Source of the DNA: a virus
Length of the DNA stretch: 47,246 nucleotides
Direction: 5' to 3' (one strand)
Virus record (IMG/VR): IMGVR_UViG_3300044639_000820
Span: 1-47,246 of that record
Part shown: in pieces, positions 1 to 47,246 of the stretch
How positions within the stretch are numbered: position 1 is the stretch's first letter
How the letters are laid out: every line of letters starts with the position of its first letter
Notes under the pieces: model-generated
Databases searched by the model: none
What the model saw: the letters and a program-made list of their open reading frames with translations, nothing else
What the model was told of the DNA's origin: nothing
Translations under genes and position numbers: made by a program

Positions 1-45
1 GCTTGTTTCGTCTTTTTCGTCAATTATTAATTCAACTATTCGCAT
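1..45 (-). CDS. Prohead protease, first 15 codons only (runs off window)
   Basis: The ATG at 45-43 opens a frame reading MRIVELIIDEKDETS, which matches the start of the complete XkdF-like protease at 28890-29477 (MYRIVELIIDEKDETS). It lies immediately downstream of the tape measure, exactly as in copy B, so the head module of another genome copy continues beyond the left edge. It is one residue shorter near the start than the other copy and is therefore a different allele. Confidence 0.85.
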   Translation of the reverse strand, partial: MRIVELIIDEKDETS

Positions 46-83
46 AATATATTAATTAAATTATTGTTTGTTTGTTGTATTTT

Positions 84-1991
84 CTAACCACCTAAAGTTG
101 CGTTTGCTAATCTGTTTCTATCTAACGCCTGTTGTGATGTTACTTGTCCTGAAACTACGTACGCTTGTATTGGTTGTTGGTTTAAACTTGCTAATTGATT
201 AACTCCGCTTTGTCCTACTACGTTAAATTGTGGTGCTGACATTGTTGGAACTGTTGCACCGCCACCGCCACCACCATCGCTTGGAATTGCCGTTCCTTGA
301 AATTGTGTTGACATAATTTTTTTAACTGCAACTAAACCACCTGCTGTTGCTATTCCTGCTGCTATTCCACCACGAACAGGACTTGAAATATCGGGTGGTA
401 AAAACTGCGATTTGTAAGCGTCTCTTGCTGCTGCAAAAGTTGAAATTAACGTACTTGCAATTTGAAACTTTTTATTTAATTCAAATGCTTTTTTTGCATT
501 TGCATTGTTTTTAATTATTGCTTTTTCCTTTTGCGCAGTTGTTAGGTTTTCGTTTGCTAAAACTTTGTCGTTAATTTCCTTGTATTTATTTTCACTCATT
601 GAAGCCAAATCTTGCGTTACGCTTAAAATTTGAATCATTGATTCAATTATAAACTTTAGGTTTCTTTCCCTTAATGCTGTTTGTTCTGCCAAACTTGTTT
701 TTAATTGTTCCCTTGACTTATCGCTAATTGCTTTTTCTGCTTGAAGTCTTTTAGTTCCTTCACTTACAATATCAGAAATAACAGTTGAAGCGCTATCACG
801 TCTTATATAACTTTGTTCTTCTTTTTCTTTTTTTACAACTTTAGTAACTTCAGGTTCGTCTTTTTTAACTTGCTCAACATATTTTGTTCCTGATTTTGTT
901 AAGATGTCAACTTTTATAGCTGCTTTATTTGCAGCTGAACCATAATTTTCAAATCTTTTTTCTGCGTCTTGAAGTTCTTTATTAATTTTATTAACTTTCC
1001 TTTGTTGTTCATCTAAACTATTAATTACACTTTGCGGAACTAATGCTTCTGGTCTCTGCAATAATTTTTGATAGTCCGATTGCATAAGATTCAAAAAACT
1101 TTGCTCTTTTGCTAATTTTTTTGTTATTTCATCTTGTTTAGCAAGGTTTCTTACAATTAAATCTTCGTTTTTTTGTAAAGCATATTTTGCTTTTTGATAT
1201 TCTAAATAAGACGCAAGTTCCTTGTTTAATTGTTCTTGAAAATCTCTTTCGTCTTTTATATTTTTTAAAGTTGTTCCGTATTGTGAATTTATTTTTTTAA
1301 TTAATTCTTCACGTTCTTTTGTGTTTGCGTTTGTTGTTTTTAATCTTGAAATTAAAGTAGCAAAAGCGCCACTTTCCTTTGCTATTTCTTCACGTTGTTT
1401 TTTTGCTTCTTCACCAATTGCTTTTTGTTGTTCTGCATATTTTTCTGTTTCGTCACCTGCAAAACCAATTGCTTTACTTATGTCTTCCCAATAAGTATAA
1501 ATAACTCCTAATGAAACAACAATAAGTCCTATTCCTGTTGAACCTATTGCAGCTTTAATTGAATTAAATGCTCTGACTGCCGTTTTGCCTAAATTTAAAA
1601 ATGCTTCTTTTGCTTCGGTTAATTGGTCTATTCCGGCAGCTAAAGCCATTGCGCTTTGAACTTTTAAAAGTTGTTTTTCTACGCTTTCGCTTTCAACTCC
1701 AATTAAACCCATTGCGCCTTGAACGGCTGCAAAACCACCTGTAACACCTGTTAGCGCTTGTGCTAAACCCTTAAACTTTGCGTCTGGGTTAAACGCATCG
1801 GTTAACGCTTTAGCGTCTCCAATCCTATCTTTTAATTCAGCTGCTCTTTTTGCGGCTTCTCTTGCTTGGTCTGAAGTAACGCCAAACTTATCCGCCAACG
1901 TTTGAACTTCAAGTTGTGCCGCTTTTAGTTGTTGTTTTAAATTGCCTAAATTTTCTTTAACTTCTAATTCAATTACTTTTTTTTCAGCCAT
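84..1991 (-). CDS. Tail tape measure protein, copy A allele
   Basis: A 635-aa protein expected to set tail length and occupy the tail lumen. The N-terminal ~25 residues and the C-terminal ~65 residues (a Gly run, then a Gln-rich tail ending NATLGG) are nearly identical to the 666-aa product at 29516-31516. The interior differs: Lys/Glu-rich coiled-coil stretches (about residues 190-300 and 330-480) and a hydrophobic segment near residues 145-175 (GSTGIGLIVVSLGVIYTYW). The start overlaps the 55-aa gene by 8 nt. At 635 aa it implies a short tail. Assignment rests on coiled-coil and hydrophobic composition and on its place after the chaperone and tail proteins. Confidence 0.82.
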   Translation of the reverse strand: MAEKKVIELEVKENLGNLKQQLKAAQLEVQTLADKFGVTSDQAREAAKRAAELKDRIGDAKALTDAFNPDAKFKGLAQALTGVTGGFAAVQGAMGLIGVESESVEKQLLKVQSAMALAAGIDQLTEAKEAFLNLGKTAVRAFNSIKAAIGSTGIGLIVVSLGVIYTYWEDISKAIGFAGDETEKYAEQQKAIGEEAKKQREEIAKESGAFATLISRLKTTNANTKEREELIKKINSQYGTTLKNIKDERDFQEQLNKELASYLEYQKAKYALQKNEDLIVRNLAKQDEITKKLAKEQSFLNLMQSDYQKLLQRPEALVPQSVINSLDEQQRKVNKINKELQDAEKRFENYGSAANKAAIKVDILTKSGTKYVEQVKKDEPEVTKVVKKEKEEQSYIRRDSASTVISDIVSEGTKRLQAEKAISDKSREQLKTSLAEQTALRERNLKFIIESMIQILSVTQDLASMSENKYKEINDKVLANENLTTAQKEKAIIKNNANAKKAFELNKKFQIASTLISTFAAARDAYKSQFLPPDISSPVRGGIAAGIATAGGLVAVKKIMSTQFQGTAIPSDGGGGGGATVPTMSAPQFNVVGQSGVNQLASLNQQPIQAYVVSGQVTSQQALDRNRLANATLGG

Positions 1992-2151
1992 TATCTTTTA
2001 GTTTTTTTTCTATTAGTCTTTTACGTTGTGCTTGTTTCCATTGCTCTTTGATGCTTGTAGTAAATTTATATTTACCTTTTGCTATGTCTATGTTTTCACT
2101 TTCTCCGTAAAAATCACTTAACAAAAGCATTTCTATTATTTTGTTTATCAT
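1984..2151 (-). CDS. Small conserved phage protein, 55 aa
   Basis: The ATG at 2151 overlaps the stop of the 817-aa tail gene (ATGA), and the end overlaps the tape-measure start by 8 nt, so translation is probably coupled through all three. The product is charged (MINKIIEMLLLSDFYGESEN, then a Lys/Arg-rich C-terminus). Copy B has the same gene at 31509-31676 with one substitution near the end. The strong conservation and tight packing support a real gene. Function is not recognised; a small tail or chaperone factor is possible from position only. Confidence 0.75.
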   Translation of the reverse strand: MINKIIEMLLLSDFYGESENIDIAKGKYKFTTSIKEQWKQAQRKRLIEKKLKDNG

Positions 2152-4601
2152 AATTGGTTTATTATTATATAATTTCTTTCCGTATTTCCGTTAGAAAAAT
2201 CAGTATCTAAACTTAAAGTAATTATTCTCGGTGCGTTTGCAGGAACTGTTACTGTTAAATAACCTTCTGCTGTAAACAATACACTTGACAAAGTAACGTT
2301 AGTTGCGTTTGCGCTTTTTGAAATCCTTACTTGTGTAGCTCCATTACTAAATAAAATTGCCATACTATGCACAGAACCGCTTGGTGTACTTGTTGTATGA
2401 ACAATTGGATTAACATTTGCAAAATCACTAATCAAAGTAAAATCTACATCGCCTGTTGTTAAGTCGCTTTGCATTTCGTTTATTAAATAGCGTTTGTCTC
2501 TTATTATAAGACGGTCGTTTAACTGAAGTTGTGTAAGTAAAGAAACAGGAAGAACGGTTTTAACTTTTACTAATCTGTTTTTTGGGTTGTATAAATTAGT
2601 TAAATAACTTTGATAATATAAAGCATATAAAGTATTTGGATTTTCTACATTATAAAAACTTGAAATTTCTACACCAAAATTTAACGTCAAAGGAAAAATT
2701 CCACCTTGTATTAAAATTTCGCTATCTTGTCCAAATGGAACGTATTCTGCTATGTTTGGAAGTCCGTTCCAATGTATTTTGTTTCCTGCTGTTAAAGTTG
2801 TTAGCGTGTTCATATATAACAAAACAGGTTTAGGAATATAAGGCGCAAACTCTTTATTTAAACAATAACCAACTTGCAAATTGTTTCCGAAATTGTTATG
2901 TAATAAATTTTCAAATGGACTTTGTATTTTGTATTCGCCACCATCAAATGGATAATTTTCTTTTGCGTTTCCGTAACCGTGAGCTGTTAAATTAGCAGGA
3001 TTTTCAAGGAAATATTTATTTATAAAACTTTCGCTATCTTGATATTTAAACTCTATTAATTTATAAAGTTTTAACCTTTCAATTTCAATGCTTGTTACAT
3101 CAGTAAATTTTGTTATATCTATTACTGCACCTTTTTTATACCAATCATTTAATGGTTCAAATGTAAATACGTTTTTTGCTTTTGAATATACAGTCATATT
3201 AAACTCGTTGCATATTCCTGTAATAAAATCAGATATTTTCATATCTGGAGCAAGTCCTTGTAAATCCGTAAACGAAGTTGTTGTAACGTTATTTGTATAA
3301 AATGTTGTTTCGGCTTTATAACTATTCCATTCATTAACACCTACAAAATATTGAGACCAATATTCATATTCTAAAGTGTAAATAAACCTAAATGTAAGCG
3401 TCTGCGCTGATTCGCTACGAAGTTTAAAAGTATAAAATACGTTGTTGTTTGGTGTTTGTTCTAAATTAATTAAAGTATAATCTAAACCAAGTGCCGGAGT
3501 AACTGTTAACGTTTGTACATAAACTCCATTTTTATAAACGTCTAACCAACAATTTGTAAGCACAGGGGACGCACCATCATAAAAAATATTTAAAGAATGT
3601 GAAACTGTTCCGTATGTGTTTGGTGTTCCTGTAAATACGTTTGCACCACCATAAAACGGAGTTACATAAATTGTGTTAAATGTATTATTTGTTGTATTAA
3701 ATGAAGTATAAGGGTTTGGAACAGGTGTTGTTGCAGGTGGTGTTGTAACTAAAAAAGTTTCTGTAAAAGTTGAACCTGAAATTGTAAAAGTAACGTTTGC
3801 GGGTTGTGTAATAAAAAGAAACTTTTCTTTATTCTTATAATATAAAAATGCTTTTCTAAACATATCTGAAGTTAGAAAAATTCCATTAAAAGTTATTCCA
3901 TATTCTGCTTCAATTAAATCAAAAATACTTGCAACTCTAACCGCAGGAAACAATTCTTGGTATTCTATTTCACCTGCATTATCGCCTATGTTATCCGAAT
4001 TATTTGTTGGATATTCAAACCATTCAGGACAATTATCTTGTGGTAAAGGAACACTTCCAGAAAATTGCCAAATTCTTTTTGAACTTATTAATGGGTATCT
4101 AACATCGTAATCTGTTGTTGAACTGTCTATTGTAACACGGTCGTAAACTTCTTGGTTTATATAGTCGTGGTTTAAACTTGTGTGGTCTAATTGGCTTAAT
4201 TTGTCTTCATTAAAGAAGTCTTTTAAACTTACTCCTGCTCCGTAAAATGTTACTGAATAACTATCTGCACTTCCGTTTTTTAGGTTCGTCTTTTCGAGCT
4301 GAATTTTACCACGTCTAAACAACACCGTGTCAACTTCTATATAAGCGTTGTATCGTTTTTGATAGTCAATAGTTGCGTTTACATCGTTTTGGTAAAAGTG
4401 CTGAAATATTGCGTTGTTTGTAGGTGAACAAGGAATTGTAAAACCTTGTGAATAGTCTGTAAATATTTTACTTATATCCGAAATATTTTGAATGGTTGAA
4501 CTTACGGAAATCTTCTCATCGTTAAATAATTCTAAACGTGAAAATTCTAACTCGGTCTGTGCTAAAGCCGTTTCTATAAATATTGCTACTTGCCTTTTCA
4601 T
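2148..4601 (-). CDS. Large tail tip/baseplate protein, 817 aa
   Basis: A structural protein typical of Bacteroidetes siphovirus-like phages. The N-terminus (about 1-260) is strongly conserved with the 792-aa copy B product, a variable Thr/Asn/Phe-rich block spans about 260-430, and the C-terminus (about 450-817) is conserved again. The block around 450-720 (LAPDMKISDFITGICNEFNM, later RLIIRDKRYLINEMQSDLTT) resembles hub-type tail proteins, and the final ~80 residues look like a beta-rich domain. It overlaps its upstream neighbour by 1 nt (TAATG). A role in the tail tip or receptor-proximal baseplate is inferred from size and from its place next to the tape measure. Confidence 0.65.
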   Translation of the reverse strand: MKRQVAIFIETALAQTELEFSRLELFNDEKISVSSTIQNISDISKIFTDYSQGFTIPCSPTNNAIFQHFYQNDVNATIDYQKRYNAYIEVDTVLFRRGKIQLEKTNLKNGSADSYSVTFYGAGVSLKDFFNEDKLSQLDHTSLNHDYINQEVYDRVTIDSSTTDYDVRYPLISSKRIWQFSGSVPLPQDNCPEWFEYPTNNSDNIGDNAGEIEYQELFPAVRVASIFDLIEAEYGITFNGIFLTSDMFRKAFLYYKNKEKFLFITQPANVTFTISGSTFTETFLVTTPPATTPVPNPYTSFNTTNNTFNTIYVTPFYGGANVFTGTPNTYGTVSHSLNIFYDGASPVLTNCWLDVYKNGVYVQTLTVTPALGLDYTLINLEQTPNNNVFYTFKLRSESAQTLTFRFIYTLEYEYWSQYFVGVNEWNSYKAETTFYTNNVTTTSFTDLQGLAPDMKISDFITGICNEFNMTVYSKAKNVFTFEPLNDWYKKGAVIDITKFTDVTSIEIERLKLYKLIEFKYQDSESFINKYFLENPANLTAHGYGNAKENYPFDGGEYKIQSPFENLLHNNFGNNLQVGYCLNKEFAPYIPKPVLLYMNTLTTLTAGNKIHWNGLPNIAEYVPFGQDSEILIQGGIFPLTLNFGVEISSFYNVENPNTLYALYYQSYLTNLYNPKNRLVKVKTVLPVSLLTQLQLNDRLIIRDKRYLINEMQSDLTTGDVDFTLISDFANVNPIVHTTSTPSGSVHSMAILFSNGATQVRISKSANATNVTLSSVLFTAEGYLTVTVPANAPRIITLSLDTDFSNGNTERNYIIINQL

Positions 4602-5632
4602 TAAATAACTGAATTAATAACATCAAATGCAAACTCAAATTCTAAACTATAATTTATTTGTTTCGTGTTTATATGCTTAAACAACTCCGTGCTTTTACTA
4701 TTAATCTTTGCAGGTTTATCGTCAATCAGTATTCGTTCGCTTAACATTATTTGTTTTAAAACTTCTTTCCAAGTTTCGTAAACCCAACCTGTGTTAACTT
4801 TAACACTTTTTTTGCCGTTAGCGTTAAATACTTTTCTTTGTCCTTCCTTTACGTTGTAGCTAAAACTATTTGTTTGCATCAAATTGTATTCCGTGTTTTC
4901 AACACTAAAATTGTCGTTACTTGCCTTAAAGAAAAACTCTCGTTGCCAAGCTCCATACTTGTTTACAAAGTCAATTATAACAGGTGTATATTTGCATTCT
5001 TCAAGCGGATAAAAATACCAAGTCGCTTGTACTGCTGAAGCTCCGTTTAAAATTTCTACTTTGTTTCCTTCGTTTACGTTTGCAGTTCTTACTCGTGGAA
5101 TATCAAATGTCGAACTTGCTACTGCTAAAGTTGTTACTACTGCGGTGCTTAAATTTGTGTAACGTGCTGTAAAACTTGCGCCTGTTGTTACTCTTATTTT
5201 TCCTGCGTCTGAAGTCGGGTTGTAGTAATAATTTCCTGCGTCAAGTCCGTAGTTTCCATTGTCAAAATTAAATCCTTGTTCGTAATATGAATAACCATCA
5301 AATGCTATGTAATCAATTGTATTTAAAAGAGTATAAGTCAAACCTACTAACTTATAACGTTTAACCCTTACGTTTACTCGTTCATTTGTTGGGTTAGTTG
5401 CCGCAGCGTTTCCACCTGCTGAACAACTTGTAAATCTTATGTATTCACGAATGTATGGTGATATGTCGTAAAGTGTTTCAACGTTGTTTGACGCTGGTAT
5501 TAATTTACTCAACGTATATTGTGGACTTCCTAAAAAAGAACCATTTGCTAAAAACAATTCTAATTTTGAGCCATTTTGCCCTGTTTCTGCAATCCTAATT
5601 AAATACGGTGAACGTGCAAATATATTAGCCAT
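4601..5632 (-). CDS. Putative distal tail/baseplate protein, 343 aa
   Basis: Beta-rich and rich in Asn, Tyr and Thr, with no signal peptide. The start (MANIFARSPYLIRIAETG) and the C-terminal ~150 residues are nearly the same as the 347-aa protein at 34051-35094, while residues about 60-130 vary. It begins in a TAATG overlap with the preceding neck-type gene and ends in a TAATG overlap with the 817-aa gene, forming one translationally coupled tail-tip block. A distal-tail-like role is inferred from context; no catalytic motif is visible. Confidence 0.55.
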   Translation of the reverse strand: MANIFARSPYLIRIAETGQNGSKLELFLANGSFLGSPQYTLSKLIPASNNVETLYDISPYIREYIRFTSCSAGGNAAATNPTNERVNVRVKRYKLVGLTYTLLNTIDYIAFDGYSYYEQGFNFDNGNYGLDAGNYYYNPTSDAGKIRVTTGASFTARYTNLSTAVVTTLAVASSTFDIPRVRTANVNEGNKVEILNGASAVQATWYFYPLEECKYTPVIIDFVNKYGAWQREFFFKASNDNFSVENTEYNLMQTNSFSYNVKEGQRKVFNANGKKSVKVNTGWVYETWKEVLKQIMLSERILIDDKPAKINSKSTELFKHINTKQINYSLEFEFAFDVINSVI

Positions 5633-6180
5633 TATTTCTTTTCGTTTTTAAATTGTGTGTCTTTAAATAAATTCATTGCGTCTAACCCAAACTTTTCAAT
5701 AAGTTCATCAGGCAATCTTTTAAACGCAGCTTCAAATGGTTTGGTAAAAAATAAACTCGGTTTTATTCCTTGTGCAAATATTCTTTTCTGCAACCAAAAA
5801 CCCAAACTTTTATAACCGCCCTTTGCAAATGTTCCATCTGCATTTCTAAATCTTATATTCTTTTTTTGCGCCCATTTACTCAAAGGTTCAACAGGTGGCA
5901 TTTTACTTTTAAAACTAAACGGACTATTCGGAGCTTTTTGTTTTCCGTTTTTTACTAAACTTGGTTTTGCTCCCTTAACTCCTTTGTCTTGAAATTGTCC
6001 GTATTGGTTCATTTCAAACTCTATGCTTAACGAATTAGGCATCGCCTTAACATTTCCTTTTAAACTTTCGTAAAGTCCTTTAGAAACGTTTTTTTTGCTT
6101 CGTGTTAAATTAGTACGTGCTTCTTTAATAACGTAATCACGAAATCTCTCAAGTTCTTTTTGTACTTCGCTCTGTTTCAT
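5632..6180 (-). CDS. Putative head-tail/tail completion protein (HK97 gp10-like), 182 aa
   Basis: The protein has a basic helical N-terminus followed by YGQFQDKGVKGAKPSL, a run reminiscent of HK97-gp10-type completion proteins, then a Lys/Phe-rich C-terminal half. Copy B (35094-35642) has the same length with a handful of substitutions. It sits between the 151-aa putative tail terminator and the tail-tip genes, where such neck or completion proteins are common. The family link is from remembered pattern only. Confidence 0.5.
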   Translation of the reverse strand: MKQSEVQKELERFRDYVIKEARTNLTRSKKNVSKGLYESLKGNVKAMPNSLSIEFEMNQYGQFQDKGVKGAKPSLVKNGKQKAPNSPFSFKSKMPPVEPLSKWAQKKNIRFRNADGTFAKGGYKSLGFWLQKRIFAQGIKPSLFFTKPFEAAFKRLPDELIEKFGLDAMNLFKDTQFKNEKK

Positions 6181-6181
6181 T

Positions 6182-6637
6182 TTAACAAATAGTCATTTCG
6201 TTTGGTGTTACTACATCAAAAGTCATAGTCCAACCTGCCATATAATTCTCAAAACGTTCTGTAAATGGTTCTAAATTTGCCGTGCCTTCAACCATAAATA
6301 AGTCGTATGCTAAACTTCCGTGTTTTATTATTTCGTACGCTCTATTTAATACTGCGTGTTGTGTATTCAATACATCAATTTCGTTGTCGTTACCTAAAAA
6401 AATATCGGTTGTTGCGCTCTTGGACAAATCAACAACATCCATTGCTATTAAACTAATATTCCAAGTTGTTGTGCGTTCGTCTAACGTGCAGTTGTTAACC
6501 ATTATATGTAATAAAGGAAATATCGTTTGTTTACTTAAATCTACTTTAAATATGTCGCCTTGTGTTACCGTGTTAACAATAACGTCTGCGTCAAAGTGTG
6601 TTTTTAATTTGTCTAATAAGTTGTAATAACCTGTCAT
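6182..6637 (-). CDS. Putative tail terminator/completion protein, 151 aa
   Basis: An alpha/beta protein with a conserved FENYMAGWTMTFDVVTPNEM end, the kind of C-terminus seen in minor tail or tail terminator proteins. Copy B at 35644-36099 differs at only two residues, among the best conserved pairs here. Its ATG overlaps the stop of the -1 frame of the tail chaperone (ATGA at 6637-6634). That supports translation of the frameshifted product and coupling to this gene. Function is inferred from length and neighbours. Confidence 0.55.
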   Translation of the reverse strand: MTGYYNLLDKLKTHFDADVIVNTVTQGDIFKVDLSKQTIFPLLHIMVNNCTLDERTTTWNISLIAMDVVDLSKSATTDIFLGNDNEIDVLNTQHAVLNRAYEIIKHGSLAYDLFMVEGTANLEPFTERFENYMAGWTMTFDVVTPNEMTIC

Positions 6638-7394
6638 CGTTTTAGTTTATTAAGTTGGCGTTGTTCAATTTCTTGCTTTTGTTTTTCGAAGGTAAGATAG
6701 GTGAGACATTGAGTAAGTCTATATCCGGTGACTGTGTCAAATCTTGTAATGTCTCCTTGAGCGAGTGCATAAATTGATTGATACCAACCCCATTGTTTTC
6801 CAAATTGAGCTTGTTCGCTAAACTCGTTTCCGTCTTCTTGTTCGTTTTTATCTGCCGTTCCAAATAAGTAAGCGTAGCTGTCAATAATTCGCTTCCTAAA
6901 TTCCAAAAAAAAACACTTGAACTTATTGCTATGTCTACCGGCGTAAACTTCATTAACTCGTGCATTTCTTCCATTGGTTTGTAATCAACTATTTCGTACT
7001 TGTCTTTGAACTTCATTTTTATAGGTCGGTACATTACAGCCATTGCTTTGTGATAATCTTCCCACTTTTGCAAGTTGTTCTCAAGGTCTACGTATTCGCC
7101 AAAACTTATTTCTTCAAGGTTTGTAATAAAGCCAAATTCTTGTGTTCCTATTTTGAACGTTGGTTGAAACTTCGGCTTTTCGCTAAACAACTTTGTAAAG
7201 TGTGTTATTAATTCGTTTAAACTTGTTAGCTTCATTTTCACGATGTCCTTTAATTCTATACCGCAGAATATTTGCACCATTTTTTGTGCAATAAATTCTT
7301 CGTCATTGCTTCCTTGCTGAACCTTTAAAAATTCTTGGTAGCTTTTTAACGGTATTTCGTTTAAACTTGTTGGAACATTTATTTCTAACTTCAT
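6634..7394 (-). CDS. Tail assembly chaperone, -1 frameshift fusion (~253 aa)
   Basis: Slippage by -1 on the T run at 6905-6913 joins the first 163 codons to the overlapping frame 6906-6634. That frame has no ATG of its own and opens at a TTG inside the slip site. The fused tail (FGKQWGWYQSIYALAQGDIT, then a Leu/Glu/Lys helix) looks like a folded conserved domain. It ends in an ATGA overlap with the next gene. The arrangement matches lambda gpG/gpGT, where both forms are needed to assemble the tail shaft. Copy B conserves both frames and the slip site. The ratio of products cannot be predicted from sequence. Confidence 0.72.
6642..7394 (-). CDS. Tail assembly chaperone, unshifted form (250 aa)
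   Basis: Zero-frame product of the chaperone locus. Residues 90-140 carry SFGEYVDLENNLQKWEDYHK followed by AMAVMYRPIK, a pattern I associate with phage tail/baseplate chaperones. The frame crosses a run of nine T at codons 161-164 (GTT TTT TTT TGG) and continues another 87 codons to a stop at 6642. It probably binds the tape measure during tail assembly, as lambda gpG does. Copy B (36104-36856) has the same length and the same T run. The C-terminal ~87 residues are Asn/Lys-rich and less protein-like than the -1 reading of the same bases. Confidence 0.7.
   Translation of the reverse strand: MKLEINVPTSLNEIPLKSYQEFLKVQQGSNDEEFIAQKMVQIFCGIELKDIVKMKLTSLNELITHFTKLFSEKPKFQPTFKIGTQEFGFITNLEEISFGEYVDLENNLQKWEDYHKAMAVMYRPIKMKFKDKYEIVDYKPMEEMHELMKFTPVDIAISSSVFFWNLGSELLTATLTYLERQIKTNKKTETSLANKLNLENNGVGINQFMHSLKETLQDLTQSPDIDLLNVSPILPSKNKSKKLNNANLIN
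6904..6914 (-). promoter_or_regulatory. Slippery site for -1 frameshift in tail chaperone
   Basis: The minus strand reads G, nine T, then GG. In the zero frame the codons are GTT TTT TTT TGG, so T_TTT_TTT allows both P- and A-site tRNAs to re-pair in the -1 frame. The identical run is at 36366-36376 in copy B. A homopolymer this long could also cause RNA polymerase slippage. Confidence 0.7.
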
Positions 7395-7404
7395 ATCTTA
7401 ATAA

Positions 7405-7569
7405 TTAATTATTCGTGTTTTTGTTGTGTTCGTTTTTTTGTATGTAATCGTAAGCTTGTTTTAGCATATTAATATCTCGGATGTCACGTAAATAAATACG
7501 AATCTTTACACCTTTTTTTTGGTATATGTAAATTTGTACCGCTTGCATCATTACTTCTAAATCGTTCAT
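7405..7569 (-). CDS. Small conserved protein, 54 aa
   Basis: The ATG at 7569 overlaps the TGA of the large terminase (ATGA). The product (MNDLEVMMQAVQIYIYQKKG, then basic residues and a polar Asn/Lys tail) has the same length as the copy B gene at 36867-37031 with about four substitutions. It lies between terminase and the tail chaperone. Function is not recognised. Conservation and coupled start are the reasons for calling it. Confidence 0.72.
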   Translation of the reverse strand: MNDLEVMMQAVQIYIYQKKGVKIRIYLRDIRDINMLKQAYDYIQKNEHNKNTNN

Positions 7570-8771
7570 CGTATAAAATATAAACCTTTTGTTGGATTGT
7601 CTAATTGATATGCTACTGCGTAACGCAAAGCATCAATGCAATGATTGTGCGCATCTTGTGGTGTTTTTGACTTTTTTTCCAACCAACAATAGTTGTTTAG
7701 TTCTTTGATTAAATCAATACTGTCTTCACTTATTATTAAGTCGTAATCCTGTAGTAGACTAATTCCATATATCACAGAATCCGCACCTTTGATTGTAGGG
7801 ACTACATTATTTCCAAGTGCGTTTAATTCGCTTATAAGTCTTGGTTCTGAATTATCACCAACTATTAAATCTTTGTTTGCAAACTCTGAATTTAACCTTG
7901 CTATTTGGCTTGTCGTTAACGCTTGTTTGTAATATAGCAACTTAACGTAAATGATTTTGTTTGTCTTGTCTATGTTTGTCTTAACTAACGTTGTAGGGTC
8001 TGCGCTAAATCCGTAATCTTGACCGTACACACTTACTCCAACTTCTTTAAAGTCTCCTATTTTCCAATTGGTAAATATAACTCCTTCAGCTTTGTCTAAC
8101 CAACCACCAAGTATTGTGTGTTTGTATTTTTCAGGTCTTCGTTCCTTGATGTATTCAACCTGTTTTAAAAAAGACTCGGATAGGTTTTCGATATTATCCA
8201 AGTACGTTGTGTGTATGTAGGTAGTATCGTTTTTTATTAGTGTTGCTCCTTGCTCTATTCCTTTACTCTCAAAGAACTTATCGTAAATAAAATGTTCTTT
8301 TGTCGTAGGGTTTAAAATTAGAATAACTCGGTTTTGTTTTGTCTTGTGCCTTATTGATAAATCTATTTTATCGAAGGTATCTTCGTCTGTTAATTCTTCA
8401 GCTTCGTCAAGTACCCACGTTGTAACTCCTTGTAAAGATTTTAAATTTGCCGTTTGTGTTCCAGAACTTGTCTTTATTCCTTTGAATATTATTTTGCTTC
8501 CTGTTACTATATTTATTATTTCGTCTTTTGTTACAACAAATTGGTCTTCCATTTGCATTAACTCAATCTTTTCTATAAACTCCGGTATAATCGAAATGGA
8601 TGCTGAAACTAAAGTGTAACGTGTGAACAATACAACGTGTCCGCTTTCCTTCGTTAAAAGAAGCAAGAACGTTGTAACGCTGTAAGACTTGGACGAACCA
8701 CGACCACCTGTTACAATAAAGTAACGTGAAGGACTTCCTAAATAATTAAACTTCTTATTTAAGACTATCAA
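7566..8771 (-). CDS. terL: Large terminase subunit (TerL), 401 aa
   Basis: Packaging motor ATPase and nuclease that cuts concatemeric DNA and drives it into proheads. Walker A is GGRGSSKS at residues 22-29, and Walker B with the catalytic glutamates is VLDEAEE at 120-126. A coupling-type ILNPT lies at 152-156. The RNase H-like nuclease acids appear at D252 (QDYGFSADP), D306/E309 (VGDNSEP) and a late DAHNHCIDALRYA segment. It has the size of compact PBSX-type terminases. It overlaps TerS by 17 nt. Copy B (37028-38233) is ~97% identical in protein. Confidence 0.95.
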   Translation of the reverse strand: MIVLNKKFNYLGSPSRYFIVTGGRGSSKSYSVTTFLLLLTKESGHVVLFTRYTLVSASISIIPEFIEKIELMQMEDQFVVTKDEIINIVTGSKIIFKGIKTSSGTQTANLKSLQGVTTWVLDEAEELTDEDTFDKIDLSIRHKTKQNRVILILNPTTKEHFIYDKFFESKGIEQGATLIKNDTTYIHTTYLDNIENLSESFLKQVEYIKERRPEKYKHTILGGWLDKAEGVIFTNWKIGDFKEVGVSVYGQDYGFSADPTTLVKTNIDKTNKIIYVKLLYYKQALTTSQIARLNSEFANKDLIVGDNSEPRLISELNALGNNVVPTIKGADSVIYGISLLQDYDLIISEDSIDLIKELNNYCWLEKKSKTPQDAHNHCIDALRYAVAYQLDNPTKGLYFIR

Positions 8772-9090
8772 TTTTAAACAAGTCTTTTACATCAAAGTCG
8801 GAAACGTTCAAGTTAGTATCGGTTGTTTGTTTAGGCGCACCATAGCAACTATCCATAAGTGCTTTGTAAGCATTAACATCGCCTTTACCTGCCTTTAATA
8901 ACATAGCCAAAGTAATTGCTTGTTCTTGAGTTAAAGTTTCTTGTTCGCCTGTTAAAACGTTCTTTTGACTTGAAGCAAATTCTAACAACTCCTTTACAAT
9001 TGTGCTGCGGTTTTTACTTCCTTTTGGTCTTCCGGCAGGGTTACTTACTTCACCTTTTTTAAATGGTTTTAAATTTTCTTCGTTTGCCAT
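8755..9090 (-). CDS. terS: Small terminase subunit / DUF5681-like protein, 111 aa
   Basis: The N-terminus KKGEVSNPAGRPKGSKNRST is a basic GRPKGSKN segment typical of small terminase-like DNA-binding proteins in Bacteroidetes phages. A helical C-terminus follows (LTQEQAITLAMLLKAGKGDV). Position immediately before and overlapping terL supports the role of recognising the packaging site. Copy B is at 38217-38552. The family name is from memory. Confidence 0.75.
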   Translation of the reverse strand: MANEENLKPFKKGEVSNPAGRPKGSKNRSTIVKELLEFASSQKNVLTGEQETLTQEQAITLAMLLKAGKGDVNAYKALMDSCYGAPKQTTDTNLNVSDFDVKDLFKIDSLK

Positions 9091-9116
9091 AACTTCACTA
9101 TTGTTTCATTATTGAA

Positions 9117-9506
9117 CTATACTTCTTCAGTCGTTGTTTCTTCTGTTTGTTCTGGAGTGTATTCAGCGTGAATTATTCGCAGCTTACTTACTAAATCACG
9201 TAAACAACTTGAACAAGTGCTAAACGTTAAATTTTGGTTTAATACACGGTTGTTAATTGCTATTAGACTGTTTTGTTCATCGCTTGTTAGTGTGTTCGTG
9301 TTTTGCTTAAAATAAGCGTCTAACGTGTTAAACTCATCTTCGGTTAAACACTTCGGTTTTGCATACGGAAACAGTTTGTTTAACTTTTCTTTTCGTTCTT
9401 CACATCCGCAATCTTCTCCTGCAACAAATTTAACAACCTTATCAATTCCTGTTGCTTTTGTAATTTTCGCTAATGTGTCTCCTAATCCTTTACTTTCGTT
9501 TTTCAT
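9117..9506 (-). CDS. Cys-rich conserved phage protein, 129 aa
   Basis: Cysteines form pairs: CGC near residue 33, one near residue 54, and CSSC near residue 98, suggesting a zinc- or disulfide-bound fold. The N-terminus is GLGDTLAKITKATGIDKVVK, and the C-terminus is Thr/Glu-rich and probably disordered. It is translationally coupled to the sigma-like gene (4-nt overlap) and precedes TerS. The copy B protein (38579-38962) keeps every cysteine. Such genes are frequent beside terminases in flavobacterial phages, but I know no function. Confidence 0.65.
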   Translation of the reverse strand: MKNESKGLGDTLAKITKATGIDKVVKFVAGEDCGCEERKEKLNKLFPYAKPKCLTEDEFNTLDAYFKQNTNTLTSDEQNSLIAINNRVLNQNLTFSTCSSCLRDLVSKLRIIHAEYTPEQTEETTTEEV

Positions 9507-10042
9507 TTTGTTTTTTTTATTAGTTCGTAATCTTGGTTTATAAAATCTTCGTAGTCTTCACCTACGTTATTTTTAATTCGTTTTTTACAAGTTTTAACGG
9601 TGTTAAATATACTTGTTACGCTTATGTTAGTCTCTGCACTTATTTGTCTTAAACTTTTATTCGTGTTTTTGTAAAGTTCAAATAATTGTTTGTCGTACCA
9701 ATGCCAACTTTCACATTCTAAATCTACGTTGTTCAACAGGTCGTTGTATGCTTCGTTTTCTTCTGTGTTGTTTTCTTCTGCTAAATTGTAAACGTCTTCT
9801 AAAGGTATAAATTTGATTTTGTTGTTTTTGTTCACGTGCTGAAGAAAAGTATTTTTTAAAGCTAACCACATATAACCTTTACTTATGTTTCCGTCTTTAA
9901 ATAGTTTTTCTTCGCTACTCCATTTCATTAACATTATGTAAGTTTCCTGCACGATGTCTTCAGCAAAGAAGTATTCGCCAAATTGGTTAACCATTTTAAC
10001 CCATTCGTTATGGTGTTTTGCAACCTTTGTTAACCATTCCAA
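9503..10042 (-). CDS. Sigma-70/ECF-like transcription factor, 179 aa
   Basis: Residues 24-40 (YFFAEDIVQETYIMLMK) match sigma region 2, and about 125-155 (LRQISAETNISVTSIFNTVK) match the region 4 helix-turn-helix, separated by an acidic linker. It is the first gene of the late operon, between the early terminator and terminase, so it may redirect host RNA polymerase to late genes. No in-frame ATG precedes the conserved start in either copy; TTG at 10042 is the best start (an internal Met17 is the alternative). Copy B at 38959-39498 is nearly identical. Confidence 0.72.
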   Translation of the reverse strand: MEWLTKVAKHHNEWVKMVNQFGEYFFAEDIVQETYIMLMKWSSEEKLFKDGNISKGYMWLALKNTFLQHVNKNNKIKFIPLEDVYNLAEENNTEENEAYNDLLNNVDLECESWHWYDKQLFELYKNTNKSLRQISAETNISVTSIFNTVKTCKKRIKNNVGEDYEDFINQDYELIKKTK

Positions 10043-10065
10043 ATTTTCATTGTTTAGATATTAAG

Positions 10066-10098
10066 CAAATGTATGATTAATTTTTCAACAATAACCAA
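10066..10098 (-). promoter_or_regulatory. Candidate promoter for the late operon
   Basis: The minus strand has TACATTTG (10073-10066), an exact TAnnTTTG Bacteroidota -7 element, 24 nt upstream of the sigma-like start. The nearest TTG triplets upstream lie 15 or 22 bp away rather than the 19 bp seen in the two early promoters. Copy B conserves the -7 element (39529-39522). Confidence 0.5.
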
Positions 10099-10130
10099 AT
10101 ATATTTATTAACATTAATTTGTTTGTAACG

Positions 10131-10160
10131 AAAAAAGCGCAAACAATTAAGTCTGCGCCT
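10131..10160 (-). terminator. Intrinsic terminator ending the early operon
   Basis: On the minus strand GCGCAGAC, a six-base loop and GTTTGCGC (one G-U pair) are followed directly by TTTTTT. It lies after the lipoprotein cassette and before the late promoter. Copy B has the same element at 39586-39616. Confidence 0.85.
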
Positions 10161-10183
10161 ACCTTTTTAACTTTAAACTTTAT

Positions 10184-10279
10184 TTATTTTCTGAAATACT
10201 CTCTAATTATGACTGCGACAGCAAAATAAATTATGATTGCAATAGGAATACCTAATAAAATAAAAATTGTCGCTTTCAT
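10184..10279 (-). CDS. Single-helix membrane peptide, 31 aa (copy A only)
   Basis: The ATG overlaps the stop of the 133-aa lipoprotein gene (ATGA). The product is almost entirely one hydrophobic helix (TIFILLGIPIAIIIYFAVAV) with a basic C-terminus. It is absent from copy B, where the terminator directly follows the HTH-like gene, so it travels with the lipoprotein as a cassette. Function unknown; a partner of the lipoprotein is an inference from coupling. Confidence 0.6.
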   Translation of the reverse strand: MKATIFILLGIPIAIIIYFAVAVIIREYFRK

Positions 10280-10677
10280 TTTCTTTCAATTATTGGAAGT
10301 CCAGCTTCGGTTGGTATATAAATTGTTTTTCCGTGATTATACATCCCATCAACCATAATATATTTGATATAATCAGGATTGTTTTGAATAGCATCTGAAA
10401 CAAATTTTATAGCTTTTGCCTTTGCAAGTGCTTCAATTGCCTTTGCTTTAGAATTAGCTTCTGCTCTAATTTGTTTTGTTTGTGCTTCTAATTTCGCACT
10501 TTCATAATTGGCTTTAGCTTCTTCTATTCTTGCTTGTTTTTCATATCTTGCTTTCATTAGAATACCTTTGCCATCATTTTCACGGTCTAATCTTTCTTGT
10601 TGACGATTAAAATCATAACAACTTGTTAAACTTCCAATTGCTAAAATTACAGCAACAATTTTAAATGTTTTTTTCAT
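10276..10677 (-). CDS. Lipoprotein with coiled coil and prohibitin-like C-terminus, 133 aa (copy A only)
   Basis: The signal peptide has a lipobox ending LTSC at C20. Residues about 25-90 form an Ala/Lys/Glu-rich amphipathic coil (repeated EAKA, AKAKAI), and the end DGMYNHGKTIYIPTEAGLPI resembles the C-terminus of SPFH/prohibitin proteins such as HflC. The SPFH core domain itself is missing. It sits alone at the distal end of the early operon and is absent from copy B, typical of a recently acquired moron. A role at the host envelope, for example superinfection exclusion, is speculation based on lipidation and gene placement. Confidence 0.75.
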   Translation of the reverse strand: MKKTFKIVAVILAIGSLTSCYDFNRQQERLDRENDGKGILMKARYEKQARIEEAKANYESAKLEAQTKQIRAEANSKAKAIEALAKAKAIKFVSDAIQNNPDYIKYIMVDGMYNHGKTIYIPTEAGLPIIERK

Positions 10678-10688
10678 AATTTATTTTT

Positions 10689-10880
10689 TTATTTATTTAT
10701 GTAATAATCTATTTTTTTTAGTGTTGATAGTGAAACGTCTTTGCCTTCTAAAAAGTTTGTAAGCTGGAAAAAGTGAAATTTACTTCCTTCTTCCTGTATC
10801 TTTTTAACTATGCTGTTTCGTGTTTTAAACGCTAAAAGTTTCTTTACTTCAGTTCGTAACTGTTCGTCTTGTATGTACAT
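10689..10880 (-). CDS. Small HTH-like protein, 63 aa
   Basis: MYIQDEQLRTEVKKLLAFKT is followed by FHFFQLTNFLEGKDVSLSTL, a pattern like the helix-turn-helix of small Cro/XRE-type proteins. The ATG at 10880 is chosen over a possible upstream start at 10907 because copy B (39637-39828) begins exactly there and because it sits 2 nt past the neighbour's stop. It is the last shared gene of the early operon. Specific targets are unknown. Confidence 0.6.
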   Translation of the reverse strand: MYIQDEQLRTEVKKLLAFKTRNSIVKKIQEEGSKFHFFQLTNFLEGKDVSLSTLKKIDYYINK

Positions 10881-10881
10881 A

Positions 10882-11145
10882 TCAAAATGGTAAATCGTCT
10901 TTTGCATCTAAATTAACATAACTTGGTTGTTTTAAAGTTCCGTTAATTTGTGGTTCATCTGTTTTAATATACGGCTCACTAAAACTTGCTGACATAAATT
11001 TAACTCCTTTTGCTGAAGTCTTCATCCATAACGCTACTTCCATTTCTTTGCCATTTACGTTTACCTTGCCTTTGTAGTCTGGGTGGTTTTCCGCTTTTTT
11101 GTTGTCGTTCTTAAAAATTGCACCTGTGTTAATTCTTGTTTCCAT
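10882..11145 (-). CDS. Small single-stranded-DNA-binding-like protein, 87 aa
   Basis: The start METRINTGAIFKNDNKKAEN and core GKVNVNGKEMEVALWMKTSA resemble a compact beta-barrel family common in Bacteroidetes phages and often annotated DUF736-like. A Pro/Asn linker and an acidic hydrophobic tail (DDLPF) follow; an acidic tip ending in Phe is typical of SSB proteins that recruit partners. The tail is the same in copy B (39830-40090). Context among ERF, nuclease and ATPase genes fits DNA metabolism. Confidence 0.6.
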   Translation of the reverse strand: METRINTGAIFKNDNKKAENHPDYKGKVNVNGKEMEVALWMKTSAKGVKFMSASFSEPYIKTDEPQINGTLKQPSYVNLDAKDDLPF

Positions 11146-11151
11146 TTTTAT

Positions 11152-11358
11152 TTATTTAGATTGTTTGTATTCGTGTTTTAGTCGCTCCAAGTAAAGAACG
11201 AAGTCCATCGCTTCTTCTTGTGCGTGTGTTAGCCATTCTAACGTTGTTAAATCCGTTCGTTCTAACGTTGTCTTGTATTTCTTTATTCCTGCTTCTGAAC
11301 GTTCTTTAAATTTAGCCATTACGCTTAAAACGTTTTTGTCTTGTATTTGTATGTTCAT
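11152..11358 (-). CDS. Helical MazG-like/conserved phage protein, 68 aa
   Basis: The ATG at 11358 overlaps the stop of the preceding membrane peptide. The motif KFKERSEAGIKKYKTTLERT then LEWLTHAQEEAMDFVLYLER resembles proteins annotated as MazG-like nucleotide pyrophosphohydrolases; the EE..D pair could bind metal. Copy B (40097-40303) is essentially identical. At 68 aa it is shorter than full MazG domains, so catalysis is uncertain. Confidence 0.5.
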   Translation of the reverse strand: MNIQIQDKNVLSVMAKFKERSEAGIKKYKTTLERTDLTTLEWLTHAQEEAMDFVLYLERLKHEYKQSK

Positions 11359-11447
11359 ATCAACCAATTAAATAAATTGTAAATACCAACAGCAGCAAAA
11401 CCATAAATTGCTATCCAAATAATAATTGCTATTGTTTTTTCTTTCAT
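11355..11447 (-). CDS. Single-helix membrane peptide, 30 aa
   Basis: MKEKTIAIIIWIAIYGFAAV and a short polar end form one transmembrane helix. The start overlaps the upstream stop and the end overlaps the downstream ATG (ATGA at both sides). Copy B (40554-40646) encodes the same peptide, and most base changes there are silent, which supports coding. Function unknown. Confidence 0.62.
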   Translation of the reverse strand: MKEKTIAIIIWIAIYGFAAVGIYNLFNWLI

Positions 11448-11644
11448 ATTTTCACGTTGTTTTCGTTAATAAATTCGTTTAGTTTTTTCCTTACTTCAAA
11501 CATTTCTTCTTTGCCGTTGTACTTATACTCGCTTCTTAACCAATTGTCAAACTCACACAATGCTGAATAATAATTAATTCCGTTATTTGCAAATTCAAAA
11601 TCTTCTTTGTCTTCAGGTAAATTAAATTCAAGTATTGCTTTCAT
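11444..11644 (-). CDS. Conserved acidic protein, 66 aa
   Basis: MKAILEFNLPEDKEDFEFAN then YYSALCEFDNWLRSEYKYNG: a small protein of a type common beside recombination genes in flavobacterial phages. It starts in an ATGA overlap with the exonuclease stop. The copy B homologue is at 40643-40843 with the same ATG. No function recognised. Confidence 0.62.
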   Translation of the reverse strand: MKAILEFNLPEDKEDFEFANNGINYYSALCEFDNWLRSEYKYNGKEEMFEVRKKLNEFINENNVKI

Positions 11645-12312
11645 ATTGTTTCAATTAAACTGTTAAAATAAATCCTTGCTTCTTCTACTTTGTTTTGTAT
11701 TTCCCAAATAACAGTTTCATCACGTTCTATTTTAAATACTTTTACTTTCGTGTTTTTGGGTAAATGGTCGAAGTTATGTTTCTTTTCTACATACTCCCTA
11801 ATTTCTGCGTCTTCATCAATTTTAAATTGCTTCCAGTGCTCCCTGCGTATTTCGTCTTCAACTATTTCTAATGGTGTGTTTACTAAACAATAACAAAGTA
11901 GTGCTTCGGTTTTATTCGTCAACCAAAGGTAACCTTGAAGCTGAAAAAAGTACGCAGGTGTCGGTATTTCATCGTCAAAGAACGGAAACGTATGAGCTTC
12001 GTAACTGCATTTAATATCTAATAAAATTTCATTCGTGTTTACGTCTGGTGTTCCTGTAATAAATTCGTTGTTAAAATGTTCTTCGTTCTTAAAAATAAAT
12101 CCTAAACCCAAAACATCGTTTACCAAACTAATTGCTTCGTCTTCGCACTGTAAACCTTTGTCCGTGTAACGTGAACTAAATTCTTTTTTAATGCCGTACT
12201 TGTGTTCTAAAACAAGTTCTTGAATGTAACTCTTTGCCGTTTGGCTTAACACTTCGGTCTTGTTGCGTGGAGCGGTCATTAACCGCCCCAATGCTGAACA
12301 ACGTATTTTCAT
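11641..12312 (-). CDS. PD-(D/E)XK exonuclease, YqaJ/lambda-exo-like, 223 aa
   Basis: Likely 5'-3' exonuclease working with the ERF annealing protein in phage recombination. Visible motifs: acidic GLQCEDEA (E57/E59), TGTPD with D90, LLDIK with D99 and K101, and the QLQGYLWL motif (Q126, Y128) that follows the active site in YqaJ-type enzymes. All are kept in copy B (40940-41611), including ITGTPDV and DIKCS. It begins 1 nt into the end of the ParB-like gene in A, but follows ERF directly in B. Confidence 0.82.
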   Translation of the reverse strand: MKIRCSALGRLMTAPRNKTEVLSQTAKSYIQELVLEHKYGIKKEFSSRYTDKGLQCEDEAISLVNDVLGLGFIFKNEEHFNNEFITGTPDVNTNEILLDIKCSYEAHTFPFFDDEIPTPAYFFQLQGYLWLTNKTEALLCYCLVNTPLEIVEDEIRREHWKQFKIDEDAEIREYVEKKHNFDHLPKNTKVKVFKIERDETVIWEIQNKVEEARIYFNSLIETI

Positions 12313-13130
12313 TAGTATCGTAAATTAATTTTGTTTCTATTTCTATAATTATAAATATCTTCAATTAATGTTCTGTATTGGTCTGAATTAGCACAATCTA
12401 CCATTGCTGTTGGTTGTAATCTTATTTTGTGCATAAAATCATTAAAATCAAATGTTTCTTTTTGCAAAAGTCCTATCATTGTTCTTACAAACACACTTTT
12501 ATTATAACCAGTATAATAAGGTTTAACCATTCGTATTTTATTAGCCCAATCTTGAGCTAATTCAAAATCTTTGCCAACCCAAGTACCTTCTTCAAATACT
12601 TGTTGCGTATAAGTTTTGCTTCTATCTAACCTATATTTTTGAGCAGAATTACTATTATTACTTGATACATTTGCACACATTGGAATACAATCATTAAAAC
12701 TAAAATCGTCATTTTTTTCAACAAACTTTTTTAATTTTATATAAGATTCAATTCCCATATTTGCATATCCTTCCATAAAATCTTTTTTACCCCAATTTTT
12801 TTGATTAAGGTTTAATGTGTGAACTTCAGAAAGCGTATAACCTTTTACGATTATATAATAAATAAAAGATTCTGATTCTTTAGCAGCCATTAATCTGTGC
12901 TGCCCGTCAATCACTTCCATATTTTCATTAACTAAAATAGGGTTACACTTCATTCCATTAACATTAATTGAGTCAGTTAATCGTCTAACGTGTTGTAAAT
13001 TTGGAACTCTGTTTCCATCAATTTGTTTAAAAATTGACAAGTTACTTGTTTTGTAAACTTTGTTTACTTCGTTGTGGTTTTGCACTTGGGTACTATTATT
13101 CGCCATTGGTGCTTGTGTTAAATTAAACAT
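12312..13130 (-). CDS. ParB/Srx-fold protein, 272 aa (copy A only)
   Basis: Residues 35-130 look like the ParB N-terminal domain, with VIDGQHRLMAAKE at 74-86 as the GxHR-type signature that binds CTP or has nuclease activity in relatives. The remainder is helical with an Asn-rich patch. It lies between ERF and the exonuclease in copy A but is absent in copy B, where the two are adjacent. That makes it an insertion into a recombination pair. Partitioning, nuclease and regulatory roles all exist in this fold; none can be chosen here. Confidence 0.68.
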   Translation of the reverse strand: MFNLTQAPMANNSTQVQNHNEVNKVYKTSNLSIFKQIDGNRVPNLQHVRRLTDSINVNGMKCNPILVNENMEVIDGQHRLMAAKESESFIYYIIVKGYTLSEVHTLNLNQKNWGKKDFMEGYANMGIESYIKLKKFVEKNDDFSFNDCIPMCANVSSNNSNSAQKYRLDRSKTYTQQVFEEGTWVGKDFELAQDWANKIRMVKPYYTGYNKSVFVRTMIGLLQKETFDFNDFMHKIRLQPTAMVDCANSDQYRTLIEDIYNYRNRNKINLRY

Positions 13131-13142
13131 TATATATTTGTT

Positions 13143-13670
13143 TTATTGGTTACTAATTAATAATAAACTTTTGCTTTGTAATTCAGTTAAACTAAATTTT
13201 GCTGTTAGTTCTTCAACTGTATATTCTCCTTTGCTAATTGCGTCAATAGCTTTTTGAAAACGTGTGTTGTCAATAGATGGTATTTTAGGTTCGTGTTTTA
13301 CTTGTTCTCCAGAAGCGTCTGTGTCTTTGTCCGTAACTAAACCAAGCATCGAACTTAATGCGTAACGTCTTAAATAAGTAATTGCACTTCCTAAAACTTG
13401 AAACTCGTTCATTCCTTTTAAAATTACTCCCTGTGGAATATCAATTTTACTTTCGATACTTTCTGCGCTTTCAACGTGAAATAAACAAGTTGCAATTTGT
13501 GTTCCGTTAATTAGTTGTGTAAACCCTAATCCGTGTTTTTTTAGTAGCGGGTTTATTACTTCAAAGATTTTCGGTAAATCTGCATAAGTGTAACCGTAAC
13601 CTTGTGTTGCTTTGTGAATAACAGGTACTTCTTGTTGGAACGCTGCTAAACTTTTAAATAAATGTTTCAT
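13143..13670 (-). CDS. erf: ERF-family single-strand annealing protein, 175 aa
   Basis: MKHLFKSLAAFQQEVPVIHK then GYTYADLPKIFEVINPLLKK with LGFTQLI matches the N-terminal core of the ERF/Sak family, which anneals complementary ssDNA in phage recombination. The conserved TYLRRYALSSMLGL segment follows at about 105-120. The C-terminus is variable between copies (175 aa here, 171 aa at 41608-42123). It pairs with the nearby PD-(D/E)XK exonuclease and the small SSB-like protein. Confidence 0.88.
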   Translation of the reverse strand: MKHLFKSLAAFQQEVPVIHKATQGYGYTYADLPKIFEVINPLLKKHGLGFTQLINGTQIATCLFHVESAESIESKIDIPQGVILKGMNEFQVLGSAITYLRRYALSSMLGLVTDKDTDASGEQVKHEPKIPSIDNTRFQKAIDAISKGEYTVEELTAKFSLTELQSKSLLLISNQ

Positions 13671-13685
13671 AGTTTTTGTTTTAAA

Positions 13686-13817
13686 TTATTTGTTGTTATA
13701 AGTATTGCACATTGCAATAAATCTTTTTCTTGGTAATTTTCTAAATTGCTCGTAAGTTAAACCGTTTGCTTGTGCAATTAATACCATTTTTGCGTTTAAT
13801 TCTGCGATTGTTTTCAT
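13686..13817 (-). CDS. Small basic protein, 43 aa
   Basis: The ATG at 13817 follows an AT-rich leader and a strong promoter. The product is MKTIAELNAKMVLIAQANGL then a basic RKLPRKRF patch. Copy B (42139-42270) changes one residue only. It is the first gene after the internal promoter and precedes ERF, which suggests a role in recombination or regulation. No family recognised. Confidence 0.65.
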   Translation of the reverse strand: MKTIAELNAKMVLIAQANGLTYEQFRKLPRKRFIAMCNTYNNK

Positions 13818-13839
13818 AGTTTTTGTTTTTAATTATATA

Positions 13840-13869
13840 CAAATATACAAATACTTATTTAATAAACAA
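13840..13869 (-). promoter_or_regulatory. Promoter for the recombination genes
   Basis: Minus strand: TTG (13869-13867), 19 bp, TATATTTG (13847-13840), matching the Bacteroidota -33/-7 consensus. It is followed by an AT-rich leader and the 43-aa gene. The same elements and spacing occur at 42293-42322 in copy B. Confidence 0.72.
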
Positions 13870-13875
13870 CTATTT

Positions 13876-14232
13876 TTAATAAATATCTTCAAAAAAAATT
13901 GTTATCGGCAGTAAAACACCTTTGCTTGTGTTATTGTCACCGCCTAAAACATCTCGGTTTGTTCCTATCCATTTACGGCAATGTTCTTTTAATTTGTCCG
14001 TTTTTATAATTACGCAGTGAACATCGCTGAACCAAAAACAATAATAGTCGGCTTCGCTTGTTGCTATTCCTGAAGGTTTGCCCCTACTTTCATATTCTAC
14101 AAAAACGTTTTTAGTTTCTAAACATCGGAAGTCTCGTTTAACTTCTACTTTTTTTTGCAGTAAGTTTCCAAGTTCTTTTTCATATACTTGACCTACTTCT
14201 AAATCGTGTTTAAAGTCGTTGTTATAGTTCAT
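13876..14232 (-). CDS. PD-(D/E)XK-type nuclease, 118 aa
   Basis: The core VEVKRDFRCLETKNVFVEYE followed by SRGKPSGIATSEADYY matches a small phage nuclease family with D and E-x-E active-site residues and a conserved SGI..(S/T)EADYY segment. Holliday-junction or restriction-type activity is plausible for the replication/recombination locus. It overlaps NinG by 4 nt in A but is separated from it by an HNH gene in B (42329-42685). Confidence 0.65.
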   Translation of the reverse strand: MNYNNDFKHDLEVGQVYEKELGNLLQKKVEVKRDFRCLETKNVFVEYESRGKPSGIATSEADYYCFWFSDVHCVIIKTDKLKEHCRKWIGTNRDVLGGDNNTSKGVLLPITIFFEDIY

Positions 14233-14750
14233 TTTAGTTTTTGTTTATAGGTTTCTATTAATTCTTTTAGTTCGTCTTTTGTCCATTTTTTAACATCGTG
14301 TGCTTTTGCTTGAAGCTCCATTAACCTTTGCGCTCCTATTCGTTCTTTTATACCTATTTGATAGTTTAACAGGTTGCCGCTTAAATAAGTATTACACGCT
14401 TCACATTGCAAGTGTACGTTGTCTTCGTCAAACCTTACGTTACTATGTCCGCCTTGTGAATAGTAGTGTCCTGCATTTTCTTTTTTACAAGGTTTGTTAC
14501 AGGAAATACAATTTAGTCCAGTGTCACGAACACGAATAAATTTATTGAACACCTGTTGCGCTATTTTTAAATAATCGTTTGCAGTTTTTAAGTTCTCGAC
14601 TAACTTTTTTTTCTTCTTGTTCCATTCCTTTAACTTTTGTGTTTCAACCATTGCTTTTATACATTCGTTTTTTAAACAAAACTTTTGTAAGGTGCTGAAC
14701 GATGCAAATTCTTCTTTGCAGTTAAAACATTTTTTAGTTCGTGTTTTCAA
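14229..14750 (-). CDS. ninG: NinG/Rap-like recombination protein, 173 aa
   Basis: A zinc cluster C8-C11-C25-C30, a Lys-rich coil, then a conserved TANDYLKIAQQVFNKFIR and an HNH-like second cluster C81-C84...H95...C116-C119. This matches lambda NinG, which acts with phage recombinases at branched DNA. Residues 1-85 are almost identical to copy B, but from about residue 88 the two proteins diverge sharply (see findings). The start overlaps the stop of the coiled-coil gene. Confidence 0.82.
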   Translation of the reverse strand: MKTRTKKCFNCKEEFASFSTLQKFCLKNECIKAMVETQKLKEWNKKKKKLVENLKTANDYLKIAQQVFNKFIRVRDTGLNCISCNKPCKKENAGHYYSQGGHSNVRFDEDNVHLQCEACNTYLSGNLLNYQIGIKERIGAQRLMELQAKAHDVKKWTKDELKELIETYKQKLK

Positions 14751-15037
14751 AGTTCTTCTTCGTTAAATTCAATTATTTTTTTTAAGTCTTTTACTTCCTG
14801 TTTTAATTCTAAATTTATGTGTTGTAAATCAAAATTAATTTGTCTTGTAACTCTAAATTCTTTTTCTAATTGTTCGTAAACAACCATTGCTTTTTTTATT
14901 TCGTGTAAACTTTGTTCCATTGAACTTATTAAATCTGTTCGGTTAGGGTGTTTTGTTTTTATGTCTTCAATGCTTATTTTTAATTTTAAACAAGTGTGGT
15001 TTAAGTTTATTCTACTGCTTAATAAGTCAAGTTCCAT
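14747..15037 (-). CDS. Coiled-coil protein, 96 aa
   Basis: Predicted to be a helical rod: heptad-like Leu/Ile spacing from NHTCLKLKISIEDIKTKH to INLELKQEVKDLKKIIEF. Two nt separate it from the ATPase, and 4 nt overlap NinG. Copy B (43695-43985) has the same length even though the neighbouring ATPase is a different type, so it does not co-vary with the ATPase. Function unknown. Confidence 0.6.
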   Translation of the reverse strand: MELDLLSSRINLNHTCLKLKISIEDIKTKHPNRTDLISSMEQSLHEIKKAMVVYEQLEKEFRVTRQINFDLQHINLELKQEVKDLKKIIEFNEEEL

Positions 15038-15038
15038 T

Positions 15039-15926
15039 TTAAAAAGGTTTTAAGTTAATACTGTTTGTTGGTCTAAATTCCGAAATTACGTCTTTTCCAT
15101 AAACTTTAAAACCAAGTCCGTAATTATATTCGCAATAAACAGGGTCGTTAAGTCCTGTATGTTTTCCGCCTGTATCAATATCTTTAATTTTTTCAGTTGA
15201 AACCCACGTTACATATTTCATAACATCGTGTTTTATTAGTCTATGTACAACTATCATATCGTCGCACCTATTTGTAAATGCTTTGCCACCTTCTACGTGG
15301 TCTTTTAATGGTGCTTTTAAATGTCCTTTAAAGTCTCCGTCTGCGTAAATATTTGAACTCCTTCCGCTTTCAGTATTCGGGTGCGTGTTTATGTAAATTG
15401 TCATTCCTGTTTTATTTACAAATTCTCTTGCAGCATTCATAAATTGGTAGTTACCTTCGTAAGTCATATTCCTGTCTAAACCTGTAAATGGGTCAATAAG
15501 TGCTACATCTGCTTCGCTGTCTTTAAATATTTTAAATAATTCTTCGTGTTTATACAACCTGTCGTTTTTTACAAATGTAAAATATTGTTCCAAGTATGCG
15601 CTGTAGTTTCTTATTTCATCGTGGGTTAATTTTTTAAAATTTATTCCTGCATACATCTGTATTAAGTCTCGCAAAATTTGTCCGTGCTGGTTTTCACCGC
15701 TCCAGATTATAAACTTTAATTTGTGCTTTAGTGCAAGTGCTAAAAAATACCAATTAATAAAATACGTTTTACCTACGTTGTCGTGTCCTAAAATTATGTT
15801 TACTTGTTTACGTTTAAATTTTAAATAGTCATCAAGTCCGTTTCCAAGTTCTAATCCGTGTTTTATTTTACCGTCTCGGTAGTTCAATAAATAGTCAAGT
15901 GCTGAACCGTTAGTTAATATATCCAT
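15039..15926 (-). CDS. RecA/DnaB-superfamily ATPase, copy A type, 295 aa
   Basis: Walker A GHDNVGKT at 47-54, Walker B-like ADVALIDPFTGL at 139-150, a TIYINTHPN motif III-like strand and a late MIVVHR strand fit a DnaB/Twinkle-type helicase motor without an N-terminal primase-interaction domain. It probably serves as replicative helicase or loader. It overlaps the winged-helix initiator by 17 nt. The copy B protein at the same locus (43997-44914) shares only the general fold plan. Confidence 0.72.
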   Translation of the reverse strand: MDILTNGSALDYLLNYRDGKIKHGLELGNGLDDYLKFKRKQVNIILGHDNVGKTYFINWYFLALALKHKLKFIIWSGENQHGQILRDLIQMYAGINFKKLTHDEIRNYSAYLEQYFTFVKNDRLYKHEELFKIFKDSEADVALIDPFTGLDRNMTYEGNYQFMNAAREFVNKTGMTIYINTHPNTESGRSSNIYADGDFKGHLKAPLKDHVEGGKAFTNRCDDMIVVHRLIKHDVMKYVTWVSTEKIKDIDTGGKHTGLNDPVYCEYNYGLGFKVYGKDVISEFRPTNSINLKPF

Positions 15927-16548
15927 ATTTTCTTGCTTTTATTTCTTCTGGTGAAATACCTTCGGAAGTTGGTTGGTTTTTTTGTAGCCATTTAACAGCC
16001 GTTAAATATAAACTTTTATATTTAGTATTTCCTTTATAATTTTCAATGTCGTTTAAAATATTGTCAATTTGAGTAATTGTGTTTTTCTCTAACAACTTTT
16101 TTACTTCATCTTCAGTAATAAATAAGTGTTGAAATTCCCTATATATATTTTCTTTATTATTCTTTTCATTCTTGTTTGTTGTTGATTGTTTGTTAGTCGT
16201 TTGTTGATTGTTTGTTATTCGTTTGTTAGTGTCTTCATTTTCATCTTGGTAACATTCATATTTACAAATAGTTACGATAGTAAATTGGCTTGTTGATTTT
16301 ACTACAATTTCATTCGTTTTTTCTAACTTTTTTAAAATGGTTCTTATTTGCTGAATAGTAATTCCTGTAGCACTGGAAATATTACCTAAAGACGAAATAA
16401 ATTGCCCACGTTTTACATCGTTACCTTGCCATTTATTGTCTTTGTGGTTTGCTTTAATAACCATATACAAAAACAAGTGTACAGCTTCAGACTTATTAAA
16501 CCATTCCCAATCTAAAAACTTTCTGTGTATTTTAATCCAACCGCTCAT
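15910..16548 (-). CDS. Winged-helix replication initiator, copy A type, 212 aa
   Basis: The N-terminus MSGWIKIHRKFLDWEWF and a winged-helix region (about 45-90, SSLGNISSATGITIQQIRTI) are followed by a Thr/Asn/Lys linker at about 103-130 and a DnaD-like helical C-terminus. Such proteins bind the phage origin and recruit the helicase encoded next. The linker is encoded by tandem 22-bp DNA repeats (16182-16225). Only the first residues (GWIKIHR) resemble the copy B initiator. Confidence 0.7.
   Translation of the reverse strand: MSGWIKIHRKFLDWEWFNKSEAVHLFLYMVIKANHKDNKWQGNDVKRGQFISSLGNISSATGITIQQIRTILKKLEKTNEIVVKSTSQFTIVTICKYECYQDENEDTNKRITNNQQTTNKQSTTNKNEKNNKENIYREFQHLFITEDEVKKLLEKNTITQIDNILNDIENYKGNTKYKSLYLTAVKWLQKNQPTSEGISPEEIKARKYGYIN
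16173..16225. repeat. Iteron-like tandem repeats inside the initiator gene (candidate origin)
   Basis: Two 22-bp units (16182-16203 and 16204-16225) differ at one base. Each contains TGTTTG and CGTTTG (minus: CAAACA/CAAACG), giving YGTTTG starts at 16173, 16187, 16198, 16209 and 16220, so 11-bp phasing over four copies. Since 22 is not a multiple of three, the repeat is conserved as DNA, not as peptide. The placement parallels the lambda ori iterons inside gene O. Confidence 0.7.
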
Positions 16549-16550
16549 AA

Positions 16551-17039
16551 CTAAATATTTTTTAATGCGTTTTGATATGCTAAATGTGCTTGGTATTCAT
16601 TAATAAAAAAACCTAAACTTTTGTTTTTTCCGTTTATTAAAATTCTCGCACGCCATTTTTTAGTATCTTTTCTCCAATAAACACCCTTGTATTGACTTGA
16701 ATATTTACCTTGTGTTTTATGGGAATTAAACCTATTTGTTACTATTTGTAAATTTTCAACTCTATTATCTAATTTATTATCATTAATATGGTCGATAACT
16801 AATTTATGTCCACAAACTTTATGTCCTAAAAATGATTGAGATACAAGTTGATGAGCTGTATAAACATTATATTTATTTTTTTCTTTCCAATTTAAACTAT
16901 ATTGCCAATATCCTTGTTTACTTAAACTACCTTGCAATAATTTTTCAACTCCATTTTTTAAAATAGATTTTAATCTTCCTGTATTTGATATTAAATACCT
17001 TCCTTCATAATCTACAACATCCTTCCAAATTTCTTCCAT
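16551..17039 (-). CDS. HNH homing endonuclease with NUMOD4 and AP2-like domains, 162 aa (copy A only here)
   Basis: Residues 1-30 (EEIWKDVVDYEGRYLISNTG) are a NUMOD4 DNA-binding motif. About 60-110 form the HNH domain with LVIDHINDNKLDNRVENLQI. Residues 115-160 (YKGVYWRKDTKKWRARILIN) look AP2-like. It is inserted between a pseudoknotted leader and the initiator gene; copy B has the leader but not this gene. It is a selfish DNA-cleaving element, not needed for phage growth. Confidence 0.88.
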   Translation of the reverse strand: MEEIWKDVVDYEGRYLISNTGRLKSILKNGVEKLLQGSLSKQGYWQYSLNWKEKNKYNVYTAHQLVSQSFLGHKVCGHKLVIDHINDNKLDNRVENLQIVTNRFNSHKTQGKYSSQYKGVYWRKDTKKWRARILINGKNKSLGFFINEYQAHLAYQNALKNI

Positions 17040-17155
17040 AACTTTAATTTTTTTATATAAAAATACCCTTGCTCAATCCGTTGCGTCTAACTTCAACTTC
17101 ATAAACAAGGGTAAGAATTCCTTTTGTACTTATAATGTTAGACGAGTACAATTGC
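17040..17155 (-). ncRNA. Pseudoknotted 5' leader upstream of HNH gene
   Basis: On the minus strand three helices can form. P0 is TTGTACT/AGTACAA (plus 17145-17151 with 17124-17130). P1 is CGTCTAAC/GTTAGACG (17137-17144 with 17084-17091). P2 is ACCCTTG/CAAGGGT (17106-17112 with 17065-17071). The 5' half of P1 lies in the P0 loop, and the 3' half of P1 lies in the P2 loop, making a pseudoknot. P2 is followed by ATTTTTAT about 25 nt before the ATG. Copy B conserves the layout with paired substitutions. It could be an attenuator or translational operator. Confidence 0.72.
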
Positions 17156-17186
17156 AAATTTAATAATTAATTTTAAATAAACACGA

Positions 17187-17543
17187 TTAATAAAATTTAT
17201 TTTTTATTCTTAACTGAATTTTACGCAAGTCTTTTAAATTCTTTGCTTCTTTTATTTCTTTACGCAAGTCAAGTTCTGGACGTTCTAAACTCAAAAGCAA
17301 TTTGTAGTATTCAATGTCGTGTAAAAATAACTTGTCGTTTACATCGCTTAAATCTTGGTAAGTTTTTAAACCGTGTAAAATAGTTGCGTGGTTCATATTA
17401 AATAAACTTCCTATTCCTTTAAGTGTGTGTCCGTCTTCGCGTAGCTTCCTAAACAAATAAATTCTCCTGTGTACTATTTCACGTTTTCGGTTTTTCTGTG
17501 CAAGTCCGTCTTGTTCAATTATTTGTTTTATTAATTCTATCAT
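17187..17543 (-). CDS. DnaA domain-IV-like DNA-binding protein, 118 aa
   Basis: Residues 24-62 include HRRIYLFRKLREDGHTLKGI and FNMNHATILHG, matching the helix-turn-helix signature (basic helix plus HxT.LH) of DnaA domain IV that reads DnaA boxes. No AAA+ domain is present, so it can bind DNA but not act as an ATPase. The C-terminus is a Lys/Arg-rich helical region. Copy B (45665-46021) differs at three positions. Its place two genes before the helicase suggests a role in origin recognition or host DnaA mimicry. Confidence 0.75.
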   Translation of the reverse strand: MIELIKQIIEQDGLAQKNRKREIVHRRIYLFRKLREDGHTLKGIGSLFNMNHATILHGLKTYQDLSDVNDKLFLHDIEYYKLLLSLERPELDLRKEIKEAKNLKDLRKIQLRIKNKFY

Positions 17544-17561
17544 TTTTATAGTTTTTACTTG

Positions 17562-17771
17562 TTATTTATAAGTTTCGTTGTAGTAATTTTCTCCATGTCT
17601 ATGTTCAAGACTCTCATAAGCATCAATTATCTGTTGCTTCTCCATTTTTTTAGCTTGTTGAAAAATATCACTTGTTATTCTATCAATAAATAACTTTCCA
17701 TTCGAATCTTTATTCCAACTTAATTTCTCTGAACATAATTTTTCAAATAACCATTCTACTGCTGTTTTCAT
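17562..17771 (-). CDS. Conserved 'TAVEWL' phage protein with variable middle, 69 aa
   Basis: The start MKTAVEWLFEKL and the segment AKKMEKQQIIDAYES then NYYNETYK match a protein common in Bacteroidetes phages and of unknown role. The equivalent in copy B (46018-46287) has 89 aa, with the same ends but a different centre. It overlaps the upstream gene by 4 nt. Confidence 0.6.
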   Translation of the reverse strand: MKTAVEWLFEKLCSEKLSWNKDSNGKLFIDRITSDIFQQAKKMEKQQIIDAYESLEHRHGENYYNETYK

Positions 17772-18052
17772 TTTTCTATTTGTTTAATTTCAATTATAAT
17801 GTCATCGTTTTTTTGTATTAAGTTTTTAACGTGCTGGAAGTCGTAAGCTTCAACTATTCGTGTTTCTAACTTAACAGGTGCGCCAACATACGCCCAAGTT
17901 TTAAATGTTGCTTTAAATCGTTTCATAGGTTTAAATTTTATTTGTTCGTTTTTTTTAATTCTGCAAATCTCAAGGTATAACCCCAAGTCAAATGAACCGC
18001 GCCATTGTCGTTGCCACCAATCTAATTGCTCGTAAGTAGTTCCACTTTTCAT
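17768..18052 (-). CDS. Conserved hypothetical protein, 94 aa
   Basis: A Trp-rich N-terminus (YEQLDWWQRQWRGSFDLGLY), then MKRFKATFKTWAYVGAPVKL and a charged helical end. Well conserved in copy B (46284-46568). Coupled by ATGA overlaps to both neighbours in the early operon. No family recognised; the internal Met before KRFKATF could be a second start. Confidence 0.6.
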   Translation of the reverse strand: MKSGTTYEQLDWWQRQWRGSFDLGLYLEICRIKKNEQIKFKPMKRFKATFKTWAYVGAPVKLETRIVEAYDFQHVKNLIQKNDDIIIEIKQIEK

Positions 18053-18381
18053 AACTCGTAATAAAAAGTGTAGTTACTATCGTCATTGCTTGTTTTCCAT
18101 TCCCAAAAGTTGTAGTGTGCTAAATCGCTGTTTATTGCTTCCTGCATCTCAAGGCGCAAATCTTCCAAAAGACGAACACCTAAAACGTGCGGTTGTAAAT
18201 TGTCGTCTGTTTCTGTTTCCCACTTCTGCGAAATTTCAACTTCTAATTCAATAAACGCATATTCACTAACTTCATCGTAATCGTTAAATTCCCAAGTTCC
18301 TGCTATTGAATAAGTCCAACCTGTAAATTCGTAGGTTAATTCCCAACCTTTATTCCAAAATTCTAAATTTCTATTTTTCAT
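18049..18381 (-). CDS. Conserved acidic aromatic protein, 110 aa
   Basis: Rich in Trp, Glu and Asp (NRNLEFWNKGWELTYEFTGW; later EMQEAINSDLAHYNFWEWK). Net negative, soluble, no motif recognised. Copy B (46565-46897) is about 94% identical. Acidic early phage proteins are sometimes DNA mimics or inhibitors, but nothing here is specific enough to say so. Confidence 0.58.
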   Translation of the reverse strand: MKNRNLEFWNKGWELTYEFTGWTYSIAGTWEFNDYDEVSEYAFIELEVEISQKWETETDDNLQPHVLGVRLLEDLRLEMQEAINSDLAHYNFWEWKTSNDDSNYTFYYEL

Positions 18382-18382
18382 C

Positions 18383-18520
18383 TTACAACGCTTTTAAATA
18401 CATTAAACAATATAACATACCACCCAACACAATAAAAGCCGTTAGAGTGCTTAAAAAGTGCTTTAAAAACGATTTGTGTTCTTCGGTTGTTGGTGTAAAG
18501 TAATCAATTAAATTTTTCAT
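18383..18520 (-). CDS. Small membrane protein, 45 aa
   Basis: MKNLIDYFTPTTEEHKSFLK followed by a hydrophobic helix (LSTLTAFIVLGGMLYCLMYL). Copy B (46899-47036) has Leu-to-Phe and Lys-to-Arg changes only. It lies among the first early genes. Function unknown. Confidence 0.65.
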   Translation of the reverse strand: MKNLIDYFTPTTEEHKSFLKHFLSTLTAFIVLGGMLYCLMYLKAL

Positions 18521-18524
18521 AGTC

Positions 18525-18689
18525 TTATTTTTTAAATTGGTTAAATAAATTTTCTACTTCCTGCAATTGCTCATCGTCTAAAAATGTTGCTAAAGTCTGG
18601 ATGATTAAATGCAGTTGGTTCGTGTTTAGTTTGTTTTCTTGTTGTTGTGTTTCCAAGAAATCAATTACTTTGTTAAATTCTGTTTTCAT
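18525..18689 (-). CDS. Small helical protein, 54 aa
   Basis: The start is placed at the ATG at 18689, which has the AAACT leader seen before several early genes, rather than an upstream TTG. The product KTEFNKVIDFLETQQQENKL then a Leu-rich acidic helix lacks a recognisable fold. The copy B homologue is at 47041-47205. Confidence 0.6.
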   Translation of the reverse strand: MKTEFNKVIDFLETQQQENKLNTNQLHLIIQTLATFLDDEQLQEVENLFNQFKK

Positions 18690-18704
18690 AGTTTTTAAAT
18701 TAGT

Positions 18705-18723
18705 GTGCGTTACCAAGTCGCAC
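18705..18723 (-). promoter_or_regulatory. Small conserved hairpin in early leader
   Basis: GTGCG/CGCAC (5 bp) with a nine-base loop lies 16 nt upstream of the 54-aa gene. The same bases occur at 47221-47239 at the window edge. There is no U-run, so it is not a terminator; it may shape mRNA stability or translation. Confidence 0.35.
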
Positions 18724-18737
18724 CCCTTGTTTTTTTA

Positions 18738-18947
18738 TTACGCTATTGTCTTTTCGTAGCTTATGTTATTTTCTATTAATTCTTTTACTAACATTTGCTC
18801 TTGTAAGTTTAACATATGGCTACCAAAATGGTGTTCGTATTTAAATAATCCGTTTTGAATTAATGTAATATAACCTGTTGATGTAAAAGTTTCTACGTTA
18901 GTTCCTTTTGTTGTGTTGTAAGTGTAAGTTGTTGTTAAAGTTTTCAT
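18738..18947 (-). CDS. First early gene, 69 aa hypothetical
   Basis: Thr-rich MKTLTTTYTYNTTKGTNVET, then a polar C-terminal helix. It directly follows the early promoter at 18982-19011, so it is probably transcribed at once after infection. The copy B counterpart would lie beyond 47246. No family recognised. Confidence 0.6.
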   Translation of the reverse strand: MKTLTTTYTYNTTKGTNVETFTSTGYITLIQNGLFKYEHHFGSHMLNLQEQMLVKELIENNISYEKTIA

Positions 18948-18981
18948 AGTGTTTGTTTTTGTTTTCGTTAATAATTATATG

Positions 18982-19011
18982 CAAATATATATACTATTTT
19001 AATAACTACAA
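18982..19011 (-). promoter_or_regulatory. Early promoter
   Basis: Minus strand: TTG (19011-19009), 19-bp spacer, TATATTTG (18989-18982), 35 nt before the first early ATG. The spacing is identical to the promoter at 13840-13869. It fits the Bacteroidota consensus recognised by primary sigma, so the host enzyme probably starts early transcription here. Confidence 0.75.
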
Positions 19012-19245
19012 TACTTTTTAACAATTATTTTTAATTTATTTTTAAAATCCTTGTATTTATTGGGTTTTCTGAATAGAAAAAAACATATAATAAAGGTAAA
19101 TTTTACTTAATAATGTATTATTATACAGGTAAAACCCTTAAAATCTTTGCTATTATTAAGGTTATAACCATAAAAAGTCCAATTTATTAATTAAAAAACG
19201 GGACAATTAATCGGAATTAAACCGTTTATTGTAACAATTTGTGAC
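19012..19245. other. Non-coding control region between late and early units
   Basis: No credible gene. It is AT-rich with a 7-2-7 palindrome (TAATAAT/ATTATTA, 19108-19123), a CCTTAA/TTAAGG inverted repeat (19136-19141 with 19156-19161) and a direct repeat AGGTAAA (about 19094 and 19128). These could be operators or an origin-like element, but no second copy is in the window to test conservation. Confidence 0.4.
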
Positions 19246-19295
19246 AAAAAAAAACAGCTACGTGCTGGGGAGCTTATAACTGTTTTCTTTTTTTC
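19246..19295 (-). terminator. Terminator closing the late operon
   Basis: Minus strand AAAACAG (19286-19280) and CTGTTTT (19257-19251) enclose a 22-base loop with an inner AGCT/AGCT pair and are followed by more T. It lies 40 nt after the phosphoesterase stop. The plus strand also has a T-run, so it may act in both directions. Confidence 0.65.
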
Positions 19296-19335
19296 AACTA
19301 TGAATGACAAATATACTATAAATTATTTAATCAAA

Positions 19336-20382
19336 CTAAAAAATATGCGTTAATCTTGCAATTTGTCCAAATTCTTTGTGATGTATGTAACCTTCAACCG
19401 CTTTTGGAACGCCTGTATATCCGTTTTTATGATGCCAACTGTCACTTCCTGAAGGACTGCGTAAAGTTTCAAATGTTACTCCTATAAAATCTTTGCTTGT
19501 TTTATGGTGTATATGGTGTGAATAAATATACCGGTGTTTAGTTTCGCTCCAAAGTATTGGAAATTCAGTTGCTAACAATAAAGGTAAGTGTTCGATTTTC
19601 GCTCCGTCACCGTGTGTAGTTCCGATTAGGTTGTTTCCGTACCTAAACGCTTTTCGATGCTTTAAATCTACGTTAAAACAAATACTTGACTTGCTAAAGT
19701 GTGCTTCTATTAACTGCATTAAAAAGAAACCGTGTGTCAAATCGTGGTTGCTTGGATTGTAAACAACTTCGACTTCTGCAAAAATTATTAATTGTTCTAA
19801 AAGTTCAATATATAAATTTTTAGCCATTATAAAATTGTCGTACCACATTCCGTCTGTGTCTTGTGGTGTTCCACCTGTTGTAGTTCGCCTTGTGTTGTCG
19901 GTGTGTAAAATATCGTTTCCTGCAACAAATAATACTTTGTCAATATAAAACCCTTTAGCTTTGTTTAAAATGCCTTGTAGTCCGTCTTTTGCACGTTTAA
20001 CGGCTATCTGTGAATTATATTCTTCGCCTGTTTCAAATGCTGTTGCAAGTTTTCCTATGTGAAGGTCTGCAATATCTATAACAAGTAAATGTCCGTCTGT
20101 ATCAACATCATATTTTATTAATGGAAAAACTTCATATTTTGGAGCGTATTTTTTTACTTCTTTAATACATTCGTCTTTTATTTGTTGGATTGCGTTTAGT
20201 TCTTCCTGTTTAAAGTTTGGGTTCTTAAAAAACAAAGAAGCTTGTTTAGTTTTTAGCCATCCGTGTTTTACATCTTTGTCATCTACTCCAGCTTCGTCTG
20301 TTGCTTCTTTGATGCCCCTATACTGCATAAGTATTTCGATTTCGTCCTGTTTTAGTCGAAACCTTGCGCTATTGTTTGCCAT
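19336..20382 (-). CDS. Calcineurin-like metallophosphoesterase, 348 aa
   Basis: The metal-site motifs appear in order: DLHIG (DxH), VAGNDILH (GN/GD), NPSNHD (GNHD-like), THGDG and HHIHHK (GHxH-like). The N-terminal ~75 residues (ARFRLKQDEIEILMQYRGIK and VDDKDVKHGWLKTK) look like a small DNA-binding or HTH region. It could hydrolyse nucleic acids or nucleotides. It is the last gene of the late unit. Related proteins are common in Bacteroidetes phages, role unproven. Confidence 0.78.
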   Translation of the reverse strand: MANNSARFRLKQDEIEILMQYRGIKEATDEAGVDDKDVKHGWLKTKQASLFFKNPNFKQEELNAIQQIKDECIKEVKKYAPKYEVFPLIKYDVDTDGHLLVIDIADLHIGKLATAFETGEEYNSQIAVKRAKDGLQGILNKAKGFYIDKVLFVAGNDILHTDNTRRTTTGGTPQDTDGMWYDNFIMAKNLYIELLEQLIIFAEVEVVYNPSNHDLTHGFFLMQLIEAHFSKSSICFNVDLKHRKAFRYGNNLIGTTHGDGAKIEHLPLLLATEFPILWSETKHRYIYSHHIHHKTSKDFIGVTFETLRSPSGSDSWHHKNGYTGVPKAVEGYIHHKEFGQIARLTHIF

Positions 20383-20388
20383 AAAAAT

Positions 20389-20829
20389 TTAGATTAATGA
20401 TTTTTTTGCATACTTCCATAAGTACGAAAGTAGTAAACCTATTCCAACACCTACAAAAAGTAAGTTTAAGTTTCCTTTAGGTTGGTTCTTTTTACCTTCA
20501 GCTCGTGCTTCAGCTTTTTCAACTACCTTATCTTTGTAGATAGTTTTTACTTTTATTTTGTATTCACGTTTTAATTCTATTCGTGTTTTTGGAACGTAAA
20601 CATTTTTAGTTTTCCATTTAACTATTGTATCTTTTTGCGTAATAAATTTTTCGTAAATTATTTCGTTGTTTACAATTACCGGAACACTATCAATAGTTGC
20701 TATTCTTATTGTGTCCATTTGTAAAGTATCTTCACAAACGTAACCTTTTTTTATTGCTTTGTTCAAGTGATATTGAGCCGAACACGAATAAAGAAAAATG
20801 CTAGTAATTAGAATAAATAGTTTTCCCAT
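20389..20829 (-). CDS. Candidate unimolecular spanin (u-spanin), 146 aa
   Basis: The N-terminal lipoprotein signal ends LYSC (C16). The middle is a long polar segment, with a Lys/Glu-rich stretch before residue 118. The C-terminal transmembrane helix covers about 121-138 (LNLLFVGVGIGLLLSYLWKY). Outer-membrane lipid anchor plus inner-membrane helix in one chain is the u-spanin design of phage T1 gp11. It overlaps the endolysin gene by 29 nt and follows the holin, as spanin genes do. Family sequence similarity was not recognised, so the call rests on topology and position. Confidence 0.7.
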   Translation of the reverse strand: MGKLFILITSIFLYSCSAQYHLNKAIKKGYVCEDTLQMDTIRIATIDSVPVIVNNEIIYEKFITQKDTIVKWKTKNVYVPKTRIELKREYKIKVKTIYKDKVVEKAEARAEGKKNQPKGNLNLLFVGVGIGLLLSYLWKYAKKSLI

Positions 20830-21235
20830 TTTTTTTGGTTGCTTTTAATACTTGTTTACGATTTTTAGAACTGAAACTAACGTGAACCCACGAAGGATTT
20901 TCTTCGTTTCCAAACTCCCAAATAAGTTGGTCGAACTCTAACTTTGTTTTAATAAAGAAAAACCCATTTGCGCCTATTTGCAAGTCCATTGCTTCACCTT
21001 TTGTATGTTGGCTTGTTGAACTTCCTTTTATCATTTTATTAAGTTGTACGCTACGAAAACCCGAACTAATTTTTATTGGTGTGTTTAGGTAACTTCTTAA
21101 CGGTTCAAATACATTTTCACACAAAAGTTTTGCGGACGCAATTTGCGACTCGTTCATTTTATTATTTATTCCGTGTGTTGTTGCAGTTGATGAAGCTTGA
21201 AATTCTGCTAACGTAACGTGTGCGCTTAAATTCAT
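20801..21235 (-). CDS. Peptidase M15 endolysin, 144 aa
   Basis: Zinc peptidase of the D-Ala-D-Ala carboxypeptidase/VanY class that cuts peptidoglycan crosslinks. Ligands are H77 and D84 in SQHTKGEAMDL and H118 in WVHVSF. Upstream ISSGFRSVQLNKMIKG is the family's conserved approach strand. There is no signal peptide, so a holin is needed for export. It overlaps the holin by 4 nt and the spanin by 29 nt, a compact lysis cassette. Confidence 0.9.
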   Translation of the reverse strand: MNLSAHVTLAEFQASSTATTHGINNKMNESQIASAKLLCENVFEPLRSYLNTPIKISSGFRSVQLNKMIKGSSTSQHTKGEAMDLQIGANGFFFIKTKLEFDQLIWEFGNEENPSWVHVSFSSKNRKQVLKATKKNGKTIYSNY

Positions 21236-21693
21236 TTTAACTTATTAATGTTGTCTTTAACTTCTTTTGCTCGTGCAAATAATAACTTTGCGCTTTGCCA
21301 AATGTCTATTGATTTTACCGCTTTGTAATTTTCGTTTATAGACATTATTTCTATTGAAGCAAGTACCAACGCTAAAACTTTTGTAAGCATTAATGGTACT
21401 GAAAAGAATTGTAAAATTATTTGGTTAAGAATAAAATAGTCTATAAGGTAAAAAAGTATAACCGTCAACTCGTATAAAAGTAATTTAGAAATTATCGCTG
21501 AAAGTTTACGCGAAGTTATTTCCTGTTTTAAATGTTTTGCTTTCCATATTCCGGTCGCCGTGTCCGACAATATCAACGCAAATAAAAGTCCAAGTATTCC
21601 GCTTATAGGTAAAAAAAACGAAAAGCAAATAGTCAATAGTTTCAATGCGGAATTTTTAATTGTGTAAAGTAATAAATATAATTGTAGTCTCAT
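21232..21693 (-). CDS. Phage holin (phage_holin_4-like), 153 aa
   Basis: Three hydrophobic segments are visible: about 13-45 with the DTATGIWKAK turn typical of this holin family, then about 72-95 and 98-118, followed by a basic C-terminus. It should form the inner-membrane lesion that releases the M15 endolysin. ATGA overlaps link it to a two-helix protein upstream and to the endolysin downstream. Confidence 0.78.
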   Translation of the reverse strand: MRLQLYLLLYTIKNSALKLLTICFSFFLPISGILGLLFALILSDTATGIWKAKHLKQEITSRKLSAIISKLLLYELTVILFYLIDYFILNQIILQFFSVPLMLTKVLALVLASIEIMSINENYKAVKSIDIWQSAKLLFARAKEVKDNINKLK

Positions 21694-21854
21694 AATCCTA
21701 AATCTTCAAGTGCTTCTGTTAAACTGAAAGTTAAGTAAAAAAACAAAGTAACTCCAGCCAAATTAATGTAGGGTTCTGTGCCTTGACAAATCAAAGAAAA
21801 CGAAGTTAAAAAACCCGCAATAAAATAAAGACTTGCTAAATAGTTACTTTTCAT
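21690..21854 (-). CDS. Two-helix membrane protein, 54 aa (possible second holin/antiholin)
   Basis: ATG at 21854; segments YLASLYFIAGFLTSFSLI and INLAGVTLFFYLTF with an acidic end (TEALEDLGL). The stop overlaps the holin ATG. Small two-helix proteins beside holins often act as holin partners, but no specific family was recognised. Confidence 0.62.
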   Translation of the reverse strand: MKSNYLASLYFIAGFLTSFSLICQGTEPYINLAGVTLFFYLTFSLTEALEDLGL

Positions 21855-22010
21855 CTATTCTCCTTTAAGAGCTTTCAACTCTTCATACATAGCTAAAAGC
21901 TGTGCTTCTTTTTCTTGTATTAGTTCTTCTTGAGTAGGACTTTCTACTTTAATAAACTCGACTTTTACAAGTCCATTCTCATCATAAATTTCGTTTCTTA
22001 ATTGTGCCAT
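21855..22010 (-). CDS. Small protein after the fibre gene, 51 aa
   Basis: MAQLRNEIYDENGLVKVEFI then an acidic helix (IQEKEAQLLAMYEELKAL). It begins 7 nt after the tail fibre gene. Short proteins of this kind follow many tail-fibre genes and may be chaperones; this is positional inference only. Confidence 0.6.
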   Translation of the reverse strand: MAQLRNEIYDENGLVKVEFIKVESPTQEELIQEKEAQLLAMYEELKALKGE

Positions 22011-22017
22011 AATTTTA

Positions 22018-23214
22018 TTATTTTTTCATTGATATTTGGATTAAACTACCAATATTAAAAGCATTTGGATTTGCTACACTTGGCGCCCCACTTGCGTATG
22101 TAAGTCCAGTTTGAGACCAAGAAGTATGTTGAGTACCCGTAGTACTACAAGATAATGGTATAGAAGATGTGGCGTTTAATCCTGTAAATGAAATATTATT
22201 GACATTTGTTTGAATACCTAACCAATAAATTGTTCCTTGTGTAAAAACAAAAGAAGATATAACACTTTTTGTACCTAGTGTTGAACAATCTAAATCAGTA
22301 CTACTGTATAATAAATTAGTAGGTTGATTGTTACTTGAAGAATAAACACAAATCCTTGCTAATCCTGTTGCTTGTAAAGTTAGTACATTAATAGCGAACT
22401 CTACACAAGTAAAAGTTGTGTTTGGTATATAAGGAGCGTATTGCATACTAGCACTTGAAAGAGTATGAATTGTAGCAGAGCCAGCAGTTAGTGAGTTTGA
22501 TGTTCGAAAATTAAATAAAGAACTATAAACCGCTGATTGTAAACCTGTACTACCACCACCACCACCTGAAGAATTAATAGTCTGATTAGGGAAAGTCCCT
22601 GTAATAGTTACATTAGTTCCTGCTACCAAACTTGGAGTGGCTGTGCCTGTGCCACCATTCGCTACTGCTACAATGCCTGTAACGTTGTCTGCTGTGCCTG
22701 TTGTGTTTTGGTTAAGTGTAGGAATATCTGCGCTTACAATAGCTCTAAATGTAGGTACTCCTGAACTTCCGTTTGGTGCGGCTAAAATATTATTTGCAGT
22801 CTTTGAAGCATACGGATTTTGAGTGTCTCCATAATTTGAAGCTAAACTAATAACAGGTGTTGTCGTTCCTGTTGCGACTACAGGTGTTGTTGCTGAAACT
22901 GAAGATACACCACCGGTTATTACTAAATCGCCACTACCTAAAATCGAATTACTATTTATCGTTTTTATGTTTGTGCCACTTACTAAAGTAGGTTGTACTG
23001 TTAAGTCACCGCTACCTAATATTGTAGTTGAATTAATGGTTTTTATGTTTGTACCACTTATTAAAGTGTCTTGCTTTGAAGACAAAATATTTGCACCTGT
23101 TACCGACTTTGTTACATAACCACCTGCTCCGTCACTTTCACTAATTTCTATTAAATCAGTATTTGCTATTGCTGAACCTTTTGCGGTTAATTGACTAATT
23201 TTTATATCTGCCAT
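22018..23214 (-). CDS. Tail fibre/receptor-binding-type protein, 398 aa
   Basis: The N-terminus (MADIKISQLTAKGSAIANTD) is an attachment segment seen in many phage fibres. Next come two repeats of SGTNIKTINS....LGSGDL (about 50-100), a VANGGTG motif typical of fibre shafts, a Gly run, and a C-terminal beta-rich domain (about 230-398) likely to contact the receptor. There is no signal peptide. Its place before the lysis cassette and after portal/connector genes is unusual for this phage order. Confidence 0.75.
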   Translation of the reverse strand: MADIKISQLTAKGSAIANTDLIEISESDGAGGYVTKSVTGANILSSKQDTLISGTNIKTINSTTILGSGDLTVQPTLVSGTNIKTINSNSILGSGDLVITGGVSSVSATTPVVATGTTTPVISLASNYGDTQNPYASKTANNILAAPNGSSGVPTFRAIVSADIPTLNQNTTGTADNVTGIVAVANGGTGTATPSLVAGTNVTITGTFPNQTINSSGGGGGSTGLQSAVYSSLFNFRTSNSLTAGSATIHTLSSASMQYAPYIPNTTFTCVEFAINVLTLQATGLARICVYSSSNNQPTNLLYSSTDLDCSTLGTKSVISSFVFTQGTIYWLGIQTNVNNISFTGLNATSSIPLSCSTTGTQHTSWSQTGLTYASGAPSVANPNAFNIGSLIQISMKK

Positions 23215-23224
23215 TTTATTTTAT

Positions 23225-23464
23225 TTATTGTGTTACTCTTTTGTCGTTGTTTTCTGTTATTCTTTGGTCGCTTATTTCTGTTATTCTGTATGCACTTGGT
23301 ATAATTATTGGTGCAGCTGTTCCTGTTATATTACCTATTCCTTGAGCGCTTAAACTTCCGTTACAACACTTTATTGAATAGCTTTTTCCGTCTTTACATA
23401 GGCAACCACGTTGACCGCCTTTTGGACTTGTTCTCGAAGGTAAAGAACCCCAACTACTTCCCAT
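23225..23464 (-). CDS. Small Cys-containing protein, 79 aa
   Basis: Gly/Ser-rich N-terminus (GSSWGSLPSRTSPKGGQRG), a CLC...CC cluster at about 21-34, then repeated ITE-type beta strands. It sits immediately before the fibre. It could be a fibre accessory or adhesin cap. No family recognised. Confidence 0.5.
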   Translation of the reverse strand: MGSSWGSLPSRTSPKGGQRGCLCKDGKSYSIKCCNGSLSAQGIGNITGTAAPIIIPSAYRITEISDQRITENNDKRVTQ

Positions 23465-23527
23465 TTTTTATAGTGTTTAGGTAAGTCTTTAACTTTACGA
23501 TATTAACTTCCTTTGGTTTGTATGTTC

Positions 23528-24028
23528 TTAAATGTACCACCCTGTATAATTATTGTTTGTGTCCGGAAACATATCACTTGTTGAATTTGTGTTGTATTCA
23601 GGAAACAAATTTGTGTTGTTGCTTATGTAGTCAATAAAACGTTGTGTGTAGTGTTGTGCTATTTGTGTTTCCTTTTCAATTAAAAAGTCTATTTCGTTTT
23701 TTTCTACGCTTGTTGAATTTTCAGAATTGTGTTTGTAAACACCTTTGTTTGAAATCGTGTAAGCTGCGAACGGCAAATAATATTTCATTGCTAAATGAAT
23801 AAGCATCGGCTTTAAATAAACGGTTGTAAGCGTTAAATAATTTCCACTTAATGTATTTGCTATGATGTCCGCTTTTATCTTGTCTAATAGCTTCGTACCG
23901 GTGAAATTTTGCAAGTCTGTATCTTGTGCAATCTTGATGTATTGTATAAAATTGTCCGTGTCTACGTTTCCGTTTAACGAAGTAAATTTAACTAAATCTT
24001 GTCTTGTGACTAAAAGTGCGTCTGCCAT
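23528..24028 (-). CDS. Putative head-tail connector, 166 aa
   Basis: A mixed helical protein (ADALLVTRQDLVKFTSLNGN; later FLIEKETQIAQHYTQRFIDY), adjacent to and overlapping the portal by 1 nt. Proteins of this length and place in Bacteroidetes phages are often connector or DUF6712-like. Support is context and composition only. Confidence 0.5.
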   Translation of the reverse strand: MADALLVTRQDLVKFTSLNGNVDTDNFIQYIKIAQDTDLQNFTGTKLLDKIKADIIANTLSGNYLTLTTVYLKPMLIHLAMKYYLPFAAYTISNKGVYKHNSENSTSVEKNEIDFLIEKETQIAQHYTQRFIDYISNNTNLFPEYNTNSTSDMFPDTNNNYTGWYI

Positions 24029-25782
24029 TAATTCTCTTTTTTATTTGTAGGTAAAAACCCTTTGTTAGGCATATCAATTGGACGTTGTGCAACTAAACTT
24101 GGATTAGTAACTACATAACCAAATTTAGCGGCTTTTGCTTGTGCTAATTTTTTCGTGTTTGCGGTTATGTTTAATCCTGTTCCTTCAAAGACTGCATAAA
24201 CTTGTTTGTTCCAACGGTGATGACAATTTCCACCGCCTTTGTATAACCAAATAGAATACGTGTCAGCACCTTTTGCACCCCAACCTGCGTTAACAACTTG
24301 TGTACTCATATTTAAAATATCTTCTTTTCTATAGATTTTATTTGCTTTTACCATTTGTGTACAAAATTCACGTGGATTGTCCGTTACTTCGCCTTCGTAT
24401 TTATAACGAACAACAAACTTTACTCCGTCAATAGTTTTGTCTTGTCTACTTGTTATGTTTGGTCTTGCTTCTCCTGTACTAACCAAGTTTACAATTTTGT
24501 TTAATAAACTTTGTTTTGGTTCTTTACTCAACAACTCGTTTTCTTCGTCATCTGTGTCGTAGTCAACTTCTTTTTCGTCTATTAATAACCAATTGTCTTG
24601 TGGTTCTTCGCCTAAATCAATTAAAGGATTTGTGTGTGCGCTTAATTCCGTTCCTGTTTCTTCAGCAACTTGTTCTTCGTTCTGCGTGTTTTCCAAGTCC
24701 GTAAACTCAAGTGGTTGTAAAGTCTTAAAGAATAACTTTAAAGCAACTCCGTTGTAAGCTAATATGCTATCAAAAGCGTCTAATAATTCTTCTTGAAACG
24801 GTCTTATAACCATATTGTCAAAAAGTATGCTTGAATTTTTAAGTTCTTCTGCGTTACTTGAAAAGCCATTTGTTGAAGCAACTCCAAATAATAAAGGTGA
24901 AGTTATGTTGTGTCCTAACATAATCTTGCGTAAACATTCTTCGCTTAAATACGTGTACTGGTCTGCCGCGTCATTTAACGGTATATCGTCAACTGTTGTT
25001 TTACTTTCAGCGTTGTTGTTAAAAGCTACAATTACTTTTTGTCCGCGTGAACCTGTTAACTTGCTTAAAACTTTATTTGAAATAATACTTTGCTGTTCGT
25101 CCGTTGGTATTCCGTTATTAAAATTTACAACTTTAGTACCGCTAAATCCGTTTTGTACTTCGTTAATTAAGTAGTCTGCAACTTCTTCTTCTAAAAGTGT
25201 ATAAGGAACAGCACCTTGATAGTCAGGATAAGCGTAATATTTCATTCCAACTGAATATGGTTTTGAATAAAGTATTTCTATTTTGTCTTTGCTATATCCA
25301 AAAGCGTTAAACCTAATTGGTGCAAACTTTTTAGTATCGTCCCAATTGTCCGAATAATAATAACCTGTTATGTTTCCGTCTTTGTCGCATTTTTCAGCTC
25401 TTAAAAGGTTAACAGGAATATGATATGCTTTTAATATTTTGTCGTGCTTGTCGTTGTAGTGTACTTGAATAGCAAATTGTCCAAACATTTTCCTATCAAG
25501 AACCATTTTTCTAACGTCTTCTTTGTGAAATAAAGACATCATTTGCGCGTACTCATTCGGCTTTTTATTAGCGTCTAATGCGCTTAAACCTTTTCCGTAT
25601 ATTAATCGTGCTACGTTGTTTATAATAGCGTTATTCGTTGTTGAATTAGAATATCTCTCAATTAAGAATTGAAAGTATTGGTCTCCGTCTTCAGTTAAAA
25701 AGTCAACCCAATTTTCTCGGTTTGTTTCCGAAATAACAGGTGACGTATAAGCCGACAAATTTAAAACGTGTAAATTATTCAT
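24028..25782 (-). CDS. Portal protein with extra C-terminal domain, 584 aa
   Basis: Residues about 1-370 match the portal plan: a long helical core and an active-site-like LRKIMLGHNITSPLLFGVAS with a following clip/wing region. Acidic linkers follow at about 380-430. Residues about 445-565 form a separate domain with REFCTQMVKANKIYRKEDIL and GGGNCHHRWNK, a Cys-His-His motif I know from head-maturation polyproteins of related phages, not from portals. The portal nucleates the prohead and is the DNA gate. It overlaps its upstream neighbour by 8 nt. Confidence 0.82.
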   Translation of the reverse strand: MNNLHVLNLSAYTSPVISETNRENWVDFLTEDGDQYFQFLIERYSNSTTNNAIINNVARLIYGKGLSALDANKKPNEYAQMMSLFHKEDVRKMVLDRKMFGQFAIQVHYNDKHDKILKAYHIPVNLLRAEKCDKDGNITGYYYSDNWDDTKKFAPIRFNAFGYSKDKIEILYSKPYSVGMKYYAYPDYQGAVPYTLLEEEVADYLINEVQNGFSGTKVVNFNNGIPTDEQQSIISNKVLSKLTGSRGQKVIVAFNNNAESKTTVDDIPLNDAADQYTYLSEECLRKIMLGHNITSPLLFGVASTNGFSSNAEELKNSSILFDNMVIRPFQEELLDAFDSILAYNGVALKLFFKTLQPLEFTDLENTQNEEQVAEETGTELSAHTNPLIDLGEEPQDNWLLIDEKEVDYDTDDEENELLSKEPKQSLLNKIVNLVSTGEARPNITSRQDKTIDGVKFVVRYKYEGEVTDNPREFCTQMVKANKIYRKEDILNMSTQVVNAGWGAKGADTYSIWLYKGGGNCHHRWNKQVYAVFEGTGLNITANTKKLAQAKAAKFGYVVTNPSLVAQRPIDMPNKGFLPTNKKEN

Positions 25783-26107
25783 ATACTATAAAATCATTTG
25801 TTGTTGTATTACTTACATATTGGTTATTGTTAACCGAAAATGTAACTAATGGTTGTGCCGTGCAAAAAACACGGTCTTTAAATATAATGGTTGTACCTAC
25901 TCTTAAAACTAAATTGTAAAAATGTCCTTCTACTAAACCAAAGGTTGCTGTAATTGTATAAATGTAGTCTCCAACAGTTCTTGAAGTAATCGCTACAGGT
26001 GTTGTTACGTTTGTTTGTTCGTCTGTAAGTTCCATAACATTAAACGTATTGTCACGTGGAATAAAACTAAACGTCTGCGAACTTCCTGAAGGTGTTAATA
26101 CTATCAT
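25775..26107 (-). CDS. Small beta-rich virion-type protein, 110 aa
   Basis: Ser/Thr/Val-rich beta strands (MIVLTPSGSSQTFSFIPRDN) with an Ig-like look. It starts just after the terminator at 26150-26181 and overlaps the portal. Possibly a head decoration or neck part; no family confirmed. Confidence 0.5.
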   Translation of the reverse strand: MIVLTPSGSSQTFSFIPRDNTFNVMELTDEQTNVTTPVAITSRTVGDYIYTITATFGLVEGHFYNLVLRVGTTIIFKDRVFCTAQPLVTFSVNNNQYVSNTTTNDFIVYE

Positions 26108-26149
26108 ATTAGTATAATTAAATATTCGTGTTTTTGTTCTTTTTTTAAG

Positions 26150-26181
26150 ACAAAAAAAAAGCCGAACTTACGAACGGCTTT
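26150..26181 (-). terminator. Terminator after tail tube gene
   Basis: Minus strand AAAGCCG and CGGCTTT with a ten-base loop, followed by nine T in all. It lies 20 nt after the tail tube stop and so separates high-copy capsid/tube mRNA from portal mRNA. Confidence 0.85.
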
Positions 26182-26200
26182 AAAAATAATTTTTTTAATT

Positions 26201-26776
26201 TTAGTAAGGAACGATTGATGCTCCTGTAAAGACTGTTAATAATTGAGCGTCTGTAGATGGATTACCTAATGTTTGAGCAACGTTTAAGTGATTTGCAGGA
26301 ATATTCTCTTGTCCTACAAGTGTCATTGTATATCCGTTTAAATCACCCATTGCAGTACCGTTGGAAATAGTTCCTGTTGTTACATCCATTCCATTAAATA
26401 AACCTGCTATAAAGAAATTATTAGCATTGGTTCTAATTACTACGTGTGGTCTTCCCCAAGCAAGTAATTTCATTTGCTTTGTAGCAACAGCGTCTAAACC
26501 TTTAATTGTAAAAGTTAAAGTTTGTTCTACAAAAGTAGTTCCGTTTTCTCTTGAACTTGTTATTGTTTGCTCAAAAGAATTTGCACCTTTTAAATCGTAT
26601 TTATAAAGTGATGTTACTCCTGTAATAGTAGCAATACTATCTTCTGCTCCTGCGGTTGCGCTATAAGTTGGAACTAACGGAGTAGAGTCGCTATAGTTTA
26701 TAAAGTAAATACTTTTTATACCGCCTACAAACTCTTTGCAAACTTCAGCCCTTGATTTTGTTAAAAGACAAGCCAT
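26201..26776 (-). CDS. Major tail tube protein, 191 aa
   Basis: A beta-rich protein with the start MACLLTKSRAEVCKEFVGGI, followed by YKYDLKGANSFEQTITSSRE and a late GDLNGYTMTLVGQE, a plan I recall for tail tube proteins of Bacteroidetes siphophages. It lies next to the major capsid gene and is flanked by terminators, in line with very high expression. It assembles as stacked hexamers around the tape measure. Confidence 0.68.
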   Translation of the reverse strand: MACLLTKSRAEVCKEFVGGIKSIYFINYSDSTPLVPTYSATAGAEDSIATITGVTSLYKYDLKGANSFEQTITSSRENGTTFVEQTLTFTIKGLDAVATKQMKLLAWGRPHVVIRTNANNFFIAGLFNGMDVTTGTISNGTAMGDLNGYTMTLVGQENIPANHLNVAQTLGNPSTDAQLLTVFTGASIVPY

Positions 26777-26796
26777 TTCGTTTTGTTTTTAAATTA

Positions 26797-26828
26797 TGAA
26801 TAAAATAAAGCGCAGTTGCCTACGCTTT
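26797..26828 (-). terminator. Partial terminator between capsid and tube genes
   Basis: Minus strand AAAGCGTAG, loop GCAA (GNRA type), CTGCGCTTT (one U-G pair), then TTTATTTTATTC. Stem and U-rich tail fit an intrinsic terminator or attenuator that lowers tube relative to capsid. Confidence 0.7.
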
Positions 26829-26838
26829 TTATTTAATA

Positions 26839-27771
26839 TTACGCTCCGTAAGTTACTGCGTCTGAAGCAAAACCAATTTCAACTCCTGCATTGTAACGTA
26901 AAACTACACGTACATTTTGTGAACCATCAATGTCTGCCATATCAATAACTTTAACTTCGTTTTGGTCGTTTAATAAACCACAGCCAAAATAAAGGTTGTC
27001 TACAGTTGTTGCAATCATATTGTCTGCTCCAAGTCCGTTAGCCATAAAAATTGGAATTCCGTCAAACGAAAGTGAACCATTTGTGTACCATTGTGTACCT
27101 TGTGCGTTAACTCCGTTTGCTCCTAATCCACTTGCTCCAAATCCACCCAATGCGCGAACGTACAATTTAGCAATCTTTTGAGATACATAAATTCTTAGTC
27201 CTTCTTTTCCGTAAAGTGACGCAGGAATTAAATCTACTAATCTACCCATTTCACCTATTACAACTGCACTTGTTAAAGCTGCGCCTGTTAATGGTGTACC
27301 TACAAATGGCGCACCTGCTGCGATTAATTTTGCTTTTAAACCTAAATAAGAACCACTTGTTGCAGTTCCGCTCCATATTGCAGTTTCTGTTGCAGCTGCT
27401 ACTTTTTCAGCAACGTGTGCAATTAAGAAATCAGAAAACGTTTTAGGTAAAGTTCTAAAACCACTATAACCCATTTCGGCAGTTTGCCAAGTTTGGAATA
27501 AATCTTTTTTACAAAGTTCAAGGTTTACTTGAAGTTCTTTTGTAGTTAAAACGCTTTCAGTAAGTGTTACGTCTCCTGTGTTTGTAAATGCACAAGAAGC
27601 ATCAACTACGATTGAACCTGTTGCTACTTTTTGAATTACTTGTTTGTAAGCAACGTTTGGAAGTATTGTTACTCCACCTTGCTCTAATGTTGGTGCGCTT
27701 AATAAAGCTGCTGCGATATACTTACCGGCAAATTCTCCTGCGTAAGTTGTACCTGTTGTTACTAATGCCAT
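26839..27771 (-). CDS. Major capsid protein, 310 aa
   Basis: HK97-fold type by length, composition and context: a hydrophobic Ala/Gly-rich sequence with strands such as FGASGLGANGVNAQGTQWYT and a late ADIDGSQNVRVVLRYNAG, preceded by a scaffold and protease and followed by the tube gene. The unprocessed N-terminus MALVTTGTTYAGEFAGKYIA suggests no long delta domain; scaffolding is instead a separate gene (27799-28380). Flanked by a structured terminator. Confidence 0.8.
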   Translation of the reverse strand: MALVTTGTTYAGEFAGKYIAAALLSAPTLEQGGVTILPNVAYKQVIQKVATGSIVVDASCAFTNTGDVTLTESVLTTKELQVNLELCKKDLFQTWQTAEMGYSGFRTLPKTFSDFLIAHVAEKVAAATETAIWSGTATSGSYLGLKAKLIAAGAPFVGTPLTGAALTSAVVIGEMGRLVDLIPASLYGKEGLRIYVSQKIAKLYVRALGGFGASGLGANGVNAQGTQWYTNGSLSFDGIPIFMANGLGADNMIATTVDNLYFGCGLLNDQNEVKVIDMADIDGSQNVRVVLRYNAGVEIGFASDAVTYGA

Positions 27772-27798
27772 TTTTTAATTTTTTTAAATTGTTAATAC

Positions 27799-28380
27799 TT
27801 ATTTTAAATTACTTATTTTTTCTAAAATTGAGTCCATTGTTGTGCGTGGTCTCTTTGAACCATATTGGAAGTGTTCAACTTCATTCGTGTTTTCAGGGTT
27901 AAACGCAATTGGCTTTACGTCTGCAAGTTCGGTTACTTCTGTTGCAACTTCGTCAACTTTAGACAACTTTTCTAATTGTGCTTTTAACTCTATATTTTCT
28001 GTTTTTAATTGTTCTATTTCTGCAAAGAACGTTTCTTTAACTACGCTTTCAATTGTTTTCTTTGCTGTTGGTGTTGCTTGTGCTTCAACTTCTTCTTCTA
28101 CTACTGGAGCTTCTTCAACAACTTCTTCTTCAGTTGCAACTTCTTTTATTTCTAAAATAATTCCTTCAACTTCTACTACTAAAATACGTCCGTCTTCTAA
28201 CTCATATTCTCCGATTGGTACAGGAATTTTTTGTTCGTCTTCAGTTACAATAAAAACTTCTTTGTCAGTTTCAAAAGCATCAGCTTCAAAAATTGTTATT
28301 CCGTCCATTAATTTCATTGTTTCCAATTTCACTTCCATTCCTAAAAGTGTTTTGATTTGATTAATTACGCTTGTTTTCAT
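27799..28380 (-). CDS. Scaffolding protein, 193 aa
   Basis: Highly acidic, with a central stretch of Glu/Val repeats (EEEVVEEAPVVEEEVEAQAT), then a coiled-coil (about 115-150, FAEIEQLKTENIELKAQLEK) and a basic C-terminus with KRPRTT, the usual design for a scaffold that contacts capsid subunits with its end. It lies between protease and capsid, where it would be cleaved and expelled. Confidence 0.75.
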   Translation of the reverse strand: MKTSVINQIKTLLGMEVKLETMKLMDGITIFEADAFETDKEVFIVTEDEQKIPVPIGEYELEDGRILVVEVEGIILEIKEVATEEEVVEEAPVVEEEVEAQATPTAKKTIESVVKETFFAEIEQLKTENIELKAQLEKLSKVDEVATEVTELADVKPIAFNPENTNEVEHFQYGSKRPRTTMDSILEKISNLK

Positions 28381-28383
28381 ATT

Positions 28384-28725
28384 TTATTTTTTTATGCTTT
28401 GTAAAATTGATAAGGTTCTTTGACTTATTTTTATGGTTTCAACATTTAAAGCCATATATTTCTTTAATTCATTAGCAACATCAGTTAATCCTAAATCAGT
28501 TATTTGCTTTAAAACAATAGTCTGCCTTTCTAATAATCTTGTAAAAGAAGCAATTTTTGAATCAGTTATAGCAGATAGTTTTGCTATTTGATTATCAACG
28601 TCATTTTTTCTTAATAATTCACCCCTTTCTTTTTGAAAGTCATCAATAATGTTTAAATTAACTTCGTGTTTTGCTAACTCCGTTTTGTCGGATAACTTGT
28701 TGTAAACGTTTTGTAGTGTGTTCAT
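28384..28725 (-). CDS. Coiled-coil hypothetical protein in head module, 113 aa
   Basis: Almost entirely helical (TLQNVYNKLSDKTELAKHEV; then a Leu-rich coil). It lies 3 nt before the scaffold and may be a second scaffold component or assembly chaperone. No recognised family. Confidence 0.58.
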   Translation of the reverse strand: MNTLQNVYNKLSDKTELAKHEVNLNIIDDFQKERGELLRKNDVDNQIAKLSAITDSKIASFTRLLERQTIVLKQITDLGLTDVANELKKYMALNVETIKISQRTLSILQSIKK

Positions 28726-28768
28726 ATATGTATAATTTAATTGTTTATTATTTGTTGTATTTTCAAAC

Positions 28769-28906
28769 TTAACGTCCTTGTCGTGTATAAGTTTTAACGT
28801 AATTTTTACTTGACTTTAATTTGCTATTTCGTGTTTTTGCGTGTACTCCTGCACGTTTAACTTTCGGTTTTTTAAGATGAACTTTAACGTTAGTTTGCTT
28901 CGCCAT
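28769..28906 (-). CDS. Small strongly basic protein, 45 aa
   Basis: The ATG at 28906 lies within the last codons of the protease (17-nt overlap). Product: MAKQTNVKVHLKKPKVKRAG, then TRNSKLKSSKNY and an RQGR end, with nearly a third Lys/Arg. Very similar basic peptides are common in flavobacterial phage head modules. It could bind DNA or RNA in the capsid. Confidence 0.7.
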   Translation of the reverse strand: MAKQTNVKVHLKKPKVKRAGVHAKTRNSKLKSSKNYVKTYTRQGR

Positions 28907-29477
28907 TTAAAATAATTTCTTTGATTTTGTCCATTAAAATTTGCTCGTCATTTACTAAACTCATTTCGTATTTGTCTGCAAAATAACCTTCAATAGAAAA
29001 TCCTTTTACTTCACCTAATTTTACTTTGTTCCAAATTTCATCGTTGTTTACTTTCATAGAAATTACCCAAGTACCTTTTGGAAAATTAAATCCGTAGTTC
29101 GTGCTTTTGTCGTTTTTTCCTTCTGTAATCCAACTTTCAACAACCGACATTCCGTCTAACTTTTGTTTATGTTCTAAAGTTGCGTTGTTCTGGTTGCTAT
29201 TCATAAAAAACAATTCACTTGCTTTTCTTACAGTTTCTTCAGAAAAGTAAATATAGTATTCTTCGTTCTTGTCGTTCTTGCGGTAAATTTGTTTATTAGG
29301 AATTAACGCTGCACCCATTAAAATACGCTTTTCAGCATCAACTTCTTTTAACTCTATTTCGTGTTTTTTTAGTGCTATAAAGTCGCTTTCGATTGCAGGA
29401 CTTGACACTACTGAAACTGCGTCTATTCCGCTTGTCTCGTCTTTTTCGTCAATTATTAATTCAACTATTCTATACAT
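28890..29477 (-). CDS. Prohead protease, XkdF-like, 195 aa
   Basis: A serine protease of the phage maturation class: H103 in ATLEHKQKLDGMSVVESWI and S161 in EVKGFSIEGYF are the likely catalytic pair, with the SSPAIESDFIALK N-terminus usual in these proteins. It cleaves scaffold and capsid precursors. It follows the tape measure by 38 nt and precedes the basic peptide. The partial gene at 1-45 is a different allele of the same protease. Confidence 0.82.
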   Translation of the reverse strand: MYRIVELIIDEKDETSGIDAVSVVSSPAIESDFIALKKHEIELKEVDAEKRILMGAALIPNKQIYRKNDKNEEYYIYFSEETVRKASELFFMNSNQNNATLEHKQKLDGMSVVESWITEGKNDKSTNYGFNFPKGTWVISMKVNNDEIWNKVKLGEVKGFSIEGYFADKYEMSLVNDEQILMDKIKEIILNGEAN

Positions 29478-29515
29478 AATATATTAATTTAATTATTGTT
29501 TGTTTGTTGTATTTT

Positions 29516-31516
29516 CTAACCGCCTAAAGTTGCGTTTGCTAACCTGTTTCTATCTAACGCCTGTTGTGAAGTTACTTGCCCTGAAACAACGTAAGCTTGT
29601 ATTGGTTGTTGTCCTAAACTTGCTAACTGATTAACTCCGCTTTGTCCTACAACATTAAATTGTGGTGCGCTCATTGTTGGTACTGTTGCACCGCCACCAC
29701 CACCACCACCACCGCCTGTACTTGGTGTTTCTCCCCCTTCAAACTTTGATGCCGCTATTTTCTTAATATTCATTAAACCTGCTGCAACAGCACCTGCAGC
29801 GGCTATTGGTGCAAGTACAGCACCTACTACTGGAATGCCTGCCGCTGACTTAAATGCCGCAGTTGCCGCCGTATAAGTATCAATTGTTGCAGAAGCAATA
29901 TTTGCAGCCTTCTGTATATTAAACGCTGTTTTTTGTGCCTTCTTATTTTTACCTGCAAACAAAGTTGCTACGTCTGCAAATGCTTGAAAACTTCCTTTGA
30001 CTAAATCTAATTGTTGTTGTAAAAGAGCGGCTTTTTTTTCTTTTTCTTCTTTTGCTAATTGTATTGATTTTTCGGATGCTGTTTTTTCATTTTCTAATTT
30101 CTTGACTGCTAATTGGTCTTCATAAGACATAATTTGTAAATCAATTTCTTGCTTTGCTTCGTTATATGCAATTTCAGCGTCTAACCTTCCTTGAGTACCT
30201 AATTTATATACGTCTATTTGTTCTTGAAGTCTTGAAAGTTGTAATTCTTTTTCTTTGTTTGCAGTATTGATTTGAGCCTGTAGTTTCTTTTCTTCGTCTT
30301 TAATTAATTCATTTGTAGCTTTTTCTCTTTCAATTGCTAAAGTTACTTCTGATTCAGTTCGTGTTTTTGTTAACTCGTCAGCTTCACGTTGTAACGCAAG
30401 GTCATTTGCTAACTGTTCAGAGCGTAAACCTTCTATTTGTGCTAATACTCCAACTTTATTTGCTTGTGCATCTAATAAAGCAACTTGATTTTCTGTTGTT
30501 TTTGCTTTGTTATATTCTAATTGAGCAGCTTGAACTTGTAACGCAGCTTGTGCTAACATAGCTTTTTCTTGATTGTCAAGAACCGATTTTAAATCATTAT
30601 TTGCTTTTATTCGTTCTGTTATAGAATTACGTTCTTCATCTCTTATTTGACGTAATTTTTCCGCTTGCATATCGTACTTCTCAATTAATAAACTTTGTTG
30701 AGCAGCTGCAATCGCAGCATTGTTCTTTGCGTTTACTAATGCTTTACCTTGTGCGTATGCTGCACTTATACTAATCTTACTTACTTCTTCAATACCACGT
30801 TTTCCTAAATCAACAACTTCACCTATTGCTTCACCAAAATTATTGTAAATGTCTTTGCCAGATTTTACAACATTTTTTCCAATATCAACAATATCTTTTT
30901 CTGTTGCCTTAATATTTTTACGAAGTTCTTTAATTACTTTAGGGTCTTTATCACCAAAAAATGATTTTTCCCAAGCAATTTGTAATTCTTGAATACCTAA
31001 TTTTAAACTAAAAAATGTAAGCTTTAACGGAGCAAGCACAATGTTTAGTAAACCACCCATTACTTTTGCAAGAGCGTTAAATCCACCTGTTGCTTCATAT
31101 GATGCTTTTGCTGCTGAAATAACTGCCCCTACCGTCTTATTGAAAACAATACTAATAGTTTCCATTACTGCGGAAAACGTTGTTGCTACTTCTTGGTTTT
31201 GTTCAAACGCACTTTTTAATGCTACAAACGATGAAATTATTAAACCAATTCCTGCGGCTTTTAATGCAGTTCCAACTCCAACGGCTGCTGTTTTTATTTT
31301 TTTAAAACCATTTTCTGCACCGCTTGTTGTGTCTTTAATTGACTTAACAGAGTCGTTTAATAACTCTGTTTTTTTTGTAGCATCTTTAACACTATTGGAA
31401 GTTTTTACAAAATCTTGCGATAAATCTTGAACGTCACCTTGTGCTTGTTTAAGTTGTTGTTTTAAATTGCCTAAATTAGAATTTACTTCTAATTCAATTA
31501 CTTTTTTTTCAGCCAT
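29516..31516 (-). CDS. Tail tape measure protein, copy B allele, 666 aa
   Basis: Only ~20 N-terminal and ~65 C-terminal residues match copy A. The interior has its own hydrophobic segments (about 80-110, VGTALKAAGIGLIISSFVAL; 150-180) and long coils (about 265-500), then an Ala-rich PVVGAVLAPIAAAGAVAAGL block and a Gly run. It is 31 residues longer than copy A, implying a slightly longer tail if length scales. The homologous ends and different core indicate recombination at shared ends. Confidence 0.82.
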   Translation of the reverse strand: MAEKKVIELEVNSNLGNLKQQLKQAQGDVQDLSQDFVKTSNSVKDATKKTELLNDSVKSIKDTTSGAENGFKKIKTAAVGVGTALKAAGIGLIISSFVALKSAFEQNQEVATTFSAVMETISIVFNKTVGAVISAAKASYEATGGFNALAKVMGGLLNIVLAPLKLTFFSLKLGIQELQIAWEKSFFGDKDPKVIKELRKNIKATEKDIVDIGKNVVKSGKDIYNNFGEAIGEVVDLGKRGIEEVSKISISAAYAQGKALVNAKNNAAIAAAQQSLLIEKYDMQAEKLRQIRDEERNSITERIKANNDLKSVLDNQEKAMLAQAALQVQAAQLEYNKAKTTENQVALLDAQANKVGVLAQIEGLRSEQLANDLALQREADELTKTRTESEVTLAIEREKATNELIKDEEKKLQAQINTANKEKELQLSRLQEQIDVYKLGTQGRLDAEIAYNEAKQEIDLQIMSYEDQLAVKKLENEKTASEKSIQLAKEEKEKKAALLQQQLDLVKGSFQAFADVATLFAGKNKKAQKTAFNIQKAANIASATIDTYTAATAAFKSAAGIPVVGAVLAPIAAAGAVAAGLMNIKKIAASKFEGGETPSTGGGGGGGGGATVPTMSAPQFNVVGQSGVNQLASLGQQPIQAYVVSGQVTSQQALDRNRLANATLGG

Positions 31517-31676
31517 TATTCTTTAGTTTTTTTTCTATTAACCTTTTGCGTTGTGCTTGTTTCCATTGTTCTTTTATGGAAGTAGTAAATTTATATTTAC
31601 CTTTTGCGATGTCGATGTTTTCACTTTCTCCGTAAAAATCACTGAGTAAAAGCATTTCTATTATTTTGTTTATCAT
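31509..31676 (-). CDS. Small conserved phage protein, 55 aa (copy B)
   Basis: Homologue of 1984-2151 with Asp-to-Asn near the C-terminus as the only change. The same ATGA overlap with the upstream tail gene and 8-nt overlap with the tape-measure start are kept. The retention beside a wholly different tape-measure core argues against a core-specific chaperone. Confidence 0.75.
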   Translation of the reverse strand: MINKIIEMLLLSDFYGESENIDIAKGKYKFTTSIKEQWKQAQRKRLIEKKLKNNG

Positions 31677-34051
31677 TGTTGTTCTATTATTATATAACTT
31701 GTGTCCGTGTTTCCGTTGGTGTAGTTACTTGTTAAACTTATTGTAATTGTTCTTGCTGCGTTTGCAGGAACTCCTATTATTAGAAAACCTTCACTTGTGA
31801 ATAATACGCTTGACAAAGTAACATTACTTGCATTTGCGCTTTTTGAAATTCTTACTTCATAAACTCCTGTGCTAAAATAAATTGCCATTTTGTGATTGCT
31901 TCCTGTTCCTACTGGACTAATTTCGTACTTAATTGGTTTTACTTCTTCAAAATCACTAATCAAAGAAAAGTTAACATCACCTGTTGTTAAGTCGCTTTGC
32001 ATTTCATTTATTAAATAACGTTTATCTCTTATAACAAGTCGGTCGTTTAACTGAAGTTGTGTAAGTAAAGAAACAGGAAGTATCGTTTTAACTTTTACTA
32101 ATCTATTTTTATAGTTATATAAATTTTCTAAATAGTTAGAATAGTAAATTTTATAAAGTGTATTCGGATTGTTTACTAAATAAAAACTTGAAATTTCTTC
32201 GCCAAAATTTAATGTAACAGGAAAAAAACCACCTAATGAATTTAATATATTTGTGTCTTGTCCAAATGGAACGTATTCTGGTATATGTGGACTTCCGCCG
32301 TCCCAATGTAAAGGTGTGCCTGTTATCGTTGTTAATTGGTTCATATACAATAAGCAAGGTTTAGGTATGTATGAAGCTAACTCTTTATTTAAGCAATAAC
32401 CTACTTGCAAATTGTTTCCAAAATTATTATGTAGTAAATTCTCAAATGGACTTTCTATTTTGTATTCGCCACCGTCATAGTTCCAACCTATTTTTGCATT
32501 TCCATATCCGTGTGCATCTATATTCAAAGGATTCTCTAAAAATGCTTTATTCATTAAACTTTCACTATCTTGGTATTTAAACTCGATTGACTTGTACAAC
32601 TTCATTCTTTCAACTTCAATGCTTGTAACATCAGTAAATTGTGTTATATCTCTAATAATTCCCCTTCCGTACCAAACAGGCAACGGGTCAAAAGTAAATA
32701 CGTTCTTCTCATTTGAGTAAACCGTTATATTAAACTCTTTGCATATTCCAGAAATAAAATCGCTTATTTTCATATCTGGCACCATTTGTTGCAAGTTTAT
32801 ATTTCCCGATGTATTTTGTGATGAGTACGCGGTTGCTGTTCCTGTAGAAGAACTTCCGCCCCCTGTAAAGAAAATTTGTTTTGTATATCTAAAATCTAAA
32901 TCAACTGTGTTTACTGTTGCTCCCCTTAATTTAAAAGTAAATATTGCAGTATCTGAATTGTTAATACTTATTGAAAAAGGTGCGCTTAATGGAGTTGTAC
33001 TTCCATAAGGCATTACAGTATTATAAGTAAATGATTGACTATAAACATCATTTTTGTAAACATCAATGTAAAAATCAAACGGGTCATATGGTGACAATGC
33101 AGAACAAAAAATTTGCAAAGTGTGCGCCATTGTTTGCGAAGAATTTTCAGTTGAAGGTAAAATATTAAATGTGTTGTTTGCTATATTAAACGCGGTCTGT
33201 GGGCTTAAATTATTATAACTAACACTTTGTATATCTATTGGTACTCCTTCGCCTTGTAAATTAATAACGTCTTTGTTTTTAAACCATAAAAATGCTTTTT
33301 TAAATAAATCCGAACTTAAAAATAAACCATTAAATGTTATTCCGTATTGATTTTGTATTAAATCAAAAATACTTGCAACTCTAACCGCAGGAAATAATTC
33401 AGTATAAAAAAGTCTTCCGGTATTATGCCCTAAATTATTTACATTGCTTGATGGGTAAGTGTACCATTCTGGAAGGTTTGCTGTTGGTAATGGAACACTT
33501 GAACCAAACTGCCAAACTCGTTTAGAACTTATTAAAGGATAACGAACGTCGTAATCAGTTACTAAACTATCTATTGTTATTCTATCGTAAACTTCTTTTT
33601 CTGTGTATTCGTGGTTTAAACTTGTGTAATCTAATTGGTTTAATTTGTCTTCGTTGAAGTAATCTTTTAAACTTACACCTGCTCCGTAAAATGTTACTGA
33701 ATAACTATCAGGTCTTCCGTTTTTTAGGTTCGTCTTTTCAAGTTGAATTTTACCACGTCTAAATAACACCGTGTCAACTTCAATAAAAGCGTTGTATCTA
33801 TTTTGGTAATCTATTATTCCTAAAGAGTCAACATCATTTTGGTAAAAGTGTTTAAATATAGCGTTGTTAGTTGGTGAACACGGAATTGTAAATCCCTGTG
33901 AATAGTCTGTAAATATTTTACTTATATCCGAAATATTTTGAATAGTTGAACTTACGGAAATCTTTTCATCGTTGAATAATTCTAAACGTGCAAAGTTTGT
34001 TTCCGCTTGTGCAAAATCTGTTTCAATAAAAATGCCAACTTCTCTTTTCAT
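31673..34051 (-). CDS. Large tail tip/baseplate protein, 792 aa (copy B)
   Basis: Counterpart of 2148-4601. Ends are well conserved; the central ~150 residues (from about 260) are different and 25 aa shorter overall, with a PYDPFDFYIDVYKNDVYSQS-type beta segment. A variable middle in a tail-tip protein suggests a domain under host-range selection. Confidence 0.65.
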   Translation of the reverse strand: MKREVGIFIETDFAQAETNFARLELFNDEKISVSSTIQNISDISKIFTDYSQGFTIPCSPTNNAIFKHFYQNDVDSLGIIDYQNRYNAFIEVDTVLFRRGKIQLEKTNLKNGRPDSYSVTFYGAGVSLKDYFNEDKLNQLDYTSLNHEYTEKEVYDRITIDSLVTDYDVRYPLISSKRVWQFGSSVPLPTANLPEWYTYPSSNVNNLGHNTGRLFYTELFPAVRVASIFDLIQNQYGITFNGLFLSSDLFKKAFLWFKNKDVINLQGEGVPIDIQSVSYNNLSPQTAFNIANNTFNILPSTENSSQTMAHTLQIFCSALSPYDPFDFYIDVYKNDVYSQSFTYNTVMPYGSTTPLSAPFSISINNSDTAIFTFKLRGATVNTVDLDFRYTKQIFFTGGGSSSTGTATAYSSQNTSGNINLQQMVPDMKISDFISGICKEFNITVYSNEKNVFTFDPLPVWYGRGIIRDITQFTDVTSIEVERMKLYKSIEFKYQDSESLMNKAFLENPLNIDAHGYGNAKIGWNYDGGEYKIESPFENLLHNNFGNNLQVGYCLNKELASYIPKPCLLYMNQLTTITGTPLHWDGGSPHIPEYVPFGQDTNILNSLGGFFPVTLNFGEEISSFYLVNNPNTLYKIYYSNYLENLYNYKNRLVKVKTILPVSLLTQLQLNDRLVIRDKRYLINEMQSDLTTGDVNFSLISDFEEVKPIKYEISPVGTGSNHKMAIYFSTGVYEVRISKSANASNVTLSSVLFTSEGFLIIGVPANAARTITISLTSNYTNGNTDTSYIIIEQQ

Positions 34052-35094
34052 TATATTACTGAATTAATAACATCGTATGCAAACTCAAAGTCTAAACTAT
34101 AATTAATTTGTTTCGTGTTTATATGCTTAAACAACTCCGTGCTTTTAGTATTAATCTTTGCAGGTTTGTTGTCTATTAGAATTCGTTCGCTTAACATTAT
34201 TTGTTTTAAAACTTCCTTCCAAGTTTCCTTAACCCAACCTGTATTTACTTTAATACTTTTCTTTGCGTTGGTATTAAATGTTTTTCTTTGCCCTTCTAAT
34301 CCACTATAAAAAGTTGTTGGAAATTGTGATGTTTGCATCAAATTGTATTCCGTGTTTTCAACATTAAAGTTATCTGTACTTGCTTTAAAAAAGAATTCTC
34401 TTTGCCAAGCTCCGTACTTGTTTACAAAGTCAATTATAACAGGTGTATATTTGCATTCTTCTAACGGATAAAAATACCAAGTTGCTTGTACTGCTGAAGC
34501 TCCGTTTAAAATTTCTACTTTGTTTCCTTCGTTTACATTTGCGGTTCTTACTCGTGGAATATCAAATGTCGAACTTGCTACTGCTAAACTTGTTACTACT
34601 GCGGTGCTTAAATTTGTGTAACGTGCTGTAAAACTTGCGCCTGTTGTTACTCGTATTTTTCCTGCGTCTGAAGTAGGATTATAGTAATAATTTCCTGCGT
34701 CAAGTCCATAGTTTCCTAAATCTTTATTATAAAGGTCTTCGTAATATGTATAACCGTCAAATGCTATGTGTGTTTGTGTTGCTCCTACTTGTGCATAGGT
34801 AGTGCCGTTATACCAATAAAGTTTTAGTTGTACGTTTACTCGTTCATTCGTTGGGTTTGTTACTGCTGAATTTCCACCTGCTGCACACAAATTGAATTTT
34901 ATGTATTCTCTAATATATGGACTAACATCGTACAAAGTGTCAATATTTGTTGGTGAAGGAATTAATTTACTTAACGTGTATGTAGGTGTTCCGCCAAAAG
35001 TTGTTGGACTTAAAAATATTTCCAACTTTGAACCAACTTGTGTTGATTGTGCTATTCTTACTATATACGGTGAACGTGCAAATATATTAGCCAT
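34051..35094 (-). CDS. Putative distal tail protein, 347 aa (copy B)
   Basis: Counterpart of 4601-5632. The C-terminal half is nearly unchanged (residues from about 135), while the N-terminal 130 vary by point changes and small indels, for example YWYNGTTYAQVGATQTHIAF. Same TAATG junctions on both sides. Confidence 0.55.
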   Translation of the reverse strand: MANIFARSPYIVRIAQSTQVGSKLEIFLSPTTFGGTPTYTLSKLIPSPTNIDTLYDVSPYIREYIKFNLCAAGGNSAVTNPTNERVNVQLKLYWYNGTTYAQVGATQTHIAFDGYTYYEDLYNKDLGNYGLDAGNYYYNPTSDAGKIRVTTGASFTARYTNLSTAVVTSLAVASSTFDIPRVRTANVNEGNKVEILNGASAVQATWYFYPLEECKYTPVIIDFVNKYGAWQREFFFKASTDNFNVENTEYNLMQTSQFPTTFYSGLEGQRKTFNTNAKKSIKVNTGWVKETWKEVLKQIMLSERILIDNKPAKINTKSTELFKHINTKQINYSLDFEFAYDVINSVI

Positions 35095-35642
35095 TATTTC
35101 TTTTCGTTTTTAAATTGTGTTTGTTTAAATAAATTCATTGCATCCAACCCAAACTTTTCAACAAGTTCATCAGGCAATCTTTTAAACGCAGCTTCAAATG
35201 GTTTGGTAAAAAATAAACTCGGTTTTATTCCTTGTGCAAATATTCTTTTCTGCAACCAAAAACCCAAACTTTTATAACCACCCTTTGCAAATGTTCCGTC
35301 TGCATTTCTAAATCTTATATTCTTTTTTTGCGCCCATTTACTCAAAGGTTCAACAGGTGGCATTTTACTTTTAAAACTAAACGGACTATTCGGAGCTTTT
35401 TGTTTTCCGTTTTTTACTAAACTTGGTTTTGCGCCCTTAACTCCTTTGTCTTGAAATTGCCCGTATTGATTCATTTCAAAGTCCATACTTAACGAATTAG
35501 GCATTGCCTTTACATTTCCCTTTAAACTTTCGTAAAGTCCCTTAGAAACGTTCTTTTGACTTCGTGTTAAATTAGAACGTGCTTCTTTAATAACGTAATC
35601 GCGAAACCTTTCAAGTTCTTTTTGTACTTCGCTTTGTTTCAT
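35094..35642 (-). CDS. Putative tail completion protein, 182 aa (copy B)
   Basis: Counterpart of 5632-6180, same length, few substitutions (for example SLSMDFEMN against SLSIEFEMN). The YGQFQDKGVKGAKPSL run and Phe/Lys-rich half are unchanged, marking them as the constrained parts. Confidence 0.5.
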   Translation of the reverse strand: MKQSEVQKELERFRDYVIKEARSNLTRSQKNVSKGLYESLKGNVKAMPNSLSMDFEMNQYGQFQDKGVKGAKPSLVKNGKQKAPNSPFSFKSKMPPVEPLSKWAQKKNIRFRNADGTFAKGGYKSLGFWLQKRIFAQGIKPSLFFTKPFEAAFKRLPDELVEKFGLDAMNLFKQTQFKNEKK

Positions 35643-35643
35643 C

Positions 35644-36099
35644 TTAACAAATTGTCATTTCGTTCGGTGTTACTACGTCAAAAGTCATAGTCCATCCTGC
35701 CATATAATTTTCAAACCTTTCTGTAAATGGTTCTAAATTTGCAGTTCCTTCAACCATAAATAAATCGTATGCTAAACTTCCGTGTTTTATTATTTCATAC
35801 GCCCTATTTAATACTGCGTGTTGTGTATTCAAAACATCTATTTCGTTGTCGTTACCTAAAAATATATCAGTTGTTGCGTTCTTGGACAAGTCTACAATAT
35901 CCATTGCTATTAAACTAATATTCCAAGTTGTTGTGCGTTCGTCTAACGTGCAGTTATTTACCATTATATGTAATAAAGGAAATATTGTTTGTTTGCTTAA
36001 ATCAACTTTGAATATGTCACCTTGTGTTACCGTGTTAACAATAACGTCTGCGTCAAAGTGTGTTTTTAATTTGTCTAATAAGTTGTAATAACCTGTCAT
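35644..36099 (-). CDS. Putative tail terminator, 151 aa (copy B)
   Basis: Differs from 6182-6637 at two residues (Val-to-Ile and Ser-to-Asn in the MDVVDLSKSATTD region). Its ATG overlaps the end of the -1 chaperone frame exactly as in copy A. Confidence 0.55.
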   Translation of the reverse strand: MTGYYNLLDKLKTHFDADVIVNTVTQGDIFKVDLSKQTIFPLLHIMVNNCTLDERTTTWNISLIAMDIVDLSKNATTDIFLGNDNEIDVLNTQHAVLNRAYEIIKHGSLAYDLFMVEGTANLEPFTERFENYMAGWTMTFDVVTPNEMTIC

Positions 36100-36856
36100 C
36101 GTTTTAGTTTATTAAGTTGGCGTTGTTCAATTTCTTGCTTTTGCTTTTCGAAGGTAAGATAGTTGAGACACATAGTAAGTCTATATCCGGTGACTGTGTC
36201 AAATCTTGTAATGTCTCCTTGAGCGAGTGCATAAACTGATTGATACCAACCCCATTGTTTTCCAAATTGAGCTTGTTCGCTAAACTCGTTTCCGTCTTCT
36301 TGTTCATCTTTATCTGCCGCTCCAAATAAGTAAGCGTAGCTGTCAATAATTCGCTTCCTAAATTCCAAAAAAAAACACTTGAACTAATAGCTATGTCTAC
36401 AGGCGTAAACTTCATTAACTCGTTCATTTCTTCCATAGGTTTGTAATCAATTATTTCGTATTTATCCTTGAACTTCATTTTAATAGGTCGGTACATAACA
36501 GCCATTGCCTTATGGTAATCTTCCCACTTCAGTAAATTGTTTTCCAAGTCTACATATTCGCCAAAACTTATTTCTTCAAGGTTTGTAATAAATCCAAATT
36601 CTTGTGTACCTATTTTAAACGTTGGTTGAAACTTCGGCTTTTGCTCAAACAAGTTTTTAAAGTGTAAAATTAATTCGTTTAAACTTGTCAACTTCATTTT
36701 TACAATATCCTTTAATTCTATACCGCAGAATATTTGAACCATTTTTTGTGCTATAAATTCTTCGTCATTGCTTCCCTGTTGAACTTTTAAAAATTCTTGG
36801 TAGCTTTTTAATGGTATTTCACTTAAAGTAGTTGGTACGTTTATTTCTAACTTCAT
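36096..36856 (-). CDS. Tail assembly chaperone, -1 fusion (copy B, ~253 aa)
   Basis: The second frame (36368-36096) is open with five substitutions against copy A in 90 codons, and it keeps FGKQWGWYQS, ALAQGDITRF and the ATGA junction with the next gene. Retention of both reading frames in a diverged genome is the main support for functional frameshifting. Confidence 0.72.
36104..36856 (-). CDS. Tail assembly chaperone, unshifted form (copy B, 250 aa)
   Basis: Counterpart of 6642-7394 with the same length. Substitutions cluster in the first 163 codons at DNA level; in the overlap region the two copies differ at only about nine of 270 bases. Confidence 0.7.
   Translation of the reverse strand: MKLEINVPTTLSEIPLKSYQEFLKVQQGSNDEEFIAQKMVQIFCGIELKDIVKMKLTSLNELILHFKNLFEQKPKFQPTFKIGTQEFGFITNLEEISFGEYVDLENNLLKWEDYHKAMAVMYRPIKMKFKDKYEIIDYKPMEEMNELMKFTPVDIAISSSVFFWNLGSELLTATLTYLERQIKMNKKTETSLANKLNLENNGVGINQFMHSLKETLQDLTQSPDIDLLCVSTILPSKSKSKKLNNANLIN
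36366..36376 (-). promoter_or_regulatory. Slippery site for -1 frameshift (copy B)
   Basis: G, nine T, GG on the minus strand, identical to 6904-6914 and in the same codon phase. Confidence 0.7.
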
Positions 36857-36866
36857 ATCTTAATAA

Positions 36867-37031
36867 TTAATTATTCGTGTTTTTGTTGTGTTCGTTTTTT
36901 TGTATGTAATCGTATGCGTGTTTTAACATATTAATATCCCTAATATCTCGTAAATAAATACGAACCTTTACACCTTTTTTTTGGTAGATGTAAATCTGTA
37001 CGCATTGCATCATTATTTCTAAATCGTTCAT
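36867..37031 (-). CDS. Small conserved protein, 54 aa (copy B)
   Basis: Counterpart of 7405-7569: same length, ATGA overlap with terL, four substitutions (for example Ala-to-Cys at residue 10 and Gln-to-His at 38). Confidence 0.72.
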   Translation of the reverse strand: MNDLEIMMQCVQIYIYQKKGVKVRIYLRDIRDINMLKHAYDYIQKNEHNKNTNN

Positions 37032-38233
37032 CGTATAAAATATAAACCTTTTGTTGGATTGTCTAATTGATATGCTACTGCGTAACGCAAAGCATCTATT
37101 GCGTGGTTGTGTTTGTCTATTGGTGTTTTTGACTTCTTCTCAAGCCAAGAATAGTTGTTTAGTTCTTTTATTAAATCTATGCTATCTTCTGTAATTACAA
37201 GGTCGTAATCCTGTAGTAAACTTATTCCGTAAATAACAGAGTCTGCTCCTTTGATTGTCGGCACAACATTATTACCTAAAGCGTTTAGTTCGCTTATTAA
37301 TCGTGGTTCTGAATTATCACCTACTATTAAATCTTTAGCTGCAAAGTCTGAATTTAACCTTGCTATTTGGCTTGTGGTTAACGCCTGTTTGTAGTACAGT
37401 AACTTAACGTAAATAATTTTGTTTGCTTTGTCTATATTAGTTTTGACTAAAGTTGTAGGGTCTGCACTAAATCCGTAGTCTTGACCGTACACACTTACTC
37501 CAACTTCTTTAAATTCTCCAATCTTCCAATTTGTAAATATAACTCCTTCAGCTTTGTCTAACCAACCGCCAAGTATTGTGTGTTTGTATTTTTCAGGTCT
37601 TCGTTCTTTTATGTATTCAACCTGTTTTAAAAAAGACTCGGATAGGTTTTCTATATTGTCCAAGTACGTTGTGTGTATGTACGTGGTATCGTTTTTTATT
37701 AGTGTTGTGCCTTGTTCTATTCCTTTACTTTCAAAGAACTTGTCGTATATAAAATGTTCTTTTGTTGTAGGATTAAGAATAAGAATAACACGGTTTTGTT
37801 TTGTCTTGTGCCTTATAGATAAATCAATTTTATCGAACGTGTCTTCGTCTGTAAGTTCTTCTGCTTCGTCAAGAACCCACGTTGTAACTCCTTGTAAAGA
37901 TTTTAAATTTGCCGTTTGTGTTCCAGAACTTGTCTTTATTCCTTTGAATATTATTTTGCTTCCTGTTTGTAGGTTTATTATTTCGTCTTTTGTTACGACA
38001 AAATCTTGTTCCATTTGCATCAACTCAATTTTTTCTATAAATTCCGGTATGATTGAAATGGATGCCGAAACCAAAGTGTAACGTGTAAACAAAACAACGT
38101 GTCCGCTTTCCTTTGTAAGTAAAAGTAAGAACGTTGTAACGCTGTAAGACTTGGACGAACCACGACCACCTGTTACAATAAAGTAACGTGAAGGACTTCC
38201 TAAATAATTAAACTTTTTATTTAAGACTATCAA
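37028..38233 (-). CDS. terL: Large terminase subunit (TerL), 401 aa (copy B)
   Basis: All motifs of 7566-8771 are intact: GGRGSSKS, VLDEAEE, ILNPT, QDYGFSADP, VGDNSEP. The changes are mostly conservative, with a small cluster near the C-terminus (PIDKHNHAIDALRYA against PQDAHNHCIDALRYA). Confidence 0.95.
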   Translation of the reverse strand: MIVLNKKFNYLGSPSRYFIVTGGRGSSKSYSVTTFLLLLTKESGHVVLFTRYTLVSASISIIPEFIEKIELMQMEQDFVVTKDEIINLQTGSKIIFKGIKTSSGTQTANLKSLQGVTTWVLDEAEELTDEDTFDKIDLSIRHKTKQNRVILILNPTTKEHFIYDKFFESKGIEQGTTLIKNDTTYIHTTYLDNIENLSESFLKQVEYIKERRPEKYKHTILGGWLDKAEGVIFTNWKIGEFKEVGVSVYGQDYGFSADPTTLVKTNIDKANKIIYVKLLYYKQALTTSQIARLNSDFAAKDLIVGDNSEPRLISELNALGNNVVPTIKGADSVIYGISLLQDYDLVITEDSIDLIKELNNYSWLEKKSKTPIDKHNHAIDALRYAVAYQLDNPTKGLYFIR

Positions 38234-38552
38234 TTTTAAATAAGTCTTTTACATCAAAGTCGGAAACACTTAAGTTAGTATCTGTAGTTTGTTTAGGCGC
38301 TCCATAACAACTATCCATAAGTGCTTTGTAAGCGTTTACGTCTCCTTTATTTGCCTTTAATAACATAGCCAAAGTAATTGCTTGTTCTTGCGTTAAAGTT
38401 TCTTGTTCGCCTGTTAAAACGTTCTTTTGACTTGAAGCAAATTCTAACAACTCTTTTACAATAGTGCTGCGGTTTCTACTTCCTTTTGGTCTTCCATTTG
38501 GATTAGATACTTCGCCTTTTTTAAAGTTTTTTAAGTTTTGTTCGTTAGCCAT
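38217..38552 (-). CDS. terS: Small terminase-like protein, 111 aa (copy B)
   Basis: Counterpart of 8755-9090, with GRPKGSRNRST and the same 17-nt overlap with terL. Substitutions concentrate in the N-terminal ~15 residues. Confidence 0.75.
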   Translation of the reverse strand: MANEQNLKNFKKGEVSNPNGRPKGSRNRSTIVKELLEFASSQKNVLTGEQETLTQEQAITLAMLLKANKGDVNAYKALMDSCYGAPKQTTDTNLSVSDFDVKDLFKIDSLK

Positions 38553-38578
38553 TTTTTCGTTATTGTTTCGTTATTAAC

Positions 38579-38962
38579 TTATATTTCTTCAGTCGTTTCT
38601 TCTTCTGCTTGTTCTGGAGTATATTCGTTGTAAATTACTCTTAACTTACTTACTAAATCTCTTAAACAACTTGAACAGGTGCTGAAGGTTAATTTTTGGT
38701 TTAATACTCTGTTGTTAATTGCTATTAGACTTGTTTGTTCATCGCTTGTAAGTGTGTTCGTGTTTTGCTTAAAATAAGCGTCTAACGTGTTAAACTCGTC
38801 TTCTGTTAAACACAACGGTTTTGCATACGGAAATAGTTTGTTTAACTTTTCTTTACGTTCGTCACATCCGCAGTCTTCACCTGCAATAAATTTAACAAGT
38901 TTGTCTATTCCTGTTGCTTCTGTAATTTTTGCGATTGTATCGCCTAATCCTTTACTTTTCAT
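38579..38962 (-). CDS. Cys-rich conserved protein, 127 aa (copy B)
   Basis: Two residues shorter at the N-terminus than 9117-9506 and with a different Glu/Thr tail, but all cysteine pairs retained (CGCDERK, CSSCLRD), which marks the likely metal site. Confidence 0.65.
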   Translation of the reverse strand: MKSKGLGDTIAKITEATGIDKLVKFIAGEDCGCDERKEKLNKLFPYAKPLCLTEDEFNTLDAYFKQNTNTLTSDEQTSLIAINNRVLNQKLTFSTCSSCLRDLVSKLRVIYNEYTPEQAEEETTEEI

Positions 38963-39498
38963 TTTTTCTTTTTTATTAGTTCGTAATCTTTATTTATAAA
39001 ATCTTGGTAGTCTTCACCTACGTTATTTTTAATTCGTTTTTTGCAAGTTTTAACAGTGTTAAATATACTTGTTACACTTATGTTTGTTTCACTACTTATT
39101 TGTCTTAAACTTTTATTCGTGTTTTTGTATAACTCAAATAATTGTTTGTCGTACCAATGCCAACTATCACATTCAATATCTACGTTATTTAACAAATCGT
39201 TGTAAGCTTCGTTTTCTTCGGTGTTGTTTTCTTCTGCTAAATTGTAAACATCGTCTAAAGGTATAAATTTAATTTTGTTGTTTTTGTTCACGTGTTGAAG
39301 GAAAGTATTTTTTAAAGCTAACCACATATAACCTTTACTTATGTTTCCGTCTTTAAATAGTTTTTCTTCGCTGCTCCACTTCATTAACATTATGTAAGTT
39401 TCCTGTACTATGTCTTCAGCAAAGAAGTATTCGCCAAATTGATTAACCATTTTAACCCATTCGTTATGATGCTTTGCAACTTTAGTTAACCATTCCAA
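38959..39498 (-). CDS. Sigma-70/ECF-like factor, 179 aa (copy B)
   Basis: Nearly identical to 9503-10042, including AEDIVQETYIMLMK and the region-4 HTH. It also begins at TTG with no in-frame ATG upstream, so the TTG start is conserved. Confidence 0.72.
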   Translation of the reverse strand: MEWLTKVAKHHNEWVKMVNQFGEYFFAEDIVQETYIMLMKWSSEEKLFKDGNISKGYMWLALKNTFLQHVNKNNKIKFIPLDDVYNLAEENNTEENEAYNDLLNNVDIECDSWHWYDKQLFELYKNTNKSLRQISSETNISVTSIFNTVKTCKKRIKNNVGEDYQDFINKDYELIKKKK

Positions 39499-39521
39499 TT
39501 TTTAATTGTTTAGATATTAAG

Positions 39522-39552
39522 CAAATGTATGATTAATTTTTCAACAATACAA
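39522..39552 (-). promoter_or_regulatory. Candidate late promoter (copy B)
   Basis: TACATTTG on the minus strand (39529-39522) with a TTG 20 bp upstream (39552-39550), 24 nt before the sigma-like start. The sequence upstream of the -7 element has drifted from copy A, while the -7 is fixed. Confidence 0.52.
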
Positions 39553-39585
39553 AGACGAATTTATTAACAATTAGTTGTGTAGAAC

Positions 39586-39616
39586 AAAAAAAGCGCAAAC
39601 AATTAAGTCTGCGCCT
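39586..39616 (-). terminator. Early-operon terminator (copy B)
   Basis: The same GCGCAGAC/GTTTGCGC stem and T-run (seven T) as 10131-10160. Here it follows the HTH-like gene at 39637 directly because the lipoprotein cassette is absent. Confidence 0.85.
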
Positions 39617-39636
39617 ACGTTTTTAACTTGAAAATT

Positions 39637-39828
39637 TTATCTATTTATGAAGTAATCTATTTTTTTAAGCGTTGAAAGTGAAACGTCTTTGCCTTCCAAA
39701 AAGTTTGTAAGTTGGAAAAAGTGAAATTTACTCCCGTTACTTTGTATTTCTTTTACGATGCTGTTTCGTGTTTTTAACCTTAAAATGTTTTTTACTTCAG
39801 TTCGTAACTGTTCGTCTTGTATGTACAT
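39637..39828 (-). CDS. Small HTH-like protein, 63 aa (copy B)
   Basis: MYIQDEQLRTEVKNILRLKT then the conserved FHFFQLTNFLEGKDVSLSTL. This copy fixes the start of the copy A gene. The central residues differ while the putative recognition region is unchanged. Confidence 0.6.
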   Translation of the reverse strand: MYIQDEQLRTEVKNILRLKTRNSIVKEIQSNGSKFHFFQLTNFLEGKDVSLSTLKKIDYFINR

Positions 39829-39829
39829 A

Positions 39830-40090
39830 TCAAAATGGTAAATCGTCGTTTACATCTAAATTAACATAACTTGGTTGTTTTAAAGTTCCGTTAATTTGTG
39901 GCTCACCTTTTACAAATGGTTCGCTAAATGAAGCTGACATAAATTTAACTCCTTTTGCTGAAGTCTTCAACCACAAAGCAACTTCCATATCTTTGCCATT
40001 TACGTTTACCTTGCCTTTGTAATCTGGGTGGTTTTCCGCTTTTTTGTTGTCATTCTTAAAAATTGCACCTGTGTTGTTTCTTGTTTCCAT
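39830..40090 (-). CDS. SSB-like protein, 86 aa (copy B)
   Basis: Counterpart of 10882-11145; linker shortened by one residue and changed, while the core and DDLPF tip are unchanged. Confidence 0.6.
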   Translation of the reverse strand: METRNNTGAIFKNDNKKAENHPDYKGKVNVNGKDMEVALWLKTSAKGVKFMSASFSEPFVKGEPQINGTLKQPSYVNLDVNDDLPF

Positions 40091-40096
40091 TTTTAT

Positions 40097-40303
40097 TTAT
40101 TTAAATTGTTTGTATTCGTGTTTTAGTCGCTCCAAGTATAGAACAAAGTCCATTGCTTCTTCTTGTGCGTGTGTAAGCCATTCTAACGTTGTTAAATCGG
40201 TTCGTTCTAACGTTGTCTTGTATTTCTTTATTCCTGCTTCTGAACGTTCCTTGAATTTAGCCATAACGCTTAAAACGTTTTTGTCTTGTATTTGTATGTT
40301 CAT
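40097..40303 (-). CDS. MazG-like helical protein, 68 aa (copy B)
   Basis: Same start and length as 11152-11358, with one change near the end. Upstream it now overlaps the B-specific 85-aa gene rather than the membrane peptide. Confidence 0.5.
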   Translation of the reverse strand: MNIQIQDKNVLSVMAKFKERSEAGIKKYKTTLERTDLTTLEWLTHAQEEAMDFVLYLERLKHEYKQFK

Positions 40304-40557
40304 AATTTTTCTATTTCTTGTTTAACTTCGTTCCAATATTCTACAAAGTAAATATTTGCAGCGTTTAATTGTTCTAAGGTTTCCCAATCTTTTTGCCTTA
40401 TATATGGACAAACTTTAATAATCTCATCAACTGCTATTAATGCACATTGTTTGGCGTCATTATGAATAACTACATCATAAACAACATTTTCATCTACTCC
40501 GTGAAAATAACAAGAGTATTTTTTAAGCAACTCATTTGCTTTTTCTTGTGGTGTCAT
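40300..40557 (-). CDS. B-specific helical protein, 85 aa
   Basis: ATG at 40557 (MTPQEKANELLKKYSCYFHG) overlapping the stop of the membrane peptide; a TTG three codons earlier is less likely. The helical DAKQCALIAVDEIIKVCPYI stretch matches a small protein often seen in Flavobacterium phages. It is inserted exactly between two genes that are adjacent in copy A. Function unknown. Confidence 0.62.
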   Translation of the reverse strand: MTPQEKANELLKKYSCYFHGVDENVVYDVVIHNDAKQCALIAVDEIIKVCPYIRQKDWETLEQLNAANIYFVEYWNEVKQEIEKL

Positions 40558-40646
40558 ATCAACCAATTAAATAAATTGTAAATACCAACGGCAGCAAAAC
40601 CATAAATTGCTATCCAAATAATAATTGCGATTGTTTTCTCTTTCAT
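40554..40646 (-). CDS. Single-helix membrane peptide, 30 aa (copy B)
   Basis: Identical in protein to 11355-11447 despite several base changes, all at silent positions, which is good support for coding. Confidence 0.65.
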   Translation of the reverse strand: MKEKTIAIIIWIAIYGFAAVGIYNLFNWLI

Positions 40647-40843
40647 ATTTTCACGTTGTTTTCGTTAATAAATTCGTTTAGTTTTTTTCTTACTTCAAAC
40701 ATTGCTTCGTTACCGTTGTATTTGTATTCGCTTCTTAACCAATTGTCAAAATCAAATAATGCTGAATAATAATTAATTCCGTTGGTTGCAAAGTCAAAAT
40801 CTTCTTTGTCTTCAGGTAGGTTAAATTCAAGTATTGCTTTCAT
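40643..40843 (-). CDS. Conserved acidic protein, 66 aa (copy B)
   Basis: Counterpart of 11444-11644, starting at the same ATG; an upstream TTG would add residues absent in A. About six substitutions. Confidence 0.62.
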   Translation of the reverse strand: MKAILEFNLPEDKEDFDFATNGINYYSALFDFDNWLRSEYKYNGNEAMFEVRKKLNEFINENNVKI

Positions 40844-40844
40844 A

Positions 40845-40943
40845 TTATTTACCTTTAAATTCATCAATTAACATTTTCCATAAAAGTATTGCAATAGGTA
40901 AAAGTAATCCAATAATTACTATAAATAATAGTATTGCTTTCAT
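40845..40943 (-). CDS. B-specific single-helix membrane peptide, 32 aa
   Basis: MKAILLFIVIIGLLLPIAIL then KMLIDEFKGK. The ATG overlaps the exonuclease stop, and the end is 1 nt from the next gene. It starts with the same MKAIL codons as its downstream neighbour, hinting at a local duplication of the start region followed by divergence. Absent from copy A. Confidence 0.6.
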   Translation of the reverse strand: MKAILLFIVIIGLLLPIAILLWKMLIDEFKGK

Positions 40944-41611
40944 ATTGTTTCAATTAAACTGTTAAAATAAATTCTTGCTTCTTCAACCTTTGTTTGTATT
41001 TCCCAAATTACAGTTTCATCTCGTTCTATTTTAAAGACTTTTACTTTTGTTTGTTCTGGAAGGTGGTCGAAGTTATGTTTCTTTTCTACGTATTCCCTAA
41101 TTTCTGCGTCTTCGTCAATTTTAAATTGTTTCCAATGTTCACGTCTAATTTCGTCTTCAACTATTTCTAAAGGAGTATTGACTAAACAATAACAAAGTAA
41201 TGCTTCGGTTTTTCCTGTTAGCCACATATAACCCTGTAATTGATAGTAATAATCTTTAGTTGGTATTTCATCTTCAAAGAACGGAAACGTGTGTGCTTCG
41301 TAACTACATTTAATGTCTAAAAGAATTTCATTCGTGTTTACGTCCGGTGTTCCTGTTATCCATTCGTTGTTAAAATGTTCTTCGTTCTTGAATATAAACC
41401 CTAAACCTAAAACATCATTTACTAAACTTATTGCCTCGTCTTCGCATTGCAAACCTTTGTCCGTGTAACGTGAACTAAATTCTTTTTTAATACCGAATTT
41501 TTCTTCTAAAACAAGTTCTTGGATGTAACTCTTTGCTGTTTTGCTTAATGTTTCGGTCTTGGTGCGTGGAGCGGTCATTAACCGCCCCAATGCTGAACAA
41601 CGTATTTTCAT
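40940..41611 (-). CDS. YqaJ/lambda-exo-like exonuclease, 223 aa (copy B)
   Basis: Same motifs as 11641-12312 (TGTPD, LLDIK, QLQGYMWL). It overlaps the ERF stop directly, which shows the ancestral exonuclease-annealer pair without the ParB-like insert. Confidence 0.82.
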   Translation of the reverse strand: MKIRCSALGRLMTAPRTKTETLSKTAKSYIQELVLEEKFGIKKEFSSRYTDKGLQCEDEAISLVNDVLGLGFIFKNEEHFNNEWITGTPDVNTNEILLDIKCSYEAHTFPFFEDEIPTKDYYYQLQGYMWLTGKTEALLCYCLVNTPLEIVEDEIRREHWKQFKIDEDAEIREYVEKKHNFDHLPEQTKVKVFKIERDETVIWEIQTKVEEARIYFNSLIETI

Positions 41612-42123
41612 ACTTCTAACGTTTTTAATTGTGCAGGTGTCAAAGAATAAGTTGCGATTAATTGCTCGGTTGTAAATTCTCCTTTACCTATGGCGTCAAT
41701 TGCTTTTTGAAAACGTTCGTTTGTTATAGTTGGTTTTTTAGGTTCGTGTTTTACTTGTTCTCCAGAAGCGTCTGTGTCTTTGTCCGTAACTAAACCAAGC
41801 ATTGAACTTAAAGCGTAACGTCTTAAGTAAGTAATTGCACTTCCTAATACTTGGAACTCATTCATTCCTTTTAAAATTACTCCTTGCGGAATATCAATTT
41901 TGCTTTCGATACTTTCAGCACTTTCAACGTGAAATAAACAAGTTGCAATTTGTGTTCCATTAATTAATTGAGTAAATCCTAATCCGTGTTTTTTTAATAA
42001 TGGATTAATTACTTCAAAGATTTTCGGTAAATCTGCGTAAGTGTAACCGTAACCTTGTGTTGCTTTGTGAATAACAGGTACTTCTTGTTGGAACGCTGCT
42101 AAACTTTTAAATAAATGTTTCAT
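41608..42123 (-). CDS. erf: ERF single-strand annealing protein, 171 aa (copy B)
   Basis: The first ~135 residues are identical to copy A; the last ~30 are different (KKPTITNERFQKAIDAIGKG then a new end). The altered end coincides with loss of the ParB-like neighbour, so the two junctions may share one recombination event. Confidence 0.88.
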   Translation of the reverse strand: MKHLFKSLAAFQQEVPVIHKATQGYGYTYADLPKIFEVINPLLKKHGLGFTQLINGTQIATCLFHVESAESIESKIDIPQGVILKGMNEFQVLGSAITYLRRYALSSMLGLVTDKDTDASGEQVKHEPKKPTITNERFQKAIDAIGKGEFTTEQLIATYSLTPAQLKTLEV

Positions 42124-42138
42124 AGTTTTTGTTTTAAA

Positions 42139-42270
42139 TTATTTGTTGTTATAAGTATTGCACATTGCAATAAATCTTTTTCTTGGTAACTTTCTAAATT
42201 GCTCGTAAGTTAAATTGTTTGCTTGTGCAATTAATACCATTTTTGCGTTTAATTCTGCGATTGTTTTCAT
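42139..42270 (-). CDS. Small basic protein, 43 aa (copy B)
   Basis: Counterpart of 13686-13817, Gly-to-Asn at residue 19 the only change. Confidence 0.65.
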   Translation of the reverse strand: MKTIAELNAKMVLIAQANNLTYEQFRKLPRKRFIAMCNTYNNK

Positions 42271-42292
42271 AGTTGTTGTTTTTAATTATATA

Positions 42293-42322
42293 CAAATATA
42301 CAAATACTTATTTAATAAACAA
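42293..42322 (-). promoter_or_regulatory. Recombination-gene promoter (copy B)
   Basis: TTG (42322-42320), 19 bp, TATATTTG (42300-42293) on the minus strand; identical to copy A across both elements and the spacer. Confidence 0.72.
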
Positions 42323-42328
42323 CTGTTT

Positions 42329-42685
42329 TTAATAAATATCTTCAAAAAAAATTGTAATAGGTAGTAAAACACCTTTGCTTGTGTTATTGTCACCGCCAAA
42401 AACATCGCGGTTTGTTCCTATCCATTTACGGCAGTGTTCTTTTAATTTGTCAGTTTTTATAATTACACAGTGAACATCGCTGAACCAAAAACAATAATAG
42501 TCGGCTTCGCTTGTTGCTATTCCTGAAGGTTTGCCCCTACTTTCATATTCTACAAAAACGTTTTTAGTTTCTAAACAACGAAAGTCGCGTTTAACTTCTA
42601 CTTTTTTTTGCAGTAAGTTTCCAAGTTCTTTTTCATAAACTTGTCCTACTTCTAAATCGTGTTTAAAGTCGTTGTTATAATTCAT
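42329..42685 (-). CDS. PD-(D/E)XK-type nuclease, 118 aa (copy B)
   Basis: Essentially identical to 13876-14232 (one Leu-to-Phe change seen). Its start is 1 nt past the HNH stop rather than overlapping NinG, so the HNH element landed precisely at the gene junction. Confidence 0.65.
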   Translation of the reverse strand: MNYNNDFKHDLEVGQVYEKELGNLLQKKVEVKRDFRCLETKNVFVEYESRGKPSGIATSEADYYCFWFSDVHCVIIKTDKLKEHCRKWIGTNRDVFGGDNNTSKGVLLPITIFFEDIY

Positions 42686-42686
42686 T

Positions 42687-43061
42687 TTAGTTTTTGTTTA
42701 TTCCTTGTGTCCACCTTCCTAATTTTACTGAATGTAAACAATTTTCACTTTGAGTACACCATTCCAAATTTTTAATTGAATTATCTTTTTTATTACAATT
42801 AATATGATTAATAACTTTTTTATTATTTGGATTAGGAATAAATGCTTCTGCTATAATTCTATGAAGCATAACTCTTTTAGAAACTCCTTTATTTGATAAT
42901 TTTATTCTTAAATATCCTTTACCATTATCAAGTGGTTTAAGATAATAATCACCTTGATATTTAAAGTTGCATAAATGATTTTTACCAACTCTTTTAATTC
43001 TTCCTAAATTAGATACTTGATAAATTTCTTCATATCCAATAACATTTTTCCAAACTTCCAT
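42687..43061 (-). CDS. HNH homing endonuclease with NUMOD4, 124 aa (copy B only)
   Basis: NUMOD4 (MEVWKNVIGYEEIYQVSNLG) and HNH (KVINHINCNKKDNSIKNLEW) domains; no AP2-like tail, so it is a shorter relative of the copy A enzyme, not its orthologue. It follows a pseudoknotted leader (43062-43152). Base composition is visibly more AT-rich than its neighbours. Confidence 0.88.
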   Translation of the reverse strand: MEVWKNVIGYEEIYQVSNLGRIKRVGKNHLCNFKYQGDYYLKPLDNGKGYLRIKLSNKGVSKRVMLHRIIAEAFIPNPNNKKVINHINCNKKDNSIKNLEWCTQSENCLHSVKLGRWTQGINKN

Positions 43062-43152
43062 AAATAAAAAAACCTTAACGCTTTCGAGGTTACGGGCTCT
43101 ACTTACGCTAAGGATTTAAAATGTTTTTAAATGTAGCCGTAACTCTACAATA
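43062..43152 (-). ncRNA. Pseudoknotted 5' leader upstream of the second HNH gene
   Basis: Minus strand: P0 TGTAG/CTACA encloses GTTACGG, which pairs with CCGTAAC (plus 43137-43143 with 43089-43095). Between these lies CCTTAGCG, pairing with CGTTAAGG (43106-43113 with 43073-43080, one G-U). The last helix is followed by seven T and the ATG within 11 nt. The helix order is the same as at 17040-17155 and 45517-45625, but the stem sequences are unrelated. Confidence 0.65.
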
Positions 43153-43161
43153 CAAAAATAA

Positions 43162-43698
43162 TTATTTATTTAACTCATTAATCTTTTCTTTATATTGTTT
43201 TATTAACAATTTTAATTCGTCTTTACTCCATTTTTTTTCTCTATTTCCAAATTCTTCTAACCATTCTACTTTTTCAATTCCTATTTTTACTATTAATCTT
43301 TTTCTATATTGAATTAAATTACCTGATAACATAACGTTGCATTTATAACAAGATACCCAAACATTATTTTCGTTAAATCTAACTGCTGAATGTCCTCCTG
43401 AACTTAAATAATGTGAAGCGTGTTTTACTCCTATAATAGGTTTGTTGCACGAAATACAATTTAGTCCAGCGTCACGTTGTCGAATAAATTTATTAAACAC
43501 CTGTTGAGCAATTTTTAAATAGTCGTTTGCAGTTTTTAAGTCTTCCACTAACTTCTTTTTCTTCTTGTTCCATTCCTTTAACTTTTGCGTTTCAACCATT
43601 GCTTTTATACATTCGTTTTTTAAACAAAACTTTTGTAGTGTGCTGAACGGTGTAAATTCTTCTTTGCAGTTAAAACATTTTTTAGTTCGTGTTTTCAA
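43162..43698 (-). CDS. ninG: NinG/Rap-like protein, 178 aa, chimeric C-terminus (copy B)
   Basis: Residues 1-86 match copy A (zinc cluster and coil). From about 88 the protein is a different allele (IIGVKHASHYLSSGGHSAVR, then CYKCN and a Lys/Glu tail), which keeps the cysteine/histidine pattern but little sequence. The switch lies close to the HNH/leader insertion, suggesting co-conversion during homing. Confidence 0.8.
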   Translation of the reverse strand: MKTRTKKCFNCKEEFTPFSTLQKFCLKNECIKAMVETQKLKEWNKKKKKLVEDLKTANDYLKIAQQVFNKFIRQRDAGLNCISCNKPIIGVKHASHYLSSGGHSAVRFNENNVWVSCYKCNVMLSGNLIQYRKRLIVKIGIEKVEWLEEFGNREKKWSKDELKLLIKQYKEKINELNK

Positions 43699-43985
43699 AG
43701 TTCCGCGTTGTTAAATTCTATAATTTTTTTTAAGTCTTTTACATCCTGTTTTAATTCTAAATTTATGTGTTGTAAATCAAAGTTAATTTGTCTTGTCGCT
43801 CTAAATTCTTTTTCTAACGTTTGGTAAACTAACATTGCTTTTTTTATTTCGTGTAAACTTTGCTCCATTGAACTTATTAAATCTGTTCGGTTTGGATGTT
43901 TCGTTTTTATGTCTTCAATGCTAACTTGAAGTTTTAAACAAGTGTGGTTTAAGTTTATTCTGCTACTTAATAATTCAAGTTCCAT
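43695..43985 (-). CDS. Coiled-coil protein, 96 aa (copy B)
   Basis: Counterpart of 14747-15037 with a handful of substitutions; it keeps the same overlap with NinG but is 11 nt from a different ATPase. Confidence 0.6.
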   Translation of the reverse strand: MELELLSSRINLNHTCLKLQVSIEDIKTKHPNRTDLISSMEQSLHEIKKAMLVYQTLEKEFRATRQINFDLQHINLELKQDVKDLKKIIEFNNAEL

Positions 43986-43996
43986 TTTTTTAGTTT

Positions 43997-44914
43997 TTAA
44001 ATTGTTTGTTTACAAGCAAAAGTTTTTTCATATACATTAGGTGCTGGATTTGCTTGTTCAAAGTAACACAATTTTTCTTTATCAAACCAAATTTCAATCA
44101 TTCCAATATTTCCGTTTGAACGTGGTTTAATTTTATTAAAGTGTAATTCAGCTAAATTAAATGTAGGGTCTTGCCTGTGTACTGTTATCATACATTTACC
44201 ACTATTGAACCATTCGCTGCCACCTTTTAAATCGTAAGGAACAGGAGCGTTTCTTTTTCCGTTTTCTTTTTCAGTTAGTTTAGGGTGTATAATTGTATGT
44301 AAATGTAAATCGTTGTCTTCTGCTATTTGATTTCTATATGGCAAAACATATTCTAAATATTGTGCATATCCGCCATAATCGTTATAAGGGTGGTTTAAGT
44401 CTTTCCAACTATCAATTGAAGCTGTGTGTAGTTCATCGTGTTTTTTTAGTTCAACAGCCATATCCCAAAATTGAATTGGTGTAAGTTTTGCCTTAACATC
44501 TTTTTTAGTCAATACCTTAAAATGTTCTAAAACCCAATCAATAGCTTGTGTTATTTCTTTGTCTTCAATCGTGTTTCTATCTTGTGGGTTAAAACTCTTG
44601 CCTGTTTTCTTATGTATTAAATCAGCAATTATTTCTACATTAGAACCAACATCAGGCAAATAAACTAAATGCTTCCAACCATAAAATTTAGAAGTGTTCA
44701 TTAAGCATTCCATTAATACTTGCGTTTTACCGCTCATAGGAAAACCCGTCCAATCCGTACAATTTCCTAAACTCATAGAATAATGTTCGTGCAAACTTTT
44801 AAACCCTAAATATTTGCCTTTATTATTGTAATTGTCTCTATATTTAAATAATTGAGTAATTACGTCTCCAGCTTCGGTTATTTTATATCCATTTAACTCC
44901 ACGGTGCTTTCCAT
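43997..44914 (-). CDS. RecA/DnaB-superfamily ATPase, copy B type, 305 aa
   Basis: Walker A GFPMSGKT at 57-64, a SIDSWKDL Walker B-like strand, HTIIHPKLT as the sensor strand and CMITVHRQD near the C-terminus. It follows the same succession of elements as the copy A ATPase but with little sequence in common, so it is a non-orthologous or anciently diverged replacement. It overlaps the initiator by 22 nt. Likely replicative helicase/loader. Confidence 0.7.
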   Translation of the reverse strand: MESTVELNGYKITEAGDVITQLFKYRDNYNNKGKYLGFKSLHEHYSMSLGNCTDWTGFPMSGKTQVLMECLMNTSKFYGWKHLVYLPDVGSNVEIIADLIHKKTGKSFNPQDRNTIEDKEITQAIDWVLEHFKVLTKKDVKAKLTPIQFWDMAVELKKHDELHTASIDSWKDLNHPYNDYGGYAQYLEYVLPYRNQIAEDNDLHLHTIIHPKLTEKENGKRNAPVPYDLKGGSEWFNSGKCMITVHRQDPTFNLAELHFNKIKPRSNGNIGMIEIWFDKEKLCYFEQANPAPNVYEKTFACKQTI

Positions 44915-45516
44915 TTTTTAGGTTCGTTAACTTCTTGTATTTCTATTGGTTTTTCCCAAGTCCTTACACAAGCCTTCCAATCTATCATTTTATTTTTACC
45001 AACCATCCAACCTTTAGAAGAATAAAAATTTAAAAATTTGTTTACATCAACTCCGTTTTTTCGTTGTGTACAATATTCAAGTATTTCATTAAAAGTAGGT
45101 TCTATAAATATACTTCTTTCATTCTTTTCATTCTTAACATTCTTGTTAGTGTTCGTTTGCTTTATCGTTTGGTGTTCGTTTGCGTTATCGTTTGCTTGAT
45201 ACTCTTTATATTTAACTATTGATATTAAAGTAGTTACATTGCTTTTTTGCCTTACTATATTTTTATCATTTTCTAACGAATTTAAAAACCTTTCAACTTT
45301 GCCCCTTGACCATTTCCAGCGCTTACCTAAACTATCAATATCGTAACCAACTTGTCCTTCTTTTACATCAACTCGAATACCACGTTTATAAAAATATCCT
45401 TCTTTATGATTTGCTAATAATAATAAATCAATCCAAGCGTGTGCCTTATCAAATGGTTCACAATTGTAAATTGGGTTTTCTAATAAGCACCTGTGTATTT
45501 TAATCCAACCTTTCAT
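44893..45516 (-). CDS. Winged-helix DnaD-like initiator, copy B type, 207 aa
   Basis: MKGWIKIHRCLLENPIYNCE with a winged-helix (about 60-95, YDIDSLGKRWKWSRGKVERF), a linker rich in Asn/Thr/Lys (about 108-133) and a C-terminal FLNFYSSKGWMVGKNKMIDW motif typical of DnaD-like domains. The linker is encoded by two 23-bp DNA repeats (45149-45194). It follows a conserved pseudoknotted leader. Confidence 0.75.
   Translation of the reverse strand: MKGWIKIHRCLLENPIYNCEPFDKAHAWIDLLLLANHKEGYFYKRGIRVDVKEGQVGYDIDSLGKRWKWSRGKVERFLNSLENDKNIVRQKSNVTTLISIVKYKEYQANDNANEHQTIKQTNTNKNVKNEKNERSIFIEPTFNEILEYCTQRKNGVDVNKFLNFYSSKGWMVGKNKMIDWKACVRTWEKPIEIQEVNEPKKWKAPWS
45149..45194. repeat. Iteron-like tandem 23-bp repeats inside the initiator gene (candidate origin)
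   Basis: Units 45149-45171 and 45172-45194 differ at one base. Each has two CGTTTG (minus CAAACG) cores, at 45154, 45166, 45177 and 45189, spaced 12, 11 and 12 bp. 23 is not a multiple of three, so the DNA is what is kept. The iterons share the CAAACG core with copy A although the genes do not align there. Confidence 0.7.
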
Positions 45517-45625
45517 ACTCTAATTTTTTTTAAATGAAAAACCCCTGTTTAATCCGCAGGGTCTCACTTCTGCTTCATTAACAAGGGTTAATAATTTTTT
45601 TTGTTCTATTACGTGAGACCGAACC
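45517..45625 (-). ncRNA. Pseudoknotted 5' leader upstream of initiator (copy B)
   Basis: Helices on the minus strand: GTTC/GAAC (plus 45621-45624 with 45603-45606); GGTCTCAC/GTGAGACC (45613-45620 with 45560-45567); ACCCTTGT/ACAGGGGT (45581-45588 with 45541-45548, one U-G). They interleave as in copy A. Compared with A, P1 pairs C-G to G-C and A-U to C-G changed on both sides. Loop bases such as ATGAAG and CGGATT are constant. A TTTTTC run precedes the ATG. Confidence 0.75.
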
Positions 45626-45664
45626 ATATCGCAAATTTAATAATTAATTTAACATAAACACGAA

Positions 45665-46021
45665 TTAATAAAATTTATTTCTTATTCTCAACTGAATTTT
45701 ACGCAAATCTTTTAAGTTCCTTGCTTCTTTTATTTCTTTACGCAAATCAAGTTCTGGACGTTCTAAACTCAAAAGCAATTTGTAGTATTCTATGTCGTGT
45801 AAAAATAGTTTGTCGTTTACATCGCTTAAATCTTGGTAAGTTTTTAAACCGTGTAAAATTGTTGCGTGGTTCATATTAAACAGGCTTCCAATTCCTTTTA
45901 GTGTGTGTCCGTCTTCTCGCAGCTTCCTGAACAAATAAATTCTTCGGTGTACTATTTCACGTTTTCGGTTTTTCTTTGCAAGTCCGTCTTGTTCTATTAT
46001 TTCTTTTATTAGTTCTATCAT
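45665..46021 (-). CDS. DnaA domain-IV-like protein, 118 aa (copy B)
   Basis: Same as 17187-17543 with Gln-to-Glu, Gln-to-Lys, Lys-to-Arg type changes; the NHATILHG recognition helix is unchanged, so both phages should read the same DNA site even though their initiators differ. Confidence 0.75.
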   Translation of the reverse strand: MIELIKEIIEQDGLAKKNRKREIVHRRIYLFRKLREDGHTLKGIGSLFNMNHATILHGLKTYQDLSDVNDKLFLHDIEYYKLLLSLERPELDLRKEIKEARNLKDLRKIQLRIRNKFY

Positions 46022-46287
46022 TGTTTCGTATTTTTATAGGTTTCGTTGTAGTATGCTTCACCTGTAAAGGTATAACCGTAAGTCACAATTGAGTCGGGGT
46101 TGCTTTTTGTTTTTTGCTTGTTTCCGTGTGCTTCAATTATTTGTTGCTTTTCCATTTCTTTGGCTTGTTCAATTATTTCAATCATTATTTGTCTTTTAGA
46201 TTTTATTTGCTCTTCACTGCAATAAGTACCAATAAATCCTTCATAATGAAATCTACCAATCAACCATTCTACTGCTGTCTTTTTCAT
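46018..46287 (-). CDS. 'TAVEWL' phage protein with variable middle, 89 aa (copy B)
   Basis: Ends as in 17562-17771 (KKTAVEWL, QAKEMEKQQIIEAH, YYNETYKNTKQ), but the central parts (FHYEGFIGTYCSEEQIKSKR and KQKTKSNPDSIVTYGYTFTG) are new. Rapid change in the middle with fixed ends suggests modular recombination or selection. Confidence 0.6.
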   Translation of the reverse strand: MKKTAVEWLIGRFHYEGFIGTYCSEEQIKSKRQIMIEIIEQAKEMEKQQIIEAHGNKQKTKSNPDSIVTYGYTFTGEAYYNETYKNTKQ

Positions 46288-46568
46288 TGTTCTATTTGTT
46301 TAATTTCAATTATAATGTCATCGTTTTTTTGTATTAAGTTTTTAACGTGCTGGAAGTCGTAAGCTTCAACTATTCGTGTTTCTAACTTAATAGGTGCGCC
46401 AACATACGCCCAAGTTTTAAAAGTTGCTTTAAATCGTTTCATTTCTTTAAATTTTATTTGTTCGTTTTTTTTAATCCTGCAAATCTCAAGGTATAACCCT
46501 AAATCAAATGTTCCGCGCCATTGTCTCTGCCACCAATCTAATTGGTCGTATATAGTTCCGCTTGTCAT
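46284..46568 (-). CDS. Conserved hypothetical protein, 94 aa (copy B)
   Basis: Counterpart of 17768-18052, differing mainly in the first ten residues and at KPM/KEM before the internal Met. Confidence 0.6.
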   Translation of the reverse strand: MTSGTIYDQLDWWQRQWRGTFDLGLYLEICRIKKNEQIKFKEMKRFKATFKTWAYVGAPIKLETRIVEAYDFQHVKNLIQKNDDIIIEIKQIEQ

Positions 46569-46897
46569 AGTTCGTGGTAAAAAGTGTAGTTACTTTCATC
46601 GTTACTCGCTTTCCATTCCCAAAAGTTATAATGTACCAAATCACTGTTTATTGCTTCCTGCATTTCTAAACGTAAATCTTCTAAAATACGAACCCCAAGA
46701 ACGTGCGGTTGTAAATTGTCATCTGTTTCTGTTAACCACTTTTCCGAAACTTCAACATCTAATTCAATAAATGCATATTCACTAACTTCATCGTAATCGT
46801 TAAATTCCCAAGTTCCTGCTATTGAATAAGTCCAACCTGTAAATTCATAGGTTAATTCCCACCCTTTATTCCAAAATTCTAAATTTCTATTTTTCAT
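46565..46897 (-). CDS. Conserved acidic aromatic protein, 110 aa (copy B)
   Basis: Counterpart of 18049-18381; about seven substitutions, all tryptophans conserved. Confidence 0.58.
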   Translation of the reverse strand: MKNRNLEFWNKGWELTYEFTGWTYSIAGTWEFNDYDEVSEYAFIELDVEVSEKWLTETDDNLQPHVLGVRILEDLRLEMQEAINSDLVHYNFWEWKASNDESNYTFYHEL

Positions 46898-46898
46898 C

Positions 46899-47036
46899 TT
46901 ACAACGCTTTTAAATACATTAAACAATAGAACATACCACCCAACACAATAAAAGCCGTTAGAGTGCTTAAAAAGTGCCTTAAAAACGATTTGTGTTCTTC
47001 GGTTGTTGGTGTAAAGTAATCAATTAAATTTTTCAT
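46899..47036 (-). CDS. Small membrane protein, 45 aa (copy B)
   Basis: Counterpart of 18383-18520, two substitutions; hydrophobic helix intact. Confidence 0.65.
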   Translation of the reverse strand: MKNLIDYFTPTTEEHKSFLRHFLSTLTAFIVLGGMFYCLMYLKAL

Positions 47037-47040
47037 AGTC

Positions 47041-47205
47041 TTATTTTTTAAATTGGTTAAATAAATTTTCTACTTCCTGCAATTGCTCATAGTCTAAAAA
47101 TGTACATAATGTTTGAATAATTAAATGCAGTTGGTTCGTGTTTAGTTTGTTTTCTTGTTGTTGTGTTTCCAAGAAATCAATTACTTTGTTAAATTCTGTT
47201 TTCAT
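47041..47205 (-). CDS. Small helical protein, 54 aa (copy B)
   Basis: Counterpart of 18525-18689 (ATG at 47205). Ala-to-Cys and Asp-to-Tyr type changes in the second half. Confidence 0.6.
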   Translation of the reverse strand: MKTEFNKVIDFLETQQQENKLNTNQLHLIIQTLCTFLDYEQLQEVENLFNQFKK

Positions 47206-47220
47206 AGTTTTTAAATTAGT

Positions 47221-47239
47221 GTGCGTTACCAAGTCGCAC
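47221..47239 (-). promoter_or_regulatory. Small conserved hairpin at window edge (copy B)
   Basis: GTGCG/CGCAC with a nine-base loop, same as 18705-18723. The window ends 7 nt further on, in the leader of the next early gene. Confidence 0.35.
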
Positions 47240-47246
47240 CCCTTGT

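Follow-up and report, generated by a model that had tools for sequence, protein, structure and literature searches.

A kissing-hairpin leader RNA in Bacteroidota phages, judged to be a new class of cis-regulatory element upstream of putative early operons

The 47,246-nt stretch of viral DNA analysed here (the window) carries on its minus strand leader RNAs of about 90 nt in which two hairpins are locked loop to loop. Computation places their four helices on one RNA strand, between a promoter and an open reading frame (ORF), and the leader is judged to represent a new class of cis-regulatory 5' leader RNA of early operons in Bacteroidota phages that is absent from Rfam.

In leader A, hairpin 1 (17125-17150) consists of the stem P0 (UGUACU at 17150-17145, AGUACA at 17130-17125) and a 14-nt loop made up of CGUCUAAC and AUUAUA. 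The former (17144-17137) is complementary to the kissing strand GUUAGACG (17091-17084) of hairpin 2 (17064-17113), which is built from the 12-bp helix P2 (UACCCUUGUUUA, 17113-17102, with UGAGCAAGGGUA, 17075-17064), an internal loop of U.U and GAA/GGA, helix P3 (GUUG, 17097-17094, with CAAC, 17083-17080) and a 10-nt loop of AA followed by the kissing strand. After P2 come a U-run (17059-17063) and the start codon ATG at 17039. The promoter -7 box TAAATTTG lies at 17155-17162, and with the spacing known from F. psychrophilum (PMC9723704) the predicted transcription start site is 17150, the first base of P0. Leader B is organised likewise on the same strand: the -7 box TAAATTTG at 45632-45639 is followed by hairpin 1 (45603-45624), with P0 formed by GUUC (45624-45621) and GAAC (45606-45603) and a loop of GGUCUCAC (45620-45613) and GUAAUA, then by hairpin 2 (45540-45589), in which P2 (AACCCUUGUU/AACAGGGGUU, 45589-45580 and 45549-45540), the GAA/GGA internal loop and P3 (GCAG/CUGC) carry a loop of AA and GUGAGACC (45567-45560), and finally by a U-run (45541-45537) and an ATG at 45516. 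In the minimum-energy folds of both leaders, the best nested structure comprises P0, P2 and the extra helix P3, and the complementary 8-nt strands sit in the two loops that are left.

All helices named for A and B in an earlier note on this DNA are thus present in the sequence of the minus strand, as are two compensatory changes between the copies in the helix it termed P1 (C-G to G-C and A-U to C-G) and the U-G pair in P2. Its three interleaved helices have to be supplemented, however, by the overlooked P3, which itself covaries between A and B, and while the loop pairing stands, the proposed pseudoknot is better described as a pair of kissing hairpins (ABACBC) with an 8-bp loop-loop helix. 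The motifs ATGAAG and CGGATT, regarded there as fixed, mainly represent the symmetric purine internal loop (U.U plus GAA/GGA) and the closing P3 pair, and the U-run said to be next to the start codon does exist but lies in A about 24 nt from the ATG.

A third, divergent leader (class II) at 43066-43148 on the minus strand was recognised by descriptor and by a homologue in cultured phages, and is probably the third leader to which the same note alluded. It comprises P0 (GUAG/CUAC), the kissing strands GUUACGG/CCGUAAC, P2 (CCUUAGCG/CGUUAAGG) and P3 (GAG/CUC), with an internal loop UAAGUA/GAAAG and a U7 as unpaired parts. It covaries with its homologue upstream of a NUMOD4 endonuclease gene in tooticki-type phages, where the kissing strands read GUCGUCG/CGACGAC and the linker is the same. 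A generic descriptor of hairpin, kiss, hairpin and U-run finds exactly three sites in the window, namely A, B and 43066-43148, versus 0.25 per shuffled window, and when anchored on TAnnTTTG it finds the same three versus none in 10 shuffles. Positions 1-19000 and 29430-47246 are two diverged genome-length copies of a phage of about 30 kb (80-95% DNA identity, offset about 28.5-29.5 kb), so that leaders A and B stem from two related genomes; the duplicated window is probably due either to assembly round the genome via two strains or to tandem phages.

From 5' to 3', the consensus of the family consists of TATATTTG, 4-7 nt, P0 of 4-6 bp, a loop of the 8-nt kissing strand plus AxxAUA, a linker of about 13 nt that is A/G-rich and then UUAUU, and hairpin 2 with P2 of about 11 bp, the symmetric internal loop (U.U, GAA/GGA), P3 of 4 bp and a loop of AA plus 8 nt, after which the U-run follows. 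The TAnnTTTG promoter motif is present in 160 of 177 cases, with 4-7 nt between TTTG and P0; since the -7 box of F. psychrophilum occupies -12 to -5 (PMC9723704), P0 would begin at about +1 to +4. U-runs of at least five are found in 94 of 100 aligned relatives, and the downstream ORF mostly begins 21-28 nt beyond the first base of the U-run, whatever the gene. This conserved spacing of promoter and start codon supports the initial proposal that the leader RNA precedes an early (replication) gene. At the remaining TAnnTTTG promoters in the window, leaders are short and unstructured, and plain hairpin-U6 terminators are also present in the window. No conserved TAnnTTTG was seen by eye on the strand opposite the leader. 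Likewise, a conserved short ORF was not found within it: the ORF at the conserved AUG has 2, 4, 9, 15 or more codons and five members have no AUG, and a leader-peptide attenuator was rejected as the reading frame is not conserved.

More than 100 distinct relatives of the leader exist in IMG/VR contigs. An exact pattern retrieved 84 IMG/VR stretches and a degenerate one 105, of which roughly three in four are genuine by inspection. With P1 and P3 left free, a third pattern gave at least 120 matches, and of the 107 distinct ones among the matches listed, 102 have at least seven of eight kissing pairs, 98 have all four P3 pairs and 94 combine both with U5; most of the remainder are unrelated coding matches. 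One contig (L226, around 790-900) holds a genuine-looking leader with a broken kiss, GGUCUGAC versus GUGAGAGC, which may have arisen by recombination between two loop types, and another (L462) has a single P3 mismatch.

Nearly all members were recovered by covariance-model search with E-values of about 1e-21 to 1e-10. In the resulting alignment of 100 instances (97 distinct rows, 28 pairs), 98.7% of 2,712 pair cells are paired, double compensatory changes occur at 25 of the 28 pairs, and 691 double-change cells compare with 198 in shuffles, these counts not being corrected for phylogeny. Sliding the partners by one column lets pairing fall to about 45%. An alignment of 31 members made by MAFFT alone gives 95.7% and double changes at 23 of 28 pairs. 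The consensus fold yields P0, P2 and P3, and as the model held only these three, the pairing of 99.6% in the kissing helix was not fitted by it. The members of both alignments were picked with a kissing filter, and the paired percentages are therefore inflated, which leaves the diversity of compensated pairs unaffected; the 107 matches of the P1/P3-free pattern provide the less biased estimate. Simple loop reversal is a weak control (24 of 107 still reach 8/8), and the slid columns are therefore preferred. Covariation, first claimed from A and B and to be sought in further homologues by means of a covariance model, is massive among the more than 100 relatives, contrary to the outcome that the note would have taken as refuting, an absence of covarying homologues beyond these. 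Finally, 233 G-U pairs versus five A-C combinations in the 100 aligned instances indicate that the element acts as RNA, in the window as that of the minus strand.

With respect to gene content, leader A directly precedes a NUMOD4/HNH endonuclease gene (16551-17039; PF07463, PF13392), followed by genes for a DnaD-like helicase loader (15910-16548; PHROG 2514) and an ATPase/DnaB_C-like protein (15039-15926; a weak Pfam match). Leader B is followed by a DnaD-like helicase loader gene (44893-45516; PHROGs 2514 and 186), which occupies the same place as 15910-16548, and then by a helicase-like gene (43997-44914; PHROG 5482/18375), and the third leader by another NUMOD4/HNH gene (42687-43061; Pfam), all on the minus strand. 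Upstream of leader A on this strand, 17187-17543 codes for a 118-aa protein resembling the C-terminal HTH of DnaA (PF08299, E 5.8e-7, narrowly short of the curated cut-off), which has a homologue at 45665-46021. NUMOD4/HNH genes stand directly behind both leader A and the class II leader, and the latter seems to travel with HNH genes. When the family is grouped by the first gene downstream, helicase-loader-like and DUF6291 proteins make up the commonest cluster (87 loci); HNH endonucleases, small unknown ORFs and ParB-like proteins also occur, and one phage has two leader copies, one of them before a PAPS-reductase/ParB-like operon. The early timing of these transcripts is assumed from gene content. 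In some relatives without a leader (L069-L076), just after the DnaA-HTH gene, a DUF6291-like gene begins within the upstream gene's stop codon (TAATGG), which suggests that the cassette of promoter and leader can be gained or lost whole.

The leader also occurs in cultured phages. Model R2 detected it in Flavobacterium phage FL-1 (E 3e-10), in Tenacibaculum phages JQ (E 1.2e-6) and Gundel_1 (before an antirepressor gene, E 6.6e-10), and in Flavobacterium phage hattifnatt9-1 (before a helicase gene, E 6.9e-7), which has three dissimilar copies. Descriptor scans and inspection added VK58 (Ficleduovirus), morran, lillamy, tooticki, stinky and elemoA as well as a second Gundel_1 copy between DnaA-like and replication genes, the last two resting mainly on inspection. 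The loops are swapped in VK58, morran and tooticki, where hairpin 1 carries AA+8 and hairpin 2 carries 8+AAUA-like; exchanged loop types are seen at L507 3640-3762, L512 4011-4110 and L513 2271-2365, as would result from a permutation of the kissing module. Comparison of three leader types with INPHARED by blastn gave only chance matches apart from a 44-nt piece in phage JQ, and matches to Klebsiella are coding coincidences. In 396 Bacteroidota genomes, a scan run without a prophage positive control, model R1 found no member at E<=0.01; in the scan of genome contigs all 48 matches were judged to be coding false positives, and a 28-bit match (L397) lacks the kissing pair. Of two additional scans, one of viral sequences gave no further genuine member under the descriptor, and the other gave nothing.

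The leader probably controls the expression level of the genes downstream, and most likely does so during transcription, in the manner of an attenuator. The reading that we favour, tentatively and at somewhat less than an even chance, is that of a cis-acting leader in which hairpin 2 and the U-run serve as terminator or pause and the kissing complex tunes read-through into the operon. Judging from promoter spacing, the transcript would start at hairpin 1 (P0), and as RNA polymerase transcribes the leader, the 8-nt strand of the first loop would pair with the loop of hairpin 2 to form an intramolecular kissing complex that might set how much polymerase reads through the U-run into the operon, whose first start codon, that of a replication gene or another early gene, follows. 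Hairpin 2 and the U-run may act together as an intrinsic terminator or pause site of moderate strength, and the degree of attenuation could depend on how stable the fold is or on a phage or host factor bound to it. As regards terminator-like features, a stem followed by a U-run of at least five occurs in the above 94 of 100 relatives, while terminator scores are borderline (median -1.8; 40 of 100 members above 0 and 60% below the threshold, which was trained on E. coli), the background being five of 470 T5 sites in the window above 0. From the U-run abutting P2 and these scores, we infer termination or pausing of moderate strength with read-through. Since the fold is kept in VK58, in L412 and in the second Gundel_1 copy, where U-runs are poor or displaced, termination cannot be the whole function. 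A conserved, mutually exclusive antiterminator helix was not seen, the consensus fold being P0, P2 and P3. The terminator/antiterminator or translational switch suggested in the earlier note is plausible.

An alternative, possible but clearly less probable, is a translational operator of the T4 gene 32 kind: a phage nucleic-acid-binding protein, nucleated at the 5' pseudoknot, would spread along unstructured A/U-rich RNA across the ribosome-binding site and thereby repress translation. The order of 5' pseudoknot, A/U-rich unstructured stretch and start codon matches such a layout, the leader tails, like the T4 operator (PMC535899), contain runs of the UUUAAA type, the 21-28 nt from U-run to ORF are tightly kept, and replication genes are often downstream. 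However, a U-run directly abutting P2 is not needed by such an operator, and a single autoregulated protein does not fit a leader that precedes many unrelated genes. Rather doubtful is an RNA antiterminator like put, a folded leader binding RNA polymerase so that it passes pauses and terminators along the early operon. Its position at the promoter and ahead of operons, its two or three copies in some phages, and conserved unpaired bases (loop AUA, GAA/GGA, linker) that suit a protein surface agree with this, but put has neither kissing loops nor a U-run directly after stem II, no relation to it is apparent in sequence or in Rfam, and no downstream terminators that the polymerase would have to pass are evident. 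Slightly less probable still is a trans-acting small non-coding RNA whose 3' end would be the U-run and which would work, e.g., by pairing of the kissing strand with other leader copies: the element has its own promoter and a terminator-like end, and the kissing strands vary among phages and differ between copies within one genome, yet the fixed distance to the downstream ORF and the lack of space for a further promoter favour a leader, and in nearly all members the kissing strand is satisfied intramolecularly. It is improbable that the compact knot merely shields the phage mRNA from decay, although the fold begins only a few nucleotides from the predicted 5' end and is not gene-specific, as this would leave the U-run unexplained and the leaders at other promoters in the window are short and unstructured. 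A replication origin, cruciform or other DNA-level element, or a coincidental terminator, is very improbable and largely refuted by the strand-specific G-U pairs. DnaA-like and helicase-loader genes do adjoin the leader, but the slid controls also speak against such an element, as do copies before non-replication genes such as those for HNH and antirepressor proteins.

Little is known about the control of early transcription in Bacteroidota phages, and the leader class is common in freshwater viral contigs. As cultured phages with available hosts carry it, its function is directly testable; it offers a naturally occurring, compact kissing complex in which the loop sequences are free to evolve as long as they pair, and the promoter-leader cassettes could help to locate early operons in uncultured phages. 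More speculatively, and with a chance that we consider low, the superfamily might form a phage-wide system of RNA control, in which one three-dimensional module acting on the host RNA polymerase coordinates replication and other early operons through sequence-orthogonal copies per genome, with loops swapped between hairpins in one branch and loop specificity possibly serving copy-number or incompatibility control.

No leader in the window, in six cultured-phage loci or in four further phage segments matched Rfam 15 at the gathering threshold, and relaxed E-values gave nothing credible, which agrees with the initial impression that it is no named riboswitch or ribozyme. The genes downstream, considered with a riboswitch in mind, are diverse phage genes. 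A search of the open-access literature found no description of such a leader. Although in the pistol ribozyme (RF02679), too, a hairpin loop pairs downstream and a helix encloses this pairing, it was rejected as no leader matched; the pistol ribozyme of Gundel_1 (MT732474; L531 2564-2642), serving as positive control, was found at 65.6 bits (E 1.3e-9). HDV- or pistol-like ribozymes were also rejected for want of a P3 equivalent and of an Rfam match, and a K-turn was set aside since the flanks of GAA/GGA, which resembles Kt-7, form strictly symmetric and covarying pairs. In Flavobacterium phage morran9-1, which also carries a kissing leader, Rfam identifies a DUF805b RNA (L528 142-176, 52 bits) just upstream of the start of an apparently ParB-like gene.

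Among known phage RNAs, putL of HK022 follows closely on an early promoter and forms two stem-loops in about 70 nt, the phage having two copies (PMC9378689). The leaders likewise show two stem-loops just downstream of promoters whose early timing is assumed from gene content, at the start of the transcript and in more than one copy per phage, and both RNAs probably act co-transcriptionally; put, however, has no loop-loop kissing helix and no adjoining U-run, is unrelated in sequence and belongs to a different host phylum. With the gene 32 operator of T4 and RB69 the leader shares a 5' pseudoknot, unstructured A/U-rich RNA and a phage replication gene, but that operator has a pseudoknot of about 28 nt and a single target gene and protein (PMC535899), in contrast to about 90 nt and two kissing hairpins before many genes. 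Differences also exist with respect to plasmid replication leaders, as the phage leaders show by eye no conserved antisense promoter and have no conserved leader peptide. In the IncIalpha/IncB repZ and pT181 repC leaders, loop-loop pairing likewise precedes a replication-initiation gene, but an antisense RNA regulates in trans. ColE1 RNAI/II and the HIV-1 DIS form kissing complexes with a loop-loop helix of 6-8 bp that is intermolecular; the AA that precedes the kissing strand is reminiscent of the DIS loop, whereas the kissing complex of the phage leader is intramolecular.
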